Below, piece by piece: positions 1-64,000 of a stretch of 64,000 nt of DNA. The position numbers were made by a program, and so were the translations under genes. Origin of the DNA: a virus; IMG/VR virus record IMGVR_UViG_3300028840_004242, positions 1-64,000 of that record, one strand, 5' to 3'. Under the pieces are notes generated by a model. That model was not told the DNA's origin and did no database searches. It was given only the letters and a program-made list of their open reading frames with translations. Numbering within the stretch: position 1 is the stretch's first letter; the number at the start of each line of letters is the position of its first letter.

Positions 1-122
1 CTGTTGCAACCCTTATACTTGGTAATTGCGTTCTGTACACAGGATGTCTTACCAACTTGGATGCCGCTGCTATTGCCGACATTAGCTCTGCTACTTTCGG
101 CCAATACACATACATCCGTTAA
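1..122 (+). CDS. C-terminal end of a probable head decoration protein (partial)
   Basis: An open frame runs in from the left edge and stops with TAA at 120-122, giving about 39 residues that end in QYTYIR. It sits 27 bases before the major capsid gene, where lambda-type phages keep the decoration (gpD-like) gene, and the pattern of a short beta segment, an Ala-rich helix and a final aromatic-Ile-Arg end fits C-termini of such proteins. The assignment rests mainly on position. The N-terminus is outside the window. Confidence 0.5.
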   Translation, partial: VATLILGNCVLYTGCLTNLDAAAIADISSATFGQYTYIR

Positions 123-149
123 TTCCACGATGGAAGGAGGTGAAACCAT

Positions 150-1478
150 ATGCCACGTGGTCAAAGTGATATACCGGAATTGAGACTGTCGGTTCTCCAG
201 AATTACATGGAGATATTTGTTACACCGCCAGAATTGATTCTAATGAACATTTTTGGATCCAGCCAGTCCCCATCAAGTAGCATCGAGTGGGAAAGCCACA
301 GAGGTGGAAGGGGTATGACCCCATTCGTTCCGCCTGGTGCTCCGGCGCCCCAGACCGCTCCTCACGGGATAAGCCAGCACAGAGCCGAGGCTGCATACTG
401 GAAAGAGAAAATGCCTTTTGATGAAGAGTTCCTAAATAATCTTCGTCAACCTGGCACCGAATCCCAACGTATGACAGCTCAGCAGAAACTGGCGAGGGAA
501 TTGGCTAACCTTAAAAACAGGAGCAATAGACGAAAGGAATGGATGTTTGCCCAGATGCTGTTCAATAATGGCTTCTCCTATGATGTACAGGGAGGCTATA
601 AGGTCAGCATTGATTATGGTATTCCTACTGCAAACCGGGTTGCACTTACCTCATCTTACTACTGGGGATCAGGTGCAAGTCGAAATGTGATAGGCGACAT
701 CCAGGACGGTAAGCAGCGAATTGCTGATGAGTGTGGCGGTAAAGTAGACATCGCTATTTTTAACTCCAGCACCTTGAAACTGCTTGCTAATGACACCAAC
801 ATCACTAACTTGTTGAAGCGAGACGCCTTCGGCACTGGCGAGCTTTATGGTAATATCGCCAGAAATGTGCATGAAATTGTGGGTGTCAACCCCCAGATCC
901 TGGGTTCCTTACTGGATATTCCTCGGTTTGTCGTTTACGATGAACAATATGAGATCAAAGCCTGGTTGACTGCTGCCGTAACAGGCGGAAGCACGACTTG
1001 GATATCAGTAGATGCCAATGAGGATTTTGTAGTTGGCGGAACGCTGAGAATTCATGATCGTAGTGCTGGCACTTGGGAGGAAAGGTACATCCTTTCAGTA
1101 GACGCCGAGGCTGGCACCGTTCAGATAGAATATCCATTTACCAATTCGTACAAAGCGATGGAAGACTATGTAACGATGGCACAGAAATTCGTACCGGACT
1201 ACAAGTTCGTTATGATGTCTACCAGAGTCGATGGTCAGAATATTGCTGAGTACAAAGAAGCACCTTTCGGAGTAGCTCGCCATTATGGTCAATACACGGA
1301 TACCAATACGGATTGGGATCCTGAAGTAACGTGGATTAGGGTGCAGGATAAAGGCTTGCCCGTTCTCTATCAGAGAGATGCGGTTTACGTTTTAACCGTT
1401 GCACAGGCAGCTGGCTTAGCAGCCACCTCAACCACCACGACTACATCATCCTCCACCACAACCACTACAACTGCTTAA
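150..1478 (+). CDS. Major capsid protein, lambda gpE-like, with C-terminal Thr tag
   Basis: A 442-residue protein that should form the icosahedral shell. The N-terminal extended arm, the RRKEWMFAQ helix, the DIQDGKQRI segment and the late ...MMSTRVDGQ and QRDAVYVL stretches are typical of the gpE capsid family (HK97 fold). An inserted beta-rich region at about residues 270-340 breaks the usual core and could be a surface domain. The last 18 residues are almost only Thr and Ser, ending TTTTTTA, followed by tandem stops TAA TAG. Start chosen at ATG 150 behind AAGGAGG at 134-140, an excellent RBS. The family call is from sequence pattern; the tag is directly visible and is not a usual part of the family. 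Confidence 0.88.
   Translation: MPRGQSDIPELRLSVLQNYMEIFVTPPELILMNIFGSSQSPSSSIEWESHRGGRGMTPFVPPGAPAPQTAPHGISQHRAEAAYWKEKMPFDEEFLNNLRQPGTESQRMTAQQKLARELANLKNRSNRRKEWMFAQMLFNNGFSYDVQGGYKVSIDYGIPTANRVALTSSYYWGSGASRNVIGDIQDGKQRIADECGGKVDIAIFNSSTLKLLANDTNITNLLKRDAFGTGELYGNIARNVHEIVGVNPQILGSLLDIPRFVVYDEQYEIKAWLTAAVTGGSTTWISVDANEDFVVGGTLRIHDRSAGTWEERYILSVDAEAGTVQIEYPFTNSYKAMEDYVTMAQKFVPDYKFVMMSTRVDGQNIAEYKEAPFGVARHYGQYTDTNTDWDPEVTWIRVQDKGLPVLYQRDAVYVLTVAQAAGLAATSTTTTTSSSTTTTTTA
1422..1475 (+). other. C-terminal Thr/Ser tag of the capsid protein
   Basis: Eighteen codons: A-T-S, five T, three S, six T, A. Closed by TAA TAG in frame. Related tags end the connector gene (2762-2812) and the tail tube gene (5705-5743). 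Suggested role: exposed acceptor for O-linked glycans. Confidence 0.8.
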
Positions 1479-1510
1479 TAGCAGTGGTTGAAATTAAGGA
1501 GGCAATCGAT

Positions 1511-1702
1511 ATGGATATCGAAAAAGTAATAATATTGAGTACTCTAAAGAGTGGTAAAAAGATATGGGAGGAGGGGACGGTTTTAGTGCCGCCCCTCCCT
1601 CCTGACATACAAGAAGAGGTAGACCTTGGTGTTAAAACTATAAAGGTTATTTATCATAGGAAGTCAAGAAGGCTTCCTTCTCAGGTGAAACAAGATGACT
1701 GA
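1511..1702 (+). CDS. Small hypothetical protein of the head region
   Basis: 63 residues, basic C-terminus (HRKSRR). I chose ATG 1511 rather than the in-frame GTG at 1484 because AAGGAGG at 1496-1502 lies eight bases before it. No family recognised. Gene overlaps the next one by eight bases, so it is probably translated with the head-tail connector genes. The segment VPPLPPDIQEEVDLGVKTIK suggests a compact beta protein; nothing more can be said. Confidence 0.65.
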   Translation: MDIEKVIILSTLKSGKKIWEEGTVLVPPLPPDIQEEVDLGVKTIKVIYHRKSRRLPSQVKQDD

Positions 1703-2150
1703 AGAAGAATTAATCGATCAGCTAACAGAGGAAGTTAAAAATCTAGATACTTATCTGGAGAGGGATGATTACGTAAATGGATTGGGAGATGCCCAGGCTG
1801 AAACTGGATGGACATTACCTTTAGATGACACCCTCAAGCTGTTATGGATTAAGAAAAGAGCCAAACGTCATATCTTCTTTTACCTTTACTCCGAATCTGC
1901 TCATAAATTCAAATATAAGCAAATAAACCTTCAGCAAAGGTGGGAACATTATAAAGAAATAATCAGTACGATGGATGAGGAATTCGTAGCGTTTCAAGAA
2001 GATAGACCTGATCTTTTTGGTGCTGTGGATCCATTTCATGCTTTTGGTACTAAGATCGATGCTGGATTTGCTTATGAAGGTCAGACAGGAGAGGACATAA
2101 CTTATAGTGATGTAGCTGAAGTTGATTTTACTCCTAAAGAGAATGACTAA
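1695..2150 (+). CDS. Probable head-tail connector (adaptor) protein
   Basis: 151 residues, rich in helix and acidic, with a central helical stretch around LKLLWIKKRAKRHIFFYLYS and another around QQRWEHYKEIISTMDEEF. Its place directly after the capsid gene and before a second connector-like gene matches the adaptor (HK97 gp6 or SPP1 gp15 class), proteins that dock on the portal. The assignment is by position and helical character, not by a clear motif. Its TAA shares a base with the next ATG (TAATG), so the two are likely coupled. Confidence 0.5.
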   Translation: MTEEELIDQLTEEVKNLDTYLERDDYVNGLGDAQAETGWTLPLDDTLKLLWIKKRAKRHIFFYLYSESAHKFKYKQINLQQRWEHYKEIISTMDEEFVAFQEDRPDLFGAVDPFHAFGTKIDAGFAYEGQTGEDITYSDVAEVDFTPKEND

Positions 2151-2815
2151 TGACCATTGGACCTGATATTAAAGAAGCTATTGTTGAGGTCGGAACTAAA
2201 TATAACATATTAAGGGACAGTGGGAATGTTCTTGGAGAATATCTTGACTACGAAACTAATGCTCAGGTCACAAAACCCTTCATTCGAGAGTTCTTTCTCG
2301 AAGCTACCCTAGTATATGATACTTCAGCGTTAGCTGGAGATGTCATTCAATTTACCACCACATCAGAGAAATACTTCATAATGAATTTAACGCCAGAGAT
2401 GTTTGAGAATACAGTTATCTCATATCAAGGCGTATTATATAAAACCAATGAAACCATGACGGTGTACAGACCAAGTGAGTCAAGGGACAGTCAAACCCTT
2501 TTGATGAAAACTACTTGGACACCCGTTGAAACCAACAAACCTATACTGATCACGGCTCCTTTATTTGGTATAGACTTAGATACAGACGAGCAACTTGGAT
2601 TGATTGGGTTACAGGTGCATGAGGCATTTGTTCCATCCAGTTATGATATCCAAGTTTTAGATCGCCTGCTGTTAAGCTCTGGAGAGTACTATAGGGTAGA
2701 GGCGATAAAAAAGAGAAGATTTGAAGGCATGGACGTATTGGAAGTGGGAACTGACACTAGACCTACTACCACTACCACCACAACTTACACCACTACTACT
2801 ACGACTACTGCCTAA
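2150..2815 (+). CDS. Probable head completion/connector protein with C-terminal Thr tag
   Basis: 221 residues, beta-rich. The segment DRLLLSSGEYYRVEAIKKRR near residues 165-185 looks like the beta-barrel end of head-closure (stopper) proteins, where a defined 'dose the hole recorded here' loop precedes a YxV strand. The C-terminus is seven Thr, Tyr, seven Thr, Ala, then tandem stops TAA TGA. A 20-base stretch (2777-2796) of this tag is identical to 5708-5727 in the tail tube gene, in the same codon phase. Start overlaps the previous stop. Function is from position; the tag is certain. Confidence 0.55.
   Translation: MTIGPDIKEAIVEVGTKYNILRDSGNVLGEYLDYETNAQVTKPFIREFFLEATLVYDTSALAGDVIQFTTTSEKYFIMNLTPEMFENTVISYQGVLYKTNETMTVYRPSESRDSQTLLMKTTWTPVETNKPILITAPLFGIDLDTDEQLGLIGLQVHEAFVPSSYDIQVLDRLLLSSGEYYRVEAIKKRRFEGMDVLEVGTDTRPTTTTTTTYTTTTTTTA
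2762..2812 (+). other. C-terminal Thr tag of the connector protein
   Basis: Codons for P, seven T, Y, seven T, A, followed by in-frame TAA TGA. Shares a 20-nt identical in-phase block with the tail tube tag. Confidence 0.8.
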
Positions 2816-2864
2816 TGAGTTCAATGCTTGAGTTCTTTTATCTTTAGCATAGGAGATTATGCTA

Positions 2865-3047
2865 ATGTCCAAGCCAGGTTGTTTATGTCCTTATTGCGGA
2901 ACAGAAGTTATTATAATCAGCAGTAAAGAGGACGACCGTTTCAAGGTAGTTTGTCCTAAGTGTTTTAAGCCTTTTTATGTAGTGAATAGTAAGACCGGAT
3001 TACCAGAAGGAGATCAGTATGAGGTGGATCCGAGGCATATACTATGA
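2865..3047 (+). CDS. Small zinc-ribbon protein
   Basis: About 60 residues with two CxxC knuckles (CPYCG and CPKCF) some 22 residues apart, a classic four-cysteine zinc ribbon. ATG 2865 is preferred over ATG 2859 because AGGAG at 2851-2855 then has a nine-base spacer. Overlaps the next gene by four bases. Small zinc ribbons in phage late operons include Com-type RNA-binding regulators, but no specific function can be assigned. Confidence 0.65.
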   Translation: MSKPGCLCPYCGTEVIIISSKEDDRFKVVCPKCFKPFYVVNSKTGLPEGDQYEVDPRHIL

Positions 3048-3307
3048 ATTTGTTTATCAGCGATGAGGATTTAATCAGAGTAGATATTTTTGTTAAGCGA
3101 TGTGGCGGAAATTGTGAACCTGGAAGATTACTGCATAGACTTTACTCGGCTTATTTAATGATGAGGGAAGCCCTAAAAAAAGCCGATTATGAAGCGTATC
3201 AAAGGATAATTGAAAATGGTGAGAATGTCGTGGGATTTGAACAGCTACCGTCGGTATCTGGGTGCCTTGATAAAGATAAGAAGGAAGGCACAGATAGAGC
3301 AGAATGA
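3044..3307 (+). CDS. Small hypothetical protein
   Basis: 87 residues; helical N-terminal two thirds. The last third (about 90 bases) overlaps the following gene in another frame, and its charged tail (KDKKEGTDRAE) looks like sequence constrained by the other reading frame. ATG overlaps the previous stop. No family recognised; the N-terminal part is probably real. Confidence 0.5.
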   Translation: MNLFISDEDLIRVDIFVKRCGGNCEPGRLLHRLYSAYLMMREALKKADYEAYQRIIENGENVVGFEQLPSVSGCLDKDKKEGTDRAE

Positions 3308-3731
3308 CCTTCCCATGCGTTCGGCACTGGACTATGTTTATCGTGTAAGTAGTAATATCAGTATTCAAAAGTTTGCAGGACAGTGGTCACCTCTTAACCA
3401 GCGTTATAGGGAATGGAAGTTGTTTGCTTTTGGTGAAAGTAGATGGTGGATAATGAGCGGAGCCTTACAAAGGTCTCTTACAATTTTTAAACTAAGTGGA
3501 GGATGGTTTGGAGGAGTTCCTGCACATGCTATGGCACCTGGTACTTCTTGGTTTGGAACGGATCCTGGTCCACCTGTTAGCATAGCTGAGTATGGGTATT
3601 GGGCTGAATATGGTAGAAGGGGGCAGGCTGCTAGGCCTCTTTTTAATCCTACCCTTGAAGAGTTTATAGAAGAAGGATGGCCTAAGCAAGCTACTCAATC
3701 AATGTCTAAATTAATGGGAGCATGGCGATGA
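3216..3731 (+). CDS. Probable HK97 gp10-like tail completion/neck protein
   Basis: About 171 residues. An N-terminal helix (SYRRYLGALIKIRRKAQIEQ) is followed by a Trp/Tyr/Gly-rich core and by GRRGQAARPLFNPTLEEFIEEGW. The 'RP-F-P-L' turn followed by a terminal helix is seen in the HK97 gp10 family of neck or tail-completion proteins, and the gene lies in the usual place before the tail terminator. Start at ATG 3216 is supported by AAAGGA at 3201-3206; ATG 3225 is an alternative. Function moderately supported. Confidence 0.5.
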   Translation: MVRMSWDLNSYRRYLGALIKIRRKAQIEQNDLPMRSALDYVYRVSSNISIQKFAGQWSPLNQRYREWKLFAFGESRWWIMSGALQRSLTIFKLSGGWFGGVPAHAMAPGTSWFGTDPGPPVSIAEYGYWAEYGRRGQAARPLFNPTLEEFIEEGWPKQATQSMSKLMGAWR

Positions 3732-4048
3732 AATGGTTAAAAGGTAATGTCGAATCAATTTTAACCGTTCTGGCAATAATTGGAATGGTAGTAGGAGGAC
3801 TGTCCTACTTTGCTAAGAGTGAAGATCTTAATCTTGTTGACCTTAGGCTAGAACAGAAGATAGTAGGAGATGCAATATATCAAATATCTATGCAGATGGG
3901 TCAATTGGAAGATAAACATGGAAATGATAATTGTTCTAGATGGAATGATGCCAGAGATCGTGAACGTTATCGTAAATTAAGATTACAATTGGAATCCCTT
4001 AAGAAAAAGCAAGATGCAATCATCAATGAACAAACAAGGAGTAGATGA
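3728..4048 (+). CDS. Small membrane protein with coiled coil
   Basis: About 106 residues: one transmembrane segment near the N-terminus (ILTVLAIIGMVVGGLSYF) then a charged helical, probably coiled-coil, region with two long Lys/Glu helices. GGGAG at 3716-3720 supports ATG 3728, which overlaps the previous TGA. The topology resembles an inner-membrane spanin, or a holin accessory, which would be unusual among head-tail joining genes. No family recognised. Confidence 0.55.
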   Translation: MKWLKGNVESILTVLAIIGMVVGGLSYFAKSEDLNLVDLRLEQKIVGDAIYQISMQMGQLEDKHGNDNCSRWNDARDRERYRKLRLQLESLKKKQDAIINEQTRSR

Positions 4049-4257
4049 TGAAGATAGTGGATGCTTATCCAAAGGATGTTCATGTTCAAATTGAAATGCC
4101 ATTAAAAGAACTTAAAATGCTCAAAACGTATATTGAGAACAGTCTTCCTGTTTATGCTCGTGTACATGAAGAGTTTGAGGAAGAGCAGTTCTTGGAGCAC
4201 AACTTCATTCCAGAAGCTAAAAGCGTAATAGAGTACGCGGAAAAGTTTAGCAAATAG
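4048..4257 (+). CDS. Small hypothetical protein
   Basis: 69 residues, acidic, helical (KELKMLKTYIENSL, EEFEEEQFLEHNF). ATG 4048 follows AAGGA at 4036-4040 by seven bases; ATG 4045 is a possible alternative. It closes the first tight gene cluster: a 68-base intergenic region with a conserved element follows. No function suggested. Confidence 0.55.
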   Translation: MKIVDAYPKDVHVQIEMPLKELKMLKTYIENSLPVYARVHEEFEEEQFLEHNFIPEAKSVIEYAEKFSK

Positions 4258-4276
4258 CACAGCAAGCAATTTAAGA

Positions 4277-4300
4277 AGTTCGTGCAGAATTCGTTAAATA
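4277..4300 (+). promoter_or_regulatory. Conserved intergenic element, copy A
   Basis: A 24-base core starting AGTTCGTGCAGAATTCG and ending AAATA lies in the gap before the tail terminator gene. Copies occur at 27476-27499 (same strand, one mismatch) and 48474-48497 (other strand, a few mismatches). All three lie in operon-leading gaps and are oriented with transcription. Promoter, activator site or 5'-leader element are all possible. Confidence 0.6.
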
Positions 4301-4337
4301 AACTGCACTAAATTTAAGAACAGAGGTGTATAACAGT

Positions 4338-4802
4338 ATGACTTTAGACGCTACAGCAAGAGAAGCAAATATCAGAGATAGTGTTAAAAAGTTCTTTATA
4401 GACACCTACTCCGTCCCTATGTCTTTTGATAAAGCTCTATCTCAGCCTGACTTGCAAGGGCGTACCGTTCATAAATGGATAAATGTAATTATTCACCTTT
4501 CAGAAGTAGCTCTTTTATCTGACACCTTGGTACATGTGTACTGCTGTACGAGACAGGATAATGAATATTTTAAATTATCCCAGTTAAGGGACACTATTGT
4601 GGAAGGACTTTCGATTGACTCTAGTACCAGTCAATCTGATGCCTTTAAACGAATCACTTTCTATCAGAGTCATCCTACTAATCCATGGACAGAAATAGGG
4701 AAACTGCTAGTTACCGAAGTGTATGAGTCAATACCTATGGAAGGTCCTGATGAAACCAAATATAAAATAATAACAGTACGATTAAGGGCACCGGCAAAGT
4801 GA
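4338..4802 (+). CDS. Probable tail terminator/tail completion protein
   Basis: 154 residues from ATG 4338 (AGAGGTG at 4322-4328 with a nine-base spacer; the GTG at 4326 is less likely). An alpha/beta protein: early helix RDSVKKFFIDTYS, then strand VHKWINVIIHL, a central YCCTRQDNE, and a final strand-rich part. Size, fold pattern and position immediately before the tail tube gene fit the tail terminator class (lambda gpU type), a hexameric cap on the finished tail. No decisive motif. Confidence 0.5.
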   Translation: MTLDATAREANIRDSVKKFFIDTYSVPMSFDKALSQPDLQGRTVHKWINVIIHLSEVALLSDTLVHVYCCTRQDNEYFKLSQLRDTIVEGLSIDSSTSQSDAFKRITFYQSHPTNPWTEIGKLLVTEVYESIPMEGPDETKYKIITVRLRAPAK

Positions 4803-4812
4803 GAACTCTATT

Positions 4813-5103
4813 ATGGCAAAACGATTCTACCACTGCAAGTACTGTGGAAAGCGAATGATAGAAAGACTACCGAATGGATGTTGGAAGTTTGTATTTGGTA
4901 GTGATAAGGAAAATCCAGGAGATCCTCCTGTTGAAATGATAATATTTGGATCGCTTAAGATGAAATGTCTTAGGAGATCTTGCGGTAAGTTTAATACTTT
5001 TTATTTTTGGCCTAAGGTGAGGTTTGCAAGTCAATCAGACGACATTGAGGTTAATCCTATAAATGAGCAGTCTGAAGTTCTGGCAGAAACTCGTAATCAT
5101 TAA
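4813..5103 (+). CDS. Zinc-ribbon protein, Com-like architecture
   Basis: 96 residues with CKYCG near the N-terminus and CLRRSCG about 40 residues later. The arrangement of a first CxxC, a beta strand, 'MKC...CGKFN' and an aromatic strand resembles Com of phage Mu, a small zinc protein that binds mRNA, but the spacing differs and the resemblance is weak. It lies alone between the tail terminator and tail tube genes. The tail after residue 75 is polar and probably disordered. Confidence 0.5.
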   Translation: MAKRFYHCKYCGKRMIERLPNGCWKFVFGSDKENPGDPPVEMIIFGSLKMKCLRRSCGKFNTFYFWPKVRFASQSDDIEVNPINEQSEVLAETRNH

Positions 5104-5125
5104 CTTTAACAAGGAGGTATAGACT

Positions 5126-5746
5126 ATGGTTGATCGTTATGGTCCATTGACCAAAGACAGTACCACCATTGCGTTAGGTCTGGCGCAGATCAGGGTAGGC
5201 CCTTCAGCGGCTAATATTCATAATTATAATCCCTGTCTCGGTTCTGCACACAGCCTAGGCGCTATGGCAAACACCTCTTACACAGGTAATCTGGAATTCT
5301 ATAAGCTAGAGTCTGGATATCCTCTGTTAGAGGACGCTACATTCCCGCTGCGGGAATCAGCTATGCTGTCATGTGGTTTTAGGGAAATCACTCCCAAAAA
5401 CATGGCTCTAGCTTATGGCTTGGATCCTGCAGATTATACCAATGCACATAGTGGAGATGTGCCGTTGGGTAACATTTCAACCCCGGTGTTCATTAGAGTG
5501 GAGGCTTTGTATACCTTCCCTGATGGCTCCAACACCATGACCATTGTTTTCCCAAGAGCTCAGGCTATTGCTTCTATTGAGATGGAGTTTGCACCTGAGG
5601 AACCTGCTGCTGTTGCCCTTCAACTCGAGGCTAAGAGAGCAGACAGCGGGATTAGTGGTGGAAATGCGGTATGGGATAGTGCCCCTCTGGGTCACATTAT
5701 CTGGAATACCACAACTTACACCACTACCACTACTACTACAGCTTAA
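5126..5746 (+). CDS. Major tail (tube) protein with C-terminal Thr tag
   Basis: 206 residues, beta-rich, no signal peptide; strong RBS AAGGAGG before ATG 5126. Its place just before the G/GT chaperone pair and the tape measure identifies it as the tube protein, which stacks in hexameric rings around the tape measure. The body ends near residue 193; then comes N-TTT-Y, seven T, A and tandem stops TAA TAG. The first half contains a Gly/Ser-rich loop region. Function from synteny; the tag is seen directly. Confidence 0.78.
   Translation: MVDRYGPLTKDSTTIALGLAQIRVGPSAANIHNYNPCLGSAHSLGAMANTSYTGNLEFYKLESGYPLLEDATFPLRESAMLSCGFREITPKNMALAYGLDPADYTNAHSGDVPLGNISTPVFIRVEALYTFPDGSNTMTIVFPRAQAIASIEMEFAPEEPAAVALQLEAKRADSGISGGNAVWDSAPLGHIIWNTTTYTTTTTTTA
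5705..5743 (+). other. C-terminal Thr tag of the tail tube protein
   Basis: Thirteen codons N-TTT-Y-TTTTTTT-A followed by TAA TAG. Bases 5708-5727 are identical to 2777-2796 in the connector tag. Confidence 0.8.
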
Positions 5747-5778
5747 TAGCTGAAACAACCTTTTAGGAGGGAAATAAA

Positions 5779-6231
5779 ATGCCAGACTCTTCTGATGATA
5801 GAAAACTCAATCCGCAGGTTCGCTCTGTCGAAATAGGCAAGCGAACCCTGCGGAACCTTTCCATCTATCCTCTTTCATTATCTGATCAGCTTAATCTCAC
5901 AGACCTTGTAAATAAAGGATTGAATGCTTTCCTTCAAATGGCACCTGATGAAAATGAAGAAGGAATGATGCAGTTTATAGCCTTTGTGTTAAGTTTAATC
6001 AAAGAAAATATCGAGCGTATTGTTGAGATGATTACTGATGAAGATAAAAGTATATTGGAAGAGATAACGAATGTTCAATTAATGGAAATTGTGGAGATCG
6101 TTTATAAGGAGAACTTTGAAGGCCCTTTGGGAAAGTTGACAAGCCTCTTCCCGGAGGTGAAGAGGCAGGAGCAACTGTCACCCTCGCCGAAACGGTCACC
6201 ACGTGTTGTGAGATCTACGGCTACACCTTAG
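5779..6231 (+). CDS. Tail assembly chaperone, zero-frame product (G)
   Basis: 150 residues. The N-terminal 120 residues are a helical, acidic chaperone-like domain (QLNLTDLVNKGLNAFLQMA, then IKENIERIVEMITDEDK). After residue 119 the zero frame continues only as a basic, low-quality tail (SPSPKRSPRVVRSTATP). RBS AGGAGGG precedes ATG 5779. By analogy with lambda gpG it should coat the tape measure during assembly and leave the tail afterward. A minus-one frameshift product is described separately. Confidence 0.8.
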   Translation: MPDSSDDRKLNPQVRSVEIGKRTLRNLSIYPLSLSDQLNLTDLVNKGLNAFLQMAPDENEEGMMQFIAFVLSLIKENIERIVEMITDEDKSILEEITNVQLMEIVEIVYKENFEGPLGKLTSLFPEVKRQEQLSPSPKRSPRVVRSTATP

Positions 6232-6518
6232 ACCACTTCTATAAGTTAAGTTATAGGAATGGAGGCCTTACTTTTGGACAGGTTGAGGTTTTATTTGATC
6301 ATTACCAAGACCGTATTTATAAGGAGATGCGCTTTAGGGCTTCTATGGCTGGTGTCAATCTTGACAAAGAGGTGGAGAAGAAAAAGGAAACGGATCTTAC
6401 GACCTTCAAGGATCCTGAATCCTATGAACACATGTCAATAAAGGACAGAAGAAAACTTACAATGGAGATGTTAAAGAGGATTAAACCAAAATTATCAGGT
6501 AGTTTTAAAAATGGCTGA
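5779..6518 (+). CDS. Tail assembly chaperone frameshift fusion (GT)
   Basis: Residues 1-119 come from the G frame, then a minus-one shift at GGGAAAG gives 127 further residues from 6135 to the TGA at 6516-6518, a fusion of about 246 residues. The T part is a well-formed sequence: TLAETVTTCCEIYG, YGYTLDHFYKL, GQVEVLFDHYQDR and IYKEMRFRASMAGVNL, the sort of cysteine and aromatic-rich domain seen in gpT-like extensions. There is no good independent start for this frame before 6327, which argues for frameshifting. It ends eight bases inside the tape measure gene. Confidence 0.85.
6129..6135 (+). promoter_or_regulatory. Minus-one ribosomal slippery heptamer G GGA AAG
   Basis: GGGAAAG in the phase G|GGA|AAG of the G frame, the same heptamer used in lambda G/T. 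Slipping back one base places the ribosome in a frame that is open from here to 6518. Confidence 0.9.
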
Positions 6519-9500
6519 CAGAACATTAAATCTAGGTACACTTTTTACGGCTGACATACGCGATTTCCTAAGTAAAACCGCCCGCATTAGAGAAGAATTA
6601 CGCAAGATGGGAGCTGCCTTTGAACAGGGAGCTAGGGGCGGATCCAAGATGGGAAGTGAAACTGCCGCTGGTATTGACAAGGTAGATAAGAGTGTTAAGA
6701 AGAGTGGCAAGACGGTCCAGGAATACAGCAAGCAGATTGCTAAAGTGGAAGGTGCTTGGAAGCGTGTTTTGGCTGCTATGAAGGTAACCGCTTCCTATGG
6801 ATTAGCCGCCTCAGCTATCTTCTCCGTAGTGCAGGCTCTTAAAGCAGGTGTTACGGAAATCATAGATTTTGATCAAGCTCTTAAAAACCTCCAAGCTATC
6901 ACCCGTGCTACCGACAACGAAGTGCTAGGTATGGGTGAAACAATAAAAGATGTGGCACAGAAAACCAAGTTCTCTACTGGTGAAGTAGCAGAGGGAATGG
7001 TATTGTTAGGACAGGCTGGTTTTAGTGCTACAGAGGCAATGCAGTCGATGGAAGCAGTAGCTAACTTGGCTACTGGAACATTATCTGATTTAAAGACTAC
7101 TTCTGATTTACTCACCACCACTATTCGTGCATTTGGATTCCAAACGGTAGAGTCAGCCCGTGTATCTGATGTTATGTCAAATGCTATCAACCGTTCTAAA
7201 CTTACCCTTGACAAACTCCGCATAGCGTTCAACTTTGTAGGTGCCGCGGCAGCACAAACAGGCCTATCGCTGGAAGAGACCGCCGCCGCTATGATGGTTC
7301 TTGCTAATAACGGTCTGAGAGCAAGTACCATTGGTACTGGTTTGAGGCAAGTATTAGCCAGACTTCTTGCACCTAACCGCAATTTAAGAGAGGAATTTGA
7401 AGCACATGGTATTGCTCTAACCAAAGTTAATCCTAAATTAGTAGGATTCCAACAGGCTTTAATGAACCTCAAGCCTATACTGTATGACTCTGAGAGGCAA
7501 GTTGTAGATATGGGCAAGGCTTACAGGTTGTTTGGACTGCGTGGTGCCCAAGCGGCCGCTATCCTTACTCGTGCTTTTGTTACAGGTGACTTTAGTAAGA
7601 TGTTGGAGTATACCTATGAAGTGGGTTCAGCTGCTAGGATGGCTGCAAAACAGATGGAAGGTCTTGGAGTTAAGATTAAGAATTTAGCAGATAGAGCAAA
7701 ATTGATAGCAGTAGCTTTCGGTGAAGGCGGGGCAATAGGAGTTATGAAAGGTTTTATCGATGTGCTCAGAGCCGTTGCAAAAGGTATTGCTGATTTTGTT
7801 AGTTCAGGTCCTGGTAGGCTAACTACAAGTTTTACCGTGTGGACAGGTACTATTTGGTTGTCTATACAGGCTTTGAGAGGTCTGTCTGTGGCTTTTGTAT
7901 TTCTTGGCAGTAAAATAGGTGCTGCCATTACCACTTTAAGATTGTATATTCAATTATTAGTTCAACTTCAAATAGTCTCGGGTCAATCCTTACTGACATT
8001 TAAGGGAATGAAAACTGCTCTTTTAAATGTGGGTGGGATAATAAAAGGATTTAAAGGAGGATGGTTATTACTGGCGGCAGCTATAGGTGCGGTGGTAGCA
8101 GCTATTAAGTTTTGGCTAGGTGCTCAAGAAAGAGCTGTAAATGCGGCCATTAAAACTCAACAAGAGCAGGAGAAAACTGTACAGACTCTTAGGGTGTATG
8201 CTCAGGCACTTTCAGATCTTCAGGCAAGACAGAATGAAGGTAAGGATGTAAGTAAGGAACATGCTGGGTTAGTTGCTCGTTTAAGGAAAGAATATGAATT
8301 ATTGAATGGTGTGTTGTCTGAGTCAGTAGATGCAGTAGGTAGGAATGCGGTGCTTACTCAGAGAGCATATGAGGAAGAACTTAAAAAGAGTATCATTGTA
8401 ACTTCTGATTTGGCTAAAGAGCAAAAAAAGCTATTAGATGAAACTGGAAAATGGGAAGGATTTAAGGAAAGAGTAAAAAGGTTCGGTGGTGTATTTGTAG
8501 GTGTGTTAGCTGATTTTGGTCAATGGATACTCAAGGGAATTAAATGGCTTGCTGATTTTGGAGCCAAAATTATAGATTTAGCTAATATAGTGCTGAGGAA
8601 ACTGAGCCCAGCGTTTGCTTTCTTTTCGGATGTAGGAAAGAAGGGCTTAGAAACCCTTAGTAAATTTTTAGGTTACTTTACGGAAAATCTAGAAGATGCT
8701 GGTAAATCAACCGAAAAGTATAAAAAGCAGAATGAAGAGCTCATTAACACTTATGTTATTATGGCTCAAAAACTCAAAGAAATTACAAAAGGACAGGCCT
8801 CTATAGAAGATATAATAAAGCAGATCGAAGAAATGCAGGGAGTTAAGTTAAGCCCAGAGGCTATATCTGCTATAACTGAAGAACTTAATAAAGTAACCGT
8901 TAAGTTTGAGAAGGAGACTGAGGAATGGGAAAAACAGTTAGGTAAGTTACCTAAATCGTTTCAAGAGATGTTTAGGAGTTTAGATCCCATCCAGAAGGTA
9001 GAGTTCGCTAAGAGACTTAAACAGATGGAAAATGAAATAGCGGCTGCTGAGGATCAGATAAAGATACTTCTTGGTAAAGAAGAGAGTTTCCAGAAGGAAA
9101 GGGCTGCTATTAGAGCTAAATACCTTGCCAAGTTTGCGGAAGATATGGGTAAGGAAACCAAGACTACAGAGGAAAGTTTAAATGACCAGATAAATTTGAT
9201 ACAGGAATTTGTAGAGAAAGAGAATGAGGAATACGAAGGACGATTAGAGGAAAGGGAGAAAACTTATGAGAAGGAATTACTGTTAGCGCAGGGCAATGAG
9301 GAAGAGGTAACCCGTGTAAAGCAAGAAAATCTGGAGAAAAGAACCCAAATAGAGAAAGACCATCAGGATACTATTTTGGGTTATCAATCTGTTATTACAC
9401 AGAAAAGGGGAGAGCTTGAGGCCGAACTTACTGAGAAGATACTAAAGGAAAATGCTAAGGTAACCCAGGGTATAATTAATGAACTGAAGAAAAGACAATC

Positions 9501-10872
9501 AGAACTTAGAAAAGAGGCTGAAGATTTTGAAAAGACCTCTCTTGATTTTAAAAAGAAAGGTCAAGAAGAGGCTCTTGAAATATCCCGTCAGGGGATGAGT
9601 GAAGAGCAGAAGTTCCGAAGCATAATGGCTGAAAGGGATGATGTTTTAAGAAGGGCTAGAATAACTAAAGATAAGGAACTTTTCAACAAAGCACTAGAAT
9701 TAACCAAACAGTTAGCCACCGAAGTTAAGGACGAAAATGGAGAAGTAATTTACACCCTTGAAGAGAATGCCCGTAGGTTCTCCCAACAGTATCAGGATAT
9801 CGCTCGTAATGCACAACTCACGTTTAAAAATCTATCAGAGGATAGAAAACAGGAACAACAGGATGTAGAAACAGCAATCACTAAGATGACTGATTTGTTA
9901 AAAGCATACAAAGGGGAGATGGATGAAATTTCAAGGAAGAAATTGGAATTACAAGCTGATGAAGCAATGGATAAATTGGATAAAATGTACGATTGGGTCA
10001 CCAAGTTCAGAAAGGAATGGGACCAAATTGAATCTAAATCAGTAGTTTTGAATGTTGAAGTTAAGCAGAGTGGAGGAGGTGGAAGCACTTCTACCACTAC
10101 TCCTGAAGGTGAGGGTGAAACTGTAGAGTCAGATTCGAGCGAGCGAACCTATATGAGAAAGGGAGGAATAGTTAAGCAAGTTAAAGAAGTAATTCACAGA
10201 AGAATAGGCGGATGGGCGGATAGGGCTAGAGGTAAGATAGCTGGATACGGAGGCGGAGACATTGTTAGAGCTATGTTGGAGCCTGGGGAATTTGTCGCCC
10301 GTAAAGAAGCTGTTAGCAAATATGGTCCTGATTTCTTTGAAGGTCTTAATAAGATGACGGTGCCGCAGACCGTAGTTGAGGCACAAGGAGGTGCCCAAAG
10401 ATCTGGTGGGTCTGAAACTGCTTCCACTGCTGCTTCTGCTGCTGGCGACGGTGGGGATGGCGGAGGGGTAGCTGCTAAAATAGGTGGCTTAATCAAAGAA
10501 ATCAAAAAGAAAGTTATCACTTCTAATACTAAAGTAGTCAAGTTGCGAAAGGGAGGCAATGTAGTGAACTATATAAGGTCTGCTGGTGCCCGTGTTCACT
10601 CCTCCCTTTCCAATATTTCTTATAGCACCCAAAGTAGGACGGCTTATGTGGCCGCTCGTACTGGAGGTTTAATAATGGCTCCTGCCCCTGCTCCTGCCAT
10701 AGTAAAGCTACAAGAAGGAGGAAATGTTCCTTACAGCTCTAAGGAACCAGGCAAAGTTATCAATGTTAATATAGCACCTAGGTATTTAACAGGCGACCGT
10801 AGGAGTATGCGACAGGCAGCGGTTGAAATTAAACGAGAACTCGAAGCACTAGGAGTAAGATGGGGAAAATAG
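6511..10872 (+). CDS. Tape measure protein
   Basis: 1453 residues, the longest gene with ordinary composition in the tail operon; it sets tail length and should enter the host envelope at DNA ejection. The N-terminal part (about 90-420) matches the PhageMin tail family (TGEVAEGMVLLGQAGFSATE, GLSLEETAAAMMVLANNG). Hydrophobic segments lie at about 445-470 and 515-535. Residues 730-1180 are Glu/Lys-rich coiled coil. Near 1254 is the usual C-terminal motif MLEPGEFVARKEAV...KYG. A Gly-Ser-Thr linker (GGGGSTSTTT) precedes that region. ATG 6511 overlaps the GT stop. At about three residues per 0.45 nm helix rise the tail would be long, roughly 200 nm. Confidence 0.92.
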   Translation: MADRTLNLGTLFTADIRDFLSKTARIREELRKMGAAFEQGARGGSKMGSETAAGIDKVDKSVKKSGKTVQEYSKQIAKVEGAWKRVLAAMKVTASYGLAASAIFSVVQALKAGVTEIIDFDQALKNLQAITRATDNEVLGMGETIKDVAQKTKFSTGEVAEGMVLLGQAGFSATEAMQSMEAVANLATGTLSDLKTTSDLLTTTIRAFGFQTVESARVSDVMSNAINRSKLTLDKLRIAFNFVGAAAAQTGLSLEETAAAMMVLANNGLRASTIGTGLRQVLARLLAPNRNLREEFEAHGIALTKVNPKLVGFQQALMNLKPILYDSERQVVDMGKAYRLFGLRGAQAAAILTRAFVTGDFSKMLEYTYEVGSAARMAAKQMEGLGVKIKNLADRAKLIAVAFGEGGAIGVMKGFIDVLRAVAKGIADFVSSGPGRLTTSFTVWTGTIWLSIQALRGLSVAFVFLGSKIGAAITTLRLYIQLLVQLQIVSGQSLLTFKGMKTALLNVGGIIKGFKGGWLLLAAAIGAVVAAIKFWLGAQERAVNAAIKTQQEQEKTVQTLRVYAQALSDLQARQNEGKDVSKEHAGLVARLRKEYELLNGVLSESVDAVGRNAVLTQRAYEEELKKSIIVTSDLAKEQKKLLDETGKWEGFKERVKRFGGVFVGVLADFGQWILKGIKWLADFGAKIIDLANIVLRKLSPAFAFFSDVGKKGLETLSKFLGYFTENLEDAGKSTEKYKKQNEELINTYVIMAQKLKEITKGQASIEDIIKQIEEMQGVKLSPEAISAITEELNKVTVKFEKETEEWEKQLGKLPKSFQEMFRSLDPIQKVEFAKRLKQMENEIAAAEDQIKILLGKEESFQKERAAIRAKYLAKFAEDMGKETKTTEESLNDQINLIQEFVEKENEEYEGRLEEREKTYEKELLLAQGNEEEVTRVKQENLEKRTQIEKDHQDTILGYQSVITQKRGELEAELTEKILKENAKVTQGIINELKKRQSELRKEAEDFEKTSLDFKKKGQEEALEISRQGMSEEQKFRSIMAERDDVLRRARITKDKELFNKALELTKQLATEVKDENGEVIYTLEENARRFSQQYQDIARNAQLTFKNLSEDRKQEQQDVETAITKMTDLLKAYKGEMDEISRKKLELQADEAMDKLDKMYDWVTKFRKEWDQIESKSVVLNVEVKQSGGGGSTSTTTPEGEGETVESDSSERTYMRKGGIVKQVKEVIHRRIGGWADRARGKIAGYGGGDIVRAMLEPGEFVARKEAVSKYGPDFFEGLNKMTVPQTVVEAQGGAQRSGGSETASTAASAAGDGGDGGGVAAKIGGLIKEIKKKVITSNTKVVKLRKGGNVVNYIRSAGARVHSSLSNISYSTQSRTAYVAARTGGLIMAPAPAPAIVKLQEGGNVPYSSKEPGKVINVNIAPRYLTGDRRSMRQAAVEIKRELEALGVRWGK

Positions 10873-10873
10873 A

Positions 10874-11608
10874 ATGTCATCTGTAAAATTATTTCCTTAC
10901 AATATATTAGCGGAAGACGCTTCGGTAACCGTTACAGGATCTCCTGATAGCGGTTATCCTGAAAGTAGACTTTATGACAGGTCGATTGACTTCTATTGGA
11001 AATACACTAATACTGGAGACATTAGTATAGAGTGCGATCAAGGATCTGGTATTCTTAATGTTGATTTCTTAGCGATTGAAAGACATAATTTTAATGGAAG
11101 AACGATGCATTGGGAATATAGTGATAATGGAAGTAGTTGGTCACCTGCTGTTACCAGTTGGACTCAGTCTGGTAATACTCAAATCATAAAAACCCTTACT
11201 ACAGCTTTAACTCACCGTTATTGGAGAATACGGGTTATTGGTGCTGTAAATCCTCAATGTACTGAGGTGTGGATGAGTTTAGGGTATGAGTTTAGGATTA
11301 ATTATGAAAGTCCTTCAGGTAAACCACTACCTAATGTTCGCTGGCGTGAAACATTGGGAGGCATGGAGAGGAGCACCAAGCTAGGAGGAGTTAGAAGGGA
11401 AAGAAATTACACATTACCTCATTTTCAGAATGACTATACGTTGGCTTCTTTTAGGCAGGCAGAGGATTATCTGGACGACTATTCTAAACCTCTTTATATA
11501 ATGGATCATGAAGGCAATTATTGGTTTGCTAGGATAAGAGATACAGAAGAAAACTATAATACGGAAGAAACTGCTGAACGAGATATTGAATTCTTAGAGA
11601 TGCTATGA
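10874..11608 (+). CDS. Minor tail protein with discoidin-like domain, probable distal tail protein
   Basis: 244 residues. Residues 15-135 read like an F5/8 type C (discoidin) beta-sandwich: SGYPESRLYDRS, VDFLAIERHNF, YSDNGSSWSPAV, HRYWRIRVIG. The C-terminal part (LGGMERSTKLGG ... FRQAEDYLDDYSKPLYI) is a different, tail-tip type fold. Position right after the tape measure is that of distal tail or minor tail proteins. It ends in ATGA overlap with the next gene. Confidence 0.6.
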   Translation: MSSVKLFPYNILAEDASVTVTGSPDSGYPESRLYDRSIDFYWKYTNTGDISIECDQGSGILNVDFLAIERHNFNGRTMHWEYSDNGSSWSPAVTSWTQSGNTQIIKTLTTALTHRYWRIRVIGAVNPQCTEVWMSLGYEFRINYESPSGKPLPNVRWRETLGGMERSTKLGGVRRERNYTLPHFQNDYTLASFRQAEDYLDDYSKPLYIMDHEGNYWFARIRDTEENYNTEETAERDIEFLEML

Positions 11609-14220
11609 AAACCTTAACCTCTTTTAATCAAACAGCTTCGGACAGTCCACATACTGATTTAATAAGATTAGCCAAGATAGAATTAAGCGGTCTTACACTT
11701 TATTTTTGTGACCGTTCTTTTGGTAGTGCTGGGTCTGAAATGGAGTTCAACAGTCAGCTCTATGAACCCATGGTTCTTAGTTGGAGTGAAATAAGATCAG
11801 GAAAGGTGGGATTAGAAGGTAAACCCAGTGAACCAGGAGAAACTAGTTTTGTAATAGACAACACCATTCCTGTGGGAGGTGTGGATTACTTCACCAAACT
11901 CTTTAATTATTACAAACCTGCTTATTCCGTAGTAACCATATCTGAAATATTTGAAGGAGCCTCTGCTTCAGATGAAATCATACGTTTTAAGGGTAGCATT
12001 GAAGATATCGATATGGGATGGGAAGAGGTAACCCTTCACTGTTCTGATCTTAGTATAGATATAGATAAAAAGATAGAATTTGAGGTGATGGATGAGGAGA
12101 CATATCCTGAAGCTGATCCAGATGATTGGGGCAAAATGCTACCAATTGTTTATGGTCAGGCTAAACGAGTTCCTTTCCTAGCTGCTGATGCAGGATCTAT
12201 GTCTACATTGGTAACTAATATTACCAATGTACAAAGTACTTTCGATGTTTCAGAAGGAAGTAAATTTCCTTCTGGTGGTGCAGAGATTCAAATAGACTTT
12301 GAGAGAATATTGTATGTTCAAAGAGTGGGCAATACACTTACTGGATGTATCAGGGGATATAATGGAACAGATGCAGTAGCTCATAATGTAGGTGCAACAG
12401 TGGCAGAGATTCAGACAGCCTATATTTACTTGATAGGGCATCCTGTTCATTCTATTGATGACGTATATGTTATAAATAGAAATTCAGATGAGAATGTTCT
12501 TCAGTCAGGAAACTATACGGTTTATACAGGGCAGAGCGGAGATGAGCATACCGATTATCCTGGAAAGGCTGTGATTCAATTTAACACTATTCCCTCTATT
12601 GAAGCCCAGGTTAATGTAGAGATAGAGGATACTATAGATGTAGATGATAATATTGCGGTTCAAGATGCACAGCATAAGCATAACGCAGGAGGGGTAGATT
12701 ACGAAGTATATGAGTTTGAACAAGCTAGGTATACTGTAGGAGATGGAGGTTGGTTTTCATGTAGTGATATCTATCACCAAGAAAATTGTACTCTTAAAAA
12801 TATTGTAGATAATAATGTTACTAGTTGGTGTGCTATGCAAGGTCAGGGCACTAATGTTGAATTATCTAAAGTTTTTGTTCAAGATGCACCTGGTGATATC
12901 GAACAATACCGTGTTTGTTGTGCTATTTATGCTGCTGATACAAATTGTGGTGTACATGTTGATTTTATTAATAGTACTATTGATTGGTCAAGGACAGGTG
13001 GGGACTTTGTAGTAAATGTGATAGAGAAAGGACCATGGAGGGAGTATAGTGGCACCTGGGAGAATTTCTTAAATGAGGAAGCTAATATAACAAGAACAGG
13101 CACTAGTGCTGGAGGTTATGTTTTAGCGAGTCTTGTATGGGTGGAGTTAATAATTGGTGCGGAGGTGCCTCAATCTTATTCAGGTGTTACTAAGCAGAAT
13201 ACAGTCCTCAAAATAGGTACTGTAGAATTAGTAGGTAATAGCGTAGCTGATACAGTAATCGGGGGTAGGGTTTCGGCTGACATACAAGGATATGAAGCGG
13301 ACGATTCGGGCGATTATGGCACTGACGGAGAAGTGATAGAAAGGCCTGATTACATACTAAAGCACTTCCTGATAGAACGCTGTGGTTTAACCTCCAGTGA
13401 AATAGGAACTACATACACACAAGCAGGCTCTGATTATGATTCTAATAATATCACCCTTGCTCCTGTACTTCTGGAAAAACCTAATATTAGGGAGTTCATT
13501 AGTCAAATAGCTTTTCAATCCCGTAGTATAGAGTATTGGGAGGAAGGCAAGCATAATCTTAAATGGATACCTTACACTGACACTTCAGATAAAACCATCG
13601 AAGCAGCCCGTATAGACATAGAATCTATATTGTTGAGCTATACACCAAGAGCTGAAATATTGAATAAGTTTGTAGGTGCCTACAATAAGGAATGGATAGG
13701 TGCCTTTGGTTCCAGTGCTTATTCTGAGGAGATAGAATCTCAAAGGAATGTAGTTCTAGCTCAGTCTGTTACAAGTCAAGCTGATTTTGGAGTATTGGAA
13801 GAAGATCCACTTCAGCTTGATTTTATCAGAGATGAATCACTAGCTCAACGCATACTTAACTATTTTAGAGACGTTAGGTGTCAACCACGATTAGTAGTGG
13901 AGTACACAGGGGGACAGTACCTTACTGATTTTGAAAAAGGAGATATTTTTGATTTTGTATTTGAAGCGGATGCGGATCTAGATAAAAGACTGCTCGGCTT
14001 GGTCACAAGTGAAGGAACTCAGTTTAGAATTATCGACATGGAGCACAGGGAAGGAGGGGTGATATGGATACAGGGTATATTAGTAGTTTCCTCTTCTACC
14101 TCTTCTGGTGCTTTTTATCCTTCCTCAGCATCTGATGACGGCTATACCCAAGGATCTACTTTTTACAATGACACAATCGCTATACCTATAGGCGATTATC
14201 AAGGAAGCCCTGTTTACTAA
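11605..14220 (+). CDS. Baseplate hub / tail tip protein
   Basis: 871 residues. The first 200 residues have hub features (FCDRSFGS, SQLYEPMVLSWSE, GKMLPIVYGQAKRVP), as in tail-tip proteins that close the tube and carry fibres. An Asn/Asp-rich central region includes TNITNVQSTFDV and a beta-rich domain. The C-terminal third (about 600-820) includes FISQIAFQSRSIEYWEEGKHNLKW cut from a hub-like repeat and LNKFVGAYNKEW. Last residues are Ser/Thr-rich (SSSTSSGAF). Ends in TAATG overlap with the first fibre gene. Confidence 0.6.
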   Translation: MKTLTSFNQTASDSPHTDLIRLAKIELSGLTLYFCDRSFGSAGSEMEFNSQLYEPMVLSWSEIRSGKVGLEGKPSEPGETSFVIDNTIPVGGVDYFTKLFNYYKPAYSVVTISEIFEGASASDEIIRFKGSIEDIDMGWEEVTLHCSDLSIDIDKKIEFEVMDEETYPEADPDDWGKMLPIVYGQAKRVPFLAADAGSMSTLVTNITNVQSTFDVSEGSKFPSGGAEIQIDFERILYVQRVGNTLTGCIRGYNGTDAVAHNVGATVAEIQTAYIYLIGHPVHSIDDVYVINRNSDENVLQSGNYTVYTGQSGDEHTDYPGKAVIQFNTIPSIEAQVNVEIEDTIDVDDNIAVQDAQHKHNAGGVDYEVYEFEQARYTVGDGGWFSCSDIYHQENCTLKNIVDNNVTSWCAMQGQGTNVELSKVFVQDAPGDIEQYRVCCAIYAADTNCGVHVDFINSTIDWSRTGGDFVVNVIEKGPWREYSGTWENFLNEEANITRTGTSAGGYVLASLVWVELIIGAEVPQSYSGVTKQNTVLKIGTVELVGNSVADTVIGGRVSADIQGYEADDSGDYGTDGEVIERPDYILKHFLIERCGLTSSEIGTTYTQAGSDYDSNNITLAPVLLEKPNIREFISQIAFQSRSIEYWEEGKHNLKWIPYTDTSDKTIEAARIDIESILLSYTPRAEILNKFVGAYNKEWIGAFGSSAYSEEIESQRNVVLAQSVTSQADFGVLEEDPLQLDFIRDESLAQRILNYFRDVRCQPRLVVEYTGGQYLTDFEKGDIFDFVFEADADLDKRLLGLVTSEGTQFRIIDMEHREGGVIWIQGILVVSSSTSSGAFYPSSASDDGYTQGSTFYNDTIAIPIGDYQGSPVY

Positions 14221-16097
14221 TGGCAAAAACTTTTATCAGATTTAATAATGTTGTTATTCCTGAGGAATCTGTTATAGCCAGAGCCTTTGTGGTTTTCACT
14301 TCTTATTCTTCTCTAGACTCTATAGATGCTAATGTTAAATGCTATTTTGCTAATCAAGATAATCCTTCCGCTCCTTCCTCTAAAAGTGATTTAGATAGTA
14401 GACCTTTGACCTCTTCTGTGGACTGGACAAACCTCCAAGAATGGGTAGATAATAGGGTGTACACTACTCCTGATCTCAGAGACATACTACAAACAGTGAT
14501 GGATAGGGAGGGATGGGAGAGCGGTAATAGTGTTCTTTTTATAATGGAAGACGATAGTTCTGACACTGGATCCCGTCGTGAGTTTTCGGCTATTGAGTTC
14601 CTTAGTGGGGCTGAGAAAGCAGAACTTAGGTTGTCTTGGGAACCTCCACGTCAAATAGAGAGGGTGGATTTTATTCCTGCACCAGGGGCTTATAGTGAGG
14701 ATGTGGATGTAGAGTTAGTAGCTTACCCTTCTGGATGTTCTATCTATTATACTTTAGATGGAAGTGATCCAGATGAAAATTCTTATCTTTATTCTTCTGC
14801 TCTTCCTTTGATCACTTCTGAGTATAATTATCATATAAGGGCTCGTGCTTACAAAGATCATTGGCTTCCAAGTGAAATATATGATGGTTATTATTTTACC
14901 ACTACTATTGTTAAGGTTGAGGAGATATTTGATTCTGGTGAGAATCGTTTGAGGTATGTAGATATTGCTTTGGATTCTAATGATGTTCCTCATTTATTCT
15001 TTGGAAAGTTAAATCCTCTTGTAGGAGTACTTGGAAGTTATGAATTATATTATATCAATAGAATAGGAGGATCGTGGTCACCAATGGAATTGATCCGTCA
15101 GATTCCTTATGACGGTACTTATAGGCAGATTAATCGAGACATGGGTATAGTGATAGATAGTAATGACGACCCTATTGTTTACTGGTCTGAGAATAGAGAA
15201 AGTGGAATCTATAATGCTGATTTTTGCAGGGCAAAGAAAAGTGGAGGATCTTGGTCATTAGAAACTCCAGTATCAGATCTAAGTTCTTATTTAGTATTGG
15301 ATTTTGAATATTTTATAGAGGAAGATGATACAGAACATGTGATGTTTACTGACTATACAGGTGTATATCCTGTAAGATGGTTTTCGAGGAACCCTAACAC
15401 TGGTAATTGGTCTTATGGTGGTCAATTTTCTAGTAATGTGGATTATGATTTTGTGATAGACAGTAATGGTTATATCCATTGTGTATATGGATCTAACAAT
15501 CTTACCAGTATTTATTATAGGACTAATGCATCTGGTTCTTGGGTAACAGAGTCTTGGCTTCATCATCCAGAAAATGAAGATATAAAAATCTTTGGTACTT
15601 TCAATATAGGATTAGGTATAGGAGATGAAGTTCATATAATGTGGGCTGGTAATGAGTATCATCAAGAAGCTGCCTGTGGTGGAATACATAGGTTTAATTC
15701 TAGAATCATAAGGTGGTATAAGGATGAAGAAGGAACTTGGGTTCGAAGGATATATGAAGATGCTGGTAAGAAATGGGATGAGGCTGGGGATTGTAGAGAT
15801 AATTGGTATACAGCATTAGATATGGAAATGCTACCTATAAATGCAGAAAACAATGTGCCTAGTTTTGTAGGACGTTGGTGCAGTTATAGCACCTGTTACG
15901 TGACACTTTGGAGAGGGTATGGAGCAAATATAAATATAGAAGGGGGATACGAAGAGGACGAATCTGCTGAGTGTAATGCTGTAGATAGTGATCTTAATAA
16001 TCATTTAGCGTGGGTATGGGAAAACGAAGATGTAACTCCTAATACATATAAATTAAAATATGGAACCACTGCAATTGAGTGGAGAGAGTATTTGTAA
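14220..16097 (+). CDS. Tail fibre with paralogous N-domain, chitobiase-like and beta-propeller-like regions
   Basis: 625 residues. Residues 1-141 form a domain shared with the next gene (MAKxFIRF, DNPSAP, LQTV, GW.SGN, DDSSDTGS). Residues about 160-225 resemble the FN3/CHB_HEX_C fold of chitobiases (SIYYTLDGSDPDENS, YHIRARAYK). From about 235 to the end are repeated strands with 'DSNDVPH', 'DSNDDPIVYWSE', 'DSNGYIHCVYGS', like the Asp-box repeats of sialidase-type propellers. No catalytic residues were identified. Probably a receptor-binding or glycan-binding fibre. Confidence 0.6.
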   Translation: MAKTFIRFNNVVIPEESVIARAFVVFTSYSSLDSIDANVKCYFANQDNPSAPSSKSDLDSRPLTSSVDWTNLQEWVDNRVYTTPDLRDILQTVMDREGWESGNSVLFIMEDDSSDTGSRREFSAIEFLSGAEKAELRLSWEPPRQIERVDFIPAPGAYSEDVDVELVAYPSGCSIYYTLDGSDPDENSYLYSSALPLITSEYNYHIRARAYKDHWLPSEIYDGYYFTTTIVKVEEIFDSGENRLRYVDIALDSNDVPHLFFGKLNPLVGVLGSYELYYINRIGGSWSPMELIRQIPYDGTYRQINRDMGIVIDSNDDPIVYWSENRESGIYNADFCRAKKSGGSWSLETPVSDLSSYLVLDFEYFIEEDDTEHVMFTDYTGVYPVRWFSRNPNTGNWSYGGQFSSNVDYDFVIDSNGYIHCVYGSNNLTSIYYRTNASGSWVTESWLHHPENEDIKIFGTFNIGLGIGDEVHIMWAGNEYHQEAACGGIHRFNSRIIRWYKDEEGTWVRRIYEDAGKKWDEAGDCRDNWYTALDMEMLPINAENNVPSFVGRWCSYSTCYVTLWRGYGANINIEGGYEEDESAECNAVDSDLNNHLAWVWENEDVTPNTYKLKYGTTAIEWREYL

Positions 16098-19000
16098 TGG
16101 CGAAAGCATTTATTAGATTTACAGGTGTGAATATTCCTCAGGGAAGCAGTATCAATTTGGCTTTCGCTCGATTTATAGCATATGGAGCTACCAATGCTTC
16201 AAATGCCAATGTTACCTATTATTTTGTAAATGCTGATAATCCTAGTGCACCAGCTAATAAGACAGAGTTAGATGCCTTCAGTTTAACTTCTGGTATAAAC
16301 CAAAGCGATCTACTTGCTTGGGGCGACGGTACAGGCTATAGCACTCCTAACCTAGCTTCTATACTTCAAACAGTGATAGACAGGAGTGGTTGGGCGAGCG
16401 GCAATGCTATTATATTGGTGATAGACGACAATAGTTCTGACACCGGATCCCATCGTATGTTTAGCAGTTATGACTATAATAGTGGTTCGGAGAAGCCTAC
16501 CTTCTATGTAGATTGGCGTAGTCAGTGGCTACAGTATTTTAATTATACTCGTTGGGAACCTGATCATATAGATCCTGAAACTGACATCGAAGTTGAATGG
16601 GATTCTGTTAATGGTGATTGGGATTTCAATGTAAATGCAGATTCAAATGGTGGTCGTCTAAGAGCTATTGGTACTTGGATGATTAACTTCAGACCTGAAA
16701 AGATTAAAATCATCCATGATCATGGAGGCAGTCCAAATCTTGAAATAATGACCACTAATGGTCAATGCTGGCAAGGTAATTATGCTTCAGGTACTGTGAT
16801 TTACCCTAATTGGGTGAATAGAGGAGATATAGATTACTTTACCTTTACCTTAAGTGCTGGAGACGACACACCATTCAATGTAACTGATATACTGCTTTGG
16901 GATACAAGAACCACCGCAAGTCAAACAACAACCTCTACCACTACATCTACTTATAGCACAACCAGCACATTATCCACCACAAGTAGTTTCACCACTACTA
17001 CTGGATCTACTACTTTCTCTAGTACCACTTCAACAACCAGTAGTAGTACCAGCACTACAATGAGCACGAGTAGTACAGAGACCACCTATACTACTAGCAC
17101 TACAGGAACTACTGGGAGCACCACTTCTAGTACTCATTCGAGCACTACTTCCTTTACCAGTACAAGTACCAGCACCTTCAGCACAACCAGTACATCTACA
17201 TCAAGCACCAGCACTTCTACCTATAGTACAACCAGCACTTATTCTACCACCAGTACCAGCACCAGTACATTCACTACGACTAGTACATACTCTACCACCA
17301 GTACCAGCACATCAACCTACTCGACCACAAGTACTTTTATAACAACCACATCTTCTTCTACTTCTAGCACCAGCACCAGCACCAGCACCAGCACATACTC
17401 CACTACTACATCTTCAGCTACTACCACCACTCAAACTGTACCTTGTGATAATTGGAGTAGTGATCATACATCAGGAGGAACTGCTTCGGCTTTTTCAACG
17501 CAGGCTGGTAGTGACCCAGATAATGCTTTTGACGATAATGATAGTACTTATTGGCAGGCTACAGTAGATCTGTTTCCAAATTGGATACAGATTGAAATGA
17601 CATCAGCTTGGATTGTGCATAGGGTTAGATTACTTTTTAACAACGCTTCTTATAGGCCTACAGGATTGTCAATCTTATCTTCGGCTACAGGTAATTTTGC
17701 AGGGGAGGAAACTACTCATTATTCTGGAGAGAATCCTAAGGGAGGATGGAATACTTATGATATATTAGATAATACATTACATCATAAGTATTGGCGTTTT
17801 AGATTTACTGATGCTTTTGATAGTACTAATGTTTATTTGCATGAGGTAGAATTATTAACTTGTGGTACTCTTACAACCACTACAACTACCTATACAACTA
17901 CATCTACCAGTACATATAGCACAACCAGTACCAGCACCTCGACCTTTAGCACAACTAGTACATACTCAACTACCAGTACCAGCACCAGCACCTATTCAAC
18001 CACAAGCACAAGTACCAGCACCTTCAGCACAACCAGCACCAGCACCAGCACCAGTACATACTCTACAACCAGCACAAGCACCAGCACCTTCAGCACAACT
18101 AGTACCAGCACCAGTACATACTCTACTACAAGTACCAGTACAAGTACCAGCACCTATTCAACCACAAGCACAAGTACCAGCACCAGTACCAGCACCAGTA
18201 CATATTCAACCACCAGTACCAGTACATCTACTAGCACAAGTACCAGCACATATTCAAGCACCAGCACAAGCACCAGCACATACTCAACCACTAGCACAAG
18301 CACCAGCACATACTCGACCACTAGTACCTATTCAACAACTAGTACAAGCACTAGTACCTATTCAACAACCAGCACAAGCACGAGCACAAGCACCAGTACT
18401 AGCACTTACTCTACCACAAGCACTTACTCTACCACAAGTACCAGTTCTAGTACAGCATCTACAACCAGCACCTTAAGTACCACATCGTCTACAGCATCTA
18501 CAACCAGCACCTCATCTACCACAAGTACCAGTTCTAGTACAGCATCTACAACCAGCACCTTCAGCACTACCACTACAACCGAGCCCCCTCCTGTTCCTGA
18601 CTTTGAAGATGATTGTTCCGGTACTTTTACTGATAAATGGATCGATAACTCTAATAGTAATAATCATGCTCAATATACAAGTGGACAATTAGAATTAGAT
18701 CTTAATACAGCAGGTGGAAATTATGGATGTAATGCACTTTTGAAAGATGCTTTGGATGCTTCGGGACAATGGTCTTTCAAATTTTGGTTTAAACCTACAA
18801 ACAATCCATACGATGATGGTCTAATTAATTATATACAAGGTTTTGAAATAGTCGAGGCGAGTCCAACTTACTATACTGGTTCTTGGGATTATAACAGATG
18901 TGAACTTGATATGGGTTCTGCTGGAGATAAAATAAGATTGGCAATGAGGTCAGATACTAGTGGATTAATAACTGTTACAGAAGTTAGTGGTGGTAGTGGA

Positions 19001-19249
19001 AACACTCTTATTAATGAATCATTTACATACGATGAAACAAATGGACATAATGTGGAAATTGTCCTTAATTTTGATGAAGAATGGATTGAGTTATATGTAG
19101 ACGATACCCAGTATGGATCACAGCAGTCGGTATCTAGTACGATTCTTTCAGCAATTGGAAGCTCTTTTAAGGTTAATTTACATTATCATAACTATTTAAA
19201 ATCAGGATATAATTGTTGGTTCGACAATTTTGAGTTTACACAGAGTTAA
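16097..19249 (+). CDS. Mucin-like tail fibre with discoidin and lectin-like domains
   Basis: 1050 residues from ATG 16097 (TAATG overlap). Layout: 1-141 N-domain paralogous to the upstream fibre; 142-272 beta-rich domain; 273-448 first Ser/Thr/Tyr tract; 449-590 F5/8 type C domain (DPDNAFDDNDSTYW, WIQIEMTSAW, HKYWRFRF); 590-830 second tract built of YSTT(ST)n units ending in TTTTTEPPP; 832-1050 a concanavalin/LamG-like domain (WSFKFWFKPTNN, VEIVLNFDEEW, WFDNFEF). Ser/Thr tracts separate folded domains as rigid, probably glycosylated stalks. The domain calls are by pattern; the tracts are certain. Confidence 0.7.
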   Translation: MAKAFIRFTGVNIPQGSSINLAFARFIAYGATNASNANVTYYFVNADNPSAPANKTELDAFSLTSGINQSDLLAWGDGTGYSTPNLASILQTVIDRSGWASGNAIILVIDDNSSDTGSHRMFSSYDYNSGSEKPTFYVDWRSQWLQYFNYTRWEPDHIDPETDIEVEWDSVNGDWDFNVNADSNGGRLRAIGTWMINFRPEKIKIIHDHGGSPNLEIMTTNGQCWQGNYASGTVIYPNWVNRGDIDYFTFTLSAGDDTPFNVTDILLWDTRTTASQTTTSTTTSTYSTTSTLSTTSSFTTTTGSTTFSSTTSTTSSSTSTTMSTSSTETTYTTSTTGTTGSTTSSTHSSTTSFTSTSTSTFSTTSTSTSSTSTSTYSTTSTYSTTSTSTSTFTTTSTYSTTSTSTSTYSTTSTFITTTSSSTSSTSTSTSTSTYSTTTSSATTTTQTVPCDNWSSDHTSGGTASAFSTQAGSDPDNAFDDNDSTYWQATVDLFPNWIQIEMTSAWIVHRVRLLFNNASYRPTGLSILSSATGNFAGEETTHYSGENPKGGWNTYDILDNTLHHKYWRFRFTDAFDSTNVYLHEVELLTCGTLTTTTTTYTTTSTSTYSTTSTSTSTFSTTSTYSTTSTSTSTYSTTSTSTSTFSTTSTSTSTSTYSTTSTSTSTFSTTSTSTSTYSTTSTSTSTSTYSTTSTSTSTSTSTSTYSTTSTSTSTSTSTSTYSSTSTSTSTYSTTSTSTSTYSTTSTYSTTSTSTSTYSTTSTSTSTSTSTSTYSTTSTYSTTSTSSSTASTTSTLSTTSSTASTTSTSSTTSTSSSTASTTSTFSTTTTTEPPPVPDFEDDCSGTFTDKWIDNSNSNNHAQYTSGQLELDLNTAGGNYGCNALLKDALDASGQWSFKFWFKPTNNPYDDGLINYIQGFEIVEASPTYYTGSWDYNRCELDMGSAGDKIRLAMRSDTSGLITVTEVSGGSGNTLINESFTYDETNGHNVEIVLNFDEEWIELYVDDTQYGSQQSVSSTILSAIGSSFKVNLHYHNYLKSGYNCWFDNFEFTQS
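16915..17440 (+). repeat. First Ser/Thr low-complexity tract (fibre 1)
   Basis: About 175 codons of Thr and Ser with periodic Tyr or Phe. Wobble bases vary freely (AGT/AGC, ACC/ACA/ACT) while residues are kept. Confidence 0.9.
17866..18585 (+). repeat. Second Ser/Thr low-complexity tract (fibre 1)
   Basis: About 240 codons mostly in units Tyr-Ser-Thr-Thr plus a variable number of Ser-Thr pairs, closed by TTTTTEPPP. The same closing motif appears at 33330-33350. Confidence 0.9.
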
Positions 19250-19257
19250 CGGATATA

Positions 19258-19274
19258 TGCTATAATCATATAGC
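19258..19274 (+). promoter_or_regulatory. Extended minus-10 promoter with overlapping palindrome
   Basis: TGCTATAAT (19258-19266) is a perfect extended minus-10 (TGnTATAAT). It lies inside the inverted repeat GCTATA-ATCA-TATAGC (19259-19274), which could be an operator. No good minus-35 at the standard spacing. It would transcribe the glycan cassette beginning at 19311. Confidence 0.5.
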
Positions 19275-19310
19275 GTCAATCATTAACCAAATGAAGAAAG
19301 GAGTAGGAAG

Positions 19311-20573
19311 ATGAAAATTGCAATCATGACAACATTTCAAGAGTTTCAACCAGGTTACAGTCTTACGGGTATTGTTAAGGATCAGGTAGAGATGCTCGCT
19401 CGTTATGACCATGAAGTTCACCTTTTTGTAAATGAAAGGTATCATGGAGAGGACTTTCCAGGTAACGTACAATTAAGGAAGGAAATACCTTTTACTCACC
19501 TCAAAGATTATCATTCTGTGAGGGACCTGTCAGACGAGCATAAGATTATCAAAATTGAGACAGCCAAAAGGTTCGTCAAGATACTCGGTGAAGAGGAATT
19601 TGATGTAGTTTATACTCATGACTTTGTTTTCATTGGTTGGAATATGCCTTATGGTGAAGCTATAAAGGAAGCTACTTCCAATCTACCAAAGGTAGTGTGG
19701 ATGCACTGGATACACAGTATCCCTTCAGGTGGTCCACGAGATTGGTGGAATATAGGGGAATACGGTCCAAATCATAAACTCATCTATCCAAACGAAACTG
19801 ACCGTATTAGGGTAGCAGAGCACTATAAGGGGCAGATTCATGATGTTCGTTGTATACCTCACATTAAAGATATCCGTACATGGTTTGAATTTAGTGACGA
19901 CACCAAGAGGCTGATTGATAAATATCCAGGCATACTGAGTGCAGAATTCGTTCAATTACTACCTGCTTCAGTAGATCGACTGGCAGCCAAAAGGTTGCGT
20001 TATGTAATGAGTATCTTTGCTGAGCTTAAAGCTCATGGAAGAGAAGTGTTCCTTCTCGTAGCTAATCAGTGGGCTACTGGTAAACAACAGAAAGAAGATA
20101 CTGATAAATATAGACAACATGCGATAATGAAAGGATTGATTGATCAAGTAGACTTCGCCTTTACCAGCGACTTCGAGAGCCCCAAGTTTGATGTAGGCAT
20201 TCCCCAGTATATGATCCGTGAGCTGTTTCTCTGTAGCAACCTGTTTATCTTCCCCACTAGGGAAGAGTCTTTTGGTCTTGTAGTACCAGAGGCGGCTTTG
20301 TCTGGAACCTATATGGTGCTAAATAAGTCTTTGCATCAGCAAATAGAGATTACTAAGGCCAATTGCCTCTATTTTGACTTTGGTAGCTTTAGTCATGATT
20401 TAAAGATTGAAGATCCAGATAAATTCTTTCGTGATGTAGCTTTTATCATCATAGGCAGATTTAAAGAGAATGAGGCATTGAAAATCAAGACACACTGCCG
20501 CAGAACCTATAATTATGATAATCTTTACCGTAAGTACTACGCACCCACAATGCAGGAGTTAAAATATAGATGA
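19311..20573 (+). CDS. Glycosyltransferase, GT4-like (GT-B fold)
   Basis: 420 residues; first gene of the cassette, with RBS AAAGGAG before ATG 19311. The N-domain begins MKIAIMTTFQEF with a Rossmann strand. The C-domain carries SNLFIFPTREESFGLVVPEAALSG cut here as REESFGLVVPE, the E-x7-E nucleotide-sugar binding motif of GT4 retaining enzymes. A 14-base stretch (19939-19952) inside this gene is identical to part of intergenic element copy A, probably a coincidence or a hidden site. Sugar and acceptor unknown; expected to act in the host cytoplasm. Confidence 0.8.
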   Translation: MKIAIMTTFQEFQPGYSLTGIVKDQVEMLARYDHEVHLFVNERYHGEDFPGNVQLRKEIPFTHLKDYHSVRDLSDEHKIIKIETAKRFVKILGEEEFDVVYTHDFVFIGWNMPYGEAIKEATSNLPKVVWMHWIHSIPSGGPRDWWNIGEYGPNHKLIYPNETDRIRVAEHYKGQIHDVRCIPHIKDIRTWFEFSDDTKRLIDKYPGILSAEFVQLLPASVDRLAAKRLRYVMSIFAELKAHGREVFLLVANQWATGKQQKEDTDKYRQHAIMKGLIDQVDFAFTSDFESPKFDVGIPQYMIRELFLCSNLFIFPTREESFGLVVPEAALSGTYMVLNKSLHQQIEITKANCLYFDFGSFSHDLKIEDPDKFFRDVAFIIIGRFKENEALKIKTHCRRTYNYDNLYRKYYAPTMQELKYR

Positions 20574-21154
20574 GAAATTGGTACGAGAGTAAAAGAGTTA
20601 AAGGACTAAAGGCTCTTATCAGTCATGAACTCGACAGCTTCCCTATAATACAGAAGGTGGTAAGGGATAGTAAGTTTAAGGTAATAGTGGAGTTGGGTAC
20701 TTTTTATTATGGACTTACCTTGTTATTGCATGAGGCTGATCCTAAGGCTACTCTTTTTACCTTTGACAATATGGATGCTAGGACGAGTTTAGTACGTGCT
20801 AAAGGTAAAGTCACTAAGGAGGATTTGGAGTTCCTTATAAACCATGGTTTTGGTAAGAGGGTATCCTTTATAAGGTCAGATGTTATAGACAGGAAGAATA
20901 TCATGCTGTCAGCCTTACTTGAAAGACCTGAAAAGAAACTCCTTTATTGTGATAATGGTAACAAGGACAGAGAAATCTGTTATTATGGTAAGCTGTTAAA
21001 TAAAGGAGATGTGATGGGTGTTCATGATTGGGGATATGAAGTTCATCCTGAGAATCCTTGCGTTAAAGAGGTGCTTGATATGTTCAGAGGACATCCAGCT
21101 AATACTCATCTTAAACTTAAAAGCTGTACCACTCGCTTTTTCATAAAGGAATAG
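20570..21154 (+). CDS. SAM-dependent methyltransferase-like or CmcI/TylF-like protein
   Basis: 194 residues with a Rossmann-type start IVELGTFYYGLTLLLHEADP, then TLFTFDNMD (acidic end of the second strand), and KKLLYCDNGNKDRE followed by GDVMGVHDWG. This order, a VELGT glycine loop and a late D-N-G/H-D-W, resembles class I methyltransferases of the CmcI/TylF group that modify sugars or small molecules. ATGA overlaps with both neighbours place it in the same translation unit as the glycosyltransferases. Probable sugar O-methylation; not proven. Confidence 0.55.
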   Translation: MRNWYESKRVKGLKALISHELDSFPIIQKVVRDSKFKVIVELGTFYYGLTLLLHEADPKATLFTFDNMDARTSLVRAKGKVTKEDLEFLINHGFGKRVSFIRSDVIDRKNIMLSALLERPEKKLLYCDNGNKDREICYYGKLLNKGDVMGVHDWGYEVHPENPCVKEVLDMFRGHPANTHLKLKSCTTRFFIKE

Positions 21155-21155
21155 T

Positions 21156-21878
21156 ATGAGAGTGCCCTTGGGAATTATAACGTACCAACGTCCTGACTAC
21201 TTAGGCAGAACACTCACTTCCTTCTTTAATGTTAATTATGATTGCTTAGAAGAATTTAGACCAGTAGTGGTGCTTGTGCAGGGCATGGATGACGCTACGA
21301 TGAGAGTTCTAGATAGGTTTAAAGAGAGAATAGATAGGATTATTTCCCTTAAAAGTAATCATGGTTGTGCTTGGGGTTATTCCCTTTTAAATCAAGAGCT
21401 TTTAGAAGAAGGTACGGATCTTGTAATGCACTTACAAGATGATTGGTTAAGTACGGAGCCTATTACTCACTACCTTTATGAGGATGACTTCTCTGGATAT
21501 AAAAATAACAAAGGTATCTTTCAACTGTTTGAAGAAAGGGAGGATGTTGGGTATGCACGGCTTAGGTCGGCTACGTGGAGCAAGGTGAGTATTGTAAATA
21601 GAATCTCTAAAAAGACTATCAAATGGAAGAAATGGGATACCAAGTTCAATAAGTACTGTCGTATTGTTATTGGTAATGCTCATTTTACCTTTAATCCTAC
21701 TATCATTAGAACCTCCGTTTTAAAGCGTATGCTACCTGTAACTGAAGAGCACGATGCGATGGAGAAATATCATAAATTAGGTTTACTTGCTGGTCAGGTG
21801 AGAGGAAACTGTTTTATGCACATAGGAGAAGAGAGGGCTACAACAGAAATTAGGGGAAAGGATAGGTGGGTAAGATGA
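21156..21878 (+). CDS. Glycosyltransferase, GT2-like (GT-A fold)
   Basis: 240 residues. Opens with MRVPLGIITYQRPDYLGRTL, the nucleotide-binding strand of GT-A enzymes, and has the metal-binding acidic motif LQDDWLS at about residues 93-99. The C-terminal half has the AHFTFNPTII acceptor-side region. Short compared with typical GT2 enzymes and lacking membrane segments, so likely soluble. Followed by ATGA overlap with a sulfotransferase-like gene. Confidence 0.65.
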   Translation: MRVPLGIITYQRPDYLGRTLTSFFNVNYDCLEEFRPVVVLVQGMDDATMRVLDRFKERIDRIISLKSNHGCAWGYSLLNQELLEEGTDLVMHLQDDWLSTEPITHYLYEDDFSGYKNNKGIFQLFEEREDVGYARLRSATWSKVSIVNRISKKTIKWKKWDTKFNKYCRIVIGNAHFTFNPTIIRTSVLKRMLPVTEEHDAMEKYHKLGLLAGQVRGNCFMHIGEERATTEIRGKDRWVR

Positions 21879-22579
21879 GTAGAAAGAAGAAACCTACCCC
21901 TTTCTCTATACAGTTAAAGAAATGGTATCCTAGGATGGAAGATAGATCCTCCATCATTCATAAGTTTATTTCTATTCACATACCAAGAACAGGAGGGACT
22001 ACTTTTCGCAACCTTCTGTTTTATTGGTATGGTATTTTAAATGTGCTTCATGATGAAACAAGTAAGAGGTATATTCCTGATATAATAAAAGCCTCTCCTC
22101 CTCCTAATGCTACTCTATTTGACATAATACATGGGCATTTTCATCATACTAAGTATGATTATTTAGGATTGCCTATGGTCACATGGGTAAGGAATCCTAT
22201 AGATATGGTTGCAAGTCAGTTCTATTCTCTTAAAATTCATAATACTACTGCCAGGTCTCCAGAAATACACATAAAGATAATAAAGGAGGAGATGACTCTA
22301 ATAGATTTTGCTAGGTACGAAGGCACTCGTAATCCTATTAGTAAGTTTATTGGAGGAACAGATTTAGATAAATTCGACTTTATAGGCATAACAGAGTATT
22401 ACGATGAGAGCTTACAGAGATTTGGTAAGTGGAGTGGTATGCCTATTCCAAATGCTTATCCTATTTATAATTTTAGAGACTACCCGGAGATAAGTAAAAA
22501 GGAAAGAGATATAATCGGAAAATACAATAAAAAAGATCTAATAATATATGATGAAGCGGTTAAGAGGTTTGCACCTTGA
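21875..22579 (+). CDS. Sulfotransferase-like protein 1
   Basis: 234 residues from ATG 21875 (overlaps TGA of the previous gene). IPRTGGTTF at residues 36-44 is the 5'-phosphosulfate-binding loop, and VRNPIDMVASQF at about 105-116 the 3'-phosphate-binding site (R...S) of PAPS-dependent sulfotransferases of the Golgi/heparan 2-O type. Between them lies HGHFHHTKYDYLG. In this context the substrate is probably a sugar hydroxyl on the glycan made by adjacent enzymes; PAPS would come from the host. Family motifs are clear, substrate is inferred. Confidence 0.8.
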   Translation: MSRKKKPTPFSIQLKKWYPRMEDRSSIIHKFISIHIPRTGGTTFRNLLFYWYGILNVLHDETSKRYIPDIIKASPPPNATLFDIIHGHFHHTKYDYLGLPMVTWVRNPIDMVASQFYSLKIHNTTARSPEIHIKIIKEEMTLIDFARYEGTRNPISKFIGGTDLDKFDFIGITEYYDESLQRFGKWSGMPIPNAYPIYNFRDYPEISKKERDIIGKYNKKDLIIYDEAVKRFAP

Positions 22580-23715
22580 GGTTGATTTTCTTATTTAATA
22601 GTGATGGAGCAGCACAAGAAGGATCTAATGTGCCTTGGGATCCTCACGCTCAATCTAATAATTTTTATGCTACAGGTGAAAATGGATTGCCTAGCGAAGG
22701 GTACCTGTATATGCTCCGCGAAATGCTTAATCAGGGTATAATAGATGACCTTCTTATTTTTATCGAATCCTCTCGCAGTCCAGGTTATACCACTTATTTT
22801 AATCATGTTAAGTGTTATGTAGTTCCTGAGATAGGATATGCACATCAGTTCTTGAGATCAGATGATATAATTTGGGCAAGAGGTGGATTTAGAAGTTGGT
22901 TTAACTTTTTAAACCGTATGAAGAAAGAAAGGCGTTGGTTGCTGGTTTACGCAGCCAATACAGGTAGGGCACGGTGGAAGTTCTGGGACGTTGTTTTTGA
23001 CGACCTTTATGGGAAGCATCGTTATGATTCCCGAGGTAGATTTTTTTACTACTTCAAAAAGCCTATAAATCCGGATTACTTCCGGCCTCTTCCTGATATT
23101 AAGAAGAGGTATGATATCTGCGTTGGTGCATCGCACGTCCACGACAAGAAAGGTCAGTGGAAAACCATTGAGGTCATCGCGGAGTATAAAAGGCTTTTTA
23201 ATCAAGACCTCCACTGTATAATGCCAGGTCGTGTAACTCACGGGGTCAAAACAAACCAGATAGGTTCAACTATAAATAGTGCCCGTCTGTCAGTACACTG
23301 TCCTGGTATGCTCCACCGCACAAAGGTGGCTGAGGTTTTAAACCAAAGCCACCTTTCTGTCTTTATGGGACAAGGCGGGCAGAATGATAGGGGTCCAATA
23401 GAATCGCTGGCCTGTGGAACTCCTATACTCTTGGCGGGGACTGCCCGCCATTGTCCTTCTATTTGGAAAGATAATCCTTTTTGTCATGTATCTTCAAACC
23501 CTGATGATATAAGCAGCATAGCTCATGAACTTAGGAATGCAATCCTTACCTTCCGTAAAAAGGGAATAAAGCAGAGGTGTTATGATGATTTTCAAAAGCG
23601 TAATGGTCTTTATGATGTAATATTACCTGAAATGGAAAGACTGTTCCGTGTAATTAGAAAGAATCCTAAACCAGATATTCAACCTTTAATAAAGGAATAT
23701 ATTGAAAATGATTGA
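22576..23715 (+). CDS. Glycosyltransferase-like, GT-B fold
   Basis: 379 residues. Begins at TTG 22576, which overlaps the upstream TGA (TTGA), giving RLIFLFNSDG as first strand. The C-domain has QGGQNDRGPIESLACGTPILL, matching the donor-site helix of GT4-like enzymes (E followed by a Gly-Thr-Pro turn), and YDICVGASHVHDKKGQW opens that domain. No membrane segments. Part of the uninterrupted operon 19311-27449. Confidence 0.65.
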   Translation: MRLIFLFNSDGAAQEGSNVPWDPHAQSNNFYATGENGLPSEGYLYMLREMLNQGIIDDLLIFIESSRSPGYTTYFNHVKCYVVPEIGYAHQFLRSDDIIWARGGFRSWFNFLNRMKKERRWLLVYAANTGRARWKFWDVVFDDLYGKHRYDSRGRFFYYFKKPINPDYFRPLPDIKKRYDICVGASHVHDKKGQWKTIEVIAEYKRLFNQDLHCIMPGRVTHGVKTNQIGSTINSARLSVHCPGMLHRTKVAEVLNQSHLSVFMGQGGQNDRGPIESLACGTPILLAGTARHCPSIWKDNPFCHVSSNPDDISSIAHELRNAILTFRKKGIKQRCYDDFQKRNGLYDVILPEMERLFRVIRKNPKPDIQPLIKEYIEND

Positions 23716-24301
23716 TTTAAGAACAATGTATAAAGGAAGATATTTTGCAAGAAGAAGCAGTTTAGAGTGGAGAGCAAAGGCTGTATGTGATGCTATTTGT
23801 AAAGTATTAGATCCTAAATCTGTGATAGATGCAGGGTGTGCTGTTGGAGATCTAATAAAAGAGTTTGACAAAAGAAAGATAATGTGCTATGGGATAGAGG
23901 GTACGGATAATGTAGTTCCCTACCTTTTGGTTCCTAAAGATAAAGTTTTCATCAAAGACCTGAGACTTCCACTTAACTTAGGTCTAAGTTTTGATCTTGC
24001 AATTTGTTTAGAGGTAGCAGAGCATATAGATGAAGAGTGTGCAGATCAATTTGTTGAGAATTTAACCAATCTCTCCAAAAGAGTTCTAATTTCAGCCGCT
24101 CCTCCTGGACAAGGAGGTCACGGTCATGTCAACTGTCAGCCTTACACCTATTGGGTATTCAAGTTTGTTAATAGAGGTTTTATTAACGGGCAATCTATTC
24201 AGGATAGAGTAAAGAATCTGTTAAAACCTTGGAAAGACAAGAAAGGAATCAAAGCCTATTACGATAACATGATGTATTTTGAAAGGATAAAGCCGTTTTG
24301 A
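23708..24301 (+). CDS. Class I SAM-dependent methyltransferase
   Basis: About 197 residues. SVIDAGCAVGDLIKEF is motif I (SAM-binding Gly loop), followed by CYGIEGTD (acidic residue after strand 2) and FDLAICLEVAEHID (motif around strand 4), typical of sugar or small-molecule methyltransferases of the Methyltransf_11/25 type. ATG 23708 overlaps the previous gene by eight bases. HGHVNCQPYTYW near residue 145 may be substrate-side. Confidence 0.75.
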   Translation: MIDLRTMYKGRYFARRSSLEWRAKAVCDAICKVLDPKSVIDAGCAVGDLIKEFDKRKIMCYGIEGTDNVVPYLLVPKDKVFIKDLRLPLNLGLSFDLAICLEVAEHIDEECADQFVENLTNLSKRVLISAAPPGQGGHGHVNCQPYTYWVFKFVNRGFINGQSIQDRVKNLLKPWKDKKGIKAYYDNMMYFERIKPF

Positions 24302-24927
24302 GGAAGTTTGTTTTTGTTCATATACCTAAATGTGGAGGCACTTCTTTTAATATTACGGTAAGGGAAAAGTTTAAAGATAAGATATTTAGGGATCGTCATT
24401 TTAGGAAAGACAGATACTTGGGAATGATAAAATTTACTGATAGGTCTGAAAAGGGTTACCCTGGTGGTTTTGACGAAAACTACCATGTAGGCGTTATTGG
24501 TCATTTTACAGCCAATAAGTATAAGCATTTAGGGTGGCCTATGATTACTTTCCTTAGGGATCCTGTAGACAGATTGATTTCCTATTACTCTGTTTGGAAG
24601 CACGGGGCTGAGGGAATTAAATCAAAGAATATATTTTGGTTCGCCCGTCAATTTCCTAACTATATGCATCTAATGACAGGCGGGGATTTAGATCAATTTG
24701 CTTTTGTAGGTATTACAGAGAGGCATGAAGAAAGTATGAGAATAATAGAAAAGATTTTGGGATTTGAAATCATACATAAGATGCATGCCAACAGAACTCC
24801 TGGTAGGAAGAAGTTTAGGTTTAGTGGACGTACCAGGAGAATACTTGATGAAATAAATCAAGAGGATAGAAGTATTTACAATGAGGCATTAAGTAGGTTT
24901 GATATAATGGCTCAAAGATATCTATAG
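24298..24927 (+). CDS. Sulfotransferase-like protein 2
   Basis: 209 residues, TTG start at 24298 overlapping TGA. IPKCGGTSF at residues 9-17 (PAPS 5'-phosphosulfate loop) and FLRDPVDRLISYYS at about 85-98 (3'-phosphate site, R and S) are diagnostic of carbohydrate sulfotransferases. VGVIGHFTANKYKHLGW stands between as in the other copy, and both share 'D-F-GITE-E' further on (FAFVGITERHEES versus FDFIGITEYYDES). Thus two paralogous sulfotransferases occur in one cassette, presumably for different positions or sugars. Confidence 0.82.
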   Translation: MRKFVFVHIPKCGGTSFNITVREKFKDKIFRDRHFRKDRYLGMIKFTDRSEKGYPGGFDENYHVGVIGHFTANKYKHLGWPMITFLRDPVDRLISYYSVWKHGAEGIKSKNIFWFARQFPNYMHLMTGGDLDQFAFVGITERHEESMRIIEKILGFEIIHKMHANRTPGRKKFRFSGRTRRILDEINQEDRSIYNEALSRFDIMAQRYL

Positions 24928-24935
24928 GAGGTATC

Positions 24936-25664
24936 ATGATAGATGTTACAATCACAGCTTGCAGAAGGCGTGAATTACTATTCAAGACTCTTAATTCTTT
25001 TTTAGAAAACCTTTTATGGAACCATGACTTTAGAATTATTATTAATGTGGATCCTGTAGGAGTAAATGAGGACAGCTATAAGTCGATAGAATTATGCTAT
25101 TGGTTCGCAGAACCCGTTATTGCTCGCTGTCCAGCAGAGCCTAATTTTAGTGATGCTTTTAAGTGGTGTTGGGATCAGGTAGAAAATAATTGGATCTTAC
25201 AACTGGAAGACGATTGGGAATTGTTGCAAAGGGTGGACTTACGACATATGATGGGAATATTAGAATCATATCAAGATCTTGCACTTCTGCGCCTACCTCA
25301 GTTTAAGTGTGGCAAGGATGGTATGAAGAACTGGGATCGTTGGTTTCCCTGGAATGGCACTTATTATGAATGCCCAGAGGAAATTAAACAAGCAGTAGGT
25401 TTCTGTGGTCATCCTTCCCTTATAAAGGGATCCTTCGTTAAAGCCTGTCGCCAACATCTACTCACCGATCGTAATCCTGAAAAGCAATTTCATGGGGGTA
25501 ATGAAGCATTGGTAAACGAGGTGATGCATTGGAAGTATGGGGTATATGGTCATCCAGGAGAGCCTAATTATATACGAGATATGGGGAGGGAGTGGGCTGT
25601 TAAGAATGGATGGAAAAAGAAAGGTAATAAAGCTCACTTTATGATATGGGAAAAGGAAGAATGA
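24936..25664 (+). CDS. Glycosyltransferase, GT2-like (GT-A fold)
   Basis: 242 residues, RBS AGGAGG before ATG 24936. First strand MIDVTITACRRRELLFKTL, acidic metal site WILQLEDDWEL at about residues 88-98, and a Trp-rich acceptor half (KNWDRWFPWNGTYYECP). It resembles the enzyme at 21156 in size and in the Q-x-DDW motif, so the two are probably paralogues. Ends in ATGA overlap. Confidence 0.65.
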   Translation: MIDVTITACRRRELLFKTLNSFLENLLWNHDFRIIINVDPVGVNEDSYKSIELCYWFAEPVIARCPAEPNFSDAFKWCWDQVENNWILQLEDDWELLQRVDLRHMMGILESYQDLALLRLPQFKCGKDGMKNWDRWFPWNGTYYECPEEIKQAVGFCGHPSLIKGSFVKACRQHLLTDRNPEKQFHGGNEALVNEVMHWKYGVYGHPGEPNYIRDMGREWAVKNGWKKKGNKAHFMIWEKEE

Positions 25665-26572
25665 AGGTACTTTATCTTTTTCACAAAGGAGCGAATGGAT
25701 ATTATCTTGAGAATGTAGTAAGGGAAATGAATTTATTTCCAGATATATCTTCCTCCATAGTTTACTTTTCAAGATTTAAGGAAAGTATGTTAGAGGAAGA
25801 TTATGATGTACTTATTTATGAAACTTTTCCTGATGAGTACAATCCTAAAAAGTTTAATAAGGAAACGGTGGACTATTTTGATAACATATTCTTAAAGTTT
25901 AAAGGGGTTAAGATACTACACGACACCCATGATGATGGTAACAAGGATGGATACACTAGATTTGATGATATAACTCCTTACCCTCCAGTTATAAAAGCAT
26001 TTACAGGTAAGTACTACCCTAAAATTGATTATGTAATATTGAATACCAGTTTAAGTTTGTCTGATGCTAAGGTGTATAGAGATGAATTCGATAGGGACAT
26101 TTCAATAAGTTTCAAGCATGGTCAAATAGGAGTTGAATATTATCCTCATTATGTTAGGGAGTCGGTTCGTAAAATATTGAAAGTTAATAAAGATCTTCCT
26201 GATGTTAGTTATAAAAGGGTGGAAGGTAGAGAGAATTATATTCAAGAATTAAGAAGAACTCTAATAAGTGTGGGCTGCTGTGGTTTTGGACAGTATTCAG
26301 GATCTTACGCAGATTGCTTAAAAGCTGGTGCTTTGCTGTATGCTCATTGTTCCTTGGAGGATATCCACTTTCTGCCTAATGAAGATTTAGTAGATGGGGA
26401 AGATTATATATCTTGGAACTCCCATAATTTTCATTCTAAACTTAAATGGTTATTAGATAATCCTTTATTGATAGATCGGGTTAGGAAGAATGGGAGAGAA
26501 AAGTTCAAGAAATCTTTTAGCTATGATAGGTCTGCAATTAAATTGATAAATTATTTAAAGAAGGAGGTATGA
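25661..26572 (+). CDS. CgeB-like glycosyltransferase
   Basis: 303 residues from ATG 25661. MKVLYLFHKG opens the first strand; VKILHDTHDDGN lies mid-protein; the C-domain has GSYADCLKAGALLYAHCS, EDIHFLPNEDLVDGEDYISW and LLDNPLLIDRVRKNGREKF, the usual end of CgeB/GT group 1-2 proteins. The donor-side Glu is not obvious, so activity is uncertain. Followed one base later by a methyltransferase. Confidence 0.6.
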   Translation: MKVLYLFHKGANGYYLENVVREMNLFPDISSSIVYFSRFKESMLEEDYDVLIYETFPDEYNPKKFNKETVDYFDNIFLKFKGVKILHDTHDDGNKDGYTRFDDITPYPPVIKAFTGKYYPKIDYVILNTSLSLSDAKVYRDEFDRDISISFKHGQIGVEYYPHYVRESVRKILKVNKDLPDVSYKRVEGRENYIQELRRTLISVGCCGFGQYSGSYADCLKAGALLYAHCSLEDIHFLPNEDLVDGEDYISWNSHNFHSKLKWLLDNPLLIDRVRKNGREKFKKSFSYDRSAIKLINYLKKEV

Positions 26573-26573
26573 A

Positions 26574-27449
26574 ATGAATTATTGCAATCCAGAAGGTTTC
26601 CGTAATGAGATTAAATTATTAAGGGAACAGGGAAGAGATAAGTTCTTTAGTTGGTTTGATGGACCTAAAGGTGAAAATGAAACTACGGATGCGGCTTTTG
26701 AAAAGGCAGAGGATGTTTTCAACAGGCTTATGCTTCCAAGTGCCAAAAAGTATCTTAAGAAACTTAATACCAAGACTTCTTTAGATATAGGTTATGGAAG
26801 TGGTGGACAAGTTTTGGCTGCCTCATTGTATTTTGACAAGGCATATGGTTTAGATGTTCATGAAGAAGCCGACTTTGTTATGGAAGAACTCAATAAGAGG
26901 GGAATTAAGGACGAAGAGGTAGAATTAGTAGTAGGAGATGGTAAAACAATTCCACTTCCAGAAGAGAGTATTGATTTTGTCCACAGTTGGGTTACGTTTA
27001 TGCACTTAGGAACGGTGGAAAATATCAGAAATTATTTGAAAGAGGTTTACCGTGTTATGAAACCAGGAGGAGTTGGAGTAGTTTTCTTTTCCAGAATGCT
27101 AAGGTCAGCTCTTCACCAGCCTTGGTCTGAGGTACTGAAAGACATCGAAAAGGAGAAAGAAGGACCAGGATATCGTGAAGGCGGACCTAAAACTAAAGTT
27201 CGTGGCATTAACATACAGATGTCAATGTGGTATATGGAAGACTTGGCAAAGAGTACAGGATTTGATTTATTAGATAGAACGGGGTCCTGGGATATGATAC
27301 ACAAGCGCAGGTATTTTTTTGGTCAGTATGGTATCGTATTTAGAAAACCCTCTACCAAATCTTCTACCACTTCTAAAAGTGTATCAAGCACAGATGTTGA
27401 AAGTACTCCAGCAAGACCCAGAAGGAAATTGTTTAGTGGAAATAAATAA
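26574..27449 (+). CDS. SAM-dependent methyltransferase with Ser/Thr-rich tail
   Basis: 291 residues, RBS AAGGAGG before ATG 26574. Motif I TSLDIGYGSGGQVLA, acidic residue in YGLDVHEE, then IDFVHSWVTFMHL and VYRVMKPGGVGVVFF: a standard Methyltransf_11 type enzyme. The last 35 residues are Ser/Thr then Arg/Lys-rich (STKSSTTSKSVSST ... PRRK), resembling in small the Thr tags of the virion proteins. Last gene before the copy B element. Confidence 0.75.
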   Translation: MNYCNPEGFRNEIKLLREQGRDKFFSWFDGPKGENETTDAAFEKAEDVFNRLMLPSAKKYLKKLNTKTSLDIGYGSGGQVLAASLYFDKAYGLDVHEEADFVMEELNKRGIKDEEVELVVGDGKTIPLPEESIDFVHSWVTFMHLGTVENIRNYLKEVYRVMKPGGVGVVFFSRMLRSALHQPWSEVLKDIEKEKEGPGYREGGPKTKVRGINIQMSMWYMEDLAKSTGFDLLDRTGSWDMIHKRRYFFGQYGIVFRKPSTKSSTTSKSVSSTDVESTPARPRRKLFSGNK

Positions 27450-27475
27450 AGCATAGTGAAGCATTAAGCAAGCAC

Positions 27476-27499
27476 AGTTCGTGCAGAATTCGTCAAATA
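27476..27499 (+). promoter_or_regulatory. Conserved intergenic element, copy B
   Basis: Same 24-base core as copy A with one mismatch. It is preceded by AGCATTAAGCA, also found before copy C. Lies in the 78-base gap before the GT27-like gene. Confidence 0.6.
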
Positions 27500-27571
27500 T
27501 CAGCGTCAATTTTAACGTGTAATTACATGACTTTACGACAATCTCGCAGGAGAAGAAAGGAATACGATAAA

Positions 27572-28543
27572 ATGGCAGAACTTTCAGTAATTATACCGTA
27601 TGTAAATGAATATCCACAGCTGATATTCACTTTGCAATCCATCGCAGGAGAGCTGCGTGACAGGGTAGACTTCGAGATCGTAGCAGTAAACAATTATTGT
27701 GATCAATTTGTGAATCAAAGAAAGACTCAGAACCTACCTTGGGAAGAGGATAAGGGAGCCGAAGCCATTAAAGCTACAGCTCAGAAACAGAACCCATGGT
27801 TGAAACATGCAGAGTATTCTGAAAGGCTGTCCCATTGGAATGCCAAAAGGGTGGGTGTTAAGCACAGCACTGGTGATTATTTATTTTTTGTGGATTCACA
27901 CGTTATCCTTGCTCGTGACAGCCTTTATGGTATGCTCCAGTACTATAAGCAGAATGAGGAAAAGATAAACGGATCAATGCACTTACCACTCACTTATAAA
28001 ATATTAGAATCTCGTAGGTTGATATACAAACTTAATGTTGAGTGGTTTGAACATGGGTTACTTGACTACAAATTCACACCCTGTCGTGTAGACAAAGGAG
28101 ATCCTTTTGAGGTTCCCTGCATGAGTTGTTGTGGAGTACTCGTATCAAGAAAAGTATATGAAGCATTAGGAGGTTGGTCTCCTGAGCTTGGTATATATGG
28201 AGGAGGTGAGAACTTTTTTAATTTTACCCTATCCGTTTTGGGAATGAATAAATGGATCTATCCTAATGGTACTTGTTTCCATCATGGTGAAAGGAGAAGC
28301 TATCATTACCTTTATGATGACTATGTACGCAATAAGCTCATCGCTTGTTACCTTTATGGAGGAAGGGATTATGCACTCAAAGCTATTAATGGGGGTCTCA
28401 AGGGGAAACCTGAAGTTCTTCACTCTATTTATAGGAATGTAGACCTGAAATGTCGCCGCCACAGAGATCATATTCAAAGGCGTCAAAAGGTCAGTATAGA
28501 GGATTGGGTAAAGAAGTGGATGCCCCCAGACGCTTCTGCCTGA
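27572..28543 (+). CDS. Glycosyltransferase with GT27-like (polypeptide GalNAc-transferase) motifs
   Basis: 323 residues from ATG 27572, which follows GAAAGG; an in-frame ATG at 27527 adds 15 basic residues. ELSVIIPYVNEYPQLIFTLQSI is a GT-A donor-site start. FFVDSHVIL has Asp108-Ser-His110, the DxH metal motif that marks GT27. IYGGGENFFNFTLSVLG (about 208-224) matches the WGGEN-x-E-x-SFR motif of that family, and FHHGERR follows as the usual late His. GT27 enzymes start mucin-type O-glycans on Ser/Thr, so this is a candidate for the first sugar on the Thr tags and Ser/Thr tracts. GT2 relatives with a GGE motif are an alternative. Confidence 0.7.
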   Translation: MAELSVIIPYVNEYPQLIFTLQSIAGELRDRVDFEIVAVNNYCDQFVNQRKTQNLPWEEDKGAEAIKATAQKQNPWLKHAEYSERLSHWNAKRVGVKHSTGDYLFFVDSHVILARDSLYGMLQYYKQNEEKINGSMHLPLTYKILESRRLIYKLNVEWFEHGLLDYKFTPCRVDKGDPFEVPCMSCCGVLVSRKVYEALGGWSPELGIYGGGENFFNFTLSVLGMNKWIYPNGTCFHHGERRSYHYLYDDYVRNKLIACYLYGGRDYALKAINGGLKGKPEVLHSIYRNVDLKCRRHRDHIQRRQKVSIEDWVKKWMPPDASA

Positions 28544-28677
28544 CCAGAAAGTTATTCTATAAAATAAGGGTGAAGATACAACAGGATGAGGAATTGGAAG
28601 ATTATCAGAAACGTAAATTAATCTATTTGCTTGACTTTGTGATTGAGTCAAGATTTAACAAGGGAGGTAAAAAATGA
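28450..28677 (+). CDS. Small hypothetical basic protein
   Basis: 75 residues from ATG 28450, overlapping the GT27-like gene by 94 bases. The part beyond the overlap (KLFYKIRVKIQQ, EDYQKRKLIYLLDFVIESRF) is helical and charged and ends in ATGA overlap with the next gene behind GGGAGG. The true start may lie nearer 28540. No function suggested. Confidence 0.4.
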   Translation: MSPPQRSYSKASKGQYRGLGKEVDAPRRFCLTRKLFYKIRVKIQQDEELEDYQKRKLIYLLDFVIESRFNKGGKK

Positions 28678-29102
28678 AAAAATCTATTTATGTAGTAATT
28701 CTGTCATTGGTAATTATTTTTAGTGCTTACGCATTAGATTGGCAAAAAACCAACCAGGCAACTGTTGCCTGGGATGCTGTAACTACCTTGGAGGATGGTA
28801 CAGTAATACCTGCTGGAGATGTAATTAAGTACAATGTCTACCTGGCTAATTTTAAGACCGATCCTAACAAAGAGAATCCTTCTTTGCTCACTACTACACC
28901 TATTGTTGATTTACAATATGTTATTACTTTGAATACCGAAGGTCGCTATTTAGTAGGTGTTAGTGCTGTTAGGTTTGATTCAGAAGGAACTTTATTAGAA
29001 GAGAGTGAGGTTAACTGGTCGGATACTAATGGGGAATATACGCCAAACCCTTTCGGTATCGTGCATCACGTTCCACCGGGCAAGCCGAAGAACTTGAGGT
29101 AA
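28674..29102 (+). CDS. Exported protein with FN3-like domain
   Basis: 142 residues. Residues 1-20 are a clear signal peptide (MKKSIYVVILSLVIIFSAYA). The mature part reads like a fibronectin type III domain: QATVAWDAVTTLEDG, VIKYNVYLANF, YVITLNTEGRYLVGVSAVR, then a proline-rich tail PPGKPKNLR. RBS GGGAGG. A signal-bearing protein among virion genes is unusual; it may act in the periplasm or on the host surface during infection. Confidence 0.65.
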   Translation: MKKSIYVVILSLVIIFSAYALDWQKTNQATVAWDAVTTLEDGTVIPAGDVIKYNVYLANFKTDPNKENPSLLTTTPIVDLQYVITLNTEGRYLVGVSAVRFDSEGTLLEESEVNWSDTNGEYTPNPFGIVHHVPPGKPKNLR

Positions 29103-29151
29103 CAAAAGAGCTTATAGAAAGTTCCAGTTGTTTTATCAATACGGTGATTAA

Positions 29152-32100
29152 ATGAGACTTGTAAAATCAGAAGAACAAAACCCTCAGGATTATTTTCTGC
29201 AAAGTGGAGTCGATGAACAGGGTGATCCGATTTACAAAGATGTAAATCAAGAAGTCACAGACTATGCACCCGCCAAGGCTTTCCGCAAAAAGGTGTTCGA
29301 TGGGACTGCCGACATCGTGGTCCTGTCGAACACGATTCAGATTTATTGGAAAGGTAACCTTGTAGCTGAAGCCCAGCTTGAAGGGCAGGTAGAAATATCA
29401 CCCAACAACTGGCAAGGGCAGTTGTTTTCTTTTGCTGATTCCAACGTGCAGAAGATAACTGAGATTGAAACAGACGAAGGTACGGTTCCAGTGACTCCAT
29501 TTTTCAGGTGTTATGTAGTCAAAGACATTCCGGCACTTGGTATAACTGATGCGGTTTTCGGCATGGATGTTCACTGGGCTTTTAAAAACACCAAGCTATC
29601 GTTTTATCTGGACACGCCAGGTTTCAATGCCCGAATCCGTTGGCAATGTAGGGTTAAGGATTCAGCTTTGCGATGGGTTGATGAATCTGATCCATTGTTT
29701 CCTGTTGTTCATAAAGGCTTGTGGTTTTCTGTTTCAGACTATGAGGGCAATGTCAATCATGGATCACAGGGAGACCCAGAACCAGGATGGACTCAGCATT
29801 GGTGGACATTTGAGCCGGATGGAAAACAAATAGACGTTGCAGACGCAAGGACTCCACTTGAACGCTATGAGCAAGGCGTGGGGCTTGTGGTTGATCCGTA
29901 TTTGTCAATCGAAGAATCCGGCAGCACAGTAACAGTTTATTGTGATGGATTTAGTATATTATTTGATCCGACAGAAACTGGTGGTTTAAATTGTGACAAC
30001 AATAGTGCGACTACATGGAATTATTATTATCCCGCTCAAGTCGTTGTTTCTTCAGGTGTCTACAATTTAGGATACGACCCAAATTCAATTATAGAAATAA
30101 TTGAATCAAATGCAAACAGGGTAGTTTTGAGATTTAGAGGAAACTTTTATAATTCAACTCCTACTGTATTGACCAATTCAGATTCCATTGAAATTTATCT
30201 TTATATTTATTCAGACCGTATTGTGCAGCACAGTAAATGGATAACTTCTGGTGGAAATATTAGTATTGATAGCAATGGTCAAAATGGCTTCCCTATGAAT
30301 TATATAGGAAGTGGAGTTTTAACGAACGATACAGCAATTTATGAAAATGGTGGCTCTGAATCAACAGGTACAGGAGAGCATGGGAGTGCTGACTATGTTG
30401 GAATTGATGCTGATGAGCTGGATCATATTTTAATTAACTTATCGGAATCATCAACAGGAGGCAGTTTAAGCCAATATCATAGTAGTACAAGGCAATATCG
30501 AATAGGGTGGGATAACTGCACTATTGAGCCAGGTACACATGAGATTGTAAATGTTTGGATATTTGATACAGAAGACCGCGAAGGCTCCACAAAAATCTAT
30601 GACTCCACTGACCGCCTTGCAATGGGTGATCAATATAAAGACGCCATCTTGGATCAAAGCCCAAGCAAAGGTGATGATGTCACCGACATGATTTTACCGG
30701 CAAGGATTTCAAGCGGCACCCTGCATTCAGATGGAGCACACCATTATGAGGTGGATACAAACGATGCAGTTAAATTGACTTTAGATACAACCCGCATACG
30801 CCCTGCATTTGCAATTCATGATTGGCCTTTTCAGTATGGAACCGTGGCAAGCCCGACAGATATTTTGCTGTGCCATTTAAAATGTGATGAGAACGCCGCA
30901 AGCCCCACTCTTACAGATCAAACTGCAAACAATGCAGATGGCACTTGGAGCAACATTTCAGATGGAAGTGACAGGAATACCAACACAAGTGGAGATTCTG
31001 TTCAGGTGTTTGGCAGGGGTAGGAATTTGGATACTCAGGACGGTGCTGGACATATTGAAATGACATTTGGAAGCGGGACTGTACATGATAATGCGTTTTT
31101 TTGTCGTGGGTCACTTATGATAAAACTTTTACCCCAATTTGATTATGATACAGTTGATGGACAAGGTCTTTTTGAACTCTACATAAGTAGTGATGATTAT
31201 TTTACATGCATTTATAATCCAACGCCTGATAATTGGAATACAGGTGGTTCCGTTGGAGGATCAGCTATTTGGCAAGGTTCAGCACCACAAACTTATGATA
31301 ATTATAGTCTTAAAAGATGTCATGTGATTTTATTTTCATGGGATCTTTTAAGGCATGAGTGGTTTATTTTTTATGATGGGGTATGTGCAGCAAGTAAAAT
31401 TAATACTGGAACAGCTGGATCAGGCGATCCTGTAAATTTCGAGATTGGTTCAAGAATAAATCGTACTTATCCTGCTGATATAATCATTGACGATGTCAAA
31501 ACCTTTAGTGAGTGTCTGCTGCCCTTCGGTGCCTACTTCATCGGCAACGGCGAAGGGCTGTTGGCAGACATTAACAACCCACATGCTGATTTGACTTTTT
31601 TCTGGGATTGTCAGGCATCAGGGGCGGGGGCAGCCAAGGGTGGTGCAAACCTCGGCACGAATTATACAGTCACCCTGAATGGGTCAGGTGTGCTGACAAC
31701 CGCCGATAAGATTATTGGAACAAAAAGTTTTGACACTACGGCAGAGGGGAGCCACTCAGCTTCATTTTCAATAGATGCAAATAATTTTGATGGCAGCTAT
31801 GGGCGAATAGGTATGTGGGTTAATTTTCAGACTGTCACAGCATCCAAGTACTTTTTAGGGTTTGGAGATGCAACAGATTATATAGATTTGTATATAAGTG
31901 CGAGCAGTTATTTCTATGCTATCTGGCAATCTGATGGAGTAACAAGATATTTGGCAAGCACATTAACGCCAACAGCAGGAGTATGGTACTGGGTTGAACT
32001 TGCTTGGGATGATTCAGATTATATAGATTTCTATGTAAATGGAATCTTATTAGATCATGAAGATTCAGGTGGAAGTTGGTCAAAGACGACAGGAACAATG

Positions 32101-32241
32101 TATCTGGGTGCAGATGAAAGTGGAGCAAATTCTGCTGACTGTCTGATCGGGGCTTTTTATATAACCAAGGACAGATTTACACCACAAATCTGGACGGCAT
32201 TTGGCAAGCCGCTGCATGTGCCGCTGGTGGACTTACAATGA
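29152..32241 (+). CDS. Large adhesin-like tail protein with LamG-type domains
   Basis: 1029 residues, no signal peptide. The N-terminal 480 residues are beta-rich with many Tyr/Trp (YWKGNLVAEAQL, FYLDTPGFNARIRW). Two concanavalin/LamG-like domains follow, at about 570-790 (LLCHLKCDEN, LFELYISSDDYFTCIY, FIFYDGVCAASK) and 820-1020 (FDGSYGRIGMWVNF, WYWVELAWDDSDYIDFYVNG). Base usage (more GC at third positions, for example GGCAACGGCGAAGGGCTG) differs from the neighbours, suggesting recent acquisition with the two genes after it. Likely a receptor- or glycan-binding protein. Confidence 0.6.
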   Translation: MRLVKSEEQNPQDYFLQSGVDEQGDPIYKDVNQEVTDYAPAKAFRKKVFDGTADIVVLSNTIQIYWKGNLVAEAQLEGQVEISPNNWQGQLFSFADSNVQKITEIETDEGTVPVTPFFRCYVVKDIPALGITDAVFGMDVHWAFKNTKLSFYLDTPGFNARIRWQCRVKDSALRWVDESDPLFPVVHKGLWFSVSDYEGNVNHGSQGDPEPGWTQHWWTFEPDGKQIDVADARTPLERYEQGVGLVVDPYLSIEESGSTVTVYCDGFSILFDPTETGGLNCDNNSATTWNYYYPAQVVVSSGVYNLGYDPNSIIEIIESNANRVVLRFRGNFYNSTPTVLTNSDSIEIYLYIYSDRIVQHSKWITSGGNISIDSNGQNGFPMNYIGSGVLTNDTAIYENGGSESTGTGEHGSADYVGIDADELDHILINLSESSTGGSLSQYHSSTRQYRIGWDNCTIEPGTHEIVNVWIFDTEDREGSTKIYDSTDRLAMGDQYKDAILDQSPSKGDDVTDMILPARISSGTLHSDGAHHYEVDTNDAVKLTLDTTRIRPAFAIHDWPFQYGTVASPTDILLCHLKCDENAASPTLTDQTANNADGTWSNISDGSDRNTNTSGDSVQVFGRGRNLDTQDGAGHIEMTFGSGTVHDNAFFCRGSLMIKLLPQFDYDTVDGQGLFELYISSDDYFTCIYNPTPDNWNTGGSVGGSAIWQGSAPQTYDNYSLKRCHVILFSWDLLRHEWFIFYDGVCAASKINTGTAGSGDPVNFEIGSRINRTYPADIIIDDVKTFSECLLPFGAYFIGNGEGLLADINNPHADLTFFWDCQASGAGAAKGGANLGTNYTVTLNGSGVLTTADKIIGTKSFDTTAEGSHSASFSIDANNFDGSYGRIGMWVNFQTVTASKYFLGFGDATDYIDLYISASSYFYAIWQSDGVTRYLASTLTPTAGVWYWVELAWDDSDYIDFYVNGILLDHEDSGGSWSKTTGTMYLGADESGANSADCLIGAFYITKDRFTPQIWTAFGKPLHVPLVDLQ

Positions 32242-32555
32242 GCAAAGGAAAATGGAAAATATATTACACCGACAGTAGCTTTAACGACGAACAGGGCTCC
32301 CCTAGGGAGGCACCGTTCTGGGACGTGCAAGACATTATTCAGTATGATTTGCACACCGAGAGAAAATATCACCAGAACGGTAGCGACTGGTATATTTTCC
32401 AAGACGGCTTCTGGGTGGGTGTGGACATGATAGGTTTAATTGACTACATGGCACATTATAAGGGAGAAATAATCGTGAAGGCGGGGCGCACCATACCCTC
32501 TAAACAATGGCAAAAAATATTCGATACGGCAAGGAAAGACCCGTACATTAAATGA
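32238..32555 (+). CDS. Small phage protein of unknown function, linked to adhesin
   Basis: 105 residues, start overlapping the previous stop (ATGA). Features: IQYDLHTERKYHQNG, DWYIFQDGFWVGVDMIGLIDY and EIIVKAGRTIPSKQW. A D-x-Y/W-x-DG-x-W-x-G-V-D pattern recurs, as I recall, in small phage tail-region proteins, but I know no assigned function. Ends in ATGA overlap with the giant fibre gene. Confidence 0.55.
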   Translation: MSKGKWKIYYTDSSFNDEQGSPREAPFWDVQDIIQYDLHTERKYHQNGSDWYIFQDGFWVGVDMIGLIDYMAHYKGEIIVKAGRTIPSKQWQKIFDTARKDPYIK

Positions 32556-35500
32556 CAAATCCAATTTATACACAGGAGGACTTTCAGGGCTACAAAGACG
32601 ATGCCGTTCCTGGTAGCGCAACCACGAAAGCCTCGCTTAATAATGATTGGACGCAGAATACTGATGAGAACTTCCGCATCCGTTTTGCCGTTGTGGAGTC
32701 GAACAACAAGGCGGAAGCTAACCCGATGTTCGAACTGGAATACCGCTACGATTCCACCGGCACGGGGTCAAGCTATGGCTCTTGGACTCAAGTAACAACC
32801 ACATCAGTCGAAATAGCCTTCTCGACTACCACCTACTATACTGACGGCGACCTTGACAATAACAAGCGGGTTTATGACGGAGGTGCATCGTCCAGCGGAG
32901 ATTTCGGTGAGCTGAGTGACGGCGCAACCAACGACACGATTGCTGACACCATCGACTTCGGGGGAAATGAGTTCTGTGAGATGGAGGTCTGCCTCCAGAT
33001 TAATTCTGTGAACGTTGTCAATGGTGGTTTGATACAGGTTAGGGTTAAAGACCCGAATTTATCGACATTTGACGAGACGCCCACGATCACGATTTCCTCG
33101 CCTACCACTACCACGAGTACTACCACTACCACCTTTAGTACTACAAGTACCAGCACCTATTCAACCACAAGTACCAGTACAAGCACTCAAACAAGTACAA
33201 GTACCAGCACTCAAACAAGTACAAGTACCAGCACCTATTCTACCACAAGCACCAGTACAAGCACCTACTCAACTACCAGCACAAGCACCAGCACTTTCAG
33301 TACAACCACTACCTTTAGTACAACTAGTACTACAACTACCGAACCTCCTTCTACTTGTAATATACAACAGTATGGAGGTACTAATAATTATCAACTAGTA
33401 TGGTTGCCTGGTGGTGAAATATTAATAACCACTGATGATGAACTTACAGCCTCAGAAACTTTGGAGTTCCTATTAGAGTGTGAAGGGGAGGCTGCTACTA
33501 CCACTACCACTACCACTACTTTTACTACGACCAGTACAAGTACCAGCACCTACTCAACAACCAGCACCTATTCTACCACCAGTACAAGTACCAGCACCTA
33601 TTCAACTACCAGCACCTATTCTACCACCAGTACTTCTACTAGTACCTATTCTACCACCAGTACTAGCACTCAAACAAGTACCAGCACTAGCACCTTAAGT
33701 ACAACCAGCACCAGTACCAGTACAAGCACTTCAACCTATTCAACCACCAGTACAAGCACCAGCACTTCTACCAGTACCTATTCAACTACCAGTACAAGTA
33801 CCAGTACAAGCACCAGTACCAGCACATACTCAACCACAAGTACCAGTACCAGTACAAGTACCAGTTCCTATTCAACTACCAGTACAAGTACCAGAACAAG
33901 CACAAGTACTTCAACCTATTCAACCACTAGCACATCTACTAGCACAAGTACTTCAACCTATTCAACCACAAGTACCAGTACCAGCACTAGTACATATTCA
34001 ACCACAAGTACCAGTACCAGCACAAGTACCAGCACATACTCAACAACCAGCACAAGCACCAGCACATACTCAACCACCAGCACCAGCACTAGTACATATT
34101 CAACCACAAGTACCAGCACTAGCACAAGCACCAGCACATACTCAACCACAAGTACAAGTACCAGCACAAGCACCAGCACATACTCAACAACCAGTACCAG
34201 CACAAGCACCAGTACCAGCACATACTCTACTACAAGTACCAGTACCAGCACAAGCACCAGTACCTATTCAACCACAAGCACCAGTACCAGTACTTCTACC
34301 AGCACATACTCAACTACAAGTACCAGTACCAGCACAAGCACCAGTACCTATTCAACCACAAGCACCAGCACATACTCTACCACAAGCACTAGTACCAGCA
34401 CATACTCTACCACAAGTAGCAGTACCAGCACATACTCAACTACAAGTACCAGTACCAGTACCAGCACCAGTACATACTCAACAACCAGCACTTCTACCAG
34501 CACATACTCAACAACCAGTACCAGTACAAGCACCAGCACCAGTACATACTCAACAACCAGCACCAGCACCAGCACCTATTCAACCACAAGTACCAGTACA
34601 AGCACCAGCACCAGTACATACTCAACAACCAGCACCAGCACCAGCACATACTCAACCACAAGTACCAGTACCAGTACAAGCACCAGCACATACTCTACCA
34701 CAAGTACAAGTACTAGTACATATTCAACCACAAGTAGCAGTACCAGCACTTCTACCAGCACATACTCAACAACCAGCACTTCTACCAGCACATACTCAAC
34801 AACCAGCACAAGCACCAGCACATACTCAACCACAAGTACCAGTACCAGCACAAGTACCAGCACATACTCTACTACAAGTACCAGCACCAGCACATACTCT
34901 ACTACAAGTACCAGTACCAGCACAAGCACAAGCACCAGCACTTTCAGTACAACTAGTACCTTCAGTACCACTACAACTACAGAACCAGGAGAAACTACCA
35001 CCAGTTCCACAACTACTACTTCCTTTACAAGCACCAGCACCAGCACATACTCAACTACCAGCACAAGCACCAGCACATACTCAACCACAAGTACCAGTAC
35101 CAGTACCTACTCTACCACAAGTACCAGTACCAGCACAAGCACCAGCACATACTCAACCACAAGTACAAGCACTAGTACATATTCAACCACCAGCACATCT
35201 ACTAGTACAAGCACTTCAACCTATTCAACCACAAGTACCAGTACCAGTACAAGTACCAGTACCTATTCAACCACAAGCACCAGTACCAGTACTTCTACCA
35301 GCACCTACTCAACAACCAGCACATCTACTAGTACAAGCACCAGCACATACTCTACTACAAGTACCAGCACCAGTACTTCTACCAGCACCTACTCAACAAC
35401 CAGCACCTACTCTACTACAAGCACCAGCACCTACTCAACAACCAGCACATCTACTAGTACAAGCACCAGCACATACTCTACTACAAGTACCAGCACCAGT

Positions 35501-37507
35501 ACTTCTACCAGCACATACTCAACCACAAGTACAAGCACCAGCACATACTCAACCACAAGTACAAGTACCAGCACAAGCACCAGCACATACTCAACTACCA
35601 GTACTTCTACCAGTACATACTCGACAACCAGCACCAGCACCAGCACCAGCACCAGCACATACTCAACCACAAGTACCAGTACCAGTACAAGTACCAGCAC
35701 ATACTCAACCACAAGTACAAGTACCAGCACCTACTCTACAACCAGTACATCTACTAGCACAAGTACCAGCACATACTCAACCACCAGTACCAGCACTAGT
35801 ACATATTCAACAACCAGCACAAGCACCAGTACTTCTACCAGCACCTCAACTTATAGCACTACCAGTACCTTCAGTACCACTACGACTACAGAACCAGGAG
35901 AAACTACCACTAGTTCTACAACCACTACTTCCTTTACAAGCACCAGCACATCTACCTTCAGCACAACTAGCACCAGTTCTAGTACTTCTACCAGTACCTA
36001 CTCAACCACCAGTACCAGTACCAGTACCAGTACAAGCACTTACTCTACAACCAGTACAAGTACCAGCACATACTCAACCACAAGTACCAGTACCAGTACA
36101 AGTACCAGCACATACTCAACCACCAGCACTAGTACTTCAACCTATTCAACCACCAGTACAAGCACCAGTACTTCTACCAGTACATATTCAACCACAAGTA
36201 CAAGCACCAGTACAAGCACCAGTACATACTCAACTACCAGCACTAGTACTTCAACCTATTCAACCACCAGTACAAGTACCAGCACCAGCACATCTACCTT
36301 CAGCACAACTAGCACCAGCACATCCACCTTCAGCACAACTAGCACCAGCACATCTACCTTCAGCACAACCAGCACCAGCACATACTCTACCACAAGTACC
36401 AGCACATCCACCTTTAGTACCACCAGTACAAGCACCAGCACATACTCTACCACAAGTACCAGCACATACTCAACCACAAGTACCAGCACATACTCAACCA
36501 CAAGTACCAGCACATACTCTACTACAAGCACTAGCACATACTCAACCACAAGTACCAGTACCAGCACCTACTCAACCACAAGTACCAGTACCAGCACTAG
36601 TACATATTCAACCACAAGTACCAGTACCAGCACAAGTACCAGCACATACTCAACAACCAGCACAAGCACAAGCACCTATTCGACCACCAGTACAAGCACA
36701 AGCACCAGTACCAGTACCAGTACCAGTACCTACTCTACTACTAGTACAAGCACCAGTACAAGCACCAGCACATACTCTACCACAAGTACCAGCACATCCA
36801 CCTTTAGTACCACCAGTACAAGCACAAGCACCAGCACCAGTACCAGCACAAGTACCTACTCGACAACCAGCACAAGTACCTACTCGACAACCAGTACCAG
36901 TACCAGCACAAGCACAAGCACAAGCACCTTCAGTACCACTAGTACTCTCAGCACAACGAGCACTACTGGAACAGGAACAACTTCTAGTACTTCTACCAGC
37001 ACCTTCAGTACAACCAGCACCTATTCAACCACAAGTACCAGCACATCTACTTCTAGTACTTACAGTACCACTACGACTACATACCCTCCCTCTGAGGAGC
37101 CCCACATTGGATTTACCCGTGACGAGGTCACGTTAGGATATAAAAGAGATGTTGTAACATTAGGATTTAAGGAGGTGATTGAGGTGGGCAGCACACCAAA
37201 AGTAAAGAACTTTTTCAAGCAACCTTGGGAGTCCTTCGTGCCATATGGTGACTTTGAGGATGTACTCGAGAGTGGAGAAACTATAGACACCAATAACTCT
37301 ACCGTAACTGCTAAGGATAAGGACGGCAATGCTGTTACTGATATATTGTCAGGCAGTCCCTATGTGGTAGATGTTTACAAATACTGTCAAAGAGTGGTTA
37401 GCGGGGATCCAGACTTAGATCCTTATCTAATCACTTTTCGCATACAGACTAATCTTAACAATAAATGGGAAGTTGATGTTAAGATGAAAGTAGGTGAGTT
37501 AGTATGA
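32552..37507 (+). CDS. Giant mucin-like fibre protein
   Basis: 1651 residues. Layout: 1-185 beta-rich head (ELEYRYDSTGTGSSYGSW, FCEMEVCLQI); 186-265 first Ser/Thr tract; 266-313 a short folded island with two Cys (TCNIQQYGG, LLECEGEA); 314-1511 about 1200 residues of YSTT(ST)n; 1512-1651 C-domain (PWESFVPYGDFEDVLESGE, SPYVVDVYKYC) of an Ig-like or tail-associated type. Punctuation motifs EPGETTTSS near 34985 and 35893 lie about 910 bases apart, suggesting segment duplication. Probably a very long, heavily O-glycosylated stalk attached to the virion by one end. Sequence of repeat length could vary between isolates. Confidence 0.75.
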   Translation: MTNPIYTQEDFQGYKDDAVPGSATTKASLNNDWTQNTDENFRIRFAVVESNNKAEANPMFELEYRYDSTGTGSSYGSWTQVTTTSVEIAFSTTTYYTDGDLDNNKRVYDGGASSSGDFGELSDGATNDTIADTIDFGGNEFCEMEVCLQINSVNVVNGGLIQVRVKDPNLSTFDETPTITISSPTTTTSTTTTTFSTTSTSTYSTTSTSTSTQTSTSTSTQTSTSTSTYSTTSTSTSTYSTTSTSTSTFSTTTTFSTTSTTTTEPPSTCNIQQYGGTNNYQLVWLPGGEILITTDDELTASETLEFLLECEGEAATTTTTTTTFTTTSTSTSTYSTTSTYSTTSTSTSTYSTTSTYSTTSTSTSTYSTTSTSTQTSTSTSTLSTTSTSTSTSTSTYSTTSTSTSTSTSTYSTTSTSTSTSTSTSTYSTTSTSTSTSTSSYSTTSTSTRTSTSTSTYSTTSTSTSTSTSTYSTTSTSTSTSTYSTTSTSTSTSTSTYSTTSTSTSTYSTTSTSTSTYSTTSTSTSTSTSTYSTTSTSTSTSTSTYSTTSTSTSTSTSTYSTTSTSTSTSTSTYSTTSTSTSTSTSTYSTTSTSTSTSTSTYSTTSTSTYSTTSTSTSTYSTTSSSTSTYSTTSTSTSTSTSTYSTTSTSTSTYSTTSTSTSTSTSTYSTTSTSTSTYSTTSTSTSTSTSTYSTTSTSTSTYSTTSTSTSTSTSTYSTTSTSTSTYSTTSSSTSTSTSTYSTTSTSTSTYSTTSTSTSTYSTTSTSTSTSTSTYSTTSTSTSTYSTTSTSTSTSTSTSTFSTTSTFSTTTTTEPGETTTSSTTTTSFTSTSTSTYSTTSTSTSTYSTTSTSTSTYSTTSTSTSTSTSTYSTTSTSTSTYSTTSTSTSTSTSTYSTTSTSTSTSTSTYSTTSTSTSTSTSTYSTTSTSTSTSTSTYSTTSTSTSTSTSTYSTTSTYSTTSTSTYSTTSTSTSTSTSTYSTTSTSTSTSTSTYSTTSTSTSTYSTTSTSTSTSTSTYSTTSTSTSTYSTTSTSTSTSTSTYSTTSTSTSTSTSTYSTTSTSTSTYSTTSTSTSTSTSTYSTTSTSTSTYSTTSTSTSTSTSTSTYSTTSTFSTTTTTEPGETTTSSTTTTSFTSTSTSTFSTTSTSSSTSTSTYSTTSTSTSTSTSTYSTTSTSTSTYSTTSTSTSTSTSTYSTTSTSTSTYSTTSTSTSTSTSTYSTTSTSTSTSTSTYSTTSTSTSTYSTTSTSTSTSTSTFSTTSTSTSTFSTTSTSTSTFSTTSTSTYSTTSTSTSTFSTTSTSTSTYSTTSTSTYSTTSTSTYSTTSTSTYSTTSTSTYSTTSTSTSTYSTTSTSTSTSTYSTTSTSTSTSTSTYSTTSTSTSTYSTTSTSTSTSTSTSTSTYSTTSTSTSTSTSTYSTTSTSTSTFSTTSTSTSTSTSTSTSTYSTTSTSTYSTTSTSTSTSTSTSTFSTTSTLSTTSTTGTGTTSSTSTSTFSTTSTYSTTSTSTSTSSTYSTTTTTYPPSEEPHIGFTRDEVTLGYKRDVVTLGFKEVIEVGSTPKVKNFFKQPWESFVPYGDFEDVLESGETIDTNNSTVTAKDKDGNAVTDILSGSPYVVDVYKYCQRVVSGDPDLDPYLITFRIQTNLNNKWEVDVKMKVGELV
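33100..33345 (+). repeat. Short Ser/Thr tract (giant fibre)
   Basis: About 80 codons of Thr/Ser with Tyr, Gln and Phe punctuation, ending TTTTEPPST. Confidence 0.85.
33491..37085 (+). repeat. Long Ser/Thr/Tyr tract (giant fibre)
   Basis: Roughly 1200 codons built of a hexamer-like base pattern (AGYACM) encoding Ser-Thr pairs, with Tyr-Ser-Thr-Thr at spacings of 6 to 14 or more residues. Synonymous codons vary along the tract, so the peptide pattern is conserved despite DNA drift. Confidence 0.92.
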
Positions 37508-37860
37508 GTGATTGGAATGGAATAGAAGATAGAAGGAAACACATAAGGAGGGAATCAGATAGATCCGTCTGTGCATTTCATGATATCAAATGTTCTGCTA
37601 TTCATAAAAATGAAGCACATATAGAACAATTATTCGAGAGAACGGCAACTAAGGAGGATTTGAAGGAAATGAGAGAAGATATTAAATCTAGGGCACCACG
37701 ATGGGTCTTGATAATATTAGTAGGTATAACGATTACGATGTTTGGATGGATAGCTACGAGAATGGAGGAGAAATTTGATACCATACACACTATCAAGGCT
37801 AATCAAGAAGTACTACTCAAGGCGTTTCATATCCAACCTAAACAGAAAGGAGGTGAATGA
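37504..37860 (+). CDS. Small membrane protein, XhlA/holin-like
   Basis: 118 residues. A charged N-terminal half with a short coiled coil (NEAHIEQLFERTATKEDLKEMREDIK) precedes one transmembrane segment (WVLIILVGITITMFGWIA) and a C-terminal tail. This coil-then-TM layout is that of XhlA-type lysis accessory proteins. It begins a set of four small genes before the strand switch. Role in lysis is inferred from layout. Confidence 0.55.
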   Translation: MSDWNGIEDRRKHIRRESDRSVCAFHDIKCSAIHKNEAHIEQLFERTATKEDLKEMREDIKSRAPRWVLIILVGITITMFGWIATRMEEKFDTIHTIKANQEVLLKAFHIQPKQKGGE

Positions 37861-37862
37861 GT

Positions 37863-38060
37863 ATGAAGGATATCCTTTTAAAGCTGTTCAGTATTTTGTT
37901 TGGTCTCTTGACGCCAGAAATGTTGAAGGATTTAATGGACCATGTGCTGGATTTTATCGAGGATAAAGTTGCCAGCACTGATGCAGATTGGGACGATAAA
38001 ATATTTCTACCCATTTGCAATTTAATTAGAGTGTCATTCAACATTCCGGACAATGATTAA
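37863..38060 (+). CDS. Small protein of the lysis region
   Basis: 65 residues from ATG 37863, with GGAGGTG ten bases before; ATG 37857 is the alternative. Hydrophobic start (MKDILLKLFSILFGLL) then acidic helix (LKDLMDHVLDFIEDKV) and a terminal FNIPDND. I recall small proteins of this shape next to lysis genes in other phages; no function is known to me. Confidence 0.55.
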   Translation: MKDILLKLFSILFGLLTPEMLKDLMDHVLDFIEDKVASTDADWDDKIFLPICNLIRVSFNIPDND

Positions 38061-38081
38061 TCTTCAACAGCCTTGCAGCCG

Positions 38082-38112
38082 AAAGTGGCTGTCTGATAGA
38101 GACAGCCACTTT
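38082..38112 (+). terminator. Strong hairpin, terminator or attenuator
   Basis: A perfect 13-bp stem (AAAGTGGCTGTCT / AGACAGCCACTTT) with a 5-base loop GATAG, followed by AATTTA. The stem ends in TTT but no long U-run follows, so it may be a weak terminator, a processing site or an attenuator before the two last genes. Confidence 0.6.
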
Positions 38113-38128
38113 AATTTAGGAGAATAAA

Positions 38129-38293
38129 ATGAAGTGGTTAGGTATAATCTTGAAGGCCTTTTTTGAATCACTTTTAGGTCTTTTAAAGAAAGAAACTCAA
38201 ACCATGGAGGTAGGTCATAGTAATGGAGACACCGAAAAAAGACTACATGACAAAATTAATGATACTTGGAGTAAGCCTTCTGATCCTAAGTAG
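38129..38293 (+). CDS. 54-residue protein of the lysis region
   Basis: ATG 38129 behind TAGGAG; stop TAG 38291-38293. Starts MKWLGIILKAFFESLLGLL, an amphipathic or membrane-associating segment, then NGDTEKRLHDKIND. I recall similar mini-proteins preceding the Rz1-like lipoprotein in other phages. Overlaps the next gene in another frame, as Rz and Rz1 do. Confidence 0.65.
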   Translation: MKWLGIILKAFFESLLGLLKKETQTMEVGHSNGDTEKRLHDKINDTWSKPSDPK

Positions 38294-38450
38294 CTGTACT
38301 TGGATGGCACCTAAAATTAAGACCATTTATGTGCCTGAAGGTGATGCGGTGATGCTCAGGCAGGATGTAAAGAATGTAGATATATGGGCTAAGGCTAAAG
38401 ATCAGGCTCCTGTTCCAGGAAAGATGACTTTAGAAGAAGGTTGGATGTGA
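38247..38450 (+). CDS. Small lipoprotein, possible outer-membrane spanin
   Basis: About 67 residues from ATG 38247 (ATG 38223 adds eight). MTKLMILGVSLLILSSC is a lipoprotein signal with lipobox LSSC; the mature part includes TIYVPEGDAVMLRQDVK and VPGKMTLEEGW. It is nested in part within the preceding gene (frame different), the arrangement typical of spanin pairs, although that gene lacks a coiled coil. A lipoprotein implies a diderm host. Confidence 0.6.
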   Translation: MTKLMILGVSLLILSSCTWMAPKIKTIYVPEGDAVMLRQDVKNVDIWAKAKDQAPVPGKMTLEEGWM

Positions 38451-38490
38451 CTGTCTGACCCTAGGTACCACCGTGAGTGGAAATCAGAAC

Positions 38491-38748
38491 TTAACGCTTT
38501 GGAACAGTAGGTTTCTTTTCAGGTCGATACACTACACTGTCTCTCCAGTATTCTAAGTAATCTATTCTAATTAGGTTTTCTGCTATACTCGCTTCTAGTC
38601 TCATCACATCCTTTTGTAGCATAGCAATCTCTTGAGCTAACTGTTTATTTCCTTCTAGGGGTTCTCTAAGCATCTGATTATTAGATACCAGGTAACCTAG
38701 AATAAATCCACTAATAATAAGAGCCACACCAAATATCAATTCTTTCAT
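38491..38748 (-). CDS. Membrane protein with coiled coil
   Basis: 85 residues, N-terminal transmembrane segment (LIFGVALIISGFILGYLV) then coil (KQLAQEIAMLQKDVMRLEASIAENL). Last gene of the leftward operon, converging with the lysis genes. The layout is that of an inner-membrane spanin, but it lies on the opposite strand. Overlaps the Rad50-C gene start by four bases. Confidence 0.55.
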   Translation of the reverse strand: MKELIFGVALIISGFILGYLVSNNQMLREPLEGNKQLAQEIAMLQKDVMRLEASIAENLIRIDYLEYWRDSVVYRPEKKPTVPKR

Positions 38749-39380
38749 ATTACCTCTACTTTACTCACTTTCCCTTTCTTGCTGTTATGGAATGTCCTGT
38801 TGGCAGCTATATTGATGTCCTCTGCATGGCTGACCATTATGATTTGCAGTCCAAGTCGATCACAGACCATTTTGAGCATTTCGCTGACCTTATCCTGCCT
38901 GTCTGGGCTGACATTACGGAAAGGCTCATCAAGTATAAATGTTGGTCTATTCTTTTTGAGAGACCAGTAAGCAATTCTGAGAGCAAAGCTGGCGATATCT
39001 TTGACTCCTCCACCACTGCTATCTTTTGGACGTTGATCGACACCTTCCTCTCTGAAGAGCAAGTCACACTCTGTTCTGTTTCTTCGTATGGTAATTTTAA
39101 CGACAAACTCTGGCCAGTCTGGGTCAACGGCTTCAATGGCAGTAGTGACGAGAGAACTGATGTGGAACTCAAGTCTTTCTTGAGTCTTTTTAGCCACCTC
39201 CTGGATAATGGCGAGGGCACGAGCGCCATCTTCTATTTTCCTTTCTGTCTCTTCCTTCTTAACCTGTAACGAGTAATACTGCTGTCTGATGGATTCTTGA
39301 GCAGTTTTGAGTTCATGGTACTTTCTTTGAATTTCTGAAAATTTCTCAGTACTGAAGGGATATGCAACCGTTTTGTTCAT
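38745..39380 (-). CDS. Rad50/SbcC-like ATPase, C-terminal half
   Basis: About 212 residues. EIQRKYHELKTAQESIRQQY and on are coil; SSGGGVKDIASFALRIAYW is the ABC signature region; TFILDEPFRNVSPDRQDK holds Walker B with catalytic Glu, then the D-loop; IIMVSHAEDI is the H-loop. It pairs with the N-terminal half at 40787. Start uncertain: ATG 39380 keeps the coil, while an in-frame start near 39464 would overlap the small coil gene. Confidence 0.8.
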   Translation of the reverse strand: MNKTVAYPFSTEKFSEIQRKYHELKTAQESIRQQYYSLQVKKEETERKIEDGARALAIIQEVAKKTQERLEFHISSLVTTAIEAVDPDWPEFVVKITIRRNRTECDLLFREEGVDQRPKDSSGGGVKDIASFALRIAYWSLKKNRPTFILDEPFRNVSPDRQDKVSEMLKMVCDRLGLQIIMVSHAEDINIAANRTFHNSKKGKVSKVEVI

Positions 39381-39405
39381 ACTGCTTTCATCTACAACTA
39401 GGGTT

Positions 39406-39648
39406 TTATTCCCAGTCGTAGTTAGCTTTGAGCTCCGAGTAATCTTTCTGGATTTCATTCTCAATTTCCTCGAGTTCTGAAGTTAAGGTAACAATCTTAA
39501 TTTTAGCTTCATTATAGTCCTTAACGTCAAATTCTTCTTTAAGTGATTTATACATCTCCTCCAGTCTGCCTTCCTCCCTAGAGAGATTGCTCTTAGCCTC
39601 TTCTAAAGAGCTTCCTAGCTTCTCAAGGTCTTTCAGTATATCATCCAT
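39406..39648 (-). CDS. Small coiled-coil protein between SbcD and Rad50-C
   Basis: 80 residues, almost all coiled coil (LEKLGSSLEEAKSNLSREEGRLEEMY, LTSELEEIENEIQ). Starts eight bases inside the Mre11 gene end. It could be the return arm of the Rad50 coil encoded separately, which would make the ATPase a three-gene complex. Confidence 0.6.
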   Translation of the reverse strand: MDDILKDLEKLGSSLEEAKSNLSREEGRLEEMYKSLKEEFDVKDYNEAKIKIVTLTSELEEIENEIQKDYSELKANYDWE

Positions 39649-40582
39649 CTGACAGGACTCCTTCTATTAACTTCCTCACACTCGGTTTAACACGGTGTGA
39701 TTTAAGGTATGAATCAATATTGTGTTTAAAATCTAGCCCTTCGATTTGGACGTCTTTGCGGACCCCTTCCACGAAGGCTTCCAGCTTTTCATTCCTTTCT
39801 TTTTCTTCCGCTGCTTGATCCACACGGAGAACCTCAGTGATGGGAGCCAATGGGTGTACTTCATGTTTTTCCACCGTCCTTCCTACTGTGTCGTAAATGT
39901 ATATGCAAGGTATGTGATGAATTTGATCTATGGTAGATCGCATTAGGCTACCACAATTAATGAGTACCCTATTGTTTGCCTTAATTAGGAAACTTCTATG
40001 GTTGTCACCTGTAACTATGAGGTCAAATTTAGTTCTTCTGAGTAAAAGTTCACCTTGTTCATAGTCAGTCTGTCCTGGCCATAGGGGGTCGCCTGATACC
40101 ACCATACGGTGTGTGACCCATACATGGAGCCCAGAGGCATCACAGGGCTCGGGTATGGCGGCATTCCAGCCTGAGCCGTAGAAGTGTACTCTATCTGCAA
40201 AGGTGCTAGGTCTTCCAAATTCTAAGATTGATTCTTCTTTTAGGATCCTTATTACACCCGCCGCAGCCAGCACCCCCATAGGTGTATCCCTCAAGTCGCT
40301 GGTATGGTAGCGCATGTCATGTTGACCAGGAACAGTGAGTACTTTTATACCATCATTAGATAGAACATTTTTCCATCTTTCTATCCAATCTGTTTTCATC
40401 CTGTCCCTGGCTTTGAAGCTGTCGAACATATCCCCAGGCTGTAGAATATATTTGCATCTATTCTGTACAGCCATTCCTATCATCCAGCTTATCTTGCGGT
40501 GCTGTGTAGCTGGATAATCGTCAATACGGTTCCTCGGGGTTTTGTCCGTAAGGTGCCAGTCACCCGTTATCAGTAGTTTCAC
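39641..40582 (-). CDS. Mre11/SbcD-like nuclease
   Basis: About 313 residues. Start GTG 40582 is favoured since GGAG lies six bases before. Phosphoesterase motifs in order: LLITGDWHL (I), LQPGDMFD (II), VPGQHDMR (III), HVWVTHRMV (IV), VTGDNHRSF (V). Together with the split Rad50 it would process DNA ends for recombination-dependent replication, as T4 gp46/gp47. Confidence 0.85.
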   Translation of the reverse strand: MKLLITGDWHLTDKTPRNRIDDYPATQHRKISWMIGMAVQNRCKYILQPGDMFDSFKARDRMKTDWIERWKNVLSNDGIKVLTVPGQHDMRYHTSDLRDTPMGVLAAAGVIRILKEESILEFGRPSTFADRVHFYGSGWNAAIPEPCDASGLHVWVTHRMVVSGDPLWPGQTDYEQGELLLRRTKFDLIVTGDNHRSFLIKANNRVLINCGSLMRSTIDQIHHIPCIYIYDTVGRTVEKHEVHPLAPITEVLRVDQAAEEKERNEKLEAFVEGVRKDVQIEGLDFKHNIDSYLKSHRVKPSVRKLIEGVLSDG

Positions 40583-40787
40583 ATTCTTCTCCAATTACAA
40601 TGCCTTTAGGTACAAATACCATCGACTGGCTGACGGTAACTTTTGTCATCAAGTGTCCTACACCAATAGCGATTATATTCTTATATAGAGTACCTTCAGG
40701 TATCTCCATCTTCTCCGTAACCTCTTCACCAGTAACTCCGCCTTCTGGCGGATGTGATACTTTATGAACTTCTTCCCATTTGTACAT
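40560..40787 (-). CDS. Small hypothetical protein between Rad50-N and Mre11
   Basis: 75 residues from ATG 40787, which overlaps the stop of Rad50-N (TAATG). Beta-rich (IAIGVGHLMTKVTVSQSMVFVPKG). No family recognised. Its location interrupts an otherwise complete Mre11-Rad50 gene set. Confidence 0.5.
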   Translation of the reverse strand: MYKWEEVHKVSHPPEGGVTGEEVTEKMEIPEGTLYKNIIAIGVGHLMTKVTVSQSMVFVPKGIVIGEECETTDNG

Positions 40788-41842
40788 TACCAAGCCCTCC
40801 CACACAGCGGACAAGCGTTTGTGCTTTTTAGCAAGCTGTCATATTTGGACTGTAAATTTCTTACGTGCTTATTTGCTGAATTCACGACGATTTCTGCTTC
40901 GTCTATACGCTTACATACACTTTTTAACTGCCTTATTTGCACCAAAAGCTGTTGCCTTCGTGTAACCTTCTGTGATAACTGCACATACTTATCCTCAACT
41001 GACAGCCACTCTTTGCCCCTCTCCACAGCTTTGCTGTAGTTGTCCACCTGCATTAATAAATAACTGAGTCTTCCTTTTTTGATCTTTATATTATCTCTTC
41101 TTTCGAGTTTCCACATCAGATTGATGTAGTGATCCTCAACTTTTAACCAATGGCTGTACTCTTTTATCTTATCTTCAACTGATCTTATGTTCTCAATCTT
41201 TTCATTAAGAATATATATTCTGTATTTAATCTTATCAGTCCTATTTATGTTCTCTTTTACTCTTAGTATTTTAGGACCAACTTCATCTATCCAGGCAAGT
41301 GACTCCAGGTCATTCTCTGCTTTAAATATATCTTCGTTGATTATCTTCAGCGCAAGGTTAGCTTTGGATACTATGCTGTTTACCTTACTCATACTTTCAT
41401 CTATTATGTCAAGCCCTACTGCCTCATTGAGCTTTCGGGCTACACTGCCTGGACTGTCAAGTATGAGAAAATAAGGATCGTCCTGCCCTTGAAGGTTAAC
41501 TTCATTCATCTGTGATGCTTCCAGTACTTCATCAGGCAAGTCAGATTTTATTGCTTTCAGTTCTTTTCCATTTACAAGGTAACTGTTTTCACTATCAGAC
41601 TTATTGCGGAAGATGGTAGCATCATTGAATTCTAATCCTGTTGTAGTTACGCTACCTTTGGGTGCGAAGTAGGAACGGAATCCTTCACCTAAAGGGCGGT
41701 TCTGGAGAGCCCAATTAAGAGCTCTCCAGATTGAGGATTTACCGCTATGCGAAGTGCCCTTTATGACATTAAGGCCTTTATCAAACTCTAGTACAGAGTG
41801 TTCGTGTCTTTGGTAGTATTTTATTTCAGCCGTCTCTAGCAT
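40787..41842 (-). CDS. Rad50/SbcC-like ATPase, N-terminal half ending at the zinc hook
   Basis: 351 residues from ATG 41842. Walker A GTSHSGKSS at residues 29-37; QGQDDPYFLI at the Q-loop region; then coil to the end. The last nine residues are ACPLCGRAW: the CxxC zinc hook sits at the very C-terminus, followed by a stop. So the ATPase is cut exactly at the hook apex, with the C-terminal ATPase half in a separate gene 1.4 kb further along. Confidence 0.82.
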   Translation of the reverse strand: MLETAEIKYYQRHEHSVLEFDKGLNVIKGTSHSGKSSIWRALNWALQNRPLGEGFRSYFAPKGSVTTTGLEFNDATIFRNKSDSENSYLVNGKELKAIKSDLPDEVLEASQMNEVNLQGQDDPYFLILDSPGSVARKLNEAVGLDIIDESMSKVNSIVSKANLALKIINEDIFKAENDLESLAWIDEVGPKILRVKENINRTDKIKYRIYILNEKIENIRSVEDKIKEYSHWLKVEDHYINLMWKLERRDNIKIKKGRLSYLLMQVDNYSKAVERGKEWLSVEDKYVQLSQKVTRRQQLLVQIRQLKSVCKRIDEAEIVVNSANKHVRNLQSKYDSLLKSTNACPLCGRAW

Positions 41843-42048
41843 TGTTTCATGATCCATTCAGGAGTTTGTTGTACATCTAAACATTCCCAATCGTCTCCTG
41901 CAAGGTTCTTGACATTATATACCAGTCTAGATCCAAAATCCATGGAGTAAATTTCGTTTACGTTATCAAGATTTACAAGTACTACATTGGATATGATTCC
42001 ACTGGCTTTTAATATGGGGTGAACTCTAGTTACCTTTATCCAGTTCAT
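41836..42048 (-). CDS. Small hypothetical protein
   Basis: 70 residues from ATG 42048. A beta-strand-rich pattern (NWIKVTRVHPIL, NVVLVNLDNVNEIYS) resembling short single-domain proteins with a V-N-x-D-x-I/V-x-x-I/V signature, as in FlbD-like folds. Overlaps the Rad50-N start by seven bases. Confidence 0.5.
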   Translation of the reverse strand: MNWIKVTRVHPILKASGIISNVVLVNLDNVNEIYSMDFGSRLVYNVKNLAGDDWECLDVQQTPEWIMKQC

Positions 42049-42227
42049 TGAGTAAGCAACCTCTCTGCCCAAATGGCCTTTTTAAGGATCCATTTTTCCT
42101 TAGTAGTTAGGTTAGTTTTGACACCACTTCTTATCTCCGCCAGCTTCCAACGGTATCGTTGTAAGTGACGACGAGCCATCTTCTTCAGGTGCCTTTCCTT
42201 CTTTTCCCTATTCACTCTTTTTATCAT
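42045..42227 (-). CDS. Small basic protein
   Basis: 60 residues, very rich in Lys and Arg (KKERHLKKMARRHLQRYRWK). Possible nucleic-acid binding. Start ATG 42227 lies within the end of the next gene upstream. No family recognised. Confidence 0.45.
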   Translation of the reverse strand: MIKRVNREKKERHLKKMARRHLQRYRWKLAEIRSGVKTNLTTKEKWILKKAIWAERLLTQ

Positions 42228-42714
42228 GATGTTCAAGAATCCTTCCTATAAAAACAGCTCTTTCGATGGCATTCTTTGCTATCAGCATAGGCTCCCAAAG
42301 TGCTCCTGTTGTTTCTCTTCTGAGGTTACTCGACATATTATTCATAAAACAATGTACAACTCTATCGAGCAAAAATTCTATATCTTTATTGCTCTTACCT
42401 ATGCTTTTCATCGCTAATTCCGAGTAGCCATGAAATATATAAAGGAACTCGTTTTGGGACTCCCTGGTAGTTTTTATATTATCAATCCATTTTCCTGCAT
42501 ATCTACAGTCCACACCCTTCCTTTTAAGAAAGTTGCTCACCTTACCTCTGGATTTTCGGGTGACTCTTATCACCGTATAGCTACCTTCATAAAAGAAGTG
42601 CCACCAATTATCTTCAGACAGCACCTCTTTCCATAGAGTATGAAGTATCTTTTCCTCATCTTCATTAAAGTTCCACAGTTTATATTCATATAATTTTTTA
42701 ATCAAAGCGAACAA
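42208..42714 (-). CDS. Hypothetical phage protein
   Basis: 168 residues, mixed alpha/beta, aromatic N-terminus (LYEYKLWNFNEDEEK, EDNWWHFFYEGSY). No start ATG: TTG at 42714 lies one base from AGGAGG; TTG 42705, ten bases away, is more plausible and would give 165 residues. Function unknown. Confidence 0.55.
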   Translation of the reverse strand: MFALIKKLYEYKLWNFNEDEEKILHTLWKEVLSEDNWWHFFYEGSYTVIRVTRKSRGKVSNFLKRKGVDCRYAGKWIDNIKTTRESQNEFLYIFHGYSELAMKSIGKSNKDIEFLLDRVVHCFMNNMSSNLRRETTGALWEPMLIAKNAIERAVFIGRILEHHDKKSE

Positions 42715-42895
42715 TCCTCCTTGGTTTTTGTCTTTTAGGTTCCCAGGGTATAGTGTCTATTTCCCCTTTACGACAATTAACGTGGAGAGGTGTAACTGTC
42801 CAACCAGATACTGAGCAGTACTTTTCCCACTCTATTAAGTTCTCTCTTTTGAACCGTTTACAGTGGCCGCAAAGGAATCTTCTTTGTTTTTCCAC
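42698..42895 (-). CDS. Small zinc-binding protein
   Basis: 65 residues, GTG start. CGHCKRF, then a YCSVSGW with a Cys, then a further Cys (HVNCRKGE): four Cys or His, consistent with a metal-binding knuckle. Overlaps the preceding gene by 61 bases in another frame, so confidence is limited. Confidence 0.4.
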   Translation of the reverse strand: MEKQRRFLCGHCKRFKRENLIEWEKYCSVSGWTVTPLHVNCRKGEIDTIPWEPKRQKPRRIVRFD

Positions 42896-43164
42896 AGGTG
42901 AATTACCTCTCCCATCTTCTCTTTCAGTTCTTCCTTTTTCTTTAATATCTCTTCCTCAACAGTTTTGGTTTCCTCACACAAGCGCCAGGCTTCATCCACT
43001 TCCATTTTCATGTCAATCGCTGCTAAGGCAAGCACAAGAAGCTCATCAAAACTGCCTACTTTATTCAACACATAGTACATGTTTTTAGGTTTTTGTCCAA
43101 AAATGAATGACAGGCTGTTCACAACTTTCACAAACATATTCAGCGTTTCGACATCCTTAGTCAT
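42835..43164 (-). CDS. Hypothetical phage protein
   Basis: 109 residues, good RBS AGGAGG before ATG 43164. Helical with a coiled C-terminus (TKTVEEEILKKKEELKEKMGEV). It is the first gene after a probable promoter at 43191. Unknown function. Confidence 0.6.
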   Translation of the reverse strand: MTKDVETLNMFVKVVNSLSFIFGQKPKNMYYVLNKVGSFDELLVLALAAIDMKMEVDEAWRLCEETKTVEEEILKKKEELKEKMGEVIHLWKNKEDSFAATVNGSKERT

Positions 43165-43190
43165 AGGCTAACCTCCTGTATTTATTACAT

Positions 43191-43199
43191 ATTATAGCA
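43191..43199 (-). promoter_or_regulatory. Extended minus-10 promoter
   Basis: Reading leftward, TGCTATAAT, the same nine bases as at 19258-19266. No matching minus-35. It would transcribe the 43164 gene and those below it. Confidence 0.5.
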
Positions 43200-43216
43200 C
43201 ACAGCCTTTGGCTTTT

Positions 43217-43735
43217 TTAGGGTTTCCGTTTAGCCCTTTTGATATTTCCTGTGGTAGTTTGTCTTTCCATCATGTCCTCCATTGCCATCCGTGCAAGGCA
43301 GTAAGCATCACACAGGTTATTATTCTCGAATTCTACACCCCACTTCTTAAAGCAATGGAGCAACATCAGTTCTTTCTTGCTACCCTTCTTCTTACCCTTA
43401 GTACCTATTACGAACTTCTTTAAGGATGTAGGGTTGATTATCTTGTATGGAAATAAGTGCTTTCTGGTTTCAATTATGATATAGTATAAGAGGCCTCCAT
43501 CGTATAGGGCTTGCTTTCGTGATTTGCCAACAAACTTGTCCTCAATATATACCATATGAGGCAAGTCAAATTGGTCAAGGAAGTAAAAGATTTCCTCACC
43601 TATATAGATGATTCTTTCTTCAGGCTTTTGTTTAGAGTTTGATTTTATTAAGGTTTCACCAAGTATAAATTCTTTATCAGTAAGTACAGACACACCTGTC
43701 TCAGTAAAGCTGAGGTCTAAGCCCACATAGTTCAT
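43217..43735 (-). CDS. RuvC-like Holliday junction resolvase
   Basis: 172 residues from ATG 43735, GGAG eight bases before. Catalytic acids appear in order: YVGLDLSFTETG (first Asp), MVYIEDKFVG (Glu), and NNLCDAYCLARMA (late Asp), the RuvC/RNase H fold pattern. Would resolve branched intermediates of recombination or package-ready DNA. Confidence 0.75.
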   Translation of the reverse strand: MNYVGLDLSFTETGVSVLTDKEFILGETLIKSNSKQKPEERIIYIGEEIFYFLDQFDLPHMVYIEDKFVGKSRKQALYDGGLLYYIIIETRKHLFPYKIINPTSLKKFVIGTKGKKKGSKKELMLLHCFKKWGVEFENNNLCDAYCLARMAMEDMMERQTTTGNIKRAKRKP

Positions 43736-44637
43736 CTTGCTAACTCCTTCCACGCTCTCAACCTGCTATTTTTCAACAAAGTAAACAACCCGTAGTCCTC
43801 ACATATGGAGAATATATTATCTAAATCAAAATTCTCTTCAAAGTCAAGCTGTGGTGTTTTAATACCTGGAAATGGTAGGTTTACAAGTAGGTCATTTCGT
43901 GTTATGAATTCTTCCGTTGCAAATTTAATGTCATGATAGAACTTACCAGGTTTAAGCTCTCCTTTTAACCAAGAAATGGCTCTCGCATTTCCTATACCTG
44001 GCAGTCCAGGTACTCCATCCCCAGGGCAACCTACTAGGATTTTAACCTGGACCCATTGCTCAGGTTCTATGTCATATTCATTATAGAAGTCTTGGTGAGT
44101 ATAGAACTTTTTAGTGTTGAGTCTCCACATCCTACAGTGGCTTAGCAGTTGGTAAAGATCATTATCACTACTCACTACTATATAATCAACATAGCAATCA
44201 TTTAGGACGATGTCTGCTATGATATCATCAGCTTCGTAACCTGTCTGTATGAACACATTTTTGAATCCCAGTGCAGGGAGTATGTTTTTCCTAAGTTGGT
44301 GCATCTGTTCAAAACAATGAGAGTATAATATTTGTTCTTCTTCTGTCCTTTCCACATTGTGCTTCTCTTTTTTGTAGTCAGGAAATACTTTCTCCTTACG
44401 GTAGCTTTTCCTGCTGTCCCAAGCAAACACGAACTTAGTGGTGTCAAACATATTTACAAAGGACAGAAGGCGATTAAGGAAGTGAAAAATAACACCAGTA
44501 TGGCGGTCCTCCCATTGAAGACCGCCAAAATGGTGCATAGCTTCATAGCAGATAGGATGGCAGTCAATGATGACTATCTTGCTTTTCGCTTGCGGTTGCG
44601 AGTATTCTTTTTGAACTTGTCCTCGATTTCCAGCCAT
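43732..44637 (-). CDS. 5'-3' exonuclease (FEN / T5 D15-like)
   Basis: 301 residues. IVIIDCHPICYEA; FVFAWDSRKSYRK; GYEADDIIADIV; VVSSDNDLYQLL; and GCPGDGVPGLPGIG (helix-hairpin-helix) are the acidic clusters and DNA-binding loop of flap endonucleases. The N-terminus overlaps the RecA gene by 64 bases and is poorly conserved in character, so a shorter start is possible. Confidence 0.88.
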   Translation of the reverse strand: MAGNRGQVQKEYSQPQAKSKIVIIDCHPICYEAMHHFGGLQWEDRHTGVIFHFLNRLLSFVNMFDTTKFVFAWDSRKSYRKEKVFPDYKKEKHNVERTEEEQILYSHCFEQMHQLRKNILPALGFKNVFIQTGYEADDIIADIVLNDCYVDYIVVSSDNDLYQLLSHCRMWRLNTKKFYTHQDFYNEYDIEPEQWVQVKILVGCPGDGVPGLPGIGNARAISWLKGELKPGKFYHDIKFATEEFITRNDLLVNLPFPGIKTPQLDFEENFDLDNIFSICEDYGLFTLLKNSRLRAWKELAR

Positions 44638-45650
44638 AAGTCAATTACCTGTTCCTTCAGCTTTTGTTCTAAATTGTGCTTCTCTACATATTGTATAGCA
44701 TAGTCCATGGCTTGGTAAGTTTGTCCGTCTCCACATTCATAAGTGCTGGCCTTTTTCATGTCCTTTTGCCATTGCAAGTTAGCCCTAATATCATCTATAC
44801 CATATCCAAAGATGATAGGAATATAGGCCTCCCTGTGAGGATCGTCCTTGCTATTCTTAATAACTGTGGCAATACTGTTAATGCCTATTACTTTAGGAAC
44901 CTTCGCACCACTTTCCAGTGTAACTTCTTTATCAATATGATGAGCACGGCCATATTTCTTTTTGTACATGGCTTGGATATAAATTCTAACTGAAGCCCAG
45001 AAAGGAATTCCCTTGCCGCCAGGTGTTTTAAGTCCCGTGTCTCCTTGCCGTACTTGATTGGTGCACACTAATGTTTTATACCCTCCTTGAGCCAACATAT
45101 TTCCTGTTTTCCTTAAGCCAGCACTAAAGTCCTTGGCTATCCTCATGCCCATTTTATCACCTTTCTCCATCTCGAGCTTAGAAGAAAGAGCTGCCAAGGA
45201 ATCACATCCATAAATGCTCACGGTTCCTTCGTTTGGTGGATTCCATTCTCTAATATCGTCAAATACTTCCTCCACCAAGCTAGGTCTCCAGTACTTGTCC
45301 TCAGGTAGGTTCACTCCATAAATCTCTGCGTATTCCCTGTCCAGTCGTGCCTCAGGATCTGCAAATCGAACTGTGCCTCCTGCTGCCTGAGAGCATCCAC
45401 ATATTTCAGCCAGAACTGCTGTCTTTCCCAGTTGTGCTTCGCCAAAGATCTCTACAATAAGACCTCCAGGAAGTCCACCTCCTCTTACTCTTCCACCAAA
45501 GATAGCAAGGTCAAGTAGTGTACTGCCTGTGCTGATAATTAGGTCTTTTGATTTAGGAGTGTCCTCTTTCTCCTCCTTTGCTTTAGTTGCTTGGGAGTAC
45601 TCCTCCGCTGCCTGCGAAGGAGTCCTTGCCCTTCTTATTATTCTAGCCAT
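44574..45650 (-). CDS. RecA-like recombinase
   Basis: 358 residues, RBS GGAGG. Walker A GEAQLGKT at residues 70-77; FADPEARLD; YGCDSLAAL (Walker B region); LVCTNQVRQG and GKGIPFWASVRI (L2-type). A strand-exchange protein of the UvsX/RecA class, working with gp32-type SSB next door. The basic C-terminus NRKRKAR is short. Confidence 0.88.
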   Translation of the reverse strand: MARIIRRARTPSQAAEEYSQATKAKEEKEDTPKSKDLIISTGSTLLDLAIFGGRVRGGGLPGGLIVEIFGEAQLGKTAVLAEICGCSQAAGGTVRFADPEARLDREYAEIYGVNLPEDKYWRPSLVEEVFDDIREWNPPNEGTVSIYGCDSLAALSSKLEMEKGDKMGMRIAKDFSAGLRKTGNMLAQGGYKTLVCTNQVRQGDTGLKTPGGKGIPFWASVRIYIQAMYKKKYGRAHHIDKEVTLESGAKVPKVIGINSIATVIKNSKDDPHREAYIPIIFGYGIDDIRANLQWQKDMKKASTYECGDGQTYQAMDYAIQYVEKHNLEQKLKEQVIDLWLEIEDKFKKNTRNRKRKAR

Positions 45651-46756
45651 TACTTACCTCCTTTTTCCAACCTGTCTGCCTCTGCCGCACAATCATCCCA
45701 TACTTTGCAGTCGTCACATTCAGGTAGAGGTTTGTCTATGTCCTTGCCAAAAACACCGCCTGCTGGACATTTGTTTCCATTCTCTTCTTCCTCTTCAGGT
45801 TGTTCTTCTTGCTGAGGTTTCCGCACTCTCCTGCGTGTAGGTTGTTCCTCAGGTTCCTGCTGTTCTTCTTCCTCATCCGGCTGTCTTTCCTCAGTTTCAG
45901 GTTCTTCCTCTTCCTGTACTGGAGGCCGTCGTGTAGCCCGTGTAGCTTTTGGTTGTTCCTCTTCCTCTTCTGGACTGGTAGCAGGTATATCCTCTCCACC
46001 CCAATATTTACGTTTCAGTTCTTCATAGGTAAGAACTATTATACCTTGATCTAGGGAGATTGTGCTGTCCAACACTTCATCCGACACTTTATATTCCCTG
46101 TCTAGGAATTGATGTGCCATGTACTCAGTATTGAATTGTCCCTGTCCTTTTCGTTTGAAGTATACCTGTTTGCCTTCGTCAGGATCAGCGTAAGGGATAA
46201 ACCCTCCCCTCTTTGGCTTCTGTGAAAGCTCGGTCAAGTGACGTTCCATGAAGAAATGAGCAACGTCCCAAATCTGCACACCTTTTGACTCCTCCTCATG
46301 GCTGTCATAGCACACGATCTGGTAAATACTGCGGCGCTTAGGGTTCTTTTCGGATGTTTTTTCTTTAATCTCATCCTCAGTAAGATCGTCCCGCTTTCTA
46401 ATCTCATTTATGTGCTCACAGATAGGACAAGGCAGACCATAGTTACGAGCAGGACAGACTACACTATCCTCATTAGGTCCTACATTGTAGTGTACCCAAA
46501 GGTCAAGTACTATGGCAATGTCACCACTTTTGATGTCATAGCTCTTGGTCGGATAATTGTCGCCTGCAATCCAGGGTATGATGTCAATTTGGTGTTCTCC
46601 TTCTCCACACTTCCAAAACTCTTTGTTTCCAAGTTCACTTTTAGACTTGAAGAATGATCCATACCTACCACTTTCGTCCTTTTTGTCATAGCTCTCTTGG
46701 CTACGTTTTAGGAGATCCTGTTGTAGGGTTTTTCTGCTTCTGATTTTTGATACCAT
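45650..46756 (-). CDS. Single-stranded DNA-binding protein, T4 gp32-like
   Basis: 368 residues. FWKCGEGEHQIDIIPW and CPARNYGLPCPICEH (C101, C110, C113) are the gp32 OB-fold and zinc region. After about 260 there is an acidic Glu/Gln/Pro tail (EEEEEQ, DEEEEQQEPEE) used by SSBs to recruit partners, followed by a Cys-rich end (CPAGGVFG, CDDCKVWDDC) that may bind a second metal, an oddity for gp32. Confidence 0.85.
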   Translation of the reverse strand: MVSKIRSRKTLQQDLLKRSQESYDKKDESGRYGSFFKSKSELGNKEFWKCGEGEHQIDIIPWIAGDNYPTKSYDIKSGDIAIVLDLWVHYNVGPNEDSVVCPARNYGLPCPICEHINEIRKRDDLTEDEIKEKTSEKNPKRRSIYQIVCYDSHEEESKGVQIWDVAHFFMERHLTELSQKPKRGGFIPYADPDEGKQVYFKRKGQGQFNTEYMAHQFLDREYKVSDEVLDSTISLDQGIIVLTYEELKRKYWGGEDIPATSPEEEEEQPKATRATRRPPVQEEEEPETEERQPDEEEEQQEPEEQPTRRRVRKPQQEEQPEEEEENGNKCPAGGVFGKDIDKPLPECDDCKVWDDCAAEADRLEKGGK

Positions 46757-46901
46757 TTTTACCTCCTCTGTCAGATTGTTTTCTTACTTGTTGTTTACTT
46801 ATATGCCAAGCATATGATACGAGTCTTACCACCATATATATAAAGAATAATAGTAACAATATCACTATTATAGATCTTAAAGTATCAATCAATAGTTCCA
46901 T
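46701..46901 (-). CDS. Small membrane protein
   Basis: 66 residues, one TM (SIIVILLLLFFIYMVVRLV), basic C-terminus. Overlaps the SSB start by 56 bases. No function suggested. Confidence 0.45.
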   Translation of the reverse strand: MELLIDTLRSIIVILLLLFFIYMVVRLVSYAWHISKQQVRKQSDRGGKNGIKNQKQKNPTTGSPKT

Positions 46902-47388
46902 CTTCTTGCCTTCTCTTGAGTCGTGGATTATCAGCCACCTTTTCCCTTAGCTGCTCCCTTCTGTAATCGTCTACTGTGGTGTCAGTGGTAAAGTAGTCAG
47001 CTAAGAATAAACGAGTGAGATACTCAAGCGCCATTTTCTTATCTAACATGGCATAGCTCGCAGCCTGGAGAATATTTACATCATGCTCTGCATCAATAAA
47101 GTCTCTGTAGGCTTTTTGATACTCTTCGTTCTTCATCGCAGCGTTACGAACAAAAGTACTGCTGTTGGCCTGCTGTTTATTTAATCCATAGTCCTCATAG
47201 TTTTGAAGAATGAAATCCATAGCGTCTGCCAGTGCCAAGTCCATAAGGCGTTTCTTATTTGCCATATCCTTCCTAGCATCTGCTAAGTCTTTCCCAAAGT
47301 CAAAGCTCGACCTTGACTGTCTTTCCCACTCTTCGTCAAGGTTGTTCTTGTCAACATCTATTTCATCATATATCATTTCTGTTTCCAT
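46885..47388 (-). CDS. Hypothetical protein adjacent to SSB
   Basis: 167 residues, acidic and helical (LMDLALADAMDFILQNYEDYG, YAMLDKKMALEYLTRLFLADY). Lies between SSB and clamp loader, so possibly a replication or recombination mediator, but no family is recognised. ATG overlaps the stop of the 44-residue gene upstream (TAATG). Confidence 0.6.
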   Translation of the reverse strand: METEMIYDEIDVDKNNLDEEWERQSRSSFDFGKDLADARKDMANKKRLMDLALADAMDFILQNYEDYGLNKQQANSSTFVRNAAMKNEEYQKAYRDFIDAEHDVNILQAASYAMLDKKMALEYLTRLFLADYFTTDTTVDDYRREQLREKVADNPRLKRRQEDGTID

Positions 47389-47522
47389 TATCTTTCCAGT
47401 AAATTCTGTATACCTAATAAAATCATTAGAATTCCTAAAGGTAGGAAGATGCTTTTAAGGTGTAACCCAATAAGTATAATTCCAAAAACAAAGAATATCG
47501 TTGTAATTATTGATCTAATCAT
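47388..47522 (-). CDS. 44-residue membrane protein
   Basis: ATG 47522 overlaps the clamp-loader TGA (ATGA), stop TAA overlaps the next ATG. Almost entirely hydrophobic: IFFVFGIILIGLHL and LPLGILMILLGI, two likely membrane passes. Not previously visible as a longer frame. Coupling on both sides supports it. Confidence 0.65.
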   Translation of the reverse strand: MIRSIITTIFFVFGIILIGLHLKSIFLPLGILMILLGIQNLLER

Positions 47523-48457
47523 AATTTACATGCCAAGTATAATGAATACACTATACCTGCCCTTTTTCCTGTGTTATAGTATGGTTCAATAAAAAGGCTG
47601 ATTATTTCAGCTAACCTATCGTCCTCATTTCTACCAACCAGCACTTTGCTTAAATAGTTTAGTATTCCTACCCGTGCGCTCTCCTGCTTATCGTCCTCAA
47701 TAGCCACTATATATGTTCTCATTTTAGCCCAACTTATACCATCTACTAAGCCTTGACATATTTGCTTCAGTGTGGCTTCTCCAATAATGCCTTCACGAAC
47801 CATCTTTAGAGCTTCCCTTGGCTTCTCTATGTAGCGCACCATGTCAAGGGTTTTCAGCGCCGCTCTACAACTGCCTTCACTCACTTTGGCAATTTCTTGC
47901 AGTACAGGATCAGGAAATTTAATTCCCTCCTTCTCACATACTATCTTTAACAACCCCACCACTTCGTGGCTTGCCAGTCTTTTAACTGTATAAATGTGGC
48001 AGCGATTACGGATGGTGTCGAGTAGCTTTTCAGGTTCGGTAGTGCAGAGGGCGAAGTAAGCAAAGCTGGGTGGTTTTTCAAGTAGTCTGAGCACAGCATT
48101 TTGAGCTTCATTAGTGAGTTTATGACACTCATCTAGTATGTAAAATTTAACCTTACCCCCCATAGGTCTTAACTTAGAGAGCATGTCAATCTCTCTCATC
48201 GTGTCAATACCCCTAGTGTTGGAAGTATTTAGGTATTGGAAGTCCCTATCATGACAGCCAAGGATGTCTTTGAGAATCATAGCAAGGGTTGTTTTACCAC
48301 ACCCACTAGGACCAGCGAAAAGGAAACTATGGTGTTTTATATCATCTTTAGTGTAAGACCTAAGCGTTTCTACCAGCGTTTTATTGCCTACGAAGTCGTC
48401 GAATGTCTTGGGTCTGTACTTTTCAGGTAGGCTTTCGTCTAATAGCATGTTGGACAT
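47519..48457 (-). CDS. Sliding-clamp loader small-subunit ATPase
   Basis: 312 residues. LPEKYRPKTFDDFVGN, Walker A GPSGCGKT at 49-56, LDECHKLT (Walker B DECH at 109-112), RNRC at about 150 (arginine finger region). Resembles T4 gp44 / RFC small subunit; no large subunit gene is seen. Copy C element lies just upstream. Confidence 0.9.
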   Translation of the reverse strand: MSNMLLDESLPEKYRPKTFDDFVGNKTLVETLRSYTKDDIKHHSFLFAGPSGCGKTTLAMILKDILGCHDRDFQYLNTSNTRGIDTMREIDMLSKLRPMGGKVKFYILDECHKLTNEAQNAVLRLLEKPPSFAYFALCTTEPEKLLDTIRNRCHIYTVKRLASHEVVGLLKIVCEKEGIKFPDPVLQEIAKVSEGSCRAALKTLDMVRYIEKPREALKMVREGIIGEATLKQICQGLVDGISWAKMRTYIVAIEDDKQESARVGILNYLSKVLVGRNEDDRLAEIISLFIEPYYNTGKRAGIVYSLYLACKL

Positions 48458-48473
48458 AATATTTTCGCTTTCT

Positions 48474-48497
48474 TATTTGCTGAATTCTGCATGAACT
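48474..48497 (-). promoter_or_regulatory. Conserved intergenic element, copy C
   Basis: Reading leftward: AGTTCATGCAGAATTCAGCA... ending AAATA, with AGCATTAAGCA just before, as for copy B. It precedes the clamp-loader gene by about 17 bases, so it may be within the leader. Confidence 0.6.
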
Positions 48498-48537
48498 TCC
48501 TGTGCTTAATGCTACGCTATACTTAACATGTTTCCAC

Positions 48538-49110
48538 TTAACCTTCTAACTTATAATATATACGCCTAACGACACGAGCGTCGAACATAGCACCATGAAA
48601 ATTATCATCTTTCATTTCAAAACCCATCGCTTTTGCCAATGTATTTAACCTAAAGTTAGGTAACAGACCACGTTTGTCTTGCAAAGCCCAGGCAGCTATT
48701 GTCATCACGTCTAAATAGGGAAACCAAAAGAAGCTACCAAAGAATTTGTCGTCATGGTTCATCCAGAGGCGTCGGCAGAACCTGTAATCAAACTCAGCAT
48801 TGTAAGCTACAAAGAACATTTTATCATCACTATCAAACTTGTCAACCCATTCACTCAGCCATGCTTCAAACATCTCTTTGAGTTCTATCTGTGTGTTTTT
48901 ATAGTTACAGATTTCCTCCACTGTTTTACCACATGCTGTGAGGGCTTCTGTATTAATAGGAGCACCTTTAGGAGGTCGTGCCTTCATATGGAACTTATCT
49001 TTCTGCACCCCATCTACATCAAGTATGCACCCTAATTCCCATATGTGATGTTTACTTTCAAATATACCTGTGGTTTCAACGTCGAGAAAGAGCATCTTTT
49101 TTTCACTCAT
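48538..49110 (-). CDS. DnaQ-like 3'-5' exonuclease
   Basis: 190 residues. LFLDVETTG (Exo I), AYNAEFDYRFC (Exo II) and HGAMFDARVV (Exo III, DEDDh) are present. PolA in this genome already has its own DEDD domain, so this may be a separate proofreading or end-trimming enzyme. Confidence 0.85.
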   Translation of the reverse strand: MSEKKMLFLDVETTGIFESKHHIWELGCILDVDGVQKDKFHMKARPPKGAPINTEALTACGKTVEEICNYKNTQIELKEMFEAWLSEWVDKFDSDDKMFFVAYNAEFDYRFCRRLWMNHDDKFFGSFFWFPYLDVMTIAAWALQDKRGLLPNFRLNTLAKAMGFEMKDDNFHGAMFDARVVRRIYYKLEG

Positions 49111-49300
49111 GAATTAGGTCCTCCCTTTGTGGCCATAATATTACTGATTCTTCTGGGTGAAGTTTGCATGGAACAACTGTGAGTTTTACACTATAGGGCG
49201 GCATCCTTTTCAATACAATCAAGAGTCTGGTTCCACACTTCCCACATCTACCTTCAAAATCATATTCCCTCTTACCTTCGTGTTTGTATTGTTTAGCCAT
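49103..49300 (-). CDS. Small zinc-ribbon-like protein
   Basis: 65 residues from ATG 49300. CGKCGTRL (CxxC) then VVPCKLHPEES. A zinc knuckle with Cys and His is plausible. Unknown role. Confidence 0.5.
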   Translation of the reverse strand: MAKQYKHEGKREYDFEGRCGKCGTRLLIVLKRMPPYSVKLTVVPCKLHPEESVILWPQREDLIHE

Positions 49301-49442
49301 CTTGTTCCTCCTTGATGTCAATACGAATAATCTTACCTACCCAGTATGCTTTCACCGTTGTGTGGTCCTCATAAAGGTCAATTCTCTTCTGACCATCAGC
49401 TACTCTTGTGTAGGCTTCTTGGATCATTTCCATTGTGTCCAT
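49293..49442 (-). CDS. 49-residue hypothetical protein
   Basis: ATG 49442 to TAA 49293-49295; the stop overlaps the next ATG region by eight bases. Acidic N-terminus then VKAYWVGKIIRIDIKEEQDG strand region. Coding is supported by overlap architecture. Function unknown. Confidence 0.5.
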   Translation of the reverse strand: MDTMEMIQEAYTRVADGQKRIDLYEDHTTVKAYWVGKIIRIDIKEEQDG

Positions 49443-49593
49443 CAATCATCCTCCTAAAGTATCTGTTGAAGTCACCACCTTCACGTACCCAAAAGTAAGA
49501 CATCACCAACCGTGCTTTTACCTTTCTGAAGTAAGCCTCACGGTGTAAGCCTGCTTTGCCATGTCCTGGATTGCCTGCTAAGTAGAGTTTCAT
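49396..49593 (-). CDS. MKIYFAG-family small protein A
   Basis: 65 residues beginning MKLYLAGNPGHG, then ARLVMSYFWVREGGDF and a basic end. Shares its start and the '[RL][LV].[SF][YF][FY]' stretch with the proteins at 52569, 53953 and 54304. Unknown function; ends of the family diverge. Confidence 0.65.
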   Translation of the reverse strand: MKLYLAGNPGHGKAGLHREAYFRKVKARLVMSYFWVREGGDFNRYFRRMIDGHNGNDPRSLHKSS

Positions 49594-49733
49594 ATTTTAT
49601 CAAACAGCCTTAATACACAGGTGGTAAATAAGGCCGTCATGCAGATTAAACCAATAGCTCTCCACACAATATTACCTATTTTGTGCCAGTTAATTCCTGG
49701 GCTTGGTTTTAGACTTGGTGGTACATATCCCAT
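49590..49733 (-). CDS. 47-residue membrane protein
   Basis: ATG 49733, stop TGA overlapping the MKLYLAG gene ATG (ATGA). Has IGLICMTALFTTCVLRLF as a possible TM. Sits between PolA and protein A. Confidence 0.55.
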   Translation of the reverse strand: MGYVPPSLKPSPGINWHKIGNIVWRAIGLICMTALFTTCVLRLFDKI

Positions 49734-49742
49734 AATTCACCA

Positions 49743-52388
49743 TCAATAATTTAAATCATATATCTTTCCTGACTCTACACCTACGAAGTCACCATTCTTA
49801 TTCATCGTCACTTCCTCTTTCGTGTACCAATTAGCATTGATAGGTGTAAATTCAAATTCCATTATAAGTGGTACAATAATCCAATCAAATTCATCTCGTA
49901 TGTCTTTCTCTGCTACTTGGCGTATAGTTTCAACCACCATCTCTTGTTCAGGAGGATAAGTATCAAACATCATACTGTCATGTACTTGACTGAGCAACTC
50001 GCTGTCCCAGTTTTCATCCCTTGCTATGTCATCACACCTGTTACATGACCACAGTAGGCAGTGAAAAGCGGTTGCCTGTATAGGTGTGTTGATAACTTCA
50101 TTCATGGATAAGTAGCCACTCCTTCTATGTCCAAAATAAGTAGTTACATATCCCTTTTTTACATAATCACGAATCACCTTTTCTTGCCATTGTTTAGTTT
50201 TCTTAAAACGGTTCCAGTAACGGCGTTCGTAGTTCTTACAGTGAGTCTCAAAGCGATCATAAGAGGCTATGTCTTTAGATCTTAACCACTCTTTCATTAG
50301 CTCACCTTCAACTGTTTTCAGTCCTCCTTCTACAACTGAACTCCAGAGGTGCTTTGCACAATTACCATAGTAGGAGCCATATAACTGTGGAAATACCCAT
50401 TGATTCTTACTGTAAAATCTTACTGCACCCGTAACCTGCTTACTGTCCAACTTAAATACCTCTGCCGCACAATCACGGTGCATGTCAGCACCTGGGGTGA
50501 CGATATAGTTTATCCATTCAGGGTCCTCTGTATAGCATCCAGCGATTCTGACTTCTTGGCTTCCATAGTCAGACTCAATAAATCTAAAGTCATCTGAAGG
50601 GATGATTCCAGTTCTACAAGTACGTTTTGCATCCTCTTCACGGACCGGAATATTATGCAGATTAGGATTGTTTGAGCTACTACGGTAAGTGCGAGCGATA
50701 TGAAGATTAAAGAAGCTGTGGACTCGTCCATTGTATTCCTCCCTTAGAAATTGTGCTAAGTAGGTATCTTTGATCTTTTTAGATCGCCTGTGCTGTAATA
50801 TTCTCTGAGTGAAATCAGTATTTATCTCGTCTAATACCTCAACGTCTACACTCTCCTGCTGACCTGTTTTAGTTTTCTTAACAGGAGGATATTTTAAGAT
50901 ATTGAACAGTAAGTGGCGAACGTCAGAGCCTGAGCTATGGTTGAAGGGCTTACCTGTCTTAGATCTGAACTTTTTTGCTTCAGGAGAATTTAGTATCATT
51001 CTATCCAGCCTCTTCATCTTATTCTCAAGCCTGACATCCTCCTTTTTGTAGTAATTTATATCAACAGGAACCCCACGCCGTTGCATATTATTGAAGGTGT
51101 AGATAGAGCGTTGGTAGAAGCTGCGGGCTCTTTCAAGCTCTAAATTTTGCTCTAAATATTGTTTCTGTAGGAAATACAGTTTGCGAGTGAAGATACAATC
51201 CATCCCACAGTAAAGCATCAGCTTTTCAAGTGGTGCATTATCAATATCATTATACTCTACTGTGTTGTCCGTTTCTAGGTAAGGTCTAATCTCATCTTCA
51301 TACCCCTCAACACCAAAATTGAGGAAGGTTTGAAATTTGAGCCCAGTAAAGTATTTCCTATCGTCTATTAAGTGAGCTGTGTTCATCGTACACCAGCTCA
51401 AGTTTCGAGGTCTAACTCCAGCTCTTATTGTGCTCCAGAGGTCCTCATATGCTACATTGTGGGCTATTTTCTTTACGGGTTCCCATGTTAGAACTCTTCT
51501 CCATAACCTTAGCACTTTATTTTGCTCATTTTCTTTCCAATAGTTAGGCTTCTCTAAGGGAAACACATAAGCATCTTCATCAAAAGAGAGACCTACACAG
51601 TGAATCCTGTGCTCAGGTTTAAATGGTTTACGACCTGTAGTTTCGTAGTCGAAGGACATGATAGCATTATTCATATCCAGTATTTTATGGACTAATTCCT
51701 CAACCTCTTTTATTTTGTAAAGCAAATGAACATTCTTTTCATAATTTTTATATAGAGGTAGTGGAGTTTTCCATTTAAGGGCTTCCTTTAGATCTCTTTC
51801 AAAGGTAGCTTGTATGTTGGGATCCTTTTGTCCTCTCATAGCCCAACTGGGGTGAAACATAGGATGTACCCAGAGCATGTGTTTCATATCAGGCACATGC
51901 AACCCTCTCCACCTTGTTATTGCTCGCTTGTCAAACCTATCTCCATATAAGCTGTCTATCGCATAGCCTCCCATTGTCCAGAGGTGGTCAAATTTATATT
52001 CTTCCAGTGCTTTGAGAACATAAGGACGGCAGCAGTTTATCTCTTTCATGGAGGGCTTTGCGTTCTTGGGCTTGCGGCAGTTGATAGCGTTAAGCATGTA
52101 GCAATCGCGATGTAGACTGATTCCTAAAGATGATAATTTATTGGCTAAGAAAGTGCCAGCCTCCCCCACCAGCTGTGTTCCTTTTATGTCTTCCGTTTCC
52201 CCAGGCTCTTCACATAGTATGAAGATTCCTTTTTCACCCTTTCCACCTACAGGCATTTTAGGTGTCTTAGGCCAAGTATGTAGCCCACATGCCTTGCAAT
52301 CAGGCTCTCCTGGTGTGTTATATTTTATATCAAGAGCTGACTTTCGTGGTGCCTTCTTTTCGAATGTAAAGAAACCTTTATTTGCCAT
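49743..52388 (-). CDS. Family A DNA polymerase with N-terminal uracil-DNA glycosylase-like domain
   Basis: 881 residues. Residues 25-200 match family 4 UDG: CKACGL (C31, C34), EEPGETEDIKGTQLVGEAG, C104 and C119/C120 as possible Fe-S ligands, and HPSW at 179-182. Residues 245-430 are the 3'-5' exonuclease (SFDYETTG 245-252, HNVAYED 310). From 430 the polymerase: RTYRSSSNNPNLHNIP, motif A SDYGSQEVR with D607, motif B R657/K661, motif C QVHDS 801-805. SPO1-type PolA also carries a UDG-like N-domain, so this is a known but rare fusion. Confidence 0.92.
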   Translation of the reverse strand: MANKGFFTFEKKAPRKSALDIKYNTPGEPDCKACGLHTWPKTPKMPVGGKGEKGIFILCEEPGETEDIKGTQLVGEAGTFLANKLSSLGISLHRDCYMLNAINCRKPKNAKPSMKEINCCRPYVLKALEEYKFDHLWTMGGYAIDSLYGDRFDKRAITRWRGLHVPDMKHMLWVHPMFHPSWAMRGQKDPNIQATFERDLKEALKWKTPLPLYKNYEKNVHLLYKIKEVEELVHKILDMNNAIMSFDYETTGRKPFKPEHRIHCVGLSFDEDAYVFPLEKPNYWKENEQNKVLRLWRRVLTWEPVKKIAHNVAYEDLWSTIRAGVRPRNLSWCTMNTAHLIDDRKYFTGLKFQTFLNFGVEGYEDEIRPYLETDNTVEYNDIDNAPLEKLMLYCGMDCIFTRKLYFLQKQYLEQNLELERARSFYQRSIYTFNNMQRRGVPVDINYYKKEDVRLENKMKRLDRMILNSPEAKKFRSKTGKPFNHSSGSDVRHLLFNILKYPPVKKTKTGQQESVDVEVLDEINTDFTQRILQHRRSKKIKDTYLAQFLREEYNGRVHSFFNLHIARTYRSSSNNPNLHNIPVREEDAKRTCRTGIIPSDDFRFIESDYGSQEVRIAGCYTEDPEWINYIVTPGADMHRDCAAEVFKLDSKQVTGAVRFYSKNQWVFPQLYGSYYGNCAKHLWSSVVEGGLKTVEGELMKEWLRSKDIASYDRFETHCKNYERRYWNRFKKTKQWQEKVIRDYVKKGYVTTYFGHRRSGYLSMNEVINTPIQATAFHCLLWSCNRCDDIARDENWDSELLSQVHDSMMFDTYPPEQEMVVETIRQVAEKDIRDEFDWIIVPLIMEFEFTPINANWYTKEEVTMNKNGDFVGVESGKIYDLNY

Positions 52389-52569
52389 TGCTGAAGTCGT
52401 TCACTCCTTTGTAGTTAATTTCCTCTATCCGTTTGTAGTGTTTCAGCGTGATGAGGCACTTCTTGAGGTAGAAGAAGGTTACAAGTCTGTTTTTGATTCC
52501 AGATGCTTCCAGCCCTTCTTCCCGTGTGCGTTGTAGCCCTGCTGGTACTCCTGCAAAGTAGATTTTCAT
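52378..52569 (-). CDS. MKIYFAG-family small protein B
   Basis: 63 residues: MKIYFAGVPAG, then NRLVTFFYLKKC. Overlaps the PolA start by 11 bases, coupled to it. Confidence 0.65.
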   Translation of the reverse strand: MKIYFAGVPAGLQRTREEGLEASGIKNRLVTFFYLKKCLITLKHYKRIEEINYKGVNDFSNGK

Positions 52570-52757
52570 TTGCTTATCTTATAGATGATTCCAAGTACAA
52601 AGGATAATATTGACCAAAGCAGCACTTTAATTTCTCCAATGTCAGATAGAGGTTGGGTAGAAATCCAATCGTATCTAAAGTTATGTATTTCATTCCAACT
52701 CACTATACCTATTAAAAATAGGAAAAACCATCCAAGTAGGTAGAAAAGAACTTGCAT
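52566..52757 (-). CDS. Small membrane protein
   Basis: 63 residues, two hydrophobic segments (FYLLGWFFLFLIGIVSW and VLLWSILSFVLGIIY). Overlaps protein B by four bases (ATGA). Function unknown. Confidence 0.6.
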   Translation of the reverse strand: MQVLFYLLGWFFLFLIGIVSWNEIHNFRYDWISTQPLSDIGEIKVLLWSILSFVLGIIYKISK

Positions 52758-52758
52758 C

Positions 52759-53775
52759 TTATTGTTCCGGTAAGCTAATTATATGTTGAAATCGTTCGCT
52801 CTTAAAGTAAGCTAGGTCATCTGTGGCAACCATTGTGGTTGCTTTCTCAAGTACTTGGCTGAGGAAGAAAGGGTTGATGAAGAAATGGAACTCCTTATCA
52901 CTTTCGAAGTCAACGAAGTCCTCAATCTCCCCTACGCTCTTCTCTGCCTTGCACTTTATCTTGTCCTTCTCTATAATCACTTCAACCCGTTTGTCTAAAT
53001 CAATCTTACCTTCCGCCATAAACACTACAGATTCTATTAAGGGCTTTAGCTCTGTAGGTAGTGTGAGTTCTGTGCCCTGAACGTCAAAGTATTCTAAAAC
53101 GTCAGGGTATTTATCTTCCATCACCCTTGCTGAAAACGTAACATCTTTGCCAGTCTTAAAATGCACCCAATTCTTCTTCAGACAAACTTTAGTGATGTCA
53201 AAATTGATCAAGTCAGCTACCGACCTAGCTGGTATCAGCGTAGAGAATCCTGTGCCTGAGGGAAGTGTATAAAGGGAGATACGTGCTTCATCAGAGCTTG
53301 CAAGGTAAGTGTCGTTTACATATACACAGGTGCCTGCTCCCTTTGTCATGTCCTTACTGGCGCTAAACATGCAGAGGAACATTCCTTTTACGAACTCCCT
53401 TGGTAGCCTCTGCCATTCTTCTATTTTATCCAATTCCAGCATTTCGATCATCTTCTCTGCATCCCTCTCCACTTCTGTGCTCAACTTCGCCTCCCTGCTG
53501 CTCGTTTTAACGAGCATTTTATCATCTTCCATTTCAAGTTTAACAGCTTGGTTCCCACGGGTGCCAGTTAGGGTTTTATACAGATCATCAGCTATGACGC
53601 TACATTGGAAGTCAGTTTGGAGAGGATGGCTTACACAGATTTCATCATTATATGTCATCACTGCGTTGCCACTGAAAATGAAATGAGTAAACTGTTCTAT
53701 GATTCCCTTGCTTGCCAGTCCAGGTTTAACTGCTTGGAGTATCTCCAGCAGGTCGTTCTTTTCCATTAGTTCCAT
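52759..53775 (-). CDS. DNA polymerase sliding clamp (beta-clamp-like)
   Basis: 338 residues. Three repeated beta-alpha-beta domains: for example FIFSGNAVMTYNDEICVSH, LYTLPSGTGFSTLIPARSV, EFHFFINPFFLSQVLEKA. Typical clamp length for DnaN-type phage proteins. Clamp-loader and PolA are nearby. Start ATG 53775 or 53766. Confidence 0.8.
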   Translation of the reverse strand: MELMEKNDLLEILQAVKPGLASKGIIEQFTHFIFSGNAVMTYNDEICVSHPLQTDFQCSVIADDLYKTLTGTRGNQAVKLEMEDDKMLVKTSSREAKLSTEVERDAEKMIEMLELDKIEEWQRLPREFVKGMFLCMFSASKDMTKGAGTCVYVNDTYLASSDEARISLYTLPSGTGFSTLIPARSVADLINFDITKVCLKKNWVHFKTGKDVTFSARVMEDKYPDVLEYFDVQGTELTLPTELKPLIESVVFMAEGKIDLDKRVEVIIEKDKIKCKAEKSVGEIEDFVDFESDKEFHFFINPFFLSQVLEKATTMVATDDLAYFKSERFQHIISLPEQ

Positions 53776-53953
53776 TTAGCTTCCCCCTTTCATAAGGTAT
53801 TCCTGTTGCTAACTCCCAGCTCTTTCTGCGAAATTGAAAGCCTCCATGTTCTAAATCATAGTAACTAAAAAGGACTCTCTGGGTAGCACCATGCAAGGCC
53901 CGTACATGATGCTCCCAGAGGTCACTTCCCACTGCCGCGAAGTATATTTTCAA
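53726..53953 (-). CDS. MKIYFAG-family small protein C
   Basis: 75 residues: MKIYFAAVGSDLWEHH, then RVLFSYYDLEHGGFQFRR, close to protein A's SYFWVREGGDF. Overlaps the clamp gene start by 50 bases. C-terminal part is probably shaped by the overlap. Confidence 0.6.
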   Translation of the reverse strand: MKIYFAAVGSDLWEHHVRALHGATQRVLFSYYDLEHGGFQFRRKSWELATGIPYERGKLNGTNGKERPAGDTPSS

Positions 53954-54165
53954 GGTAGGATTATTCCTCCTTTACTTCTGCGTTCAGGTAATAACTTTTT
54001 TACGCCGCCTTCTGTGCGTAGAGCAATTAATATGGACTCCACGGTGGGTAGAAATTTGTTATCTGACTTTCGGAAGTGTCGGACACCCTGCTTAAGGGCA
54101 TTCTCAATCGTCATTATCAGCTTTCGGGCGTCCTGCTCTGGATTCCTCACTAACTTTGATGACAT
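53950..54165 (-). CDS. Hypothetical basic protein
   Basis: 71 residues from ATG 54165, supported by AAAGGAG six bases before. Helix-rich (DARKLIMTIENALKQGVRHFR) and basic end (KKLLPERRSKGG). Overlaps protein D by 62 bases. Function unknown. Confidence 0.5.
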   Translation of the reverse strand: MSSKLVRNPEQDARKLIMTIENALKQGVRHFRKSDNKFLPTVESILIALRTEGGVKKLLPERRSKGGIILP

Positions 54166-54304
54166 TCTTTGCTCCTTTTCTATGGTAAAAGCTGGCAAGT
54201 CTGTTGTAGGAACTATAGCCATTCTTCAGTACATACTCTTTCATAGCTCGTTCCTTCTGTATGTCATTCATTACAGGGAAATTGCCAGCCATATATAGTA
54301 TCAT
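54104..54304 (-). CDS. MKIYFAG-family small protein D
   Basis: 66 residues: MILYMAGNFPVMND, then ASFYHRKGAKNVIK. The most divergent of the four. ATG overlaps the stop of the preceding gene (ATGA). Confidence 0.55.
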   Translation of the reverse strand: MILYMAGNFPVMNDIQKERAMKEYVLKNGYSSYNRLASFYHRKGAKNVIKVSEESRAGRPKADNDD

Positions 54305-54540
54305 TTAGATTGATCCACTAAGACAGTTATTCTTCCTTTTATTGTTAAAAAGGATAGTTTCAGTAATCTCCATCCTACTCTCCTTGCTTCTTTCCTAGAG
54401 ATATTTAGAATTACCATTTGTTTAGGTAGGGTAGTAGTGGTTACTGGAATTTTACTCGTAGAAGAATCAGTTTTATTATTTGATGTATTAGTCAAAATAA
54501 GTTGAATCCTTTCGGCATTTTGTGGCGCTTGAAAGCCCAA
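54301..54540 (-). CDS. Small hypothetical protein, low confidence
   Basis: 79 residues, overlapping the DpdA-like gene end by 49 bases. Ser/Thr/Asn-rich centre (TNTSNNKTDSSTSK, VTTTTLPK), basic end. The true start may be a later codon. Confidence 0.35.
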   Translation of the reverse strand: MGFQAPQNAERIQLILTNTSNNKTDSSTSKIPVTTTTLPKQMVILNISRKEARRVGWRLLKLSFLTIKGRITVLVDQSK

Positions 54541-55679
54541 GGCCAGTCAGGTTGACTCTTTTCTAAATCTAGATAGTAAAGTATGTTCAATTCATCTCTT
54601 ACTCTGTAGTCAGTAGCAAGGCCCTTTTCAATTTCGATTTCAACTTCCCGTTCTTTATCTCCTTTTCTTCCACTAACGAATCTCTCATTATCCTGGAGGT
54701 CGTAGCCATTGCCGACAAGTTTATACTTACAACTTCCAAGTCGGAAACCTTTTTCGTGGTAGTAATTAAGGATGAAATTTCGTTCAGCAGGTGAGTAATT
54801 TGAGATATGTTTTCCCTGCATCTCTTTAAACGGACTTCTATCTGAAACTGCAACGCTGTGGGGCGAGACGTTGTAGACACGTTTACCTCCTTTTGTTCTT
54901 GGAGTCAATACTATACCATACTTACCATATTTTACCCAGCTGGCACTATCCACACTGTACCAGGGATAGCGACTAACAAGTTCAGGTGCTGTCACCGCGA
55001 AGCCATGTACTTTAACCCGCGGGATGCCATTGTCGTAGGTCAACAGGTAATCCCAAATGTCATCCAACGGAGGTATAATAACTGAAGTAGGGTTAGGAAC
55101 CAATCCACCTATTGCTATGTACTCATAGCCTTTAGCTAGATACATCTCAAGCCATTTGATCTCGCATCCAAAATGCCAAACAGGTATAGGCTTTAGGCCT
55201 TTGCTCTCCATATACTGCTGATTCTCCCAGGTAGCTTCTGCATTATTAATCACATCAAGTACGGCATAGACTTCTAGGTTAGGAAGGTACTCCTTAATAA
55301 ACATGGTATACTTGCGACGATAGATTTTGTATTCGTTCATCTCAAGGAAGCTGAAGTCATCATGCTTCCTGTCCTTTAGGTAACTTCCCATGTAAGTGTG
55401 AGCACCTCCTTCTTTGTTTCTCACAAGGGAGTTATAAAGGCTAGGAGCCCCAGAGTCCATAAATATCTTTACATCGTCATATTTCACCATATACTTTATC
55501 CTTTCCCATAAATCCCTTACAGTTCTATCCCGTACCTGAAGTAGCTTAATTGCGGTGTGAGGTCTCATTCCTATTCTAGGAGTAGCAGGAGGTTTGCTTA
55601 TAGCATTTCCCAGCTCTTCTCTTAGATTGAGTATATCGTAAGTGCCTTCAATGCTGAAATGATTATTATAGAGTTTCAT
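54492..55679 (-). CDS. DpdA-like DNA 7-deazaguanine transglycosylase
   Basis: 395 residues. MDSGAPS (D75), AVLDVINNAEATWENQQYM (about 139-157), PVWHFG, YIAIGGLV, KVHGFAVTAPELVSRYPWYSVDSASW: the barrel motifs and the two catalytic Asp of the TGT-like DpdA family, which swaps guanine in DNA for a 7-deazaguanine base. FolE, QueE and QueD in the same strand supply the base. High-quality match by eye, not by search. Confidence 0.8.
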   Translation of the reverse strand: MKLYNNHFSIEGTYDILNLREELGNAISKPPATPRIGMRPHTAIKLLQVRDRTVRDLWERIKYMVKYDDVKIFMDSGAPSLYNSLVRNKEGGAHTYMGSYLKDRKHDDFSFLEMNEYKIYRRKYTMFIKEYLPNLEVYAVLDVINNAEATWENQQYMESKGLKPIPVWHFGCEIKWLEMYLAKGYEYIAIGGLVPNPTSVIIPPLDDIWDYLLTYDNGIPRVKVHGFAVTAPELVSRYPWYSVDSASWVKYGKYGIVLTPRTKGGKRVYNVSPHSVAVSDRSPFKEMQGKHISNYSPAERNFILNYYHEKGFRLGSCKYKLVGNGYDLQDNERFVSGRKGDKEREVEIEIEKGLATDYRVRDELNILYYLDLEKSQPDWPWAFKRHKMPKGFNLF

Positions 55680-55942
55680 TCCATGTATGTTCTTTCCGTT
55701 GTGTCTTCCTCTTTTTCACGTTCAGGACAGGGAACCTCTTCTCCAGTTTCAGAATCAATACACTTATAAATAAACACTCTCTTCCTCTTATTATGAGGCC
55801 TAATAGGTCTCGTTGTGTGGATTCCTTCGCTCTCAATTCTTTTGTTATCAATATATATTTGGCGAGTACTTTTGGGCAAGTCACCTGCCTGACTTATCAT
55901 CACTGTTGCTAACAGTATAACAGCTATCCTTAGTACCTTCAC
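55676..55942 (-). CDS. Small exported protein
   Basis: 88 residues with signal peptide (MKVLRIAVILLATVMISQA) and a basic mature part (RPHNKRKRVFIYKCIDSETGEEVPC). Two Cys may pair. Linked by overlap to the DpdA-like and GT genes. Confidence 0.6.
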   Translation of the reverse strand: MKVLRIAVILLATVMISQAGDLPKSTRQIYIDNKRIESEGIHTTRPIRPHNKRKRVFIYKCIDSETGEEVPCPEREKEEDTTERTYME

Positions 55943-56982
55943 AATTCCTCCAATATAGTTAGCATTTTCTCTATGGCAAACTTTCCTTTCATTATAAACT
56001 TTTGTGCCAGTATTTGAGCCATCACTTGCATGGCTTCAAAGTATTGTTCATCTGTTACCATCTTTACAATCATACCTACGCATTGACCAAAATTGTGAAA
56101 GCGAAACTCTGCAGGGTACAGCTCTTGGTAGCTTAGTCTGTTTGGTACCAGAGGAATACACCCACACATCACAGCCTCTTGCATAGCTATACCCCAAGTT
56201 TCCTGCTCTGCAAAGCTCACTGCTATGCTTCCATTATTCAGCATATTGTAGTATTCTTGTTTACTCTTTATCATATCCTTAGTCTTGAAAAAGTTCCATT
56301 TGCTGAAGTCAACATCAGACTCACGACATGCTTTCTCTAGTTCATCAAACATGTGAGGATTCTTTTCTATGTCCAGTCGGTGTGGAAATAATATGTCCTG
56401 TCTAGGACGAGGGTTAGGATTAGCAAACTCAGGATAGATAGGCAGACCTGTGATGTGTATTTTATTATCTATATCATGTGGTTTACTGGGTGTCCATCCT
56501 CTTTGTTCTAATATTAGATTTTTATGAAATTGAGTAGCTACAAATATATGATCGATAAACTCCAACCATCCTCTTTCAATCCACTGTGCCCACCTCGTCA
56601 TTCCTACTCTGTGGAGCATGTCGTGTTCGTCATAGCTACCAGCATGTAGTATGCCAGCTATTTTGAAATCAATTTTCAGTGCATCTCTCATATAGGCTAA
56701 CATTTCAATACCAGGAAACCAGAGGTCGTGAAATAGGAATGTGTCGCCTGGCATTACTTTATTCATCCAGAATAGTTGACAGATAGTGGATAATTGGTTA
56801 GCTTTAAAATGATTGGTAGTTATGACATCAAGGAAGCTACCCTGCTCTATTTTGTTAGATAGTGGAGTGGGATATACAGTTTTGCTCTCGATTTTCAATC
56901 GTTTAAGCTCTTCAGGGAACCATTTGTTCCACTGTTTACTGTACCTCTCCTCAAGACTTTCGATTGGAATGTTGTAAATCAT
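55939..56982 (-). CDS. Glycosyltransferase, GT4-like
   Basis: 347 residues. LFPHRLDIEKNPHMFDEL opens the C-domain; SFAEQETWGIAMQEAVMCGCIPLVP is the E-x7-E motif of GT4. It sits away from the virion cassette and next to the radical-SAM and DpdA-like genes, so a role in modifying the DNA base is possible. ATGA overlap with the radical-SAM gene. Confidence 0.75.
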   Translation of the reverse strand: MIYNIPIESLEERYSKQWNKWFPEELKRLKIESKTVYPTPLSNKIEQGSFLDVITTNHFKANQLSTICQLFWMNKVMPGDTFLFHDLWFPGIEMLAYMRDALKIDFKIAGILHAGSYDEHDMLHRVGMTRWAQWIERGWLEFIDHIFVATQFHKNLILEQRGWTPSKPHDIDNKIHITGLPIYPEFANPNPRPRQDILFPHRLDIEKNPHMFDELEKACRESDVDFSKWNFFKTKDMIKSKQEYYNMLNNGSIAVSFAEQETWGIAMQEAVMCGCIPLVPNRLSYQELYPAEFRFHNFGQCVGMIVKMVTDEQYFEAMQVMAQILAQKFIMKGKFAIEKMLTILEEL

Positions 56983-58259
56983 ATTATCCCCAGTCTGGCA
57001 AGTATAGCATAAAAGGTTGCAGAGTCTGCTATACTGATGCCTTCTTTAAGATTGCGTAGAATATTTTCCCATACTGTACCTGAATTAGGTATGCCTATAT
57101 CAGGAAGTCTGTAAAGATTGATGTAATAATCTAAATCTTCGTGGTCTTGTCTGTGTTTTATGAGTTGAGATAGGAAACTGTTAGGCAGGTAACTGGGAAG
57201 CAAACGCATCGGTCTACTTGAAATGAACTTACCTCTCTTCTTGAGTTGTGAGTAATCTTTAGTTCCATGATAGGGCTGAAAGAATTGTCCTAATCCCCCT
57301 TCAGTTCCATTAGTACGGACCCGTCCATACAGCTCTTCAGGTTTAAAACCATGCTCTCTTAAAAACTTTCCAGTTTCGTTTAGAGTTTTCAGCGTTTCAC
57401 CTGGGAAGAACGTCAGGGCTAACCAGAATATATCAACTGAGCATTTCTCAGAAAGTTCCTTGCATTTATTGACAGGGGCTTTACCCATCTTCTTACCTAA
57501 GTCAGGGTCGGCCGTCTCCATGCCTATTTCAATCAACTTCATACCACTGTCTGTGAGCACCTCATTACCATGAAGGTCAATAAAACGGTTTACAGTGGTT
57601 ACTTCACCTAGAGCGATAAAATTAAAACTTCCTAACCGTGCAGCATGATTCAGTATTTCAAATGCTCTTTGGTGATCGAAAAAGAAGTCCTCATCTGTAA
57701 AATGAATGTTATTGATATCTCTTTCTATACAGTGATCGAGCATCATTTTGACATCTTCTATGGGAATTACTATTCTCTTCCTACCACAGTTAACCGTAGA
57801 GGGACAGAAAGCGCAGCCTCTTGGACAACCATATGAGGTAAACAGTGGATATACCTGCCCCTCATACTTTGTAAGATGCATATCACAATCACTCAACAGC
57901 AGATGTTTTAGTGAGGCATAGCATTGAGGATAATTGTACATTCCTGCCAATATCATTTCTTCTTTAGGATACCAGTGCTTTAATTTAAGGTGTTTAATTA
58001 AAGGTGTGTACCCAAAGAAAATAGGCTGTTTAGGAAGGAACTTATTGAGCATGAGGCAGAGATCTATCTGCGGATATGACCAAAGAGCTACCAAATAGTC
58101 CTCTGCCTTTGGTATTCTGTTAATTTGTGCCATAGTGAAGTCTTCCATTAGCCATGCGTTCTGTTTTAAGGCTATGCTGTTGTAGACAATATAGGGAAGA
58201 TAACAGAAGCTGCCTCGGTTGACTTCTGGACTTGTGGGATCAATAACTACTACTTTCAT
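56979..58259 (-). CDS. Radical-SAM enzyme, B12-binding-type architecture
   Basis: About 426 residues from ATG 58259. TSYGCPRGCAFCPS holds CxxxCxxC (C145, C149, C152). The N-terminal 130 residues resemble the cobalamin-binding domain without an obvious DxHxxG. IHFTDEDFFFDHQRAFEI and MKLIEIGMETADP are typical of the family. Substrate unknown; adjacent to GT and DpdA-like genes. Confidence 0.8.
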   Translation of the reverse strand: MKVVVIDPTSPEVNRGSFCYLPYIVYNSIALKQNAWLMEDFTMAQINRIPKAEDYLVALWSYPQIDLCLMLNKFLPKQPIFFGYTPLIKHLKLKHWYPKEEMILAGMYNYPQCYASLKHLLLSDCDMHLTKYEGQVYPLFTSYGCPRGCAFCPSTVNCGRKRIVIPIEDVKMMLDHCIERDINNIHFTDEDFFFDHQRAFEILNHAARLGSFNFIALGEVTTVNRFIDLHGNEVLTDSGMKLIEIGMETADPDLGKKMGKAPVNKCKELSEKCSVDIFWLALTFFPGETLKTLNETGKFLREHGFKPEELYGRVRTNGTEGGLGQFFQPYHGTKDYSQLKKRGKFISSRPMRLLPSYLPNSFLSQLIKHRQDHEDLDYYINLYRLPDIGIPNSGTVWENILRNLKEGISIADSATFYAILARLGII

Positions 58260-58263
58260 AGGT

Positions 58264-58602
58264 TTACCTTGGTTCGAATGTTCTGTAGTATTCTGCTCCA
58301 TTTTCACCATCCTCAAATACACTCACATAGTCAGCCTTAAAGTGGTCTGCGAGCTGTTTACATATCATCTCGCAACTCCTATGCCCTAGGTCCATTGTCA
58401 TATTTGCATTGATATATTCCTGTACTTCCCATTTCATCATGAAGAATTCTATATCTCTATCGTCATGATGAACAATCCACTTCATCTCTACATGGAACAT
58501 GTGACGATGGGGCTCTCTTAGGAAAGCTACTTCATCCGGTGCGCTAGGCCAACAATGCAAGGCTTCAAATTGAGTTCTAATTACAACGAATGTTTTAGGC
58601 AT
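58264..58602 (-). CDS. T-fold, QueD/PTPS-like hypothetical protein
   Basis: 112 residues from ATG 58602 with GGAGG before it; TTG at 58614 is inside the RBS. HRHMFHVEMKWIV gives H-x-H zinc-ligand-like spacing; DLGHRSCEMICKQLADHF resembles PTPS family ends. A second pteridine-synthase-like protein besides QueD. Active-site Cys is not conserved in the usual place. Confidence 0.45.
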   Translation of the reverse strand: MPKTFVVIRTQFEALHCWPSAPDEVAFLREPHRHMFHVEMKWIVHHDDRDIEFFMMKWEVQEYINANMTMDLGHRSCEMICKQLADHFKADYVSVFEDGENGAEYYRTFEPR

Positions 58603-58988
58603 TACTTCCTCCAATAAAGTGACCAGTCACATCCATCCTTGTCAGCTAAGAAAGGGAAGATGTGCCAAATAACCCAGGTAGGTTCATGTTCGTTTAAGGC
58701 ATCACAGTAGTCTTTTTCAGGATACACGTATTCGTTTGGGACATCTCCGTCTGCTGCTGCTCCAGGAGAAGCACCTGCAGATGCAGAACCTCCAGAACCG
58801 CCAGAACCGCCAGAACCACCTGAACCTCCACCGTCGTCTCCACCTGAACCTCCACCGTCGTCTCCACCTGAACCTCCACCGTCGTCTCCACCTGAACCTC
58901 CACCGTCGCCGCCCCCACAACTCAAGGCGGGATTTACCACAAGGGCAAATACACAGACGATTGCTAAAATCCAAATTATTTTTCTCAT
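58602..58988 (-). CDS. Secreted Gly-rich repeat protein, possible lipoprotein
   Basis: 128 residues. Signal MRKIIWILAIVCVFALVVNPALSC with a Cys directly after (lipobox ALSC, atypical). Then GGGSGGDD repeats, GGS repeats and an acidic-aromatic end with two Cys (YCDAL, DGCDWSLYW). Function unknown; unusual in this operon. Confidence 0.6.
   Translation of the reverse strand: MRKIIWILAIVCVFALVVNPALSCGGGDGGGSGGDDGGGSGGDDGGGSGGDDGGGSGGSGGSGGSGGSASAGASPGAAADGDVPNEYVYPEKDYCDALNEHEPTWVIWHIFPFLADKDGCDWSLYWRK
58817..58912 (-). repeat. 24-bp tandem repeat encoding GGGSGGDD
   Basis: Four copies, three exact and one variant at the end. Variation in copy number between isolates is likely. Confidence 0.9.
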
Positions 58989-59013
58989 TTTAGTATCTCC
59001 TTAATCCCCCTGA

Positions 59014-59214
59014 TTAATAAGCATCAACGTATTCACACATTATAGACAATGCTTCATCATAACTGCCACTATGAAAAATTCTATCTACCATCTCCTTAGC
59101 CTCATCATTAAGGCCTTCCTTTCTAAGGGCTTTCTGGCAGATTCCCATAAGGTTGAATACATTACCATTTTCTCCAACGAGTTTTACTTTTGGTTTCTTT
59201 TTCTTTTCGTTCAT
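59014..59214 (-). CDS. Small hypothetical protein
   Basis: 66 residues. KPKVKLVGENGNVFNLMGICQKALRK then SGSYDEALSIMCEYVD. I recall similar small proteins in other phages; function unknown. Overlaps FolE (ATGA). Confidence 0.6.
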   Translation of the reverse strand: MNEKKKKPKVKLVGENGNVFNLMGICQKALRKEGLNDEAKEMVDRIFHSGSYDEALSIMCEYVDAY

Positions 59215-59798
59215 TCTATCATCCCCTGCATCATTGAAAGTTTGATTAAGTCCATTGCTTCCGCTCTTGCTTTTGCATCCTTTTTAAGAACTCCAGATAA
59301 AGAAGAGGTTATCATTCCTGCTCCTCCACTCTGCTTTACTCCTCTGCATCTCATACAGCTATGAATAGCTCGCATTACGAGTATAGTTCCTTTAGGTTCA
59401 ATTTGTTTGTCAAATTCTTTAATGCAGTTCATACATAGGAATTCTTGAAGATTAGGGCAAGCACTATAATGCTCTATAAGGCGTGAGGGTTTAGAGGCAC
59501 CTATAACAAATTTATCTGGAATATATCCCATCCAAGCGTATCCCTCAAAAGGTAAGAAATGATGACTACACCAACTTACGAAGTGTATTCTATCTAACAT
59601 TATTAGCTCTTGAATGTTTTCTTCGTTTGGAAACTTGGTGAGTTTTGGTTTACATTCCATTTTAGCATTCCTGAAAATATGACGATACATTTTTGCCATA
59701 CGTTCAGGGGTGCCAACAAGGTTGGGGTCATCTAACGACAACCCCAACCCTTGTTCGATGATCAGCTTGAAACAATCCTTGATAAGTCTTTCATTCAT
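59211..59798 (-). CDS. folE: GTP cyclohydrolase I
   Basis: 195 residues. FVSWCSHHFLPFEG with C77 and H80, and HSCMRCRGVKQ with C148 as zinc ligands; GMITSSLSGV at the end. First step from GTP to 7-deazaguanine precursors. Standard length for the catalytic domain. Confidence 0.9.
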   Translation of the reverse strand: MNERLIKDCFKLIIEQGLGLSLDDPNLVGTPERMAKMYRHIFRNAKMECKPKLTKFPNEENIQELIMLDRIHFVSWCSHHFLPFEGYAWMGYIPDKFVIGASKPSRLIEHYSACPNLQEFLCMNCIKEFDKQIEPKGTILVMRAIHSCMRCRGVKQSGGAGMITSSLSGVLKKDAKARAEAMDLIKLSMMQGMIE

Positions 59799-59801
59799 GA
59801 A

Positions 59802-60311
59802 TTATTCCTTCGCTTCTCCTTTGGCAGGTGTAGCCTCCCCACCTTCTTCCTTTTCGATCCTCTTTTTGGCAATGCGAATGTAGATGTCGATTCGCTTTTT
59901 GATGAAATCAGCGTCTTTCTGATCCCGCTTGTGATACCTTTCAGTGAATGCCTTAGCGATTTCATTTTCAGATTTGCCAGCTTTGACCATGTCGTAGGCT
60001 AACTGCTCATTAGAAGGTCCTTCCCGTTTAGGTCCTTTCTTCTTGGCAGCTTCCATCGCGGCAATCTCTTCAGGGCTAGGATCTTTCCCTTCGACAATGC
60101 TGTTATAGAATTCCACGACGGAATCCGGCAGCTTCTTTTCTTCCTCACTGCCTTCTGGAATGCTATCTACGGCCTTGAGAAAACTGTCGACCATGACCTC
60201 TTTCTTAATGCCTACGGTCTTCAACTTCTCTTCCAGAACACCGGTTGCATTGAGAGCACCAATCTGCTCTCTCAGCTCTTTTGCGTTTACAAATTGCGGA
60301 CTTAATGCCAT
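59802..60311 (-). CDS. Hypothetical protein, leading gene after promoter region
   Basis: 169 residues, highly charged. Strong RBS AAGGAGG before ATG. C-terminal half has KREGPSNEQLAYDMVKAGKS and a helical tail, ending in a Glu/Lys/Ala stretch. Possibly abundant; function unknown. Confidence 0.6.
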   Translation of the reverse strand: MALSPQFVNAKELREQIGALNATGVLEEKLKTVGIKKEVMVDSFLKAVDSIPEGSEEEKKLPDSVVEFYNSIVEGKDPSPEEIAAMEAAKKKGPKREGPSNEQLAYDMVKAGKSENEIAKAFTERYHKRDQKDADFIKKRIDIYIRIAKKRIEKEEGGEATPAKGEAKE

Positions 60312-60375
60312 AATGTGTTACCTCCTTGTGTGATATTTGAGCTCTCGCCCAGTTAGTTATTCAGCCTTTCAGCTA

Positions 60376-60392
60376 ATTATAGCTACATTATA
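60376..60392 (-). promoter_or_regulatory. Probable promoter with two TATAAT boxes
   Basis: Two TATAAT hexamers reading leftward (60387-60392 and 60376-60381). A TTATAA lies 18 bases upstream of the first, a weak minus-35. In the 132-base gap, the largest on this strand. Confidence 0.45.
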
Positions 60393-60443
60393 GAACGTTT
60401 CCATTGGTGTTTATAAACTTTTTGATGATATTTTTTAGGCAGT

Positions 60444-61100
60444 TTACCTAGGTTCTGGAAGTTTCACCAATTTGTGCAACTGAAGGCTGAGCTGTACGTC
60501 CCAAATATTGTCTTCCAGCATCCAATAGTATAGAGCAGCAGGTTCTAACCTATCCAGGACTGGAGAGAAAGCGCACCTTGCCTTGGAATTTCTCTGTTTC
60601 AGTCTCCTATAAGCTCTTTTTGCCTCTTGATAGTCACTCTCGTCTGATATCACAAATTTAACCACGTCATTTTGGGAAAACACGTTAGTATTAGCCCATT
60701 GAAAAACATCACCTACTCCTGCACCAGGCAGCTTATAGTCTACCACATAGCAATCCACGGTGCAGAGCTGCCGTGGGGGTAGAGCGTAGGCTCCATTTGT
60801 TTCTACCGTAACGTGGAATCCTTTAGTTCTAACCAGTGAGATAAACTGAAGCAATTCTTCCCCTTGCTCTAGTGGCTCACCCCCTGTGATCAACAAATAG
60901 GGACCTTTATACTTCTCCACTCTTTCTATTAACCTAAAAATGTCCATTTCCTTGCCTACTCTAGGATCTTGGGCATACTTTGTATCACAGTAGTTACAAC
61001 CTAAGCTACACCCAGCAGTTCGTACGAATGTTGCCCAACTACCCTGTCCACGGCAATTTGCCTCCCCGTGTATGCTGGAGAAAATGCTGTAAATCTTCAT
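60444..61100 (-). CDS. queE: 7-carboxy-7-deazaguanine synthase
   Basis: 218 residues. GCSLGCNYCDT with C31, C35, C38 (radical-SAM CxxxCxxC), TFVRTAGC, TGGEPLEQG. RBS GGAGG six bases before ATG 61100. Overlaps the QueD end by 62 bases. Confidence 0.9.
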   Translation of the reverse strand: MKIYSIFSSIHGEANCRGQGSWATFVRTAGCSLGCNYCDTKYAQDPRVGKEMDIFRLIERVEKYKGPYLLITGGEPLEQGEELLQFISLVRTKGFHVTVETNGAYALPPRQLCTVDCYVVDYKLPGAGVGDVFQWANTNVFSQNDVVKFVISDESDYQEAKRAYRRLKQRNSKARCAFSPVLDRLEPAALYYWMLEDNIWDVQLSLQLHKLVKLPEPR

Positions 61101-61470
61101 GACGTACCTCCACGTAACTGGTTGGTGTTTCCCACAGCCTTACTTTTGAAATACCTCTATCCTCTTCCTCTTCAAAGTATTTATCTAGCTCATAAAATAT
61201 CTTAAAGGCTATGATTTCTGCTGTGGGATTCTCAAATATATCATTTAGGTAAGAATGATCAAGGTTGTTAAGAACAACCTCTTCTACTAAATCTTTTAGA
61301 TCTTTAAAGTCAATAACCATTCCTTCTATTGTGCTTCTTTCATTCGTAACTACAGGTCCATATGCTTCTACCTCCAACTTATAGGTATGACCATGTAGCT
61401 TATTACAGTCCCCACGATACTTAGGTAGTTGATGAGCTGCATCAAATGTAAATGTCTTTCCTACTATCAT
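61039..61470 (-). CDS. queD: 6-carboxytetrahydropterin synthase
   Basis: 143 residues. FDAAHQLPKYRGDCNKLHGHTY gives zinc His13, His26, His28 and catalytic Cys22; LDHSYLND and PTAEIIAFKIF as in family. The last 20 residues may be shaped by the QueE overlap. Confidence 0.9.
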   Translation of the reverse strand: MIVGKTFTFDAAHQLPKYRGDCNKLHGHTYKLEVEAYGPVVTNERSTIEGMVIDFKDLKDLVEEVVLNNLDHSYLNDIFENPTAEIIAFKIFYELDKYFEEEEDRGISKVRLWETPTSYVEVRHEDLQHFLQHTRGGKLPWTG

Positions 61471-61724
61471 TTAGTTACCTCCCTTTTACTTAGGTCTATA
61501 TGAATAATTCCTTCTCTAGTATAAACGTAAATGCTCGGATCTACAGGAACCCAACGTATAGTTAAATCATCTGTTACTTTGTAGTCTTCCACCTTACCGT
61601 GCATGTGTTTTCTAACATATTCCCATTTCCATTGATTTATTTTGTAGCTATAAACATATAAAAAGAACAGGAGTACTAATAAGATTGTAGTTATTGTTAG
61701 ATAAATCTTTGAACGGTCATCCAT
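61467..61724 (-). CDS. Small membrane protein
   Basis: 85 residues; TM near the N-terminus (IYLTITTILLVLLFFLYVYSY), then a beta-rich soluble part. Overlaps QueD (ATGA). Function unknown. Confidence 0.55.
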   Translation of the reverse strand: MDDRSKIYLTITTILLVLLFFLYVYSYKINQWKWEYVRKHMHGKVEDYKVTDDLTIRWVPVDPSIYVYTREGIIHIDLSKREVTK

Positions 61725-61725
61725 T

Positions 61726-63252
61726 TTAATCTCCTCTCACTTTATCAAGTGCGGCATCCAGGTAAGGTTGCCCGAGATCTAATTGTTGAAGAACCTTGAT
61801 AGTCATCGTTTCGTCAAATTGTTTGTGCCTATGTGCTATCACTCCAAAGCGCATTATATTTTTTCTCTTCTCGAAGTCTTTTTGATTAAGAACCGCCATT
61901 AAGTTTACGTGTGCTAACTTCCTGATATCTTCACCTGTGTTTTTTTGTCTAACATATGTCTTTTCCATTGAGTCTCTATTTGCCTGTGTAGCCGTGGCAA
62001 CTAAACAGCCCCGCTCCTGTGCTAGGCTCTTTGCTGTCATCCAGGTATCGTTTATAGCTTCACGACCAACCAGCTTAGGATTTTCTGGACCCAAAATGTC
62101 CATATAGTCTATCAGTATAACGTCAGGTATAAAATCCTCTGTATATTCCAGCAAGTCAAGATCCCTCTTTATATCTCCTATGTTGGCAGTCTTTATGGGA
62201 TAGCTTATAGTTCTAAGCAAATTGTTTCCATACATCATCATAAAAGATTTGGTAGCCTTTTTAACCTTAGCTACTGACATGGTGGGAACCTCTTGCTCTT
62301 CATACCAAGGTTCAGGATCAAAGAATCCCAATTTATTGTCAAGGCAGTAAGTACAAACTGTCCAATCTAAGTTAGGACTGTAAGGTGATAATTTGCCTTC
62401 ATCATTTATTAGTGAACCAGAACCCCTACGCTCTTTCATGTCACAGGTGCCCTGCTGGTTCTTAAGGCAGTCAAATATGGGAAAACGGTAGATGTTTTTT
62501 TCTTCGGTAGATAGGGCGGTAAGTCGTTGATAGGACCTTATAGACGTTTCCTCTTTTGACATCTCTAATGAAATGGAAGCTACCTTCAGCCTGTTATACA
62601 AGGCAGCGAATTTTATCTCTTCCAACCACCAAGTCTTTCCCCGCTTCATAGGACCCATAAGGGATATTAGCCAAGTTCTTTTAAGAGGACCTAATATCTG
62701 TCCTAGCCTACCTGGCATTTTAAACAAGTATTCTTCATCACGAATCATCACTTGTTCTATTTGTTGGATATCAAAAGGATTTATCCATTCTGATGTAGTT
62801 TTACTGACCTTCCTAAAGTTAGAAATTTCTATCTCAGCCTCCTCAACTTTACCAAGGTCAATTAAGTTCATCAGTTTGTCTTTGTGGTCTATTATGGATC
62901 TTTTCTTTAGATATTTTAAACAGCGCCTCTCTAAATATTCCTCATTGAAACTCTCCATTTCTTCATAATAACCACTCAGTCCTGCAATAAATTCTCCTAC
63001 CAGCTTCTGCTCTTCTTCCTCCAGTTCCTCCTTCTCTACTTCATAGATTTTCTGTATATTGTGTCCAGGTGCATCTTCAAATTCTTTGTAATAATCTCTC
63101 ACCCATTTGTACACCCTTTTACTGTACTTACTTTGTAGGTAATGGGACTGTATCATAGGAAGGAAGGTTTGACAGAACCTTTTACTGATAATCAGACCTA
63201 TCATTAAGTTCTTCTCATCAGCTGTGTCTATTTTGACTCGTCTGCGGATCAA
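61726..63252 (-). CDS. DnaB-like replicative helicase with zinc insertion
   Basis: 508 residues. Walker A GPMKRGKT at 200-207, VILIDYMD (Walker B 378-385), ATATQANR as sensor. A zinc-type insertion with C262, C270, C300, C303 between these. N-terminal helical domain 1-150. No primase domain seen. Confidence 0.85.
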   Translation of the reverse strand: MIRRRVKIDTADEKNLMIGLIISKRFCQTFLPMIQSHYLQSKYSKRVYKWVRDYYKEFEDAPGHNIQKIYEVEKEELEEEEQKLVGEFIAGLSGYYEEMESFNEEYLERRCLKYLKKRSIIDHKDKLMNLIDLGKVEEAEIEISNFRKVSKTTSEWINPFDIQQIEQVMIRDEEYLFKMPGRLGQILGPLKRTWLISLMGPMKRGKTWWLEEIKFAALYNRLKVASISLEMSKEETSIRSYQRLTALSTEEKNIYRFPIFDCLKNQQGTCDMKERRGSGSLINDEGKLSPYSPNLDWTVCTYCLDNKLGFFDPEPWYEEQEVPTMSVAKVKKATKSFMMMYGNNLLRTISYPIKTANIGDIKRDLDLLEYTEDFIPDVILIDYMDILGPENPKLVGREAINDTWMTAKSLAQERGCLVATATQANRDSMEKTYVRQKNTGEDIRKLAHVNLMAVLNQKDFEKRKNIMRFGVIAHRHKQFDETMTIKVLQQLDLGQPYLDAALDKVRGD

Positions 63253-64000
63253 AAATCCCTCCTGTCCTCAATAATACTATTAGAGTAGAGGAAAGCTGGT
63301 AACCTTTTGTCAAACATCGTATCGCTGCTGAACCACCCAGGCGTCAATTTATGGAGATCTCCATTCACGCTTTGCTCTAACGCTTCGGTTACCAGCTCTC
63401 CAAATTGTAGCAAGCTATAAATGCCTGCCCCTCTTAACTCCATCTTATCTTCGTGCTCTTTATAGAATTCTGCTGTTCGCTCTGCAGCGCGGACAAAATG
63501 GTTCATATCGTACTGGCTGAGGCCATTTTTAGGTTTTATACCTCCGAGCACTTTATCTAGATAGAAATTGGCGTAGTACTTAGTTAGATTGGGATATTTA
63601 TCTTCTGGATGCTCTTGTTGTTCTATTTTCTTAGGAGGTTCTAAATATTCCTCTAGGTAGGACCTGCTGGAATGTTTACTGTAGACATAATAAGCGAGAG
63701 GTATTTTAGTGAGCGATTTCTTGTATTTACTTTCAGGTGGATGGTAATGAGGATGAGTAGCTGCCAGGTGAAAGTTAGTTATAGACTTTATGATTTCTTC
63801 CTTATTAAATTTCCTTCCTTCAGCACAGGATAGGGAACCTCTCATAGCTCTTTTTACCTGTCTTATGTTTTCATTATAGGTCTTAGTTCCTGGTTGAGCA
63901 TTATGCAGTCCTAATGTGTTCCAAAAGTTAATAATTTCCTCTACCACCTTAGGGCAAGAGATAGGTGTGATTTCTTTTCTCTGTCTTTTAGGTTTTATAG
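63249..64000 (-). CDS. Probable replication-associated protein (partial, runs off window)
   Basis: The frame stays open to base 64000, so the 232-residue part starting at GTG 63947 is only a fragment. EEIINFWNTLGLHNAQPGTKTY and KRAMRG...FNKEEI resemble phage replication-initiation or helicase-loader regions; adjacency to DnaB-like helicase supports this. No clear motif. Confidence 0.5.
   Translation of the reverse strand, partial: IKPKRQRKEITPISCPKVVEEIINFWNTLGLHNAQPGTKTYNENIRQVKRAMRGSLSCAEGRKFNKEEIIKSITNFHLAATHPHYHPPESKYKKSLTKIPLAYYVYSKHSSRSYLEEYLEPPKKIEQQEHPEDKYPNLTKYYANFYLDKVLGGIKPKNGLSQYDMNHFVRAAERTAEFYKEHEDKMELRGAGIYSLLQFGELVTEALEQSVNGDLHKLTPGWFSSDTMFDKRLPAFLYSNSIIEDRRDF

Follow-up and report, generated by a model that had tools for sequence, protein, structure and literature searches.

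Three structural genes of the viral DNA analysed here (the window; 64,000 nucleotides, positions 1 to 64,000 of IMG/VR record IMGVR_UViG_3300028840_004242) end in runs of threonine codons, which raises the question of whether these C-terminal tags are accidents of sequence or features with a role on the virion, and if so which role. Direct reading of the genes for the major capsid protein (MCP), the stopper protein and the tail-tube protein placed the three poly-Thr ends where the original prediction had located them (Table 1). The pattern (ACN)6GCNTAA was matched three times in the 87,830-base record, only at these three gene ends, with no match on the reverse strand and none for a reversed control pattern over the whole 87.8-kb record. 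The three tags are far from chance.

Table 1. Tagged genes, tags, glycosyltransferase cassette and fibre-like genes of the window phage
Feature	Position	Strand	Basis or remark
Major capsid protein (MCP), 442 aa, first tag bearer	150..1478	+	PF03864 and phrog_29 matches
MCP C-terminal tag TSTTTTTSSSTTTTTTA	1425..1475	+	Direct reading; kept in 20 MCP orthologues
Head-closure/stopper protein ("connector"), 221 aa, second tag bearer	2150..2815	+	AlphaFold model and Foldseek
Stopper C-terminal tag TTTTTTTYTTTTTTTA	2765..2812	+	Contains 20-nt block at 2777-2796
Tail-tube (major tail) protein, 206 aa, third tag bearer	5126..5746	+	Gene order; weak phrog_476/117 matches of orthologues
Tail-tube C-terminal tag TTTYTTTTTTTA	5708..5743	+	Contains 20-nt block at 5708-5727
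Tape measure protein	6511-10872		Downstream of tail-tube gene
Tail-fibre-like protein, long internal Ser/Thr tract	16079..19249	+	
GT4-type glycosyltransferase, cassette hallmark gene	19311..20573	+	PF13439 E=1e-6; phrog_2170; alignment
Second GT-B-like glycosyltransferase, cassette core	22576..23715	+	Profile matches mannosyltransferase 2f9f, E=0.001
Methyltransferase-like, cassette core	23702..24301	+	PF13489 E=1.5e-5, just under curated cut-off
Sulfotransferase-like, accessory	24298..24927	+	PF03567, phrog_3347; in 5/80 GT4 loci
GT-A-like gene, invariant LEDDW, cassette core	24936..25664	+	Alignment; no family match
Methyltransferase, accessory cassette gene	26574..27449	+	PF08241 E=2e-16
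GT2 glycosyltransferase, cassette core	27527..28543	+	PF00535 E=5e-10; in 30/80 GT4 loci
Fibre-like protein, long Ser/Thr repeats	32552..37507	+	

The identity proposed for the MCP was confirmed, the match to PF03864 (phage major capsid protein E) having an E-value of 3e-34 and a score of 119 bits against a curated cut-off of 22.9. The second tag bearer had been described as a connector; it is a structural gene, with a fold that is better described as that of a head-closure or stopper protein. Its AlphaFold model (mean pLDDT 80) gave Foldseek matches to SPP1 gp16 (7z4w), XkdH (3f3b), the neck of phage Chi (8vhx) and several BFVD entries termed "head closure knob", with TM values to the targets of 0.4-0.67 and moderate E-values, and its gene is situated between adaptor-like and tail genes, as for SPP1 gp16-like proteins. 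The third bearer was assigned by the position of its gene between a tail-terminator-like gene and the tape-measure gene. Some of its orthologues matched the "major tail protein" families weakly; the window protein itself had no match, and its structure model was poor (pLDDT 42). A PDB sequence search with profiles of the stopper, the tube protein and two of the enzymes described below (GT4 and GT-A-like) returned no useful match.

At the nucleotide level, the tags of the stopper and the tail tube were found to share the identical 20-nt block that had been predicted, ACCACAACTTACACCACTAC, which lies in phase 0 in both genes. A shared block reached this length in only 0.6% of synonymous codon resamplings of the two tags (P about 0.006), and recent copying between them is therefore likely, if not proven. 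The wider claim of a tag duplicated as a module can apply at most to this pair in the window phage, as the MCP tag is not part of the block and the longest stretch shared with it is 8-10 nt. Tandem stop codons (TAATAG, TAATGA and TAATAG) were likewise seen at all three genes of the window phage and were not conserved in relatives, where they occur in 7/19 MCP, 1/14 stopper and 2/10 tube genes (10/43 overall). As most orthologues are without them, tandem stops were dropped as part of the tag.

When IMG/VR was scanned with the window MCP, 39 distinct loci were obtained. Among relatives at 58-100% identity, with the exception of one locus (L143), every readable gene end was tagged on the same three genes, giving 20 tagged MCPs, 15 stoppers and 11 tube proteins with the window included (14 further stoppers and 10 further tubes). 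In a tree of the MCP core, from which the tag had been removed, the 20 tagged MCPs formed one group (support 100/99) with ten untagged sequences outside. The untagged relatives stop exactly where the tag would start (...YILDVA, ...EDTR and ...PLGRIAWA), as does the nearest of them, G021 (the same locus as L143), at 60% identity. Bacterial MAGs contributed only three MCP relatives (from Ignavibacteriota, Bacteroidales and Bacteriovoracaceae bins); no tag was seen in two of the regions, and in the third the contig ends within the MCP.

Thr and Ser make up 93.5% of the residues in the 46 tags, and among residues one mutation away from Thr, 223 are Ser and 29 are others. All four Thr codons (ACC, ACA, ACT and ACG) are common, which together with the restriction of change to Ser points to selection on hydroxyl residues at the protein level and not on a DNA repeat. 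The same two observations led to the rejection of a simple DNA repeat or of slippage as the origin of the tags. The random Thr ends that would have spoken against the original prediction were not found, Ser being almost the sole tolerated change throughout the clade. The notion that the tags are functionless, neutral low-complexity expansions arising by slippage or gene-to-gene copying could draw on the block shared by the stopper and tube tags and on a tag length that ranges from 8 to 64 residues. It would, however, predict random loss of tags among close relatives, of which none was seen, and it has to contend with tags retained throughout a deep clade on one set of three orthologues, with the codon and substitution patterns above and with the recurrence of tags on exterior proteins of unrelated phages (see below); it is regarded as highly improbable. 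Even less credence is given to the tags being a C-terminal signal for assembly, sorting or proteolysis that is removed or bound during morphogenesis. Such a signal would fit their strictly C-terminal position on several structural proteins and the Ala found at the end of 32/46, but the same Ser/Thr tracts are internal in fibre proteins, tag length and ending vary, and no link to a protease was found.

Behind the tail-fibre genes of the window phage, a cassette of putative glycosyltransferase (GT) and modifying genes was identified (19311-28543). Family matches of the cassette genes are weak, and as the gene at 24936 is without one, it can be termed GT-A-like only putatively. GT4 is 50-65% identical across all tagged genomes, and GT4 and the genes at 22576, 23702 and 24936 are syntenic in all five near-complete tagged genomes (G000, G005, G006, G015 and G022), four of which also have the genes at 26574 and 27527 in common. 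Save for one methyltransferase match at 26%, the cassette genes are absent from the untagged G021, G031, G037 and G038; since the tagged phages form one clade, this comparison of five genomes with four counts as one event. The tagged fragment G026 extends 31 kb beyond its MCP on the downstream side, and no cassette was found there. The untagged relatives were found to have another GT cassette, located elsewhere, between the stopper and the next gene, which in G021 includes GT2, GT4/GT9, aminotransferase and radical-SAM genes and has the same arrangement in L334 and G038. The presence of glycosyltransferases alone thus does not predict tags. A scan for homologues of the GT of the untagged lineage, intended as a matched control, returned the query alone.

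The association was also approached from the side of the enzyme. With the GT4 alignment as query, 80 loci were retrieved from the viral collection, and a Ser/Thr tract, defined as at least 17 of 20 residues, was looked for within 10 kb of GT4. A tract-bearing gene was found in 48/80 loci, often within 100 bp of GT4, and in 0/33 random viral loci (Fisher p=1e-10), or 81 tract genes in 1,290 kb against 0 in 277 kb (Poisson p=3e-8), figures to be read with the shared ancestry of the GT4 loci and with random controls that are few, shorter and unmatched for habitat. No such gene was present in 167 kb from the loci of untagged MCP relatives. The GT4 homologues counted extend down to 26-30% identity, and many of them lie directly downstream of the tract gene. 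The cassette core (genes at 22576, 23702, 24936 and 27527) was found in 26-30 of the 80 GT4 loci and in none of the control loci.

At most tract-bearing GT4 loci the tract lies in a fibre-like gene directly upstream and not in a capsid gene. This placement, the different GT cassettes of the untagged relatives and the existence of tagged phages without this GT4 could all be explained if the cassette modified something else, such as the host envelope, the fibres only or DNA, with the tags host-modified or bare and the two travelling together owing to shared hosts. Sites secreted for O-glycosylation by host enzymes would, however, exclude capsids, which are assembled in the cytoplasm. A further argument against a different target comes from an unrelated group of phages (lineage B), in which 8/10 long records with tagged tubes carry GT4. 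This alternative is judged improbable.

Lineage B is exemplified by G108 (IMGVR 3300033148_010409), which has a different head with an untagged 343-aa PF03864 MCP. In this phage the tags are found on a gpD-type head decoration protein (phrog_49, E=1e-23) whose gene precedes that of the MCP, and on an Ig-type major tail protein (phrog_807, E=4e-31) encoded after it; the same cassette comes next, with GT4 at 29021-30286. Fusion of peptides to the lambda gpD C-terminus exposes them on the outside, and a tag on the decoration protein with the MCP left bare, where a decoration protein exists, is what an exterior function predicts. A scan with the lineage-B tube family, the tag having been removed from the query, gave 45 loci, 33 of which pass a strict tag test; nearly all of the remainder end in five to seven Thr, with one containing a Ser tract, and many of the tube loci have a tagged gene just upstream, at the position of the decoration gene. 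Among records of at least 40 kb, those 8/10 with GT4 compare with 0/10 random records of that size (p=0.0007), leaving two lineage-B records without it. Tags were also identified on a head-tail adaptor (phrog_477), in a contig carrying the same GT4, and on two further MCP families (phrog_10 and phrog_212); in several long tagged records of other phages this GT4 was not found. In the GT4 tree, the enzymes of the window lineage group in a single clade that excludes the lineage-B and unassigned GT4s, a topology consistent with tag and cassette having been gained together, once, in the window lineage.

The tags might also work unmodified, as a hydrophilic, flexible brush that aids solubility, spacing or weak adhesion to surfaces of the host or environment. 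Thr/Ser tracts are hydrophilic, Ser is tolerated in place of Thr, and the tag of the stopper model is of low confidence or disordered (pLDDT about 50), all of which would suit a brush. A brush can, however, be made from Gly, Asn, Gln, Lys or Glu as well, so that the near-exclusive use of hydroxyl residues would go unexplained, as would the fact that unrelated lineages link their tags to one particular GT cassette. This explanation is considered unlikely.

The original prediction had viewed the tags as acceptor sites on nearly every virion subunit. The evidence for this is circumstantial, with the modification itself predicted, and the reading gains independent support from two sides: two phage lineages that are unrelated to each other both link the tags to a GT cassette, and in each of them the outermost shell protein is tagged. 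We consider it probable that the tags serve as dense O-glycan acceptors on the outside of the virion and that the phage's own cassette modifies them, and the Thr runs on outer proteins of unrelated phages sharing this cassette suggest a dense sugar coat. The tag, its conservation, its composition, its association with the cassette and the choice of target proteins are observed steps of this scheme. Beyond these, the short, disordered tails, rich in hydroxyl groups and appended to virion proteins at their C-termini, would be displayed outside the head, neck and tail tube as clustered acceptors, for which the cassette would build and decorate the glycan in the host cytoplasm, with sugar transfer and enzyme identities being predicted. 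The Ser/Thr tracts inside fibre proteins may be further acceptors for the same cassette, and candidate benefits include shielding, altered adsorption and stability.

On balance, a broader proposal is also favoured, namely that a conserved GT4 cassette and a portable poly-Thr tag constitute a widespread, transferable coating system, in which the tag would evolve onto outward-facing proteins (the MCP where there is no decoration protein, otherwise a gpD-type protein, along with stopper, tube and fibres) and give whole virions of unrelated uncultured lineages a mucin-like glycan coat. Should the tags prove to be glycan acceptors, uncultured phages would be using dense glycosylation of the virion as a recurrent strategy, one made searchable by a sequence signature (a poly-Thr end with a GT4 cassette). 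The peptide acceptor, being simple, would then lend itself to in vitro tests and might find use as a portable glycosylation tag.

In mucin-like Ser/Thr-rich domains, a dense Thr/Ser tract serves as a clustered O-glycan acceptor. The tags share this tract and differ in having no Pro spacing, in cytoplasmic assembly, in belonging to a prokaryotic virus and in a glycan that is predicted. Ig-like or other accessory domains present in many copies on head and tube subunits, for example in phage Douge, alter the virion surface (PMC13033339). These appendages are folded glycan-binding domains, whereas the tags are unfolded and probably glycan-bearing tails; both are multi-copy and are found on head and tube.

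Virion O-glycosylation in mycobacteriophages was reportedly described by Freeman et al. in 2023 and is said to be rare elsewhere. According to work cited in PMC12619734, the capsid and tail-tube subunits of mycobacteriophages bear glycans at their C-termini, and work cited in PMC12691614 connects virion glycosylation in these phages with shielding from antibodies. The window phage, which is uncultured, likewise has candidate acceptor residues at the C-terminal ends of both its capsid and its tail-tube protein, and, as in the mycobacteriophages, glycosyltransferases (here GT4 and GT2 matches) are encoded by the phage. The counterparts in Che8 end in ...VVVFNKTGS (capsid) and ...AEQYSDGS (tail tube) without a Thr tract, in contrast to the dense, homopolymer-like tag of the window phage, and the Che8 stopper ends in ...AELRKV with no Ser/Thr end, whereas that of the window is tagged. 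No significant match was found between the Che8 glycosyltransferases gp108-110 and those of the window by blastp or hhalign, and homology of the cassette to them was therefore set aside. The tags would thus work like the mycobacteriophage system but may not belong to it. In the phages described here, tags or tracts are found in addition on the stopper, the decoration protein and the fibres, and the set of enzymes differs. No description of poly-threonine phage tags was found in the literature searched and, as far as that literature shows, both the homopolymer-like character of the tag and its wide occurrence across lineages are new. In principle, the proposed system resembles the C-terminal glycosylation of mycobacteriophages, with a different acceptor, different enzymes and a different set of targets.

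The window encodes fibre-like proteins whose interior contains long Ser/Thr repeats; such proteins were found in every long tagged genome and are absent from the untagged genomes. In some relatives (the near-complete tagged genome G005 and the tagged fragment G026), a Thr tag is likewise found at the C-terminus of additional tail proteins. The C-terminal tract of one tail-tube relative (L398, contig 3300037468_000389) is Ser-rich, not Thr-rich (SSSSSESSSSSSSSCRSSSSSSALP).

The untagged relatives were found to possess an additional gene of 156-186 aa directly 3' of the MCP gene, which is lacking in tagged phages. It is possible that its product is a head accessory protein whose place is taken by the tags. 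Between the genes of the stopper and the next structural protein, the untagged relatives possess an inserted glycan-type cassette unlike that of the tagged phages. The GT4 glycosyltransferase match of tagged contig G097 is split into three pieces over two reading frames, so that the gene is either broken or affected by a sequencing error.

A single reading frame of the window was identified to combine an N-terminal uracil-DNA-glycosylase-superfamily domain with a family A DNA polymerase. Two further genes, judged by eye, look like QueE and QueD of the 7-deazaguanine pathway, suggesting modified DNA.

Coordinates of features in the window and its relatives
Feature	Source	Positions	Remarks
Fibre-like proteins, Ser/Thr repeats	window	16079-19249, 32552-37507	
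Glycosylase domain-polymerase	window	49743-52388	
Putative QueE, QueD	window	60444-61100, 61039-61470	by eye
Further Thr-tagged tail proteins	G005	70295-71698, 71701-73854	
Further Thr-tagged tail proteins	G026	15694-16203, 21876-22514	
Extra post-MCP gene	G021	42672-43166	nearest untagged relative
Extra post-MCP gene	G031	64279-64770	
Extra post-MCP gene	G037	88668-89228	
Extra post-MCP gene	G038	29652-30122	
Different glycan-type cassette	G021	44724-55229	L184; GT2, GT4/GT9, DegT-like aminotransferase, radical SAM
Different glycan-type cassette	G031	66162-74867	L189
Different glycan-type cassette	G038	10788-26645	
Different glycan-type cassette	L334	6207-9180	arranged as in G021
Split GT4	G097	12381-13446
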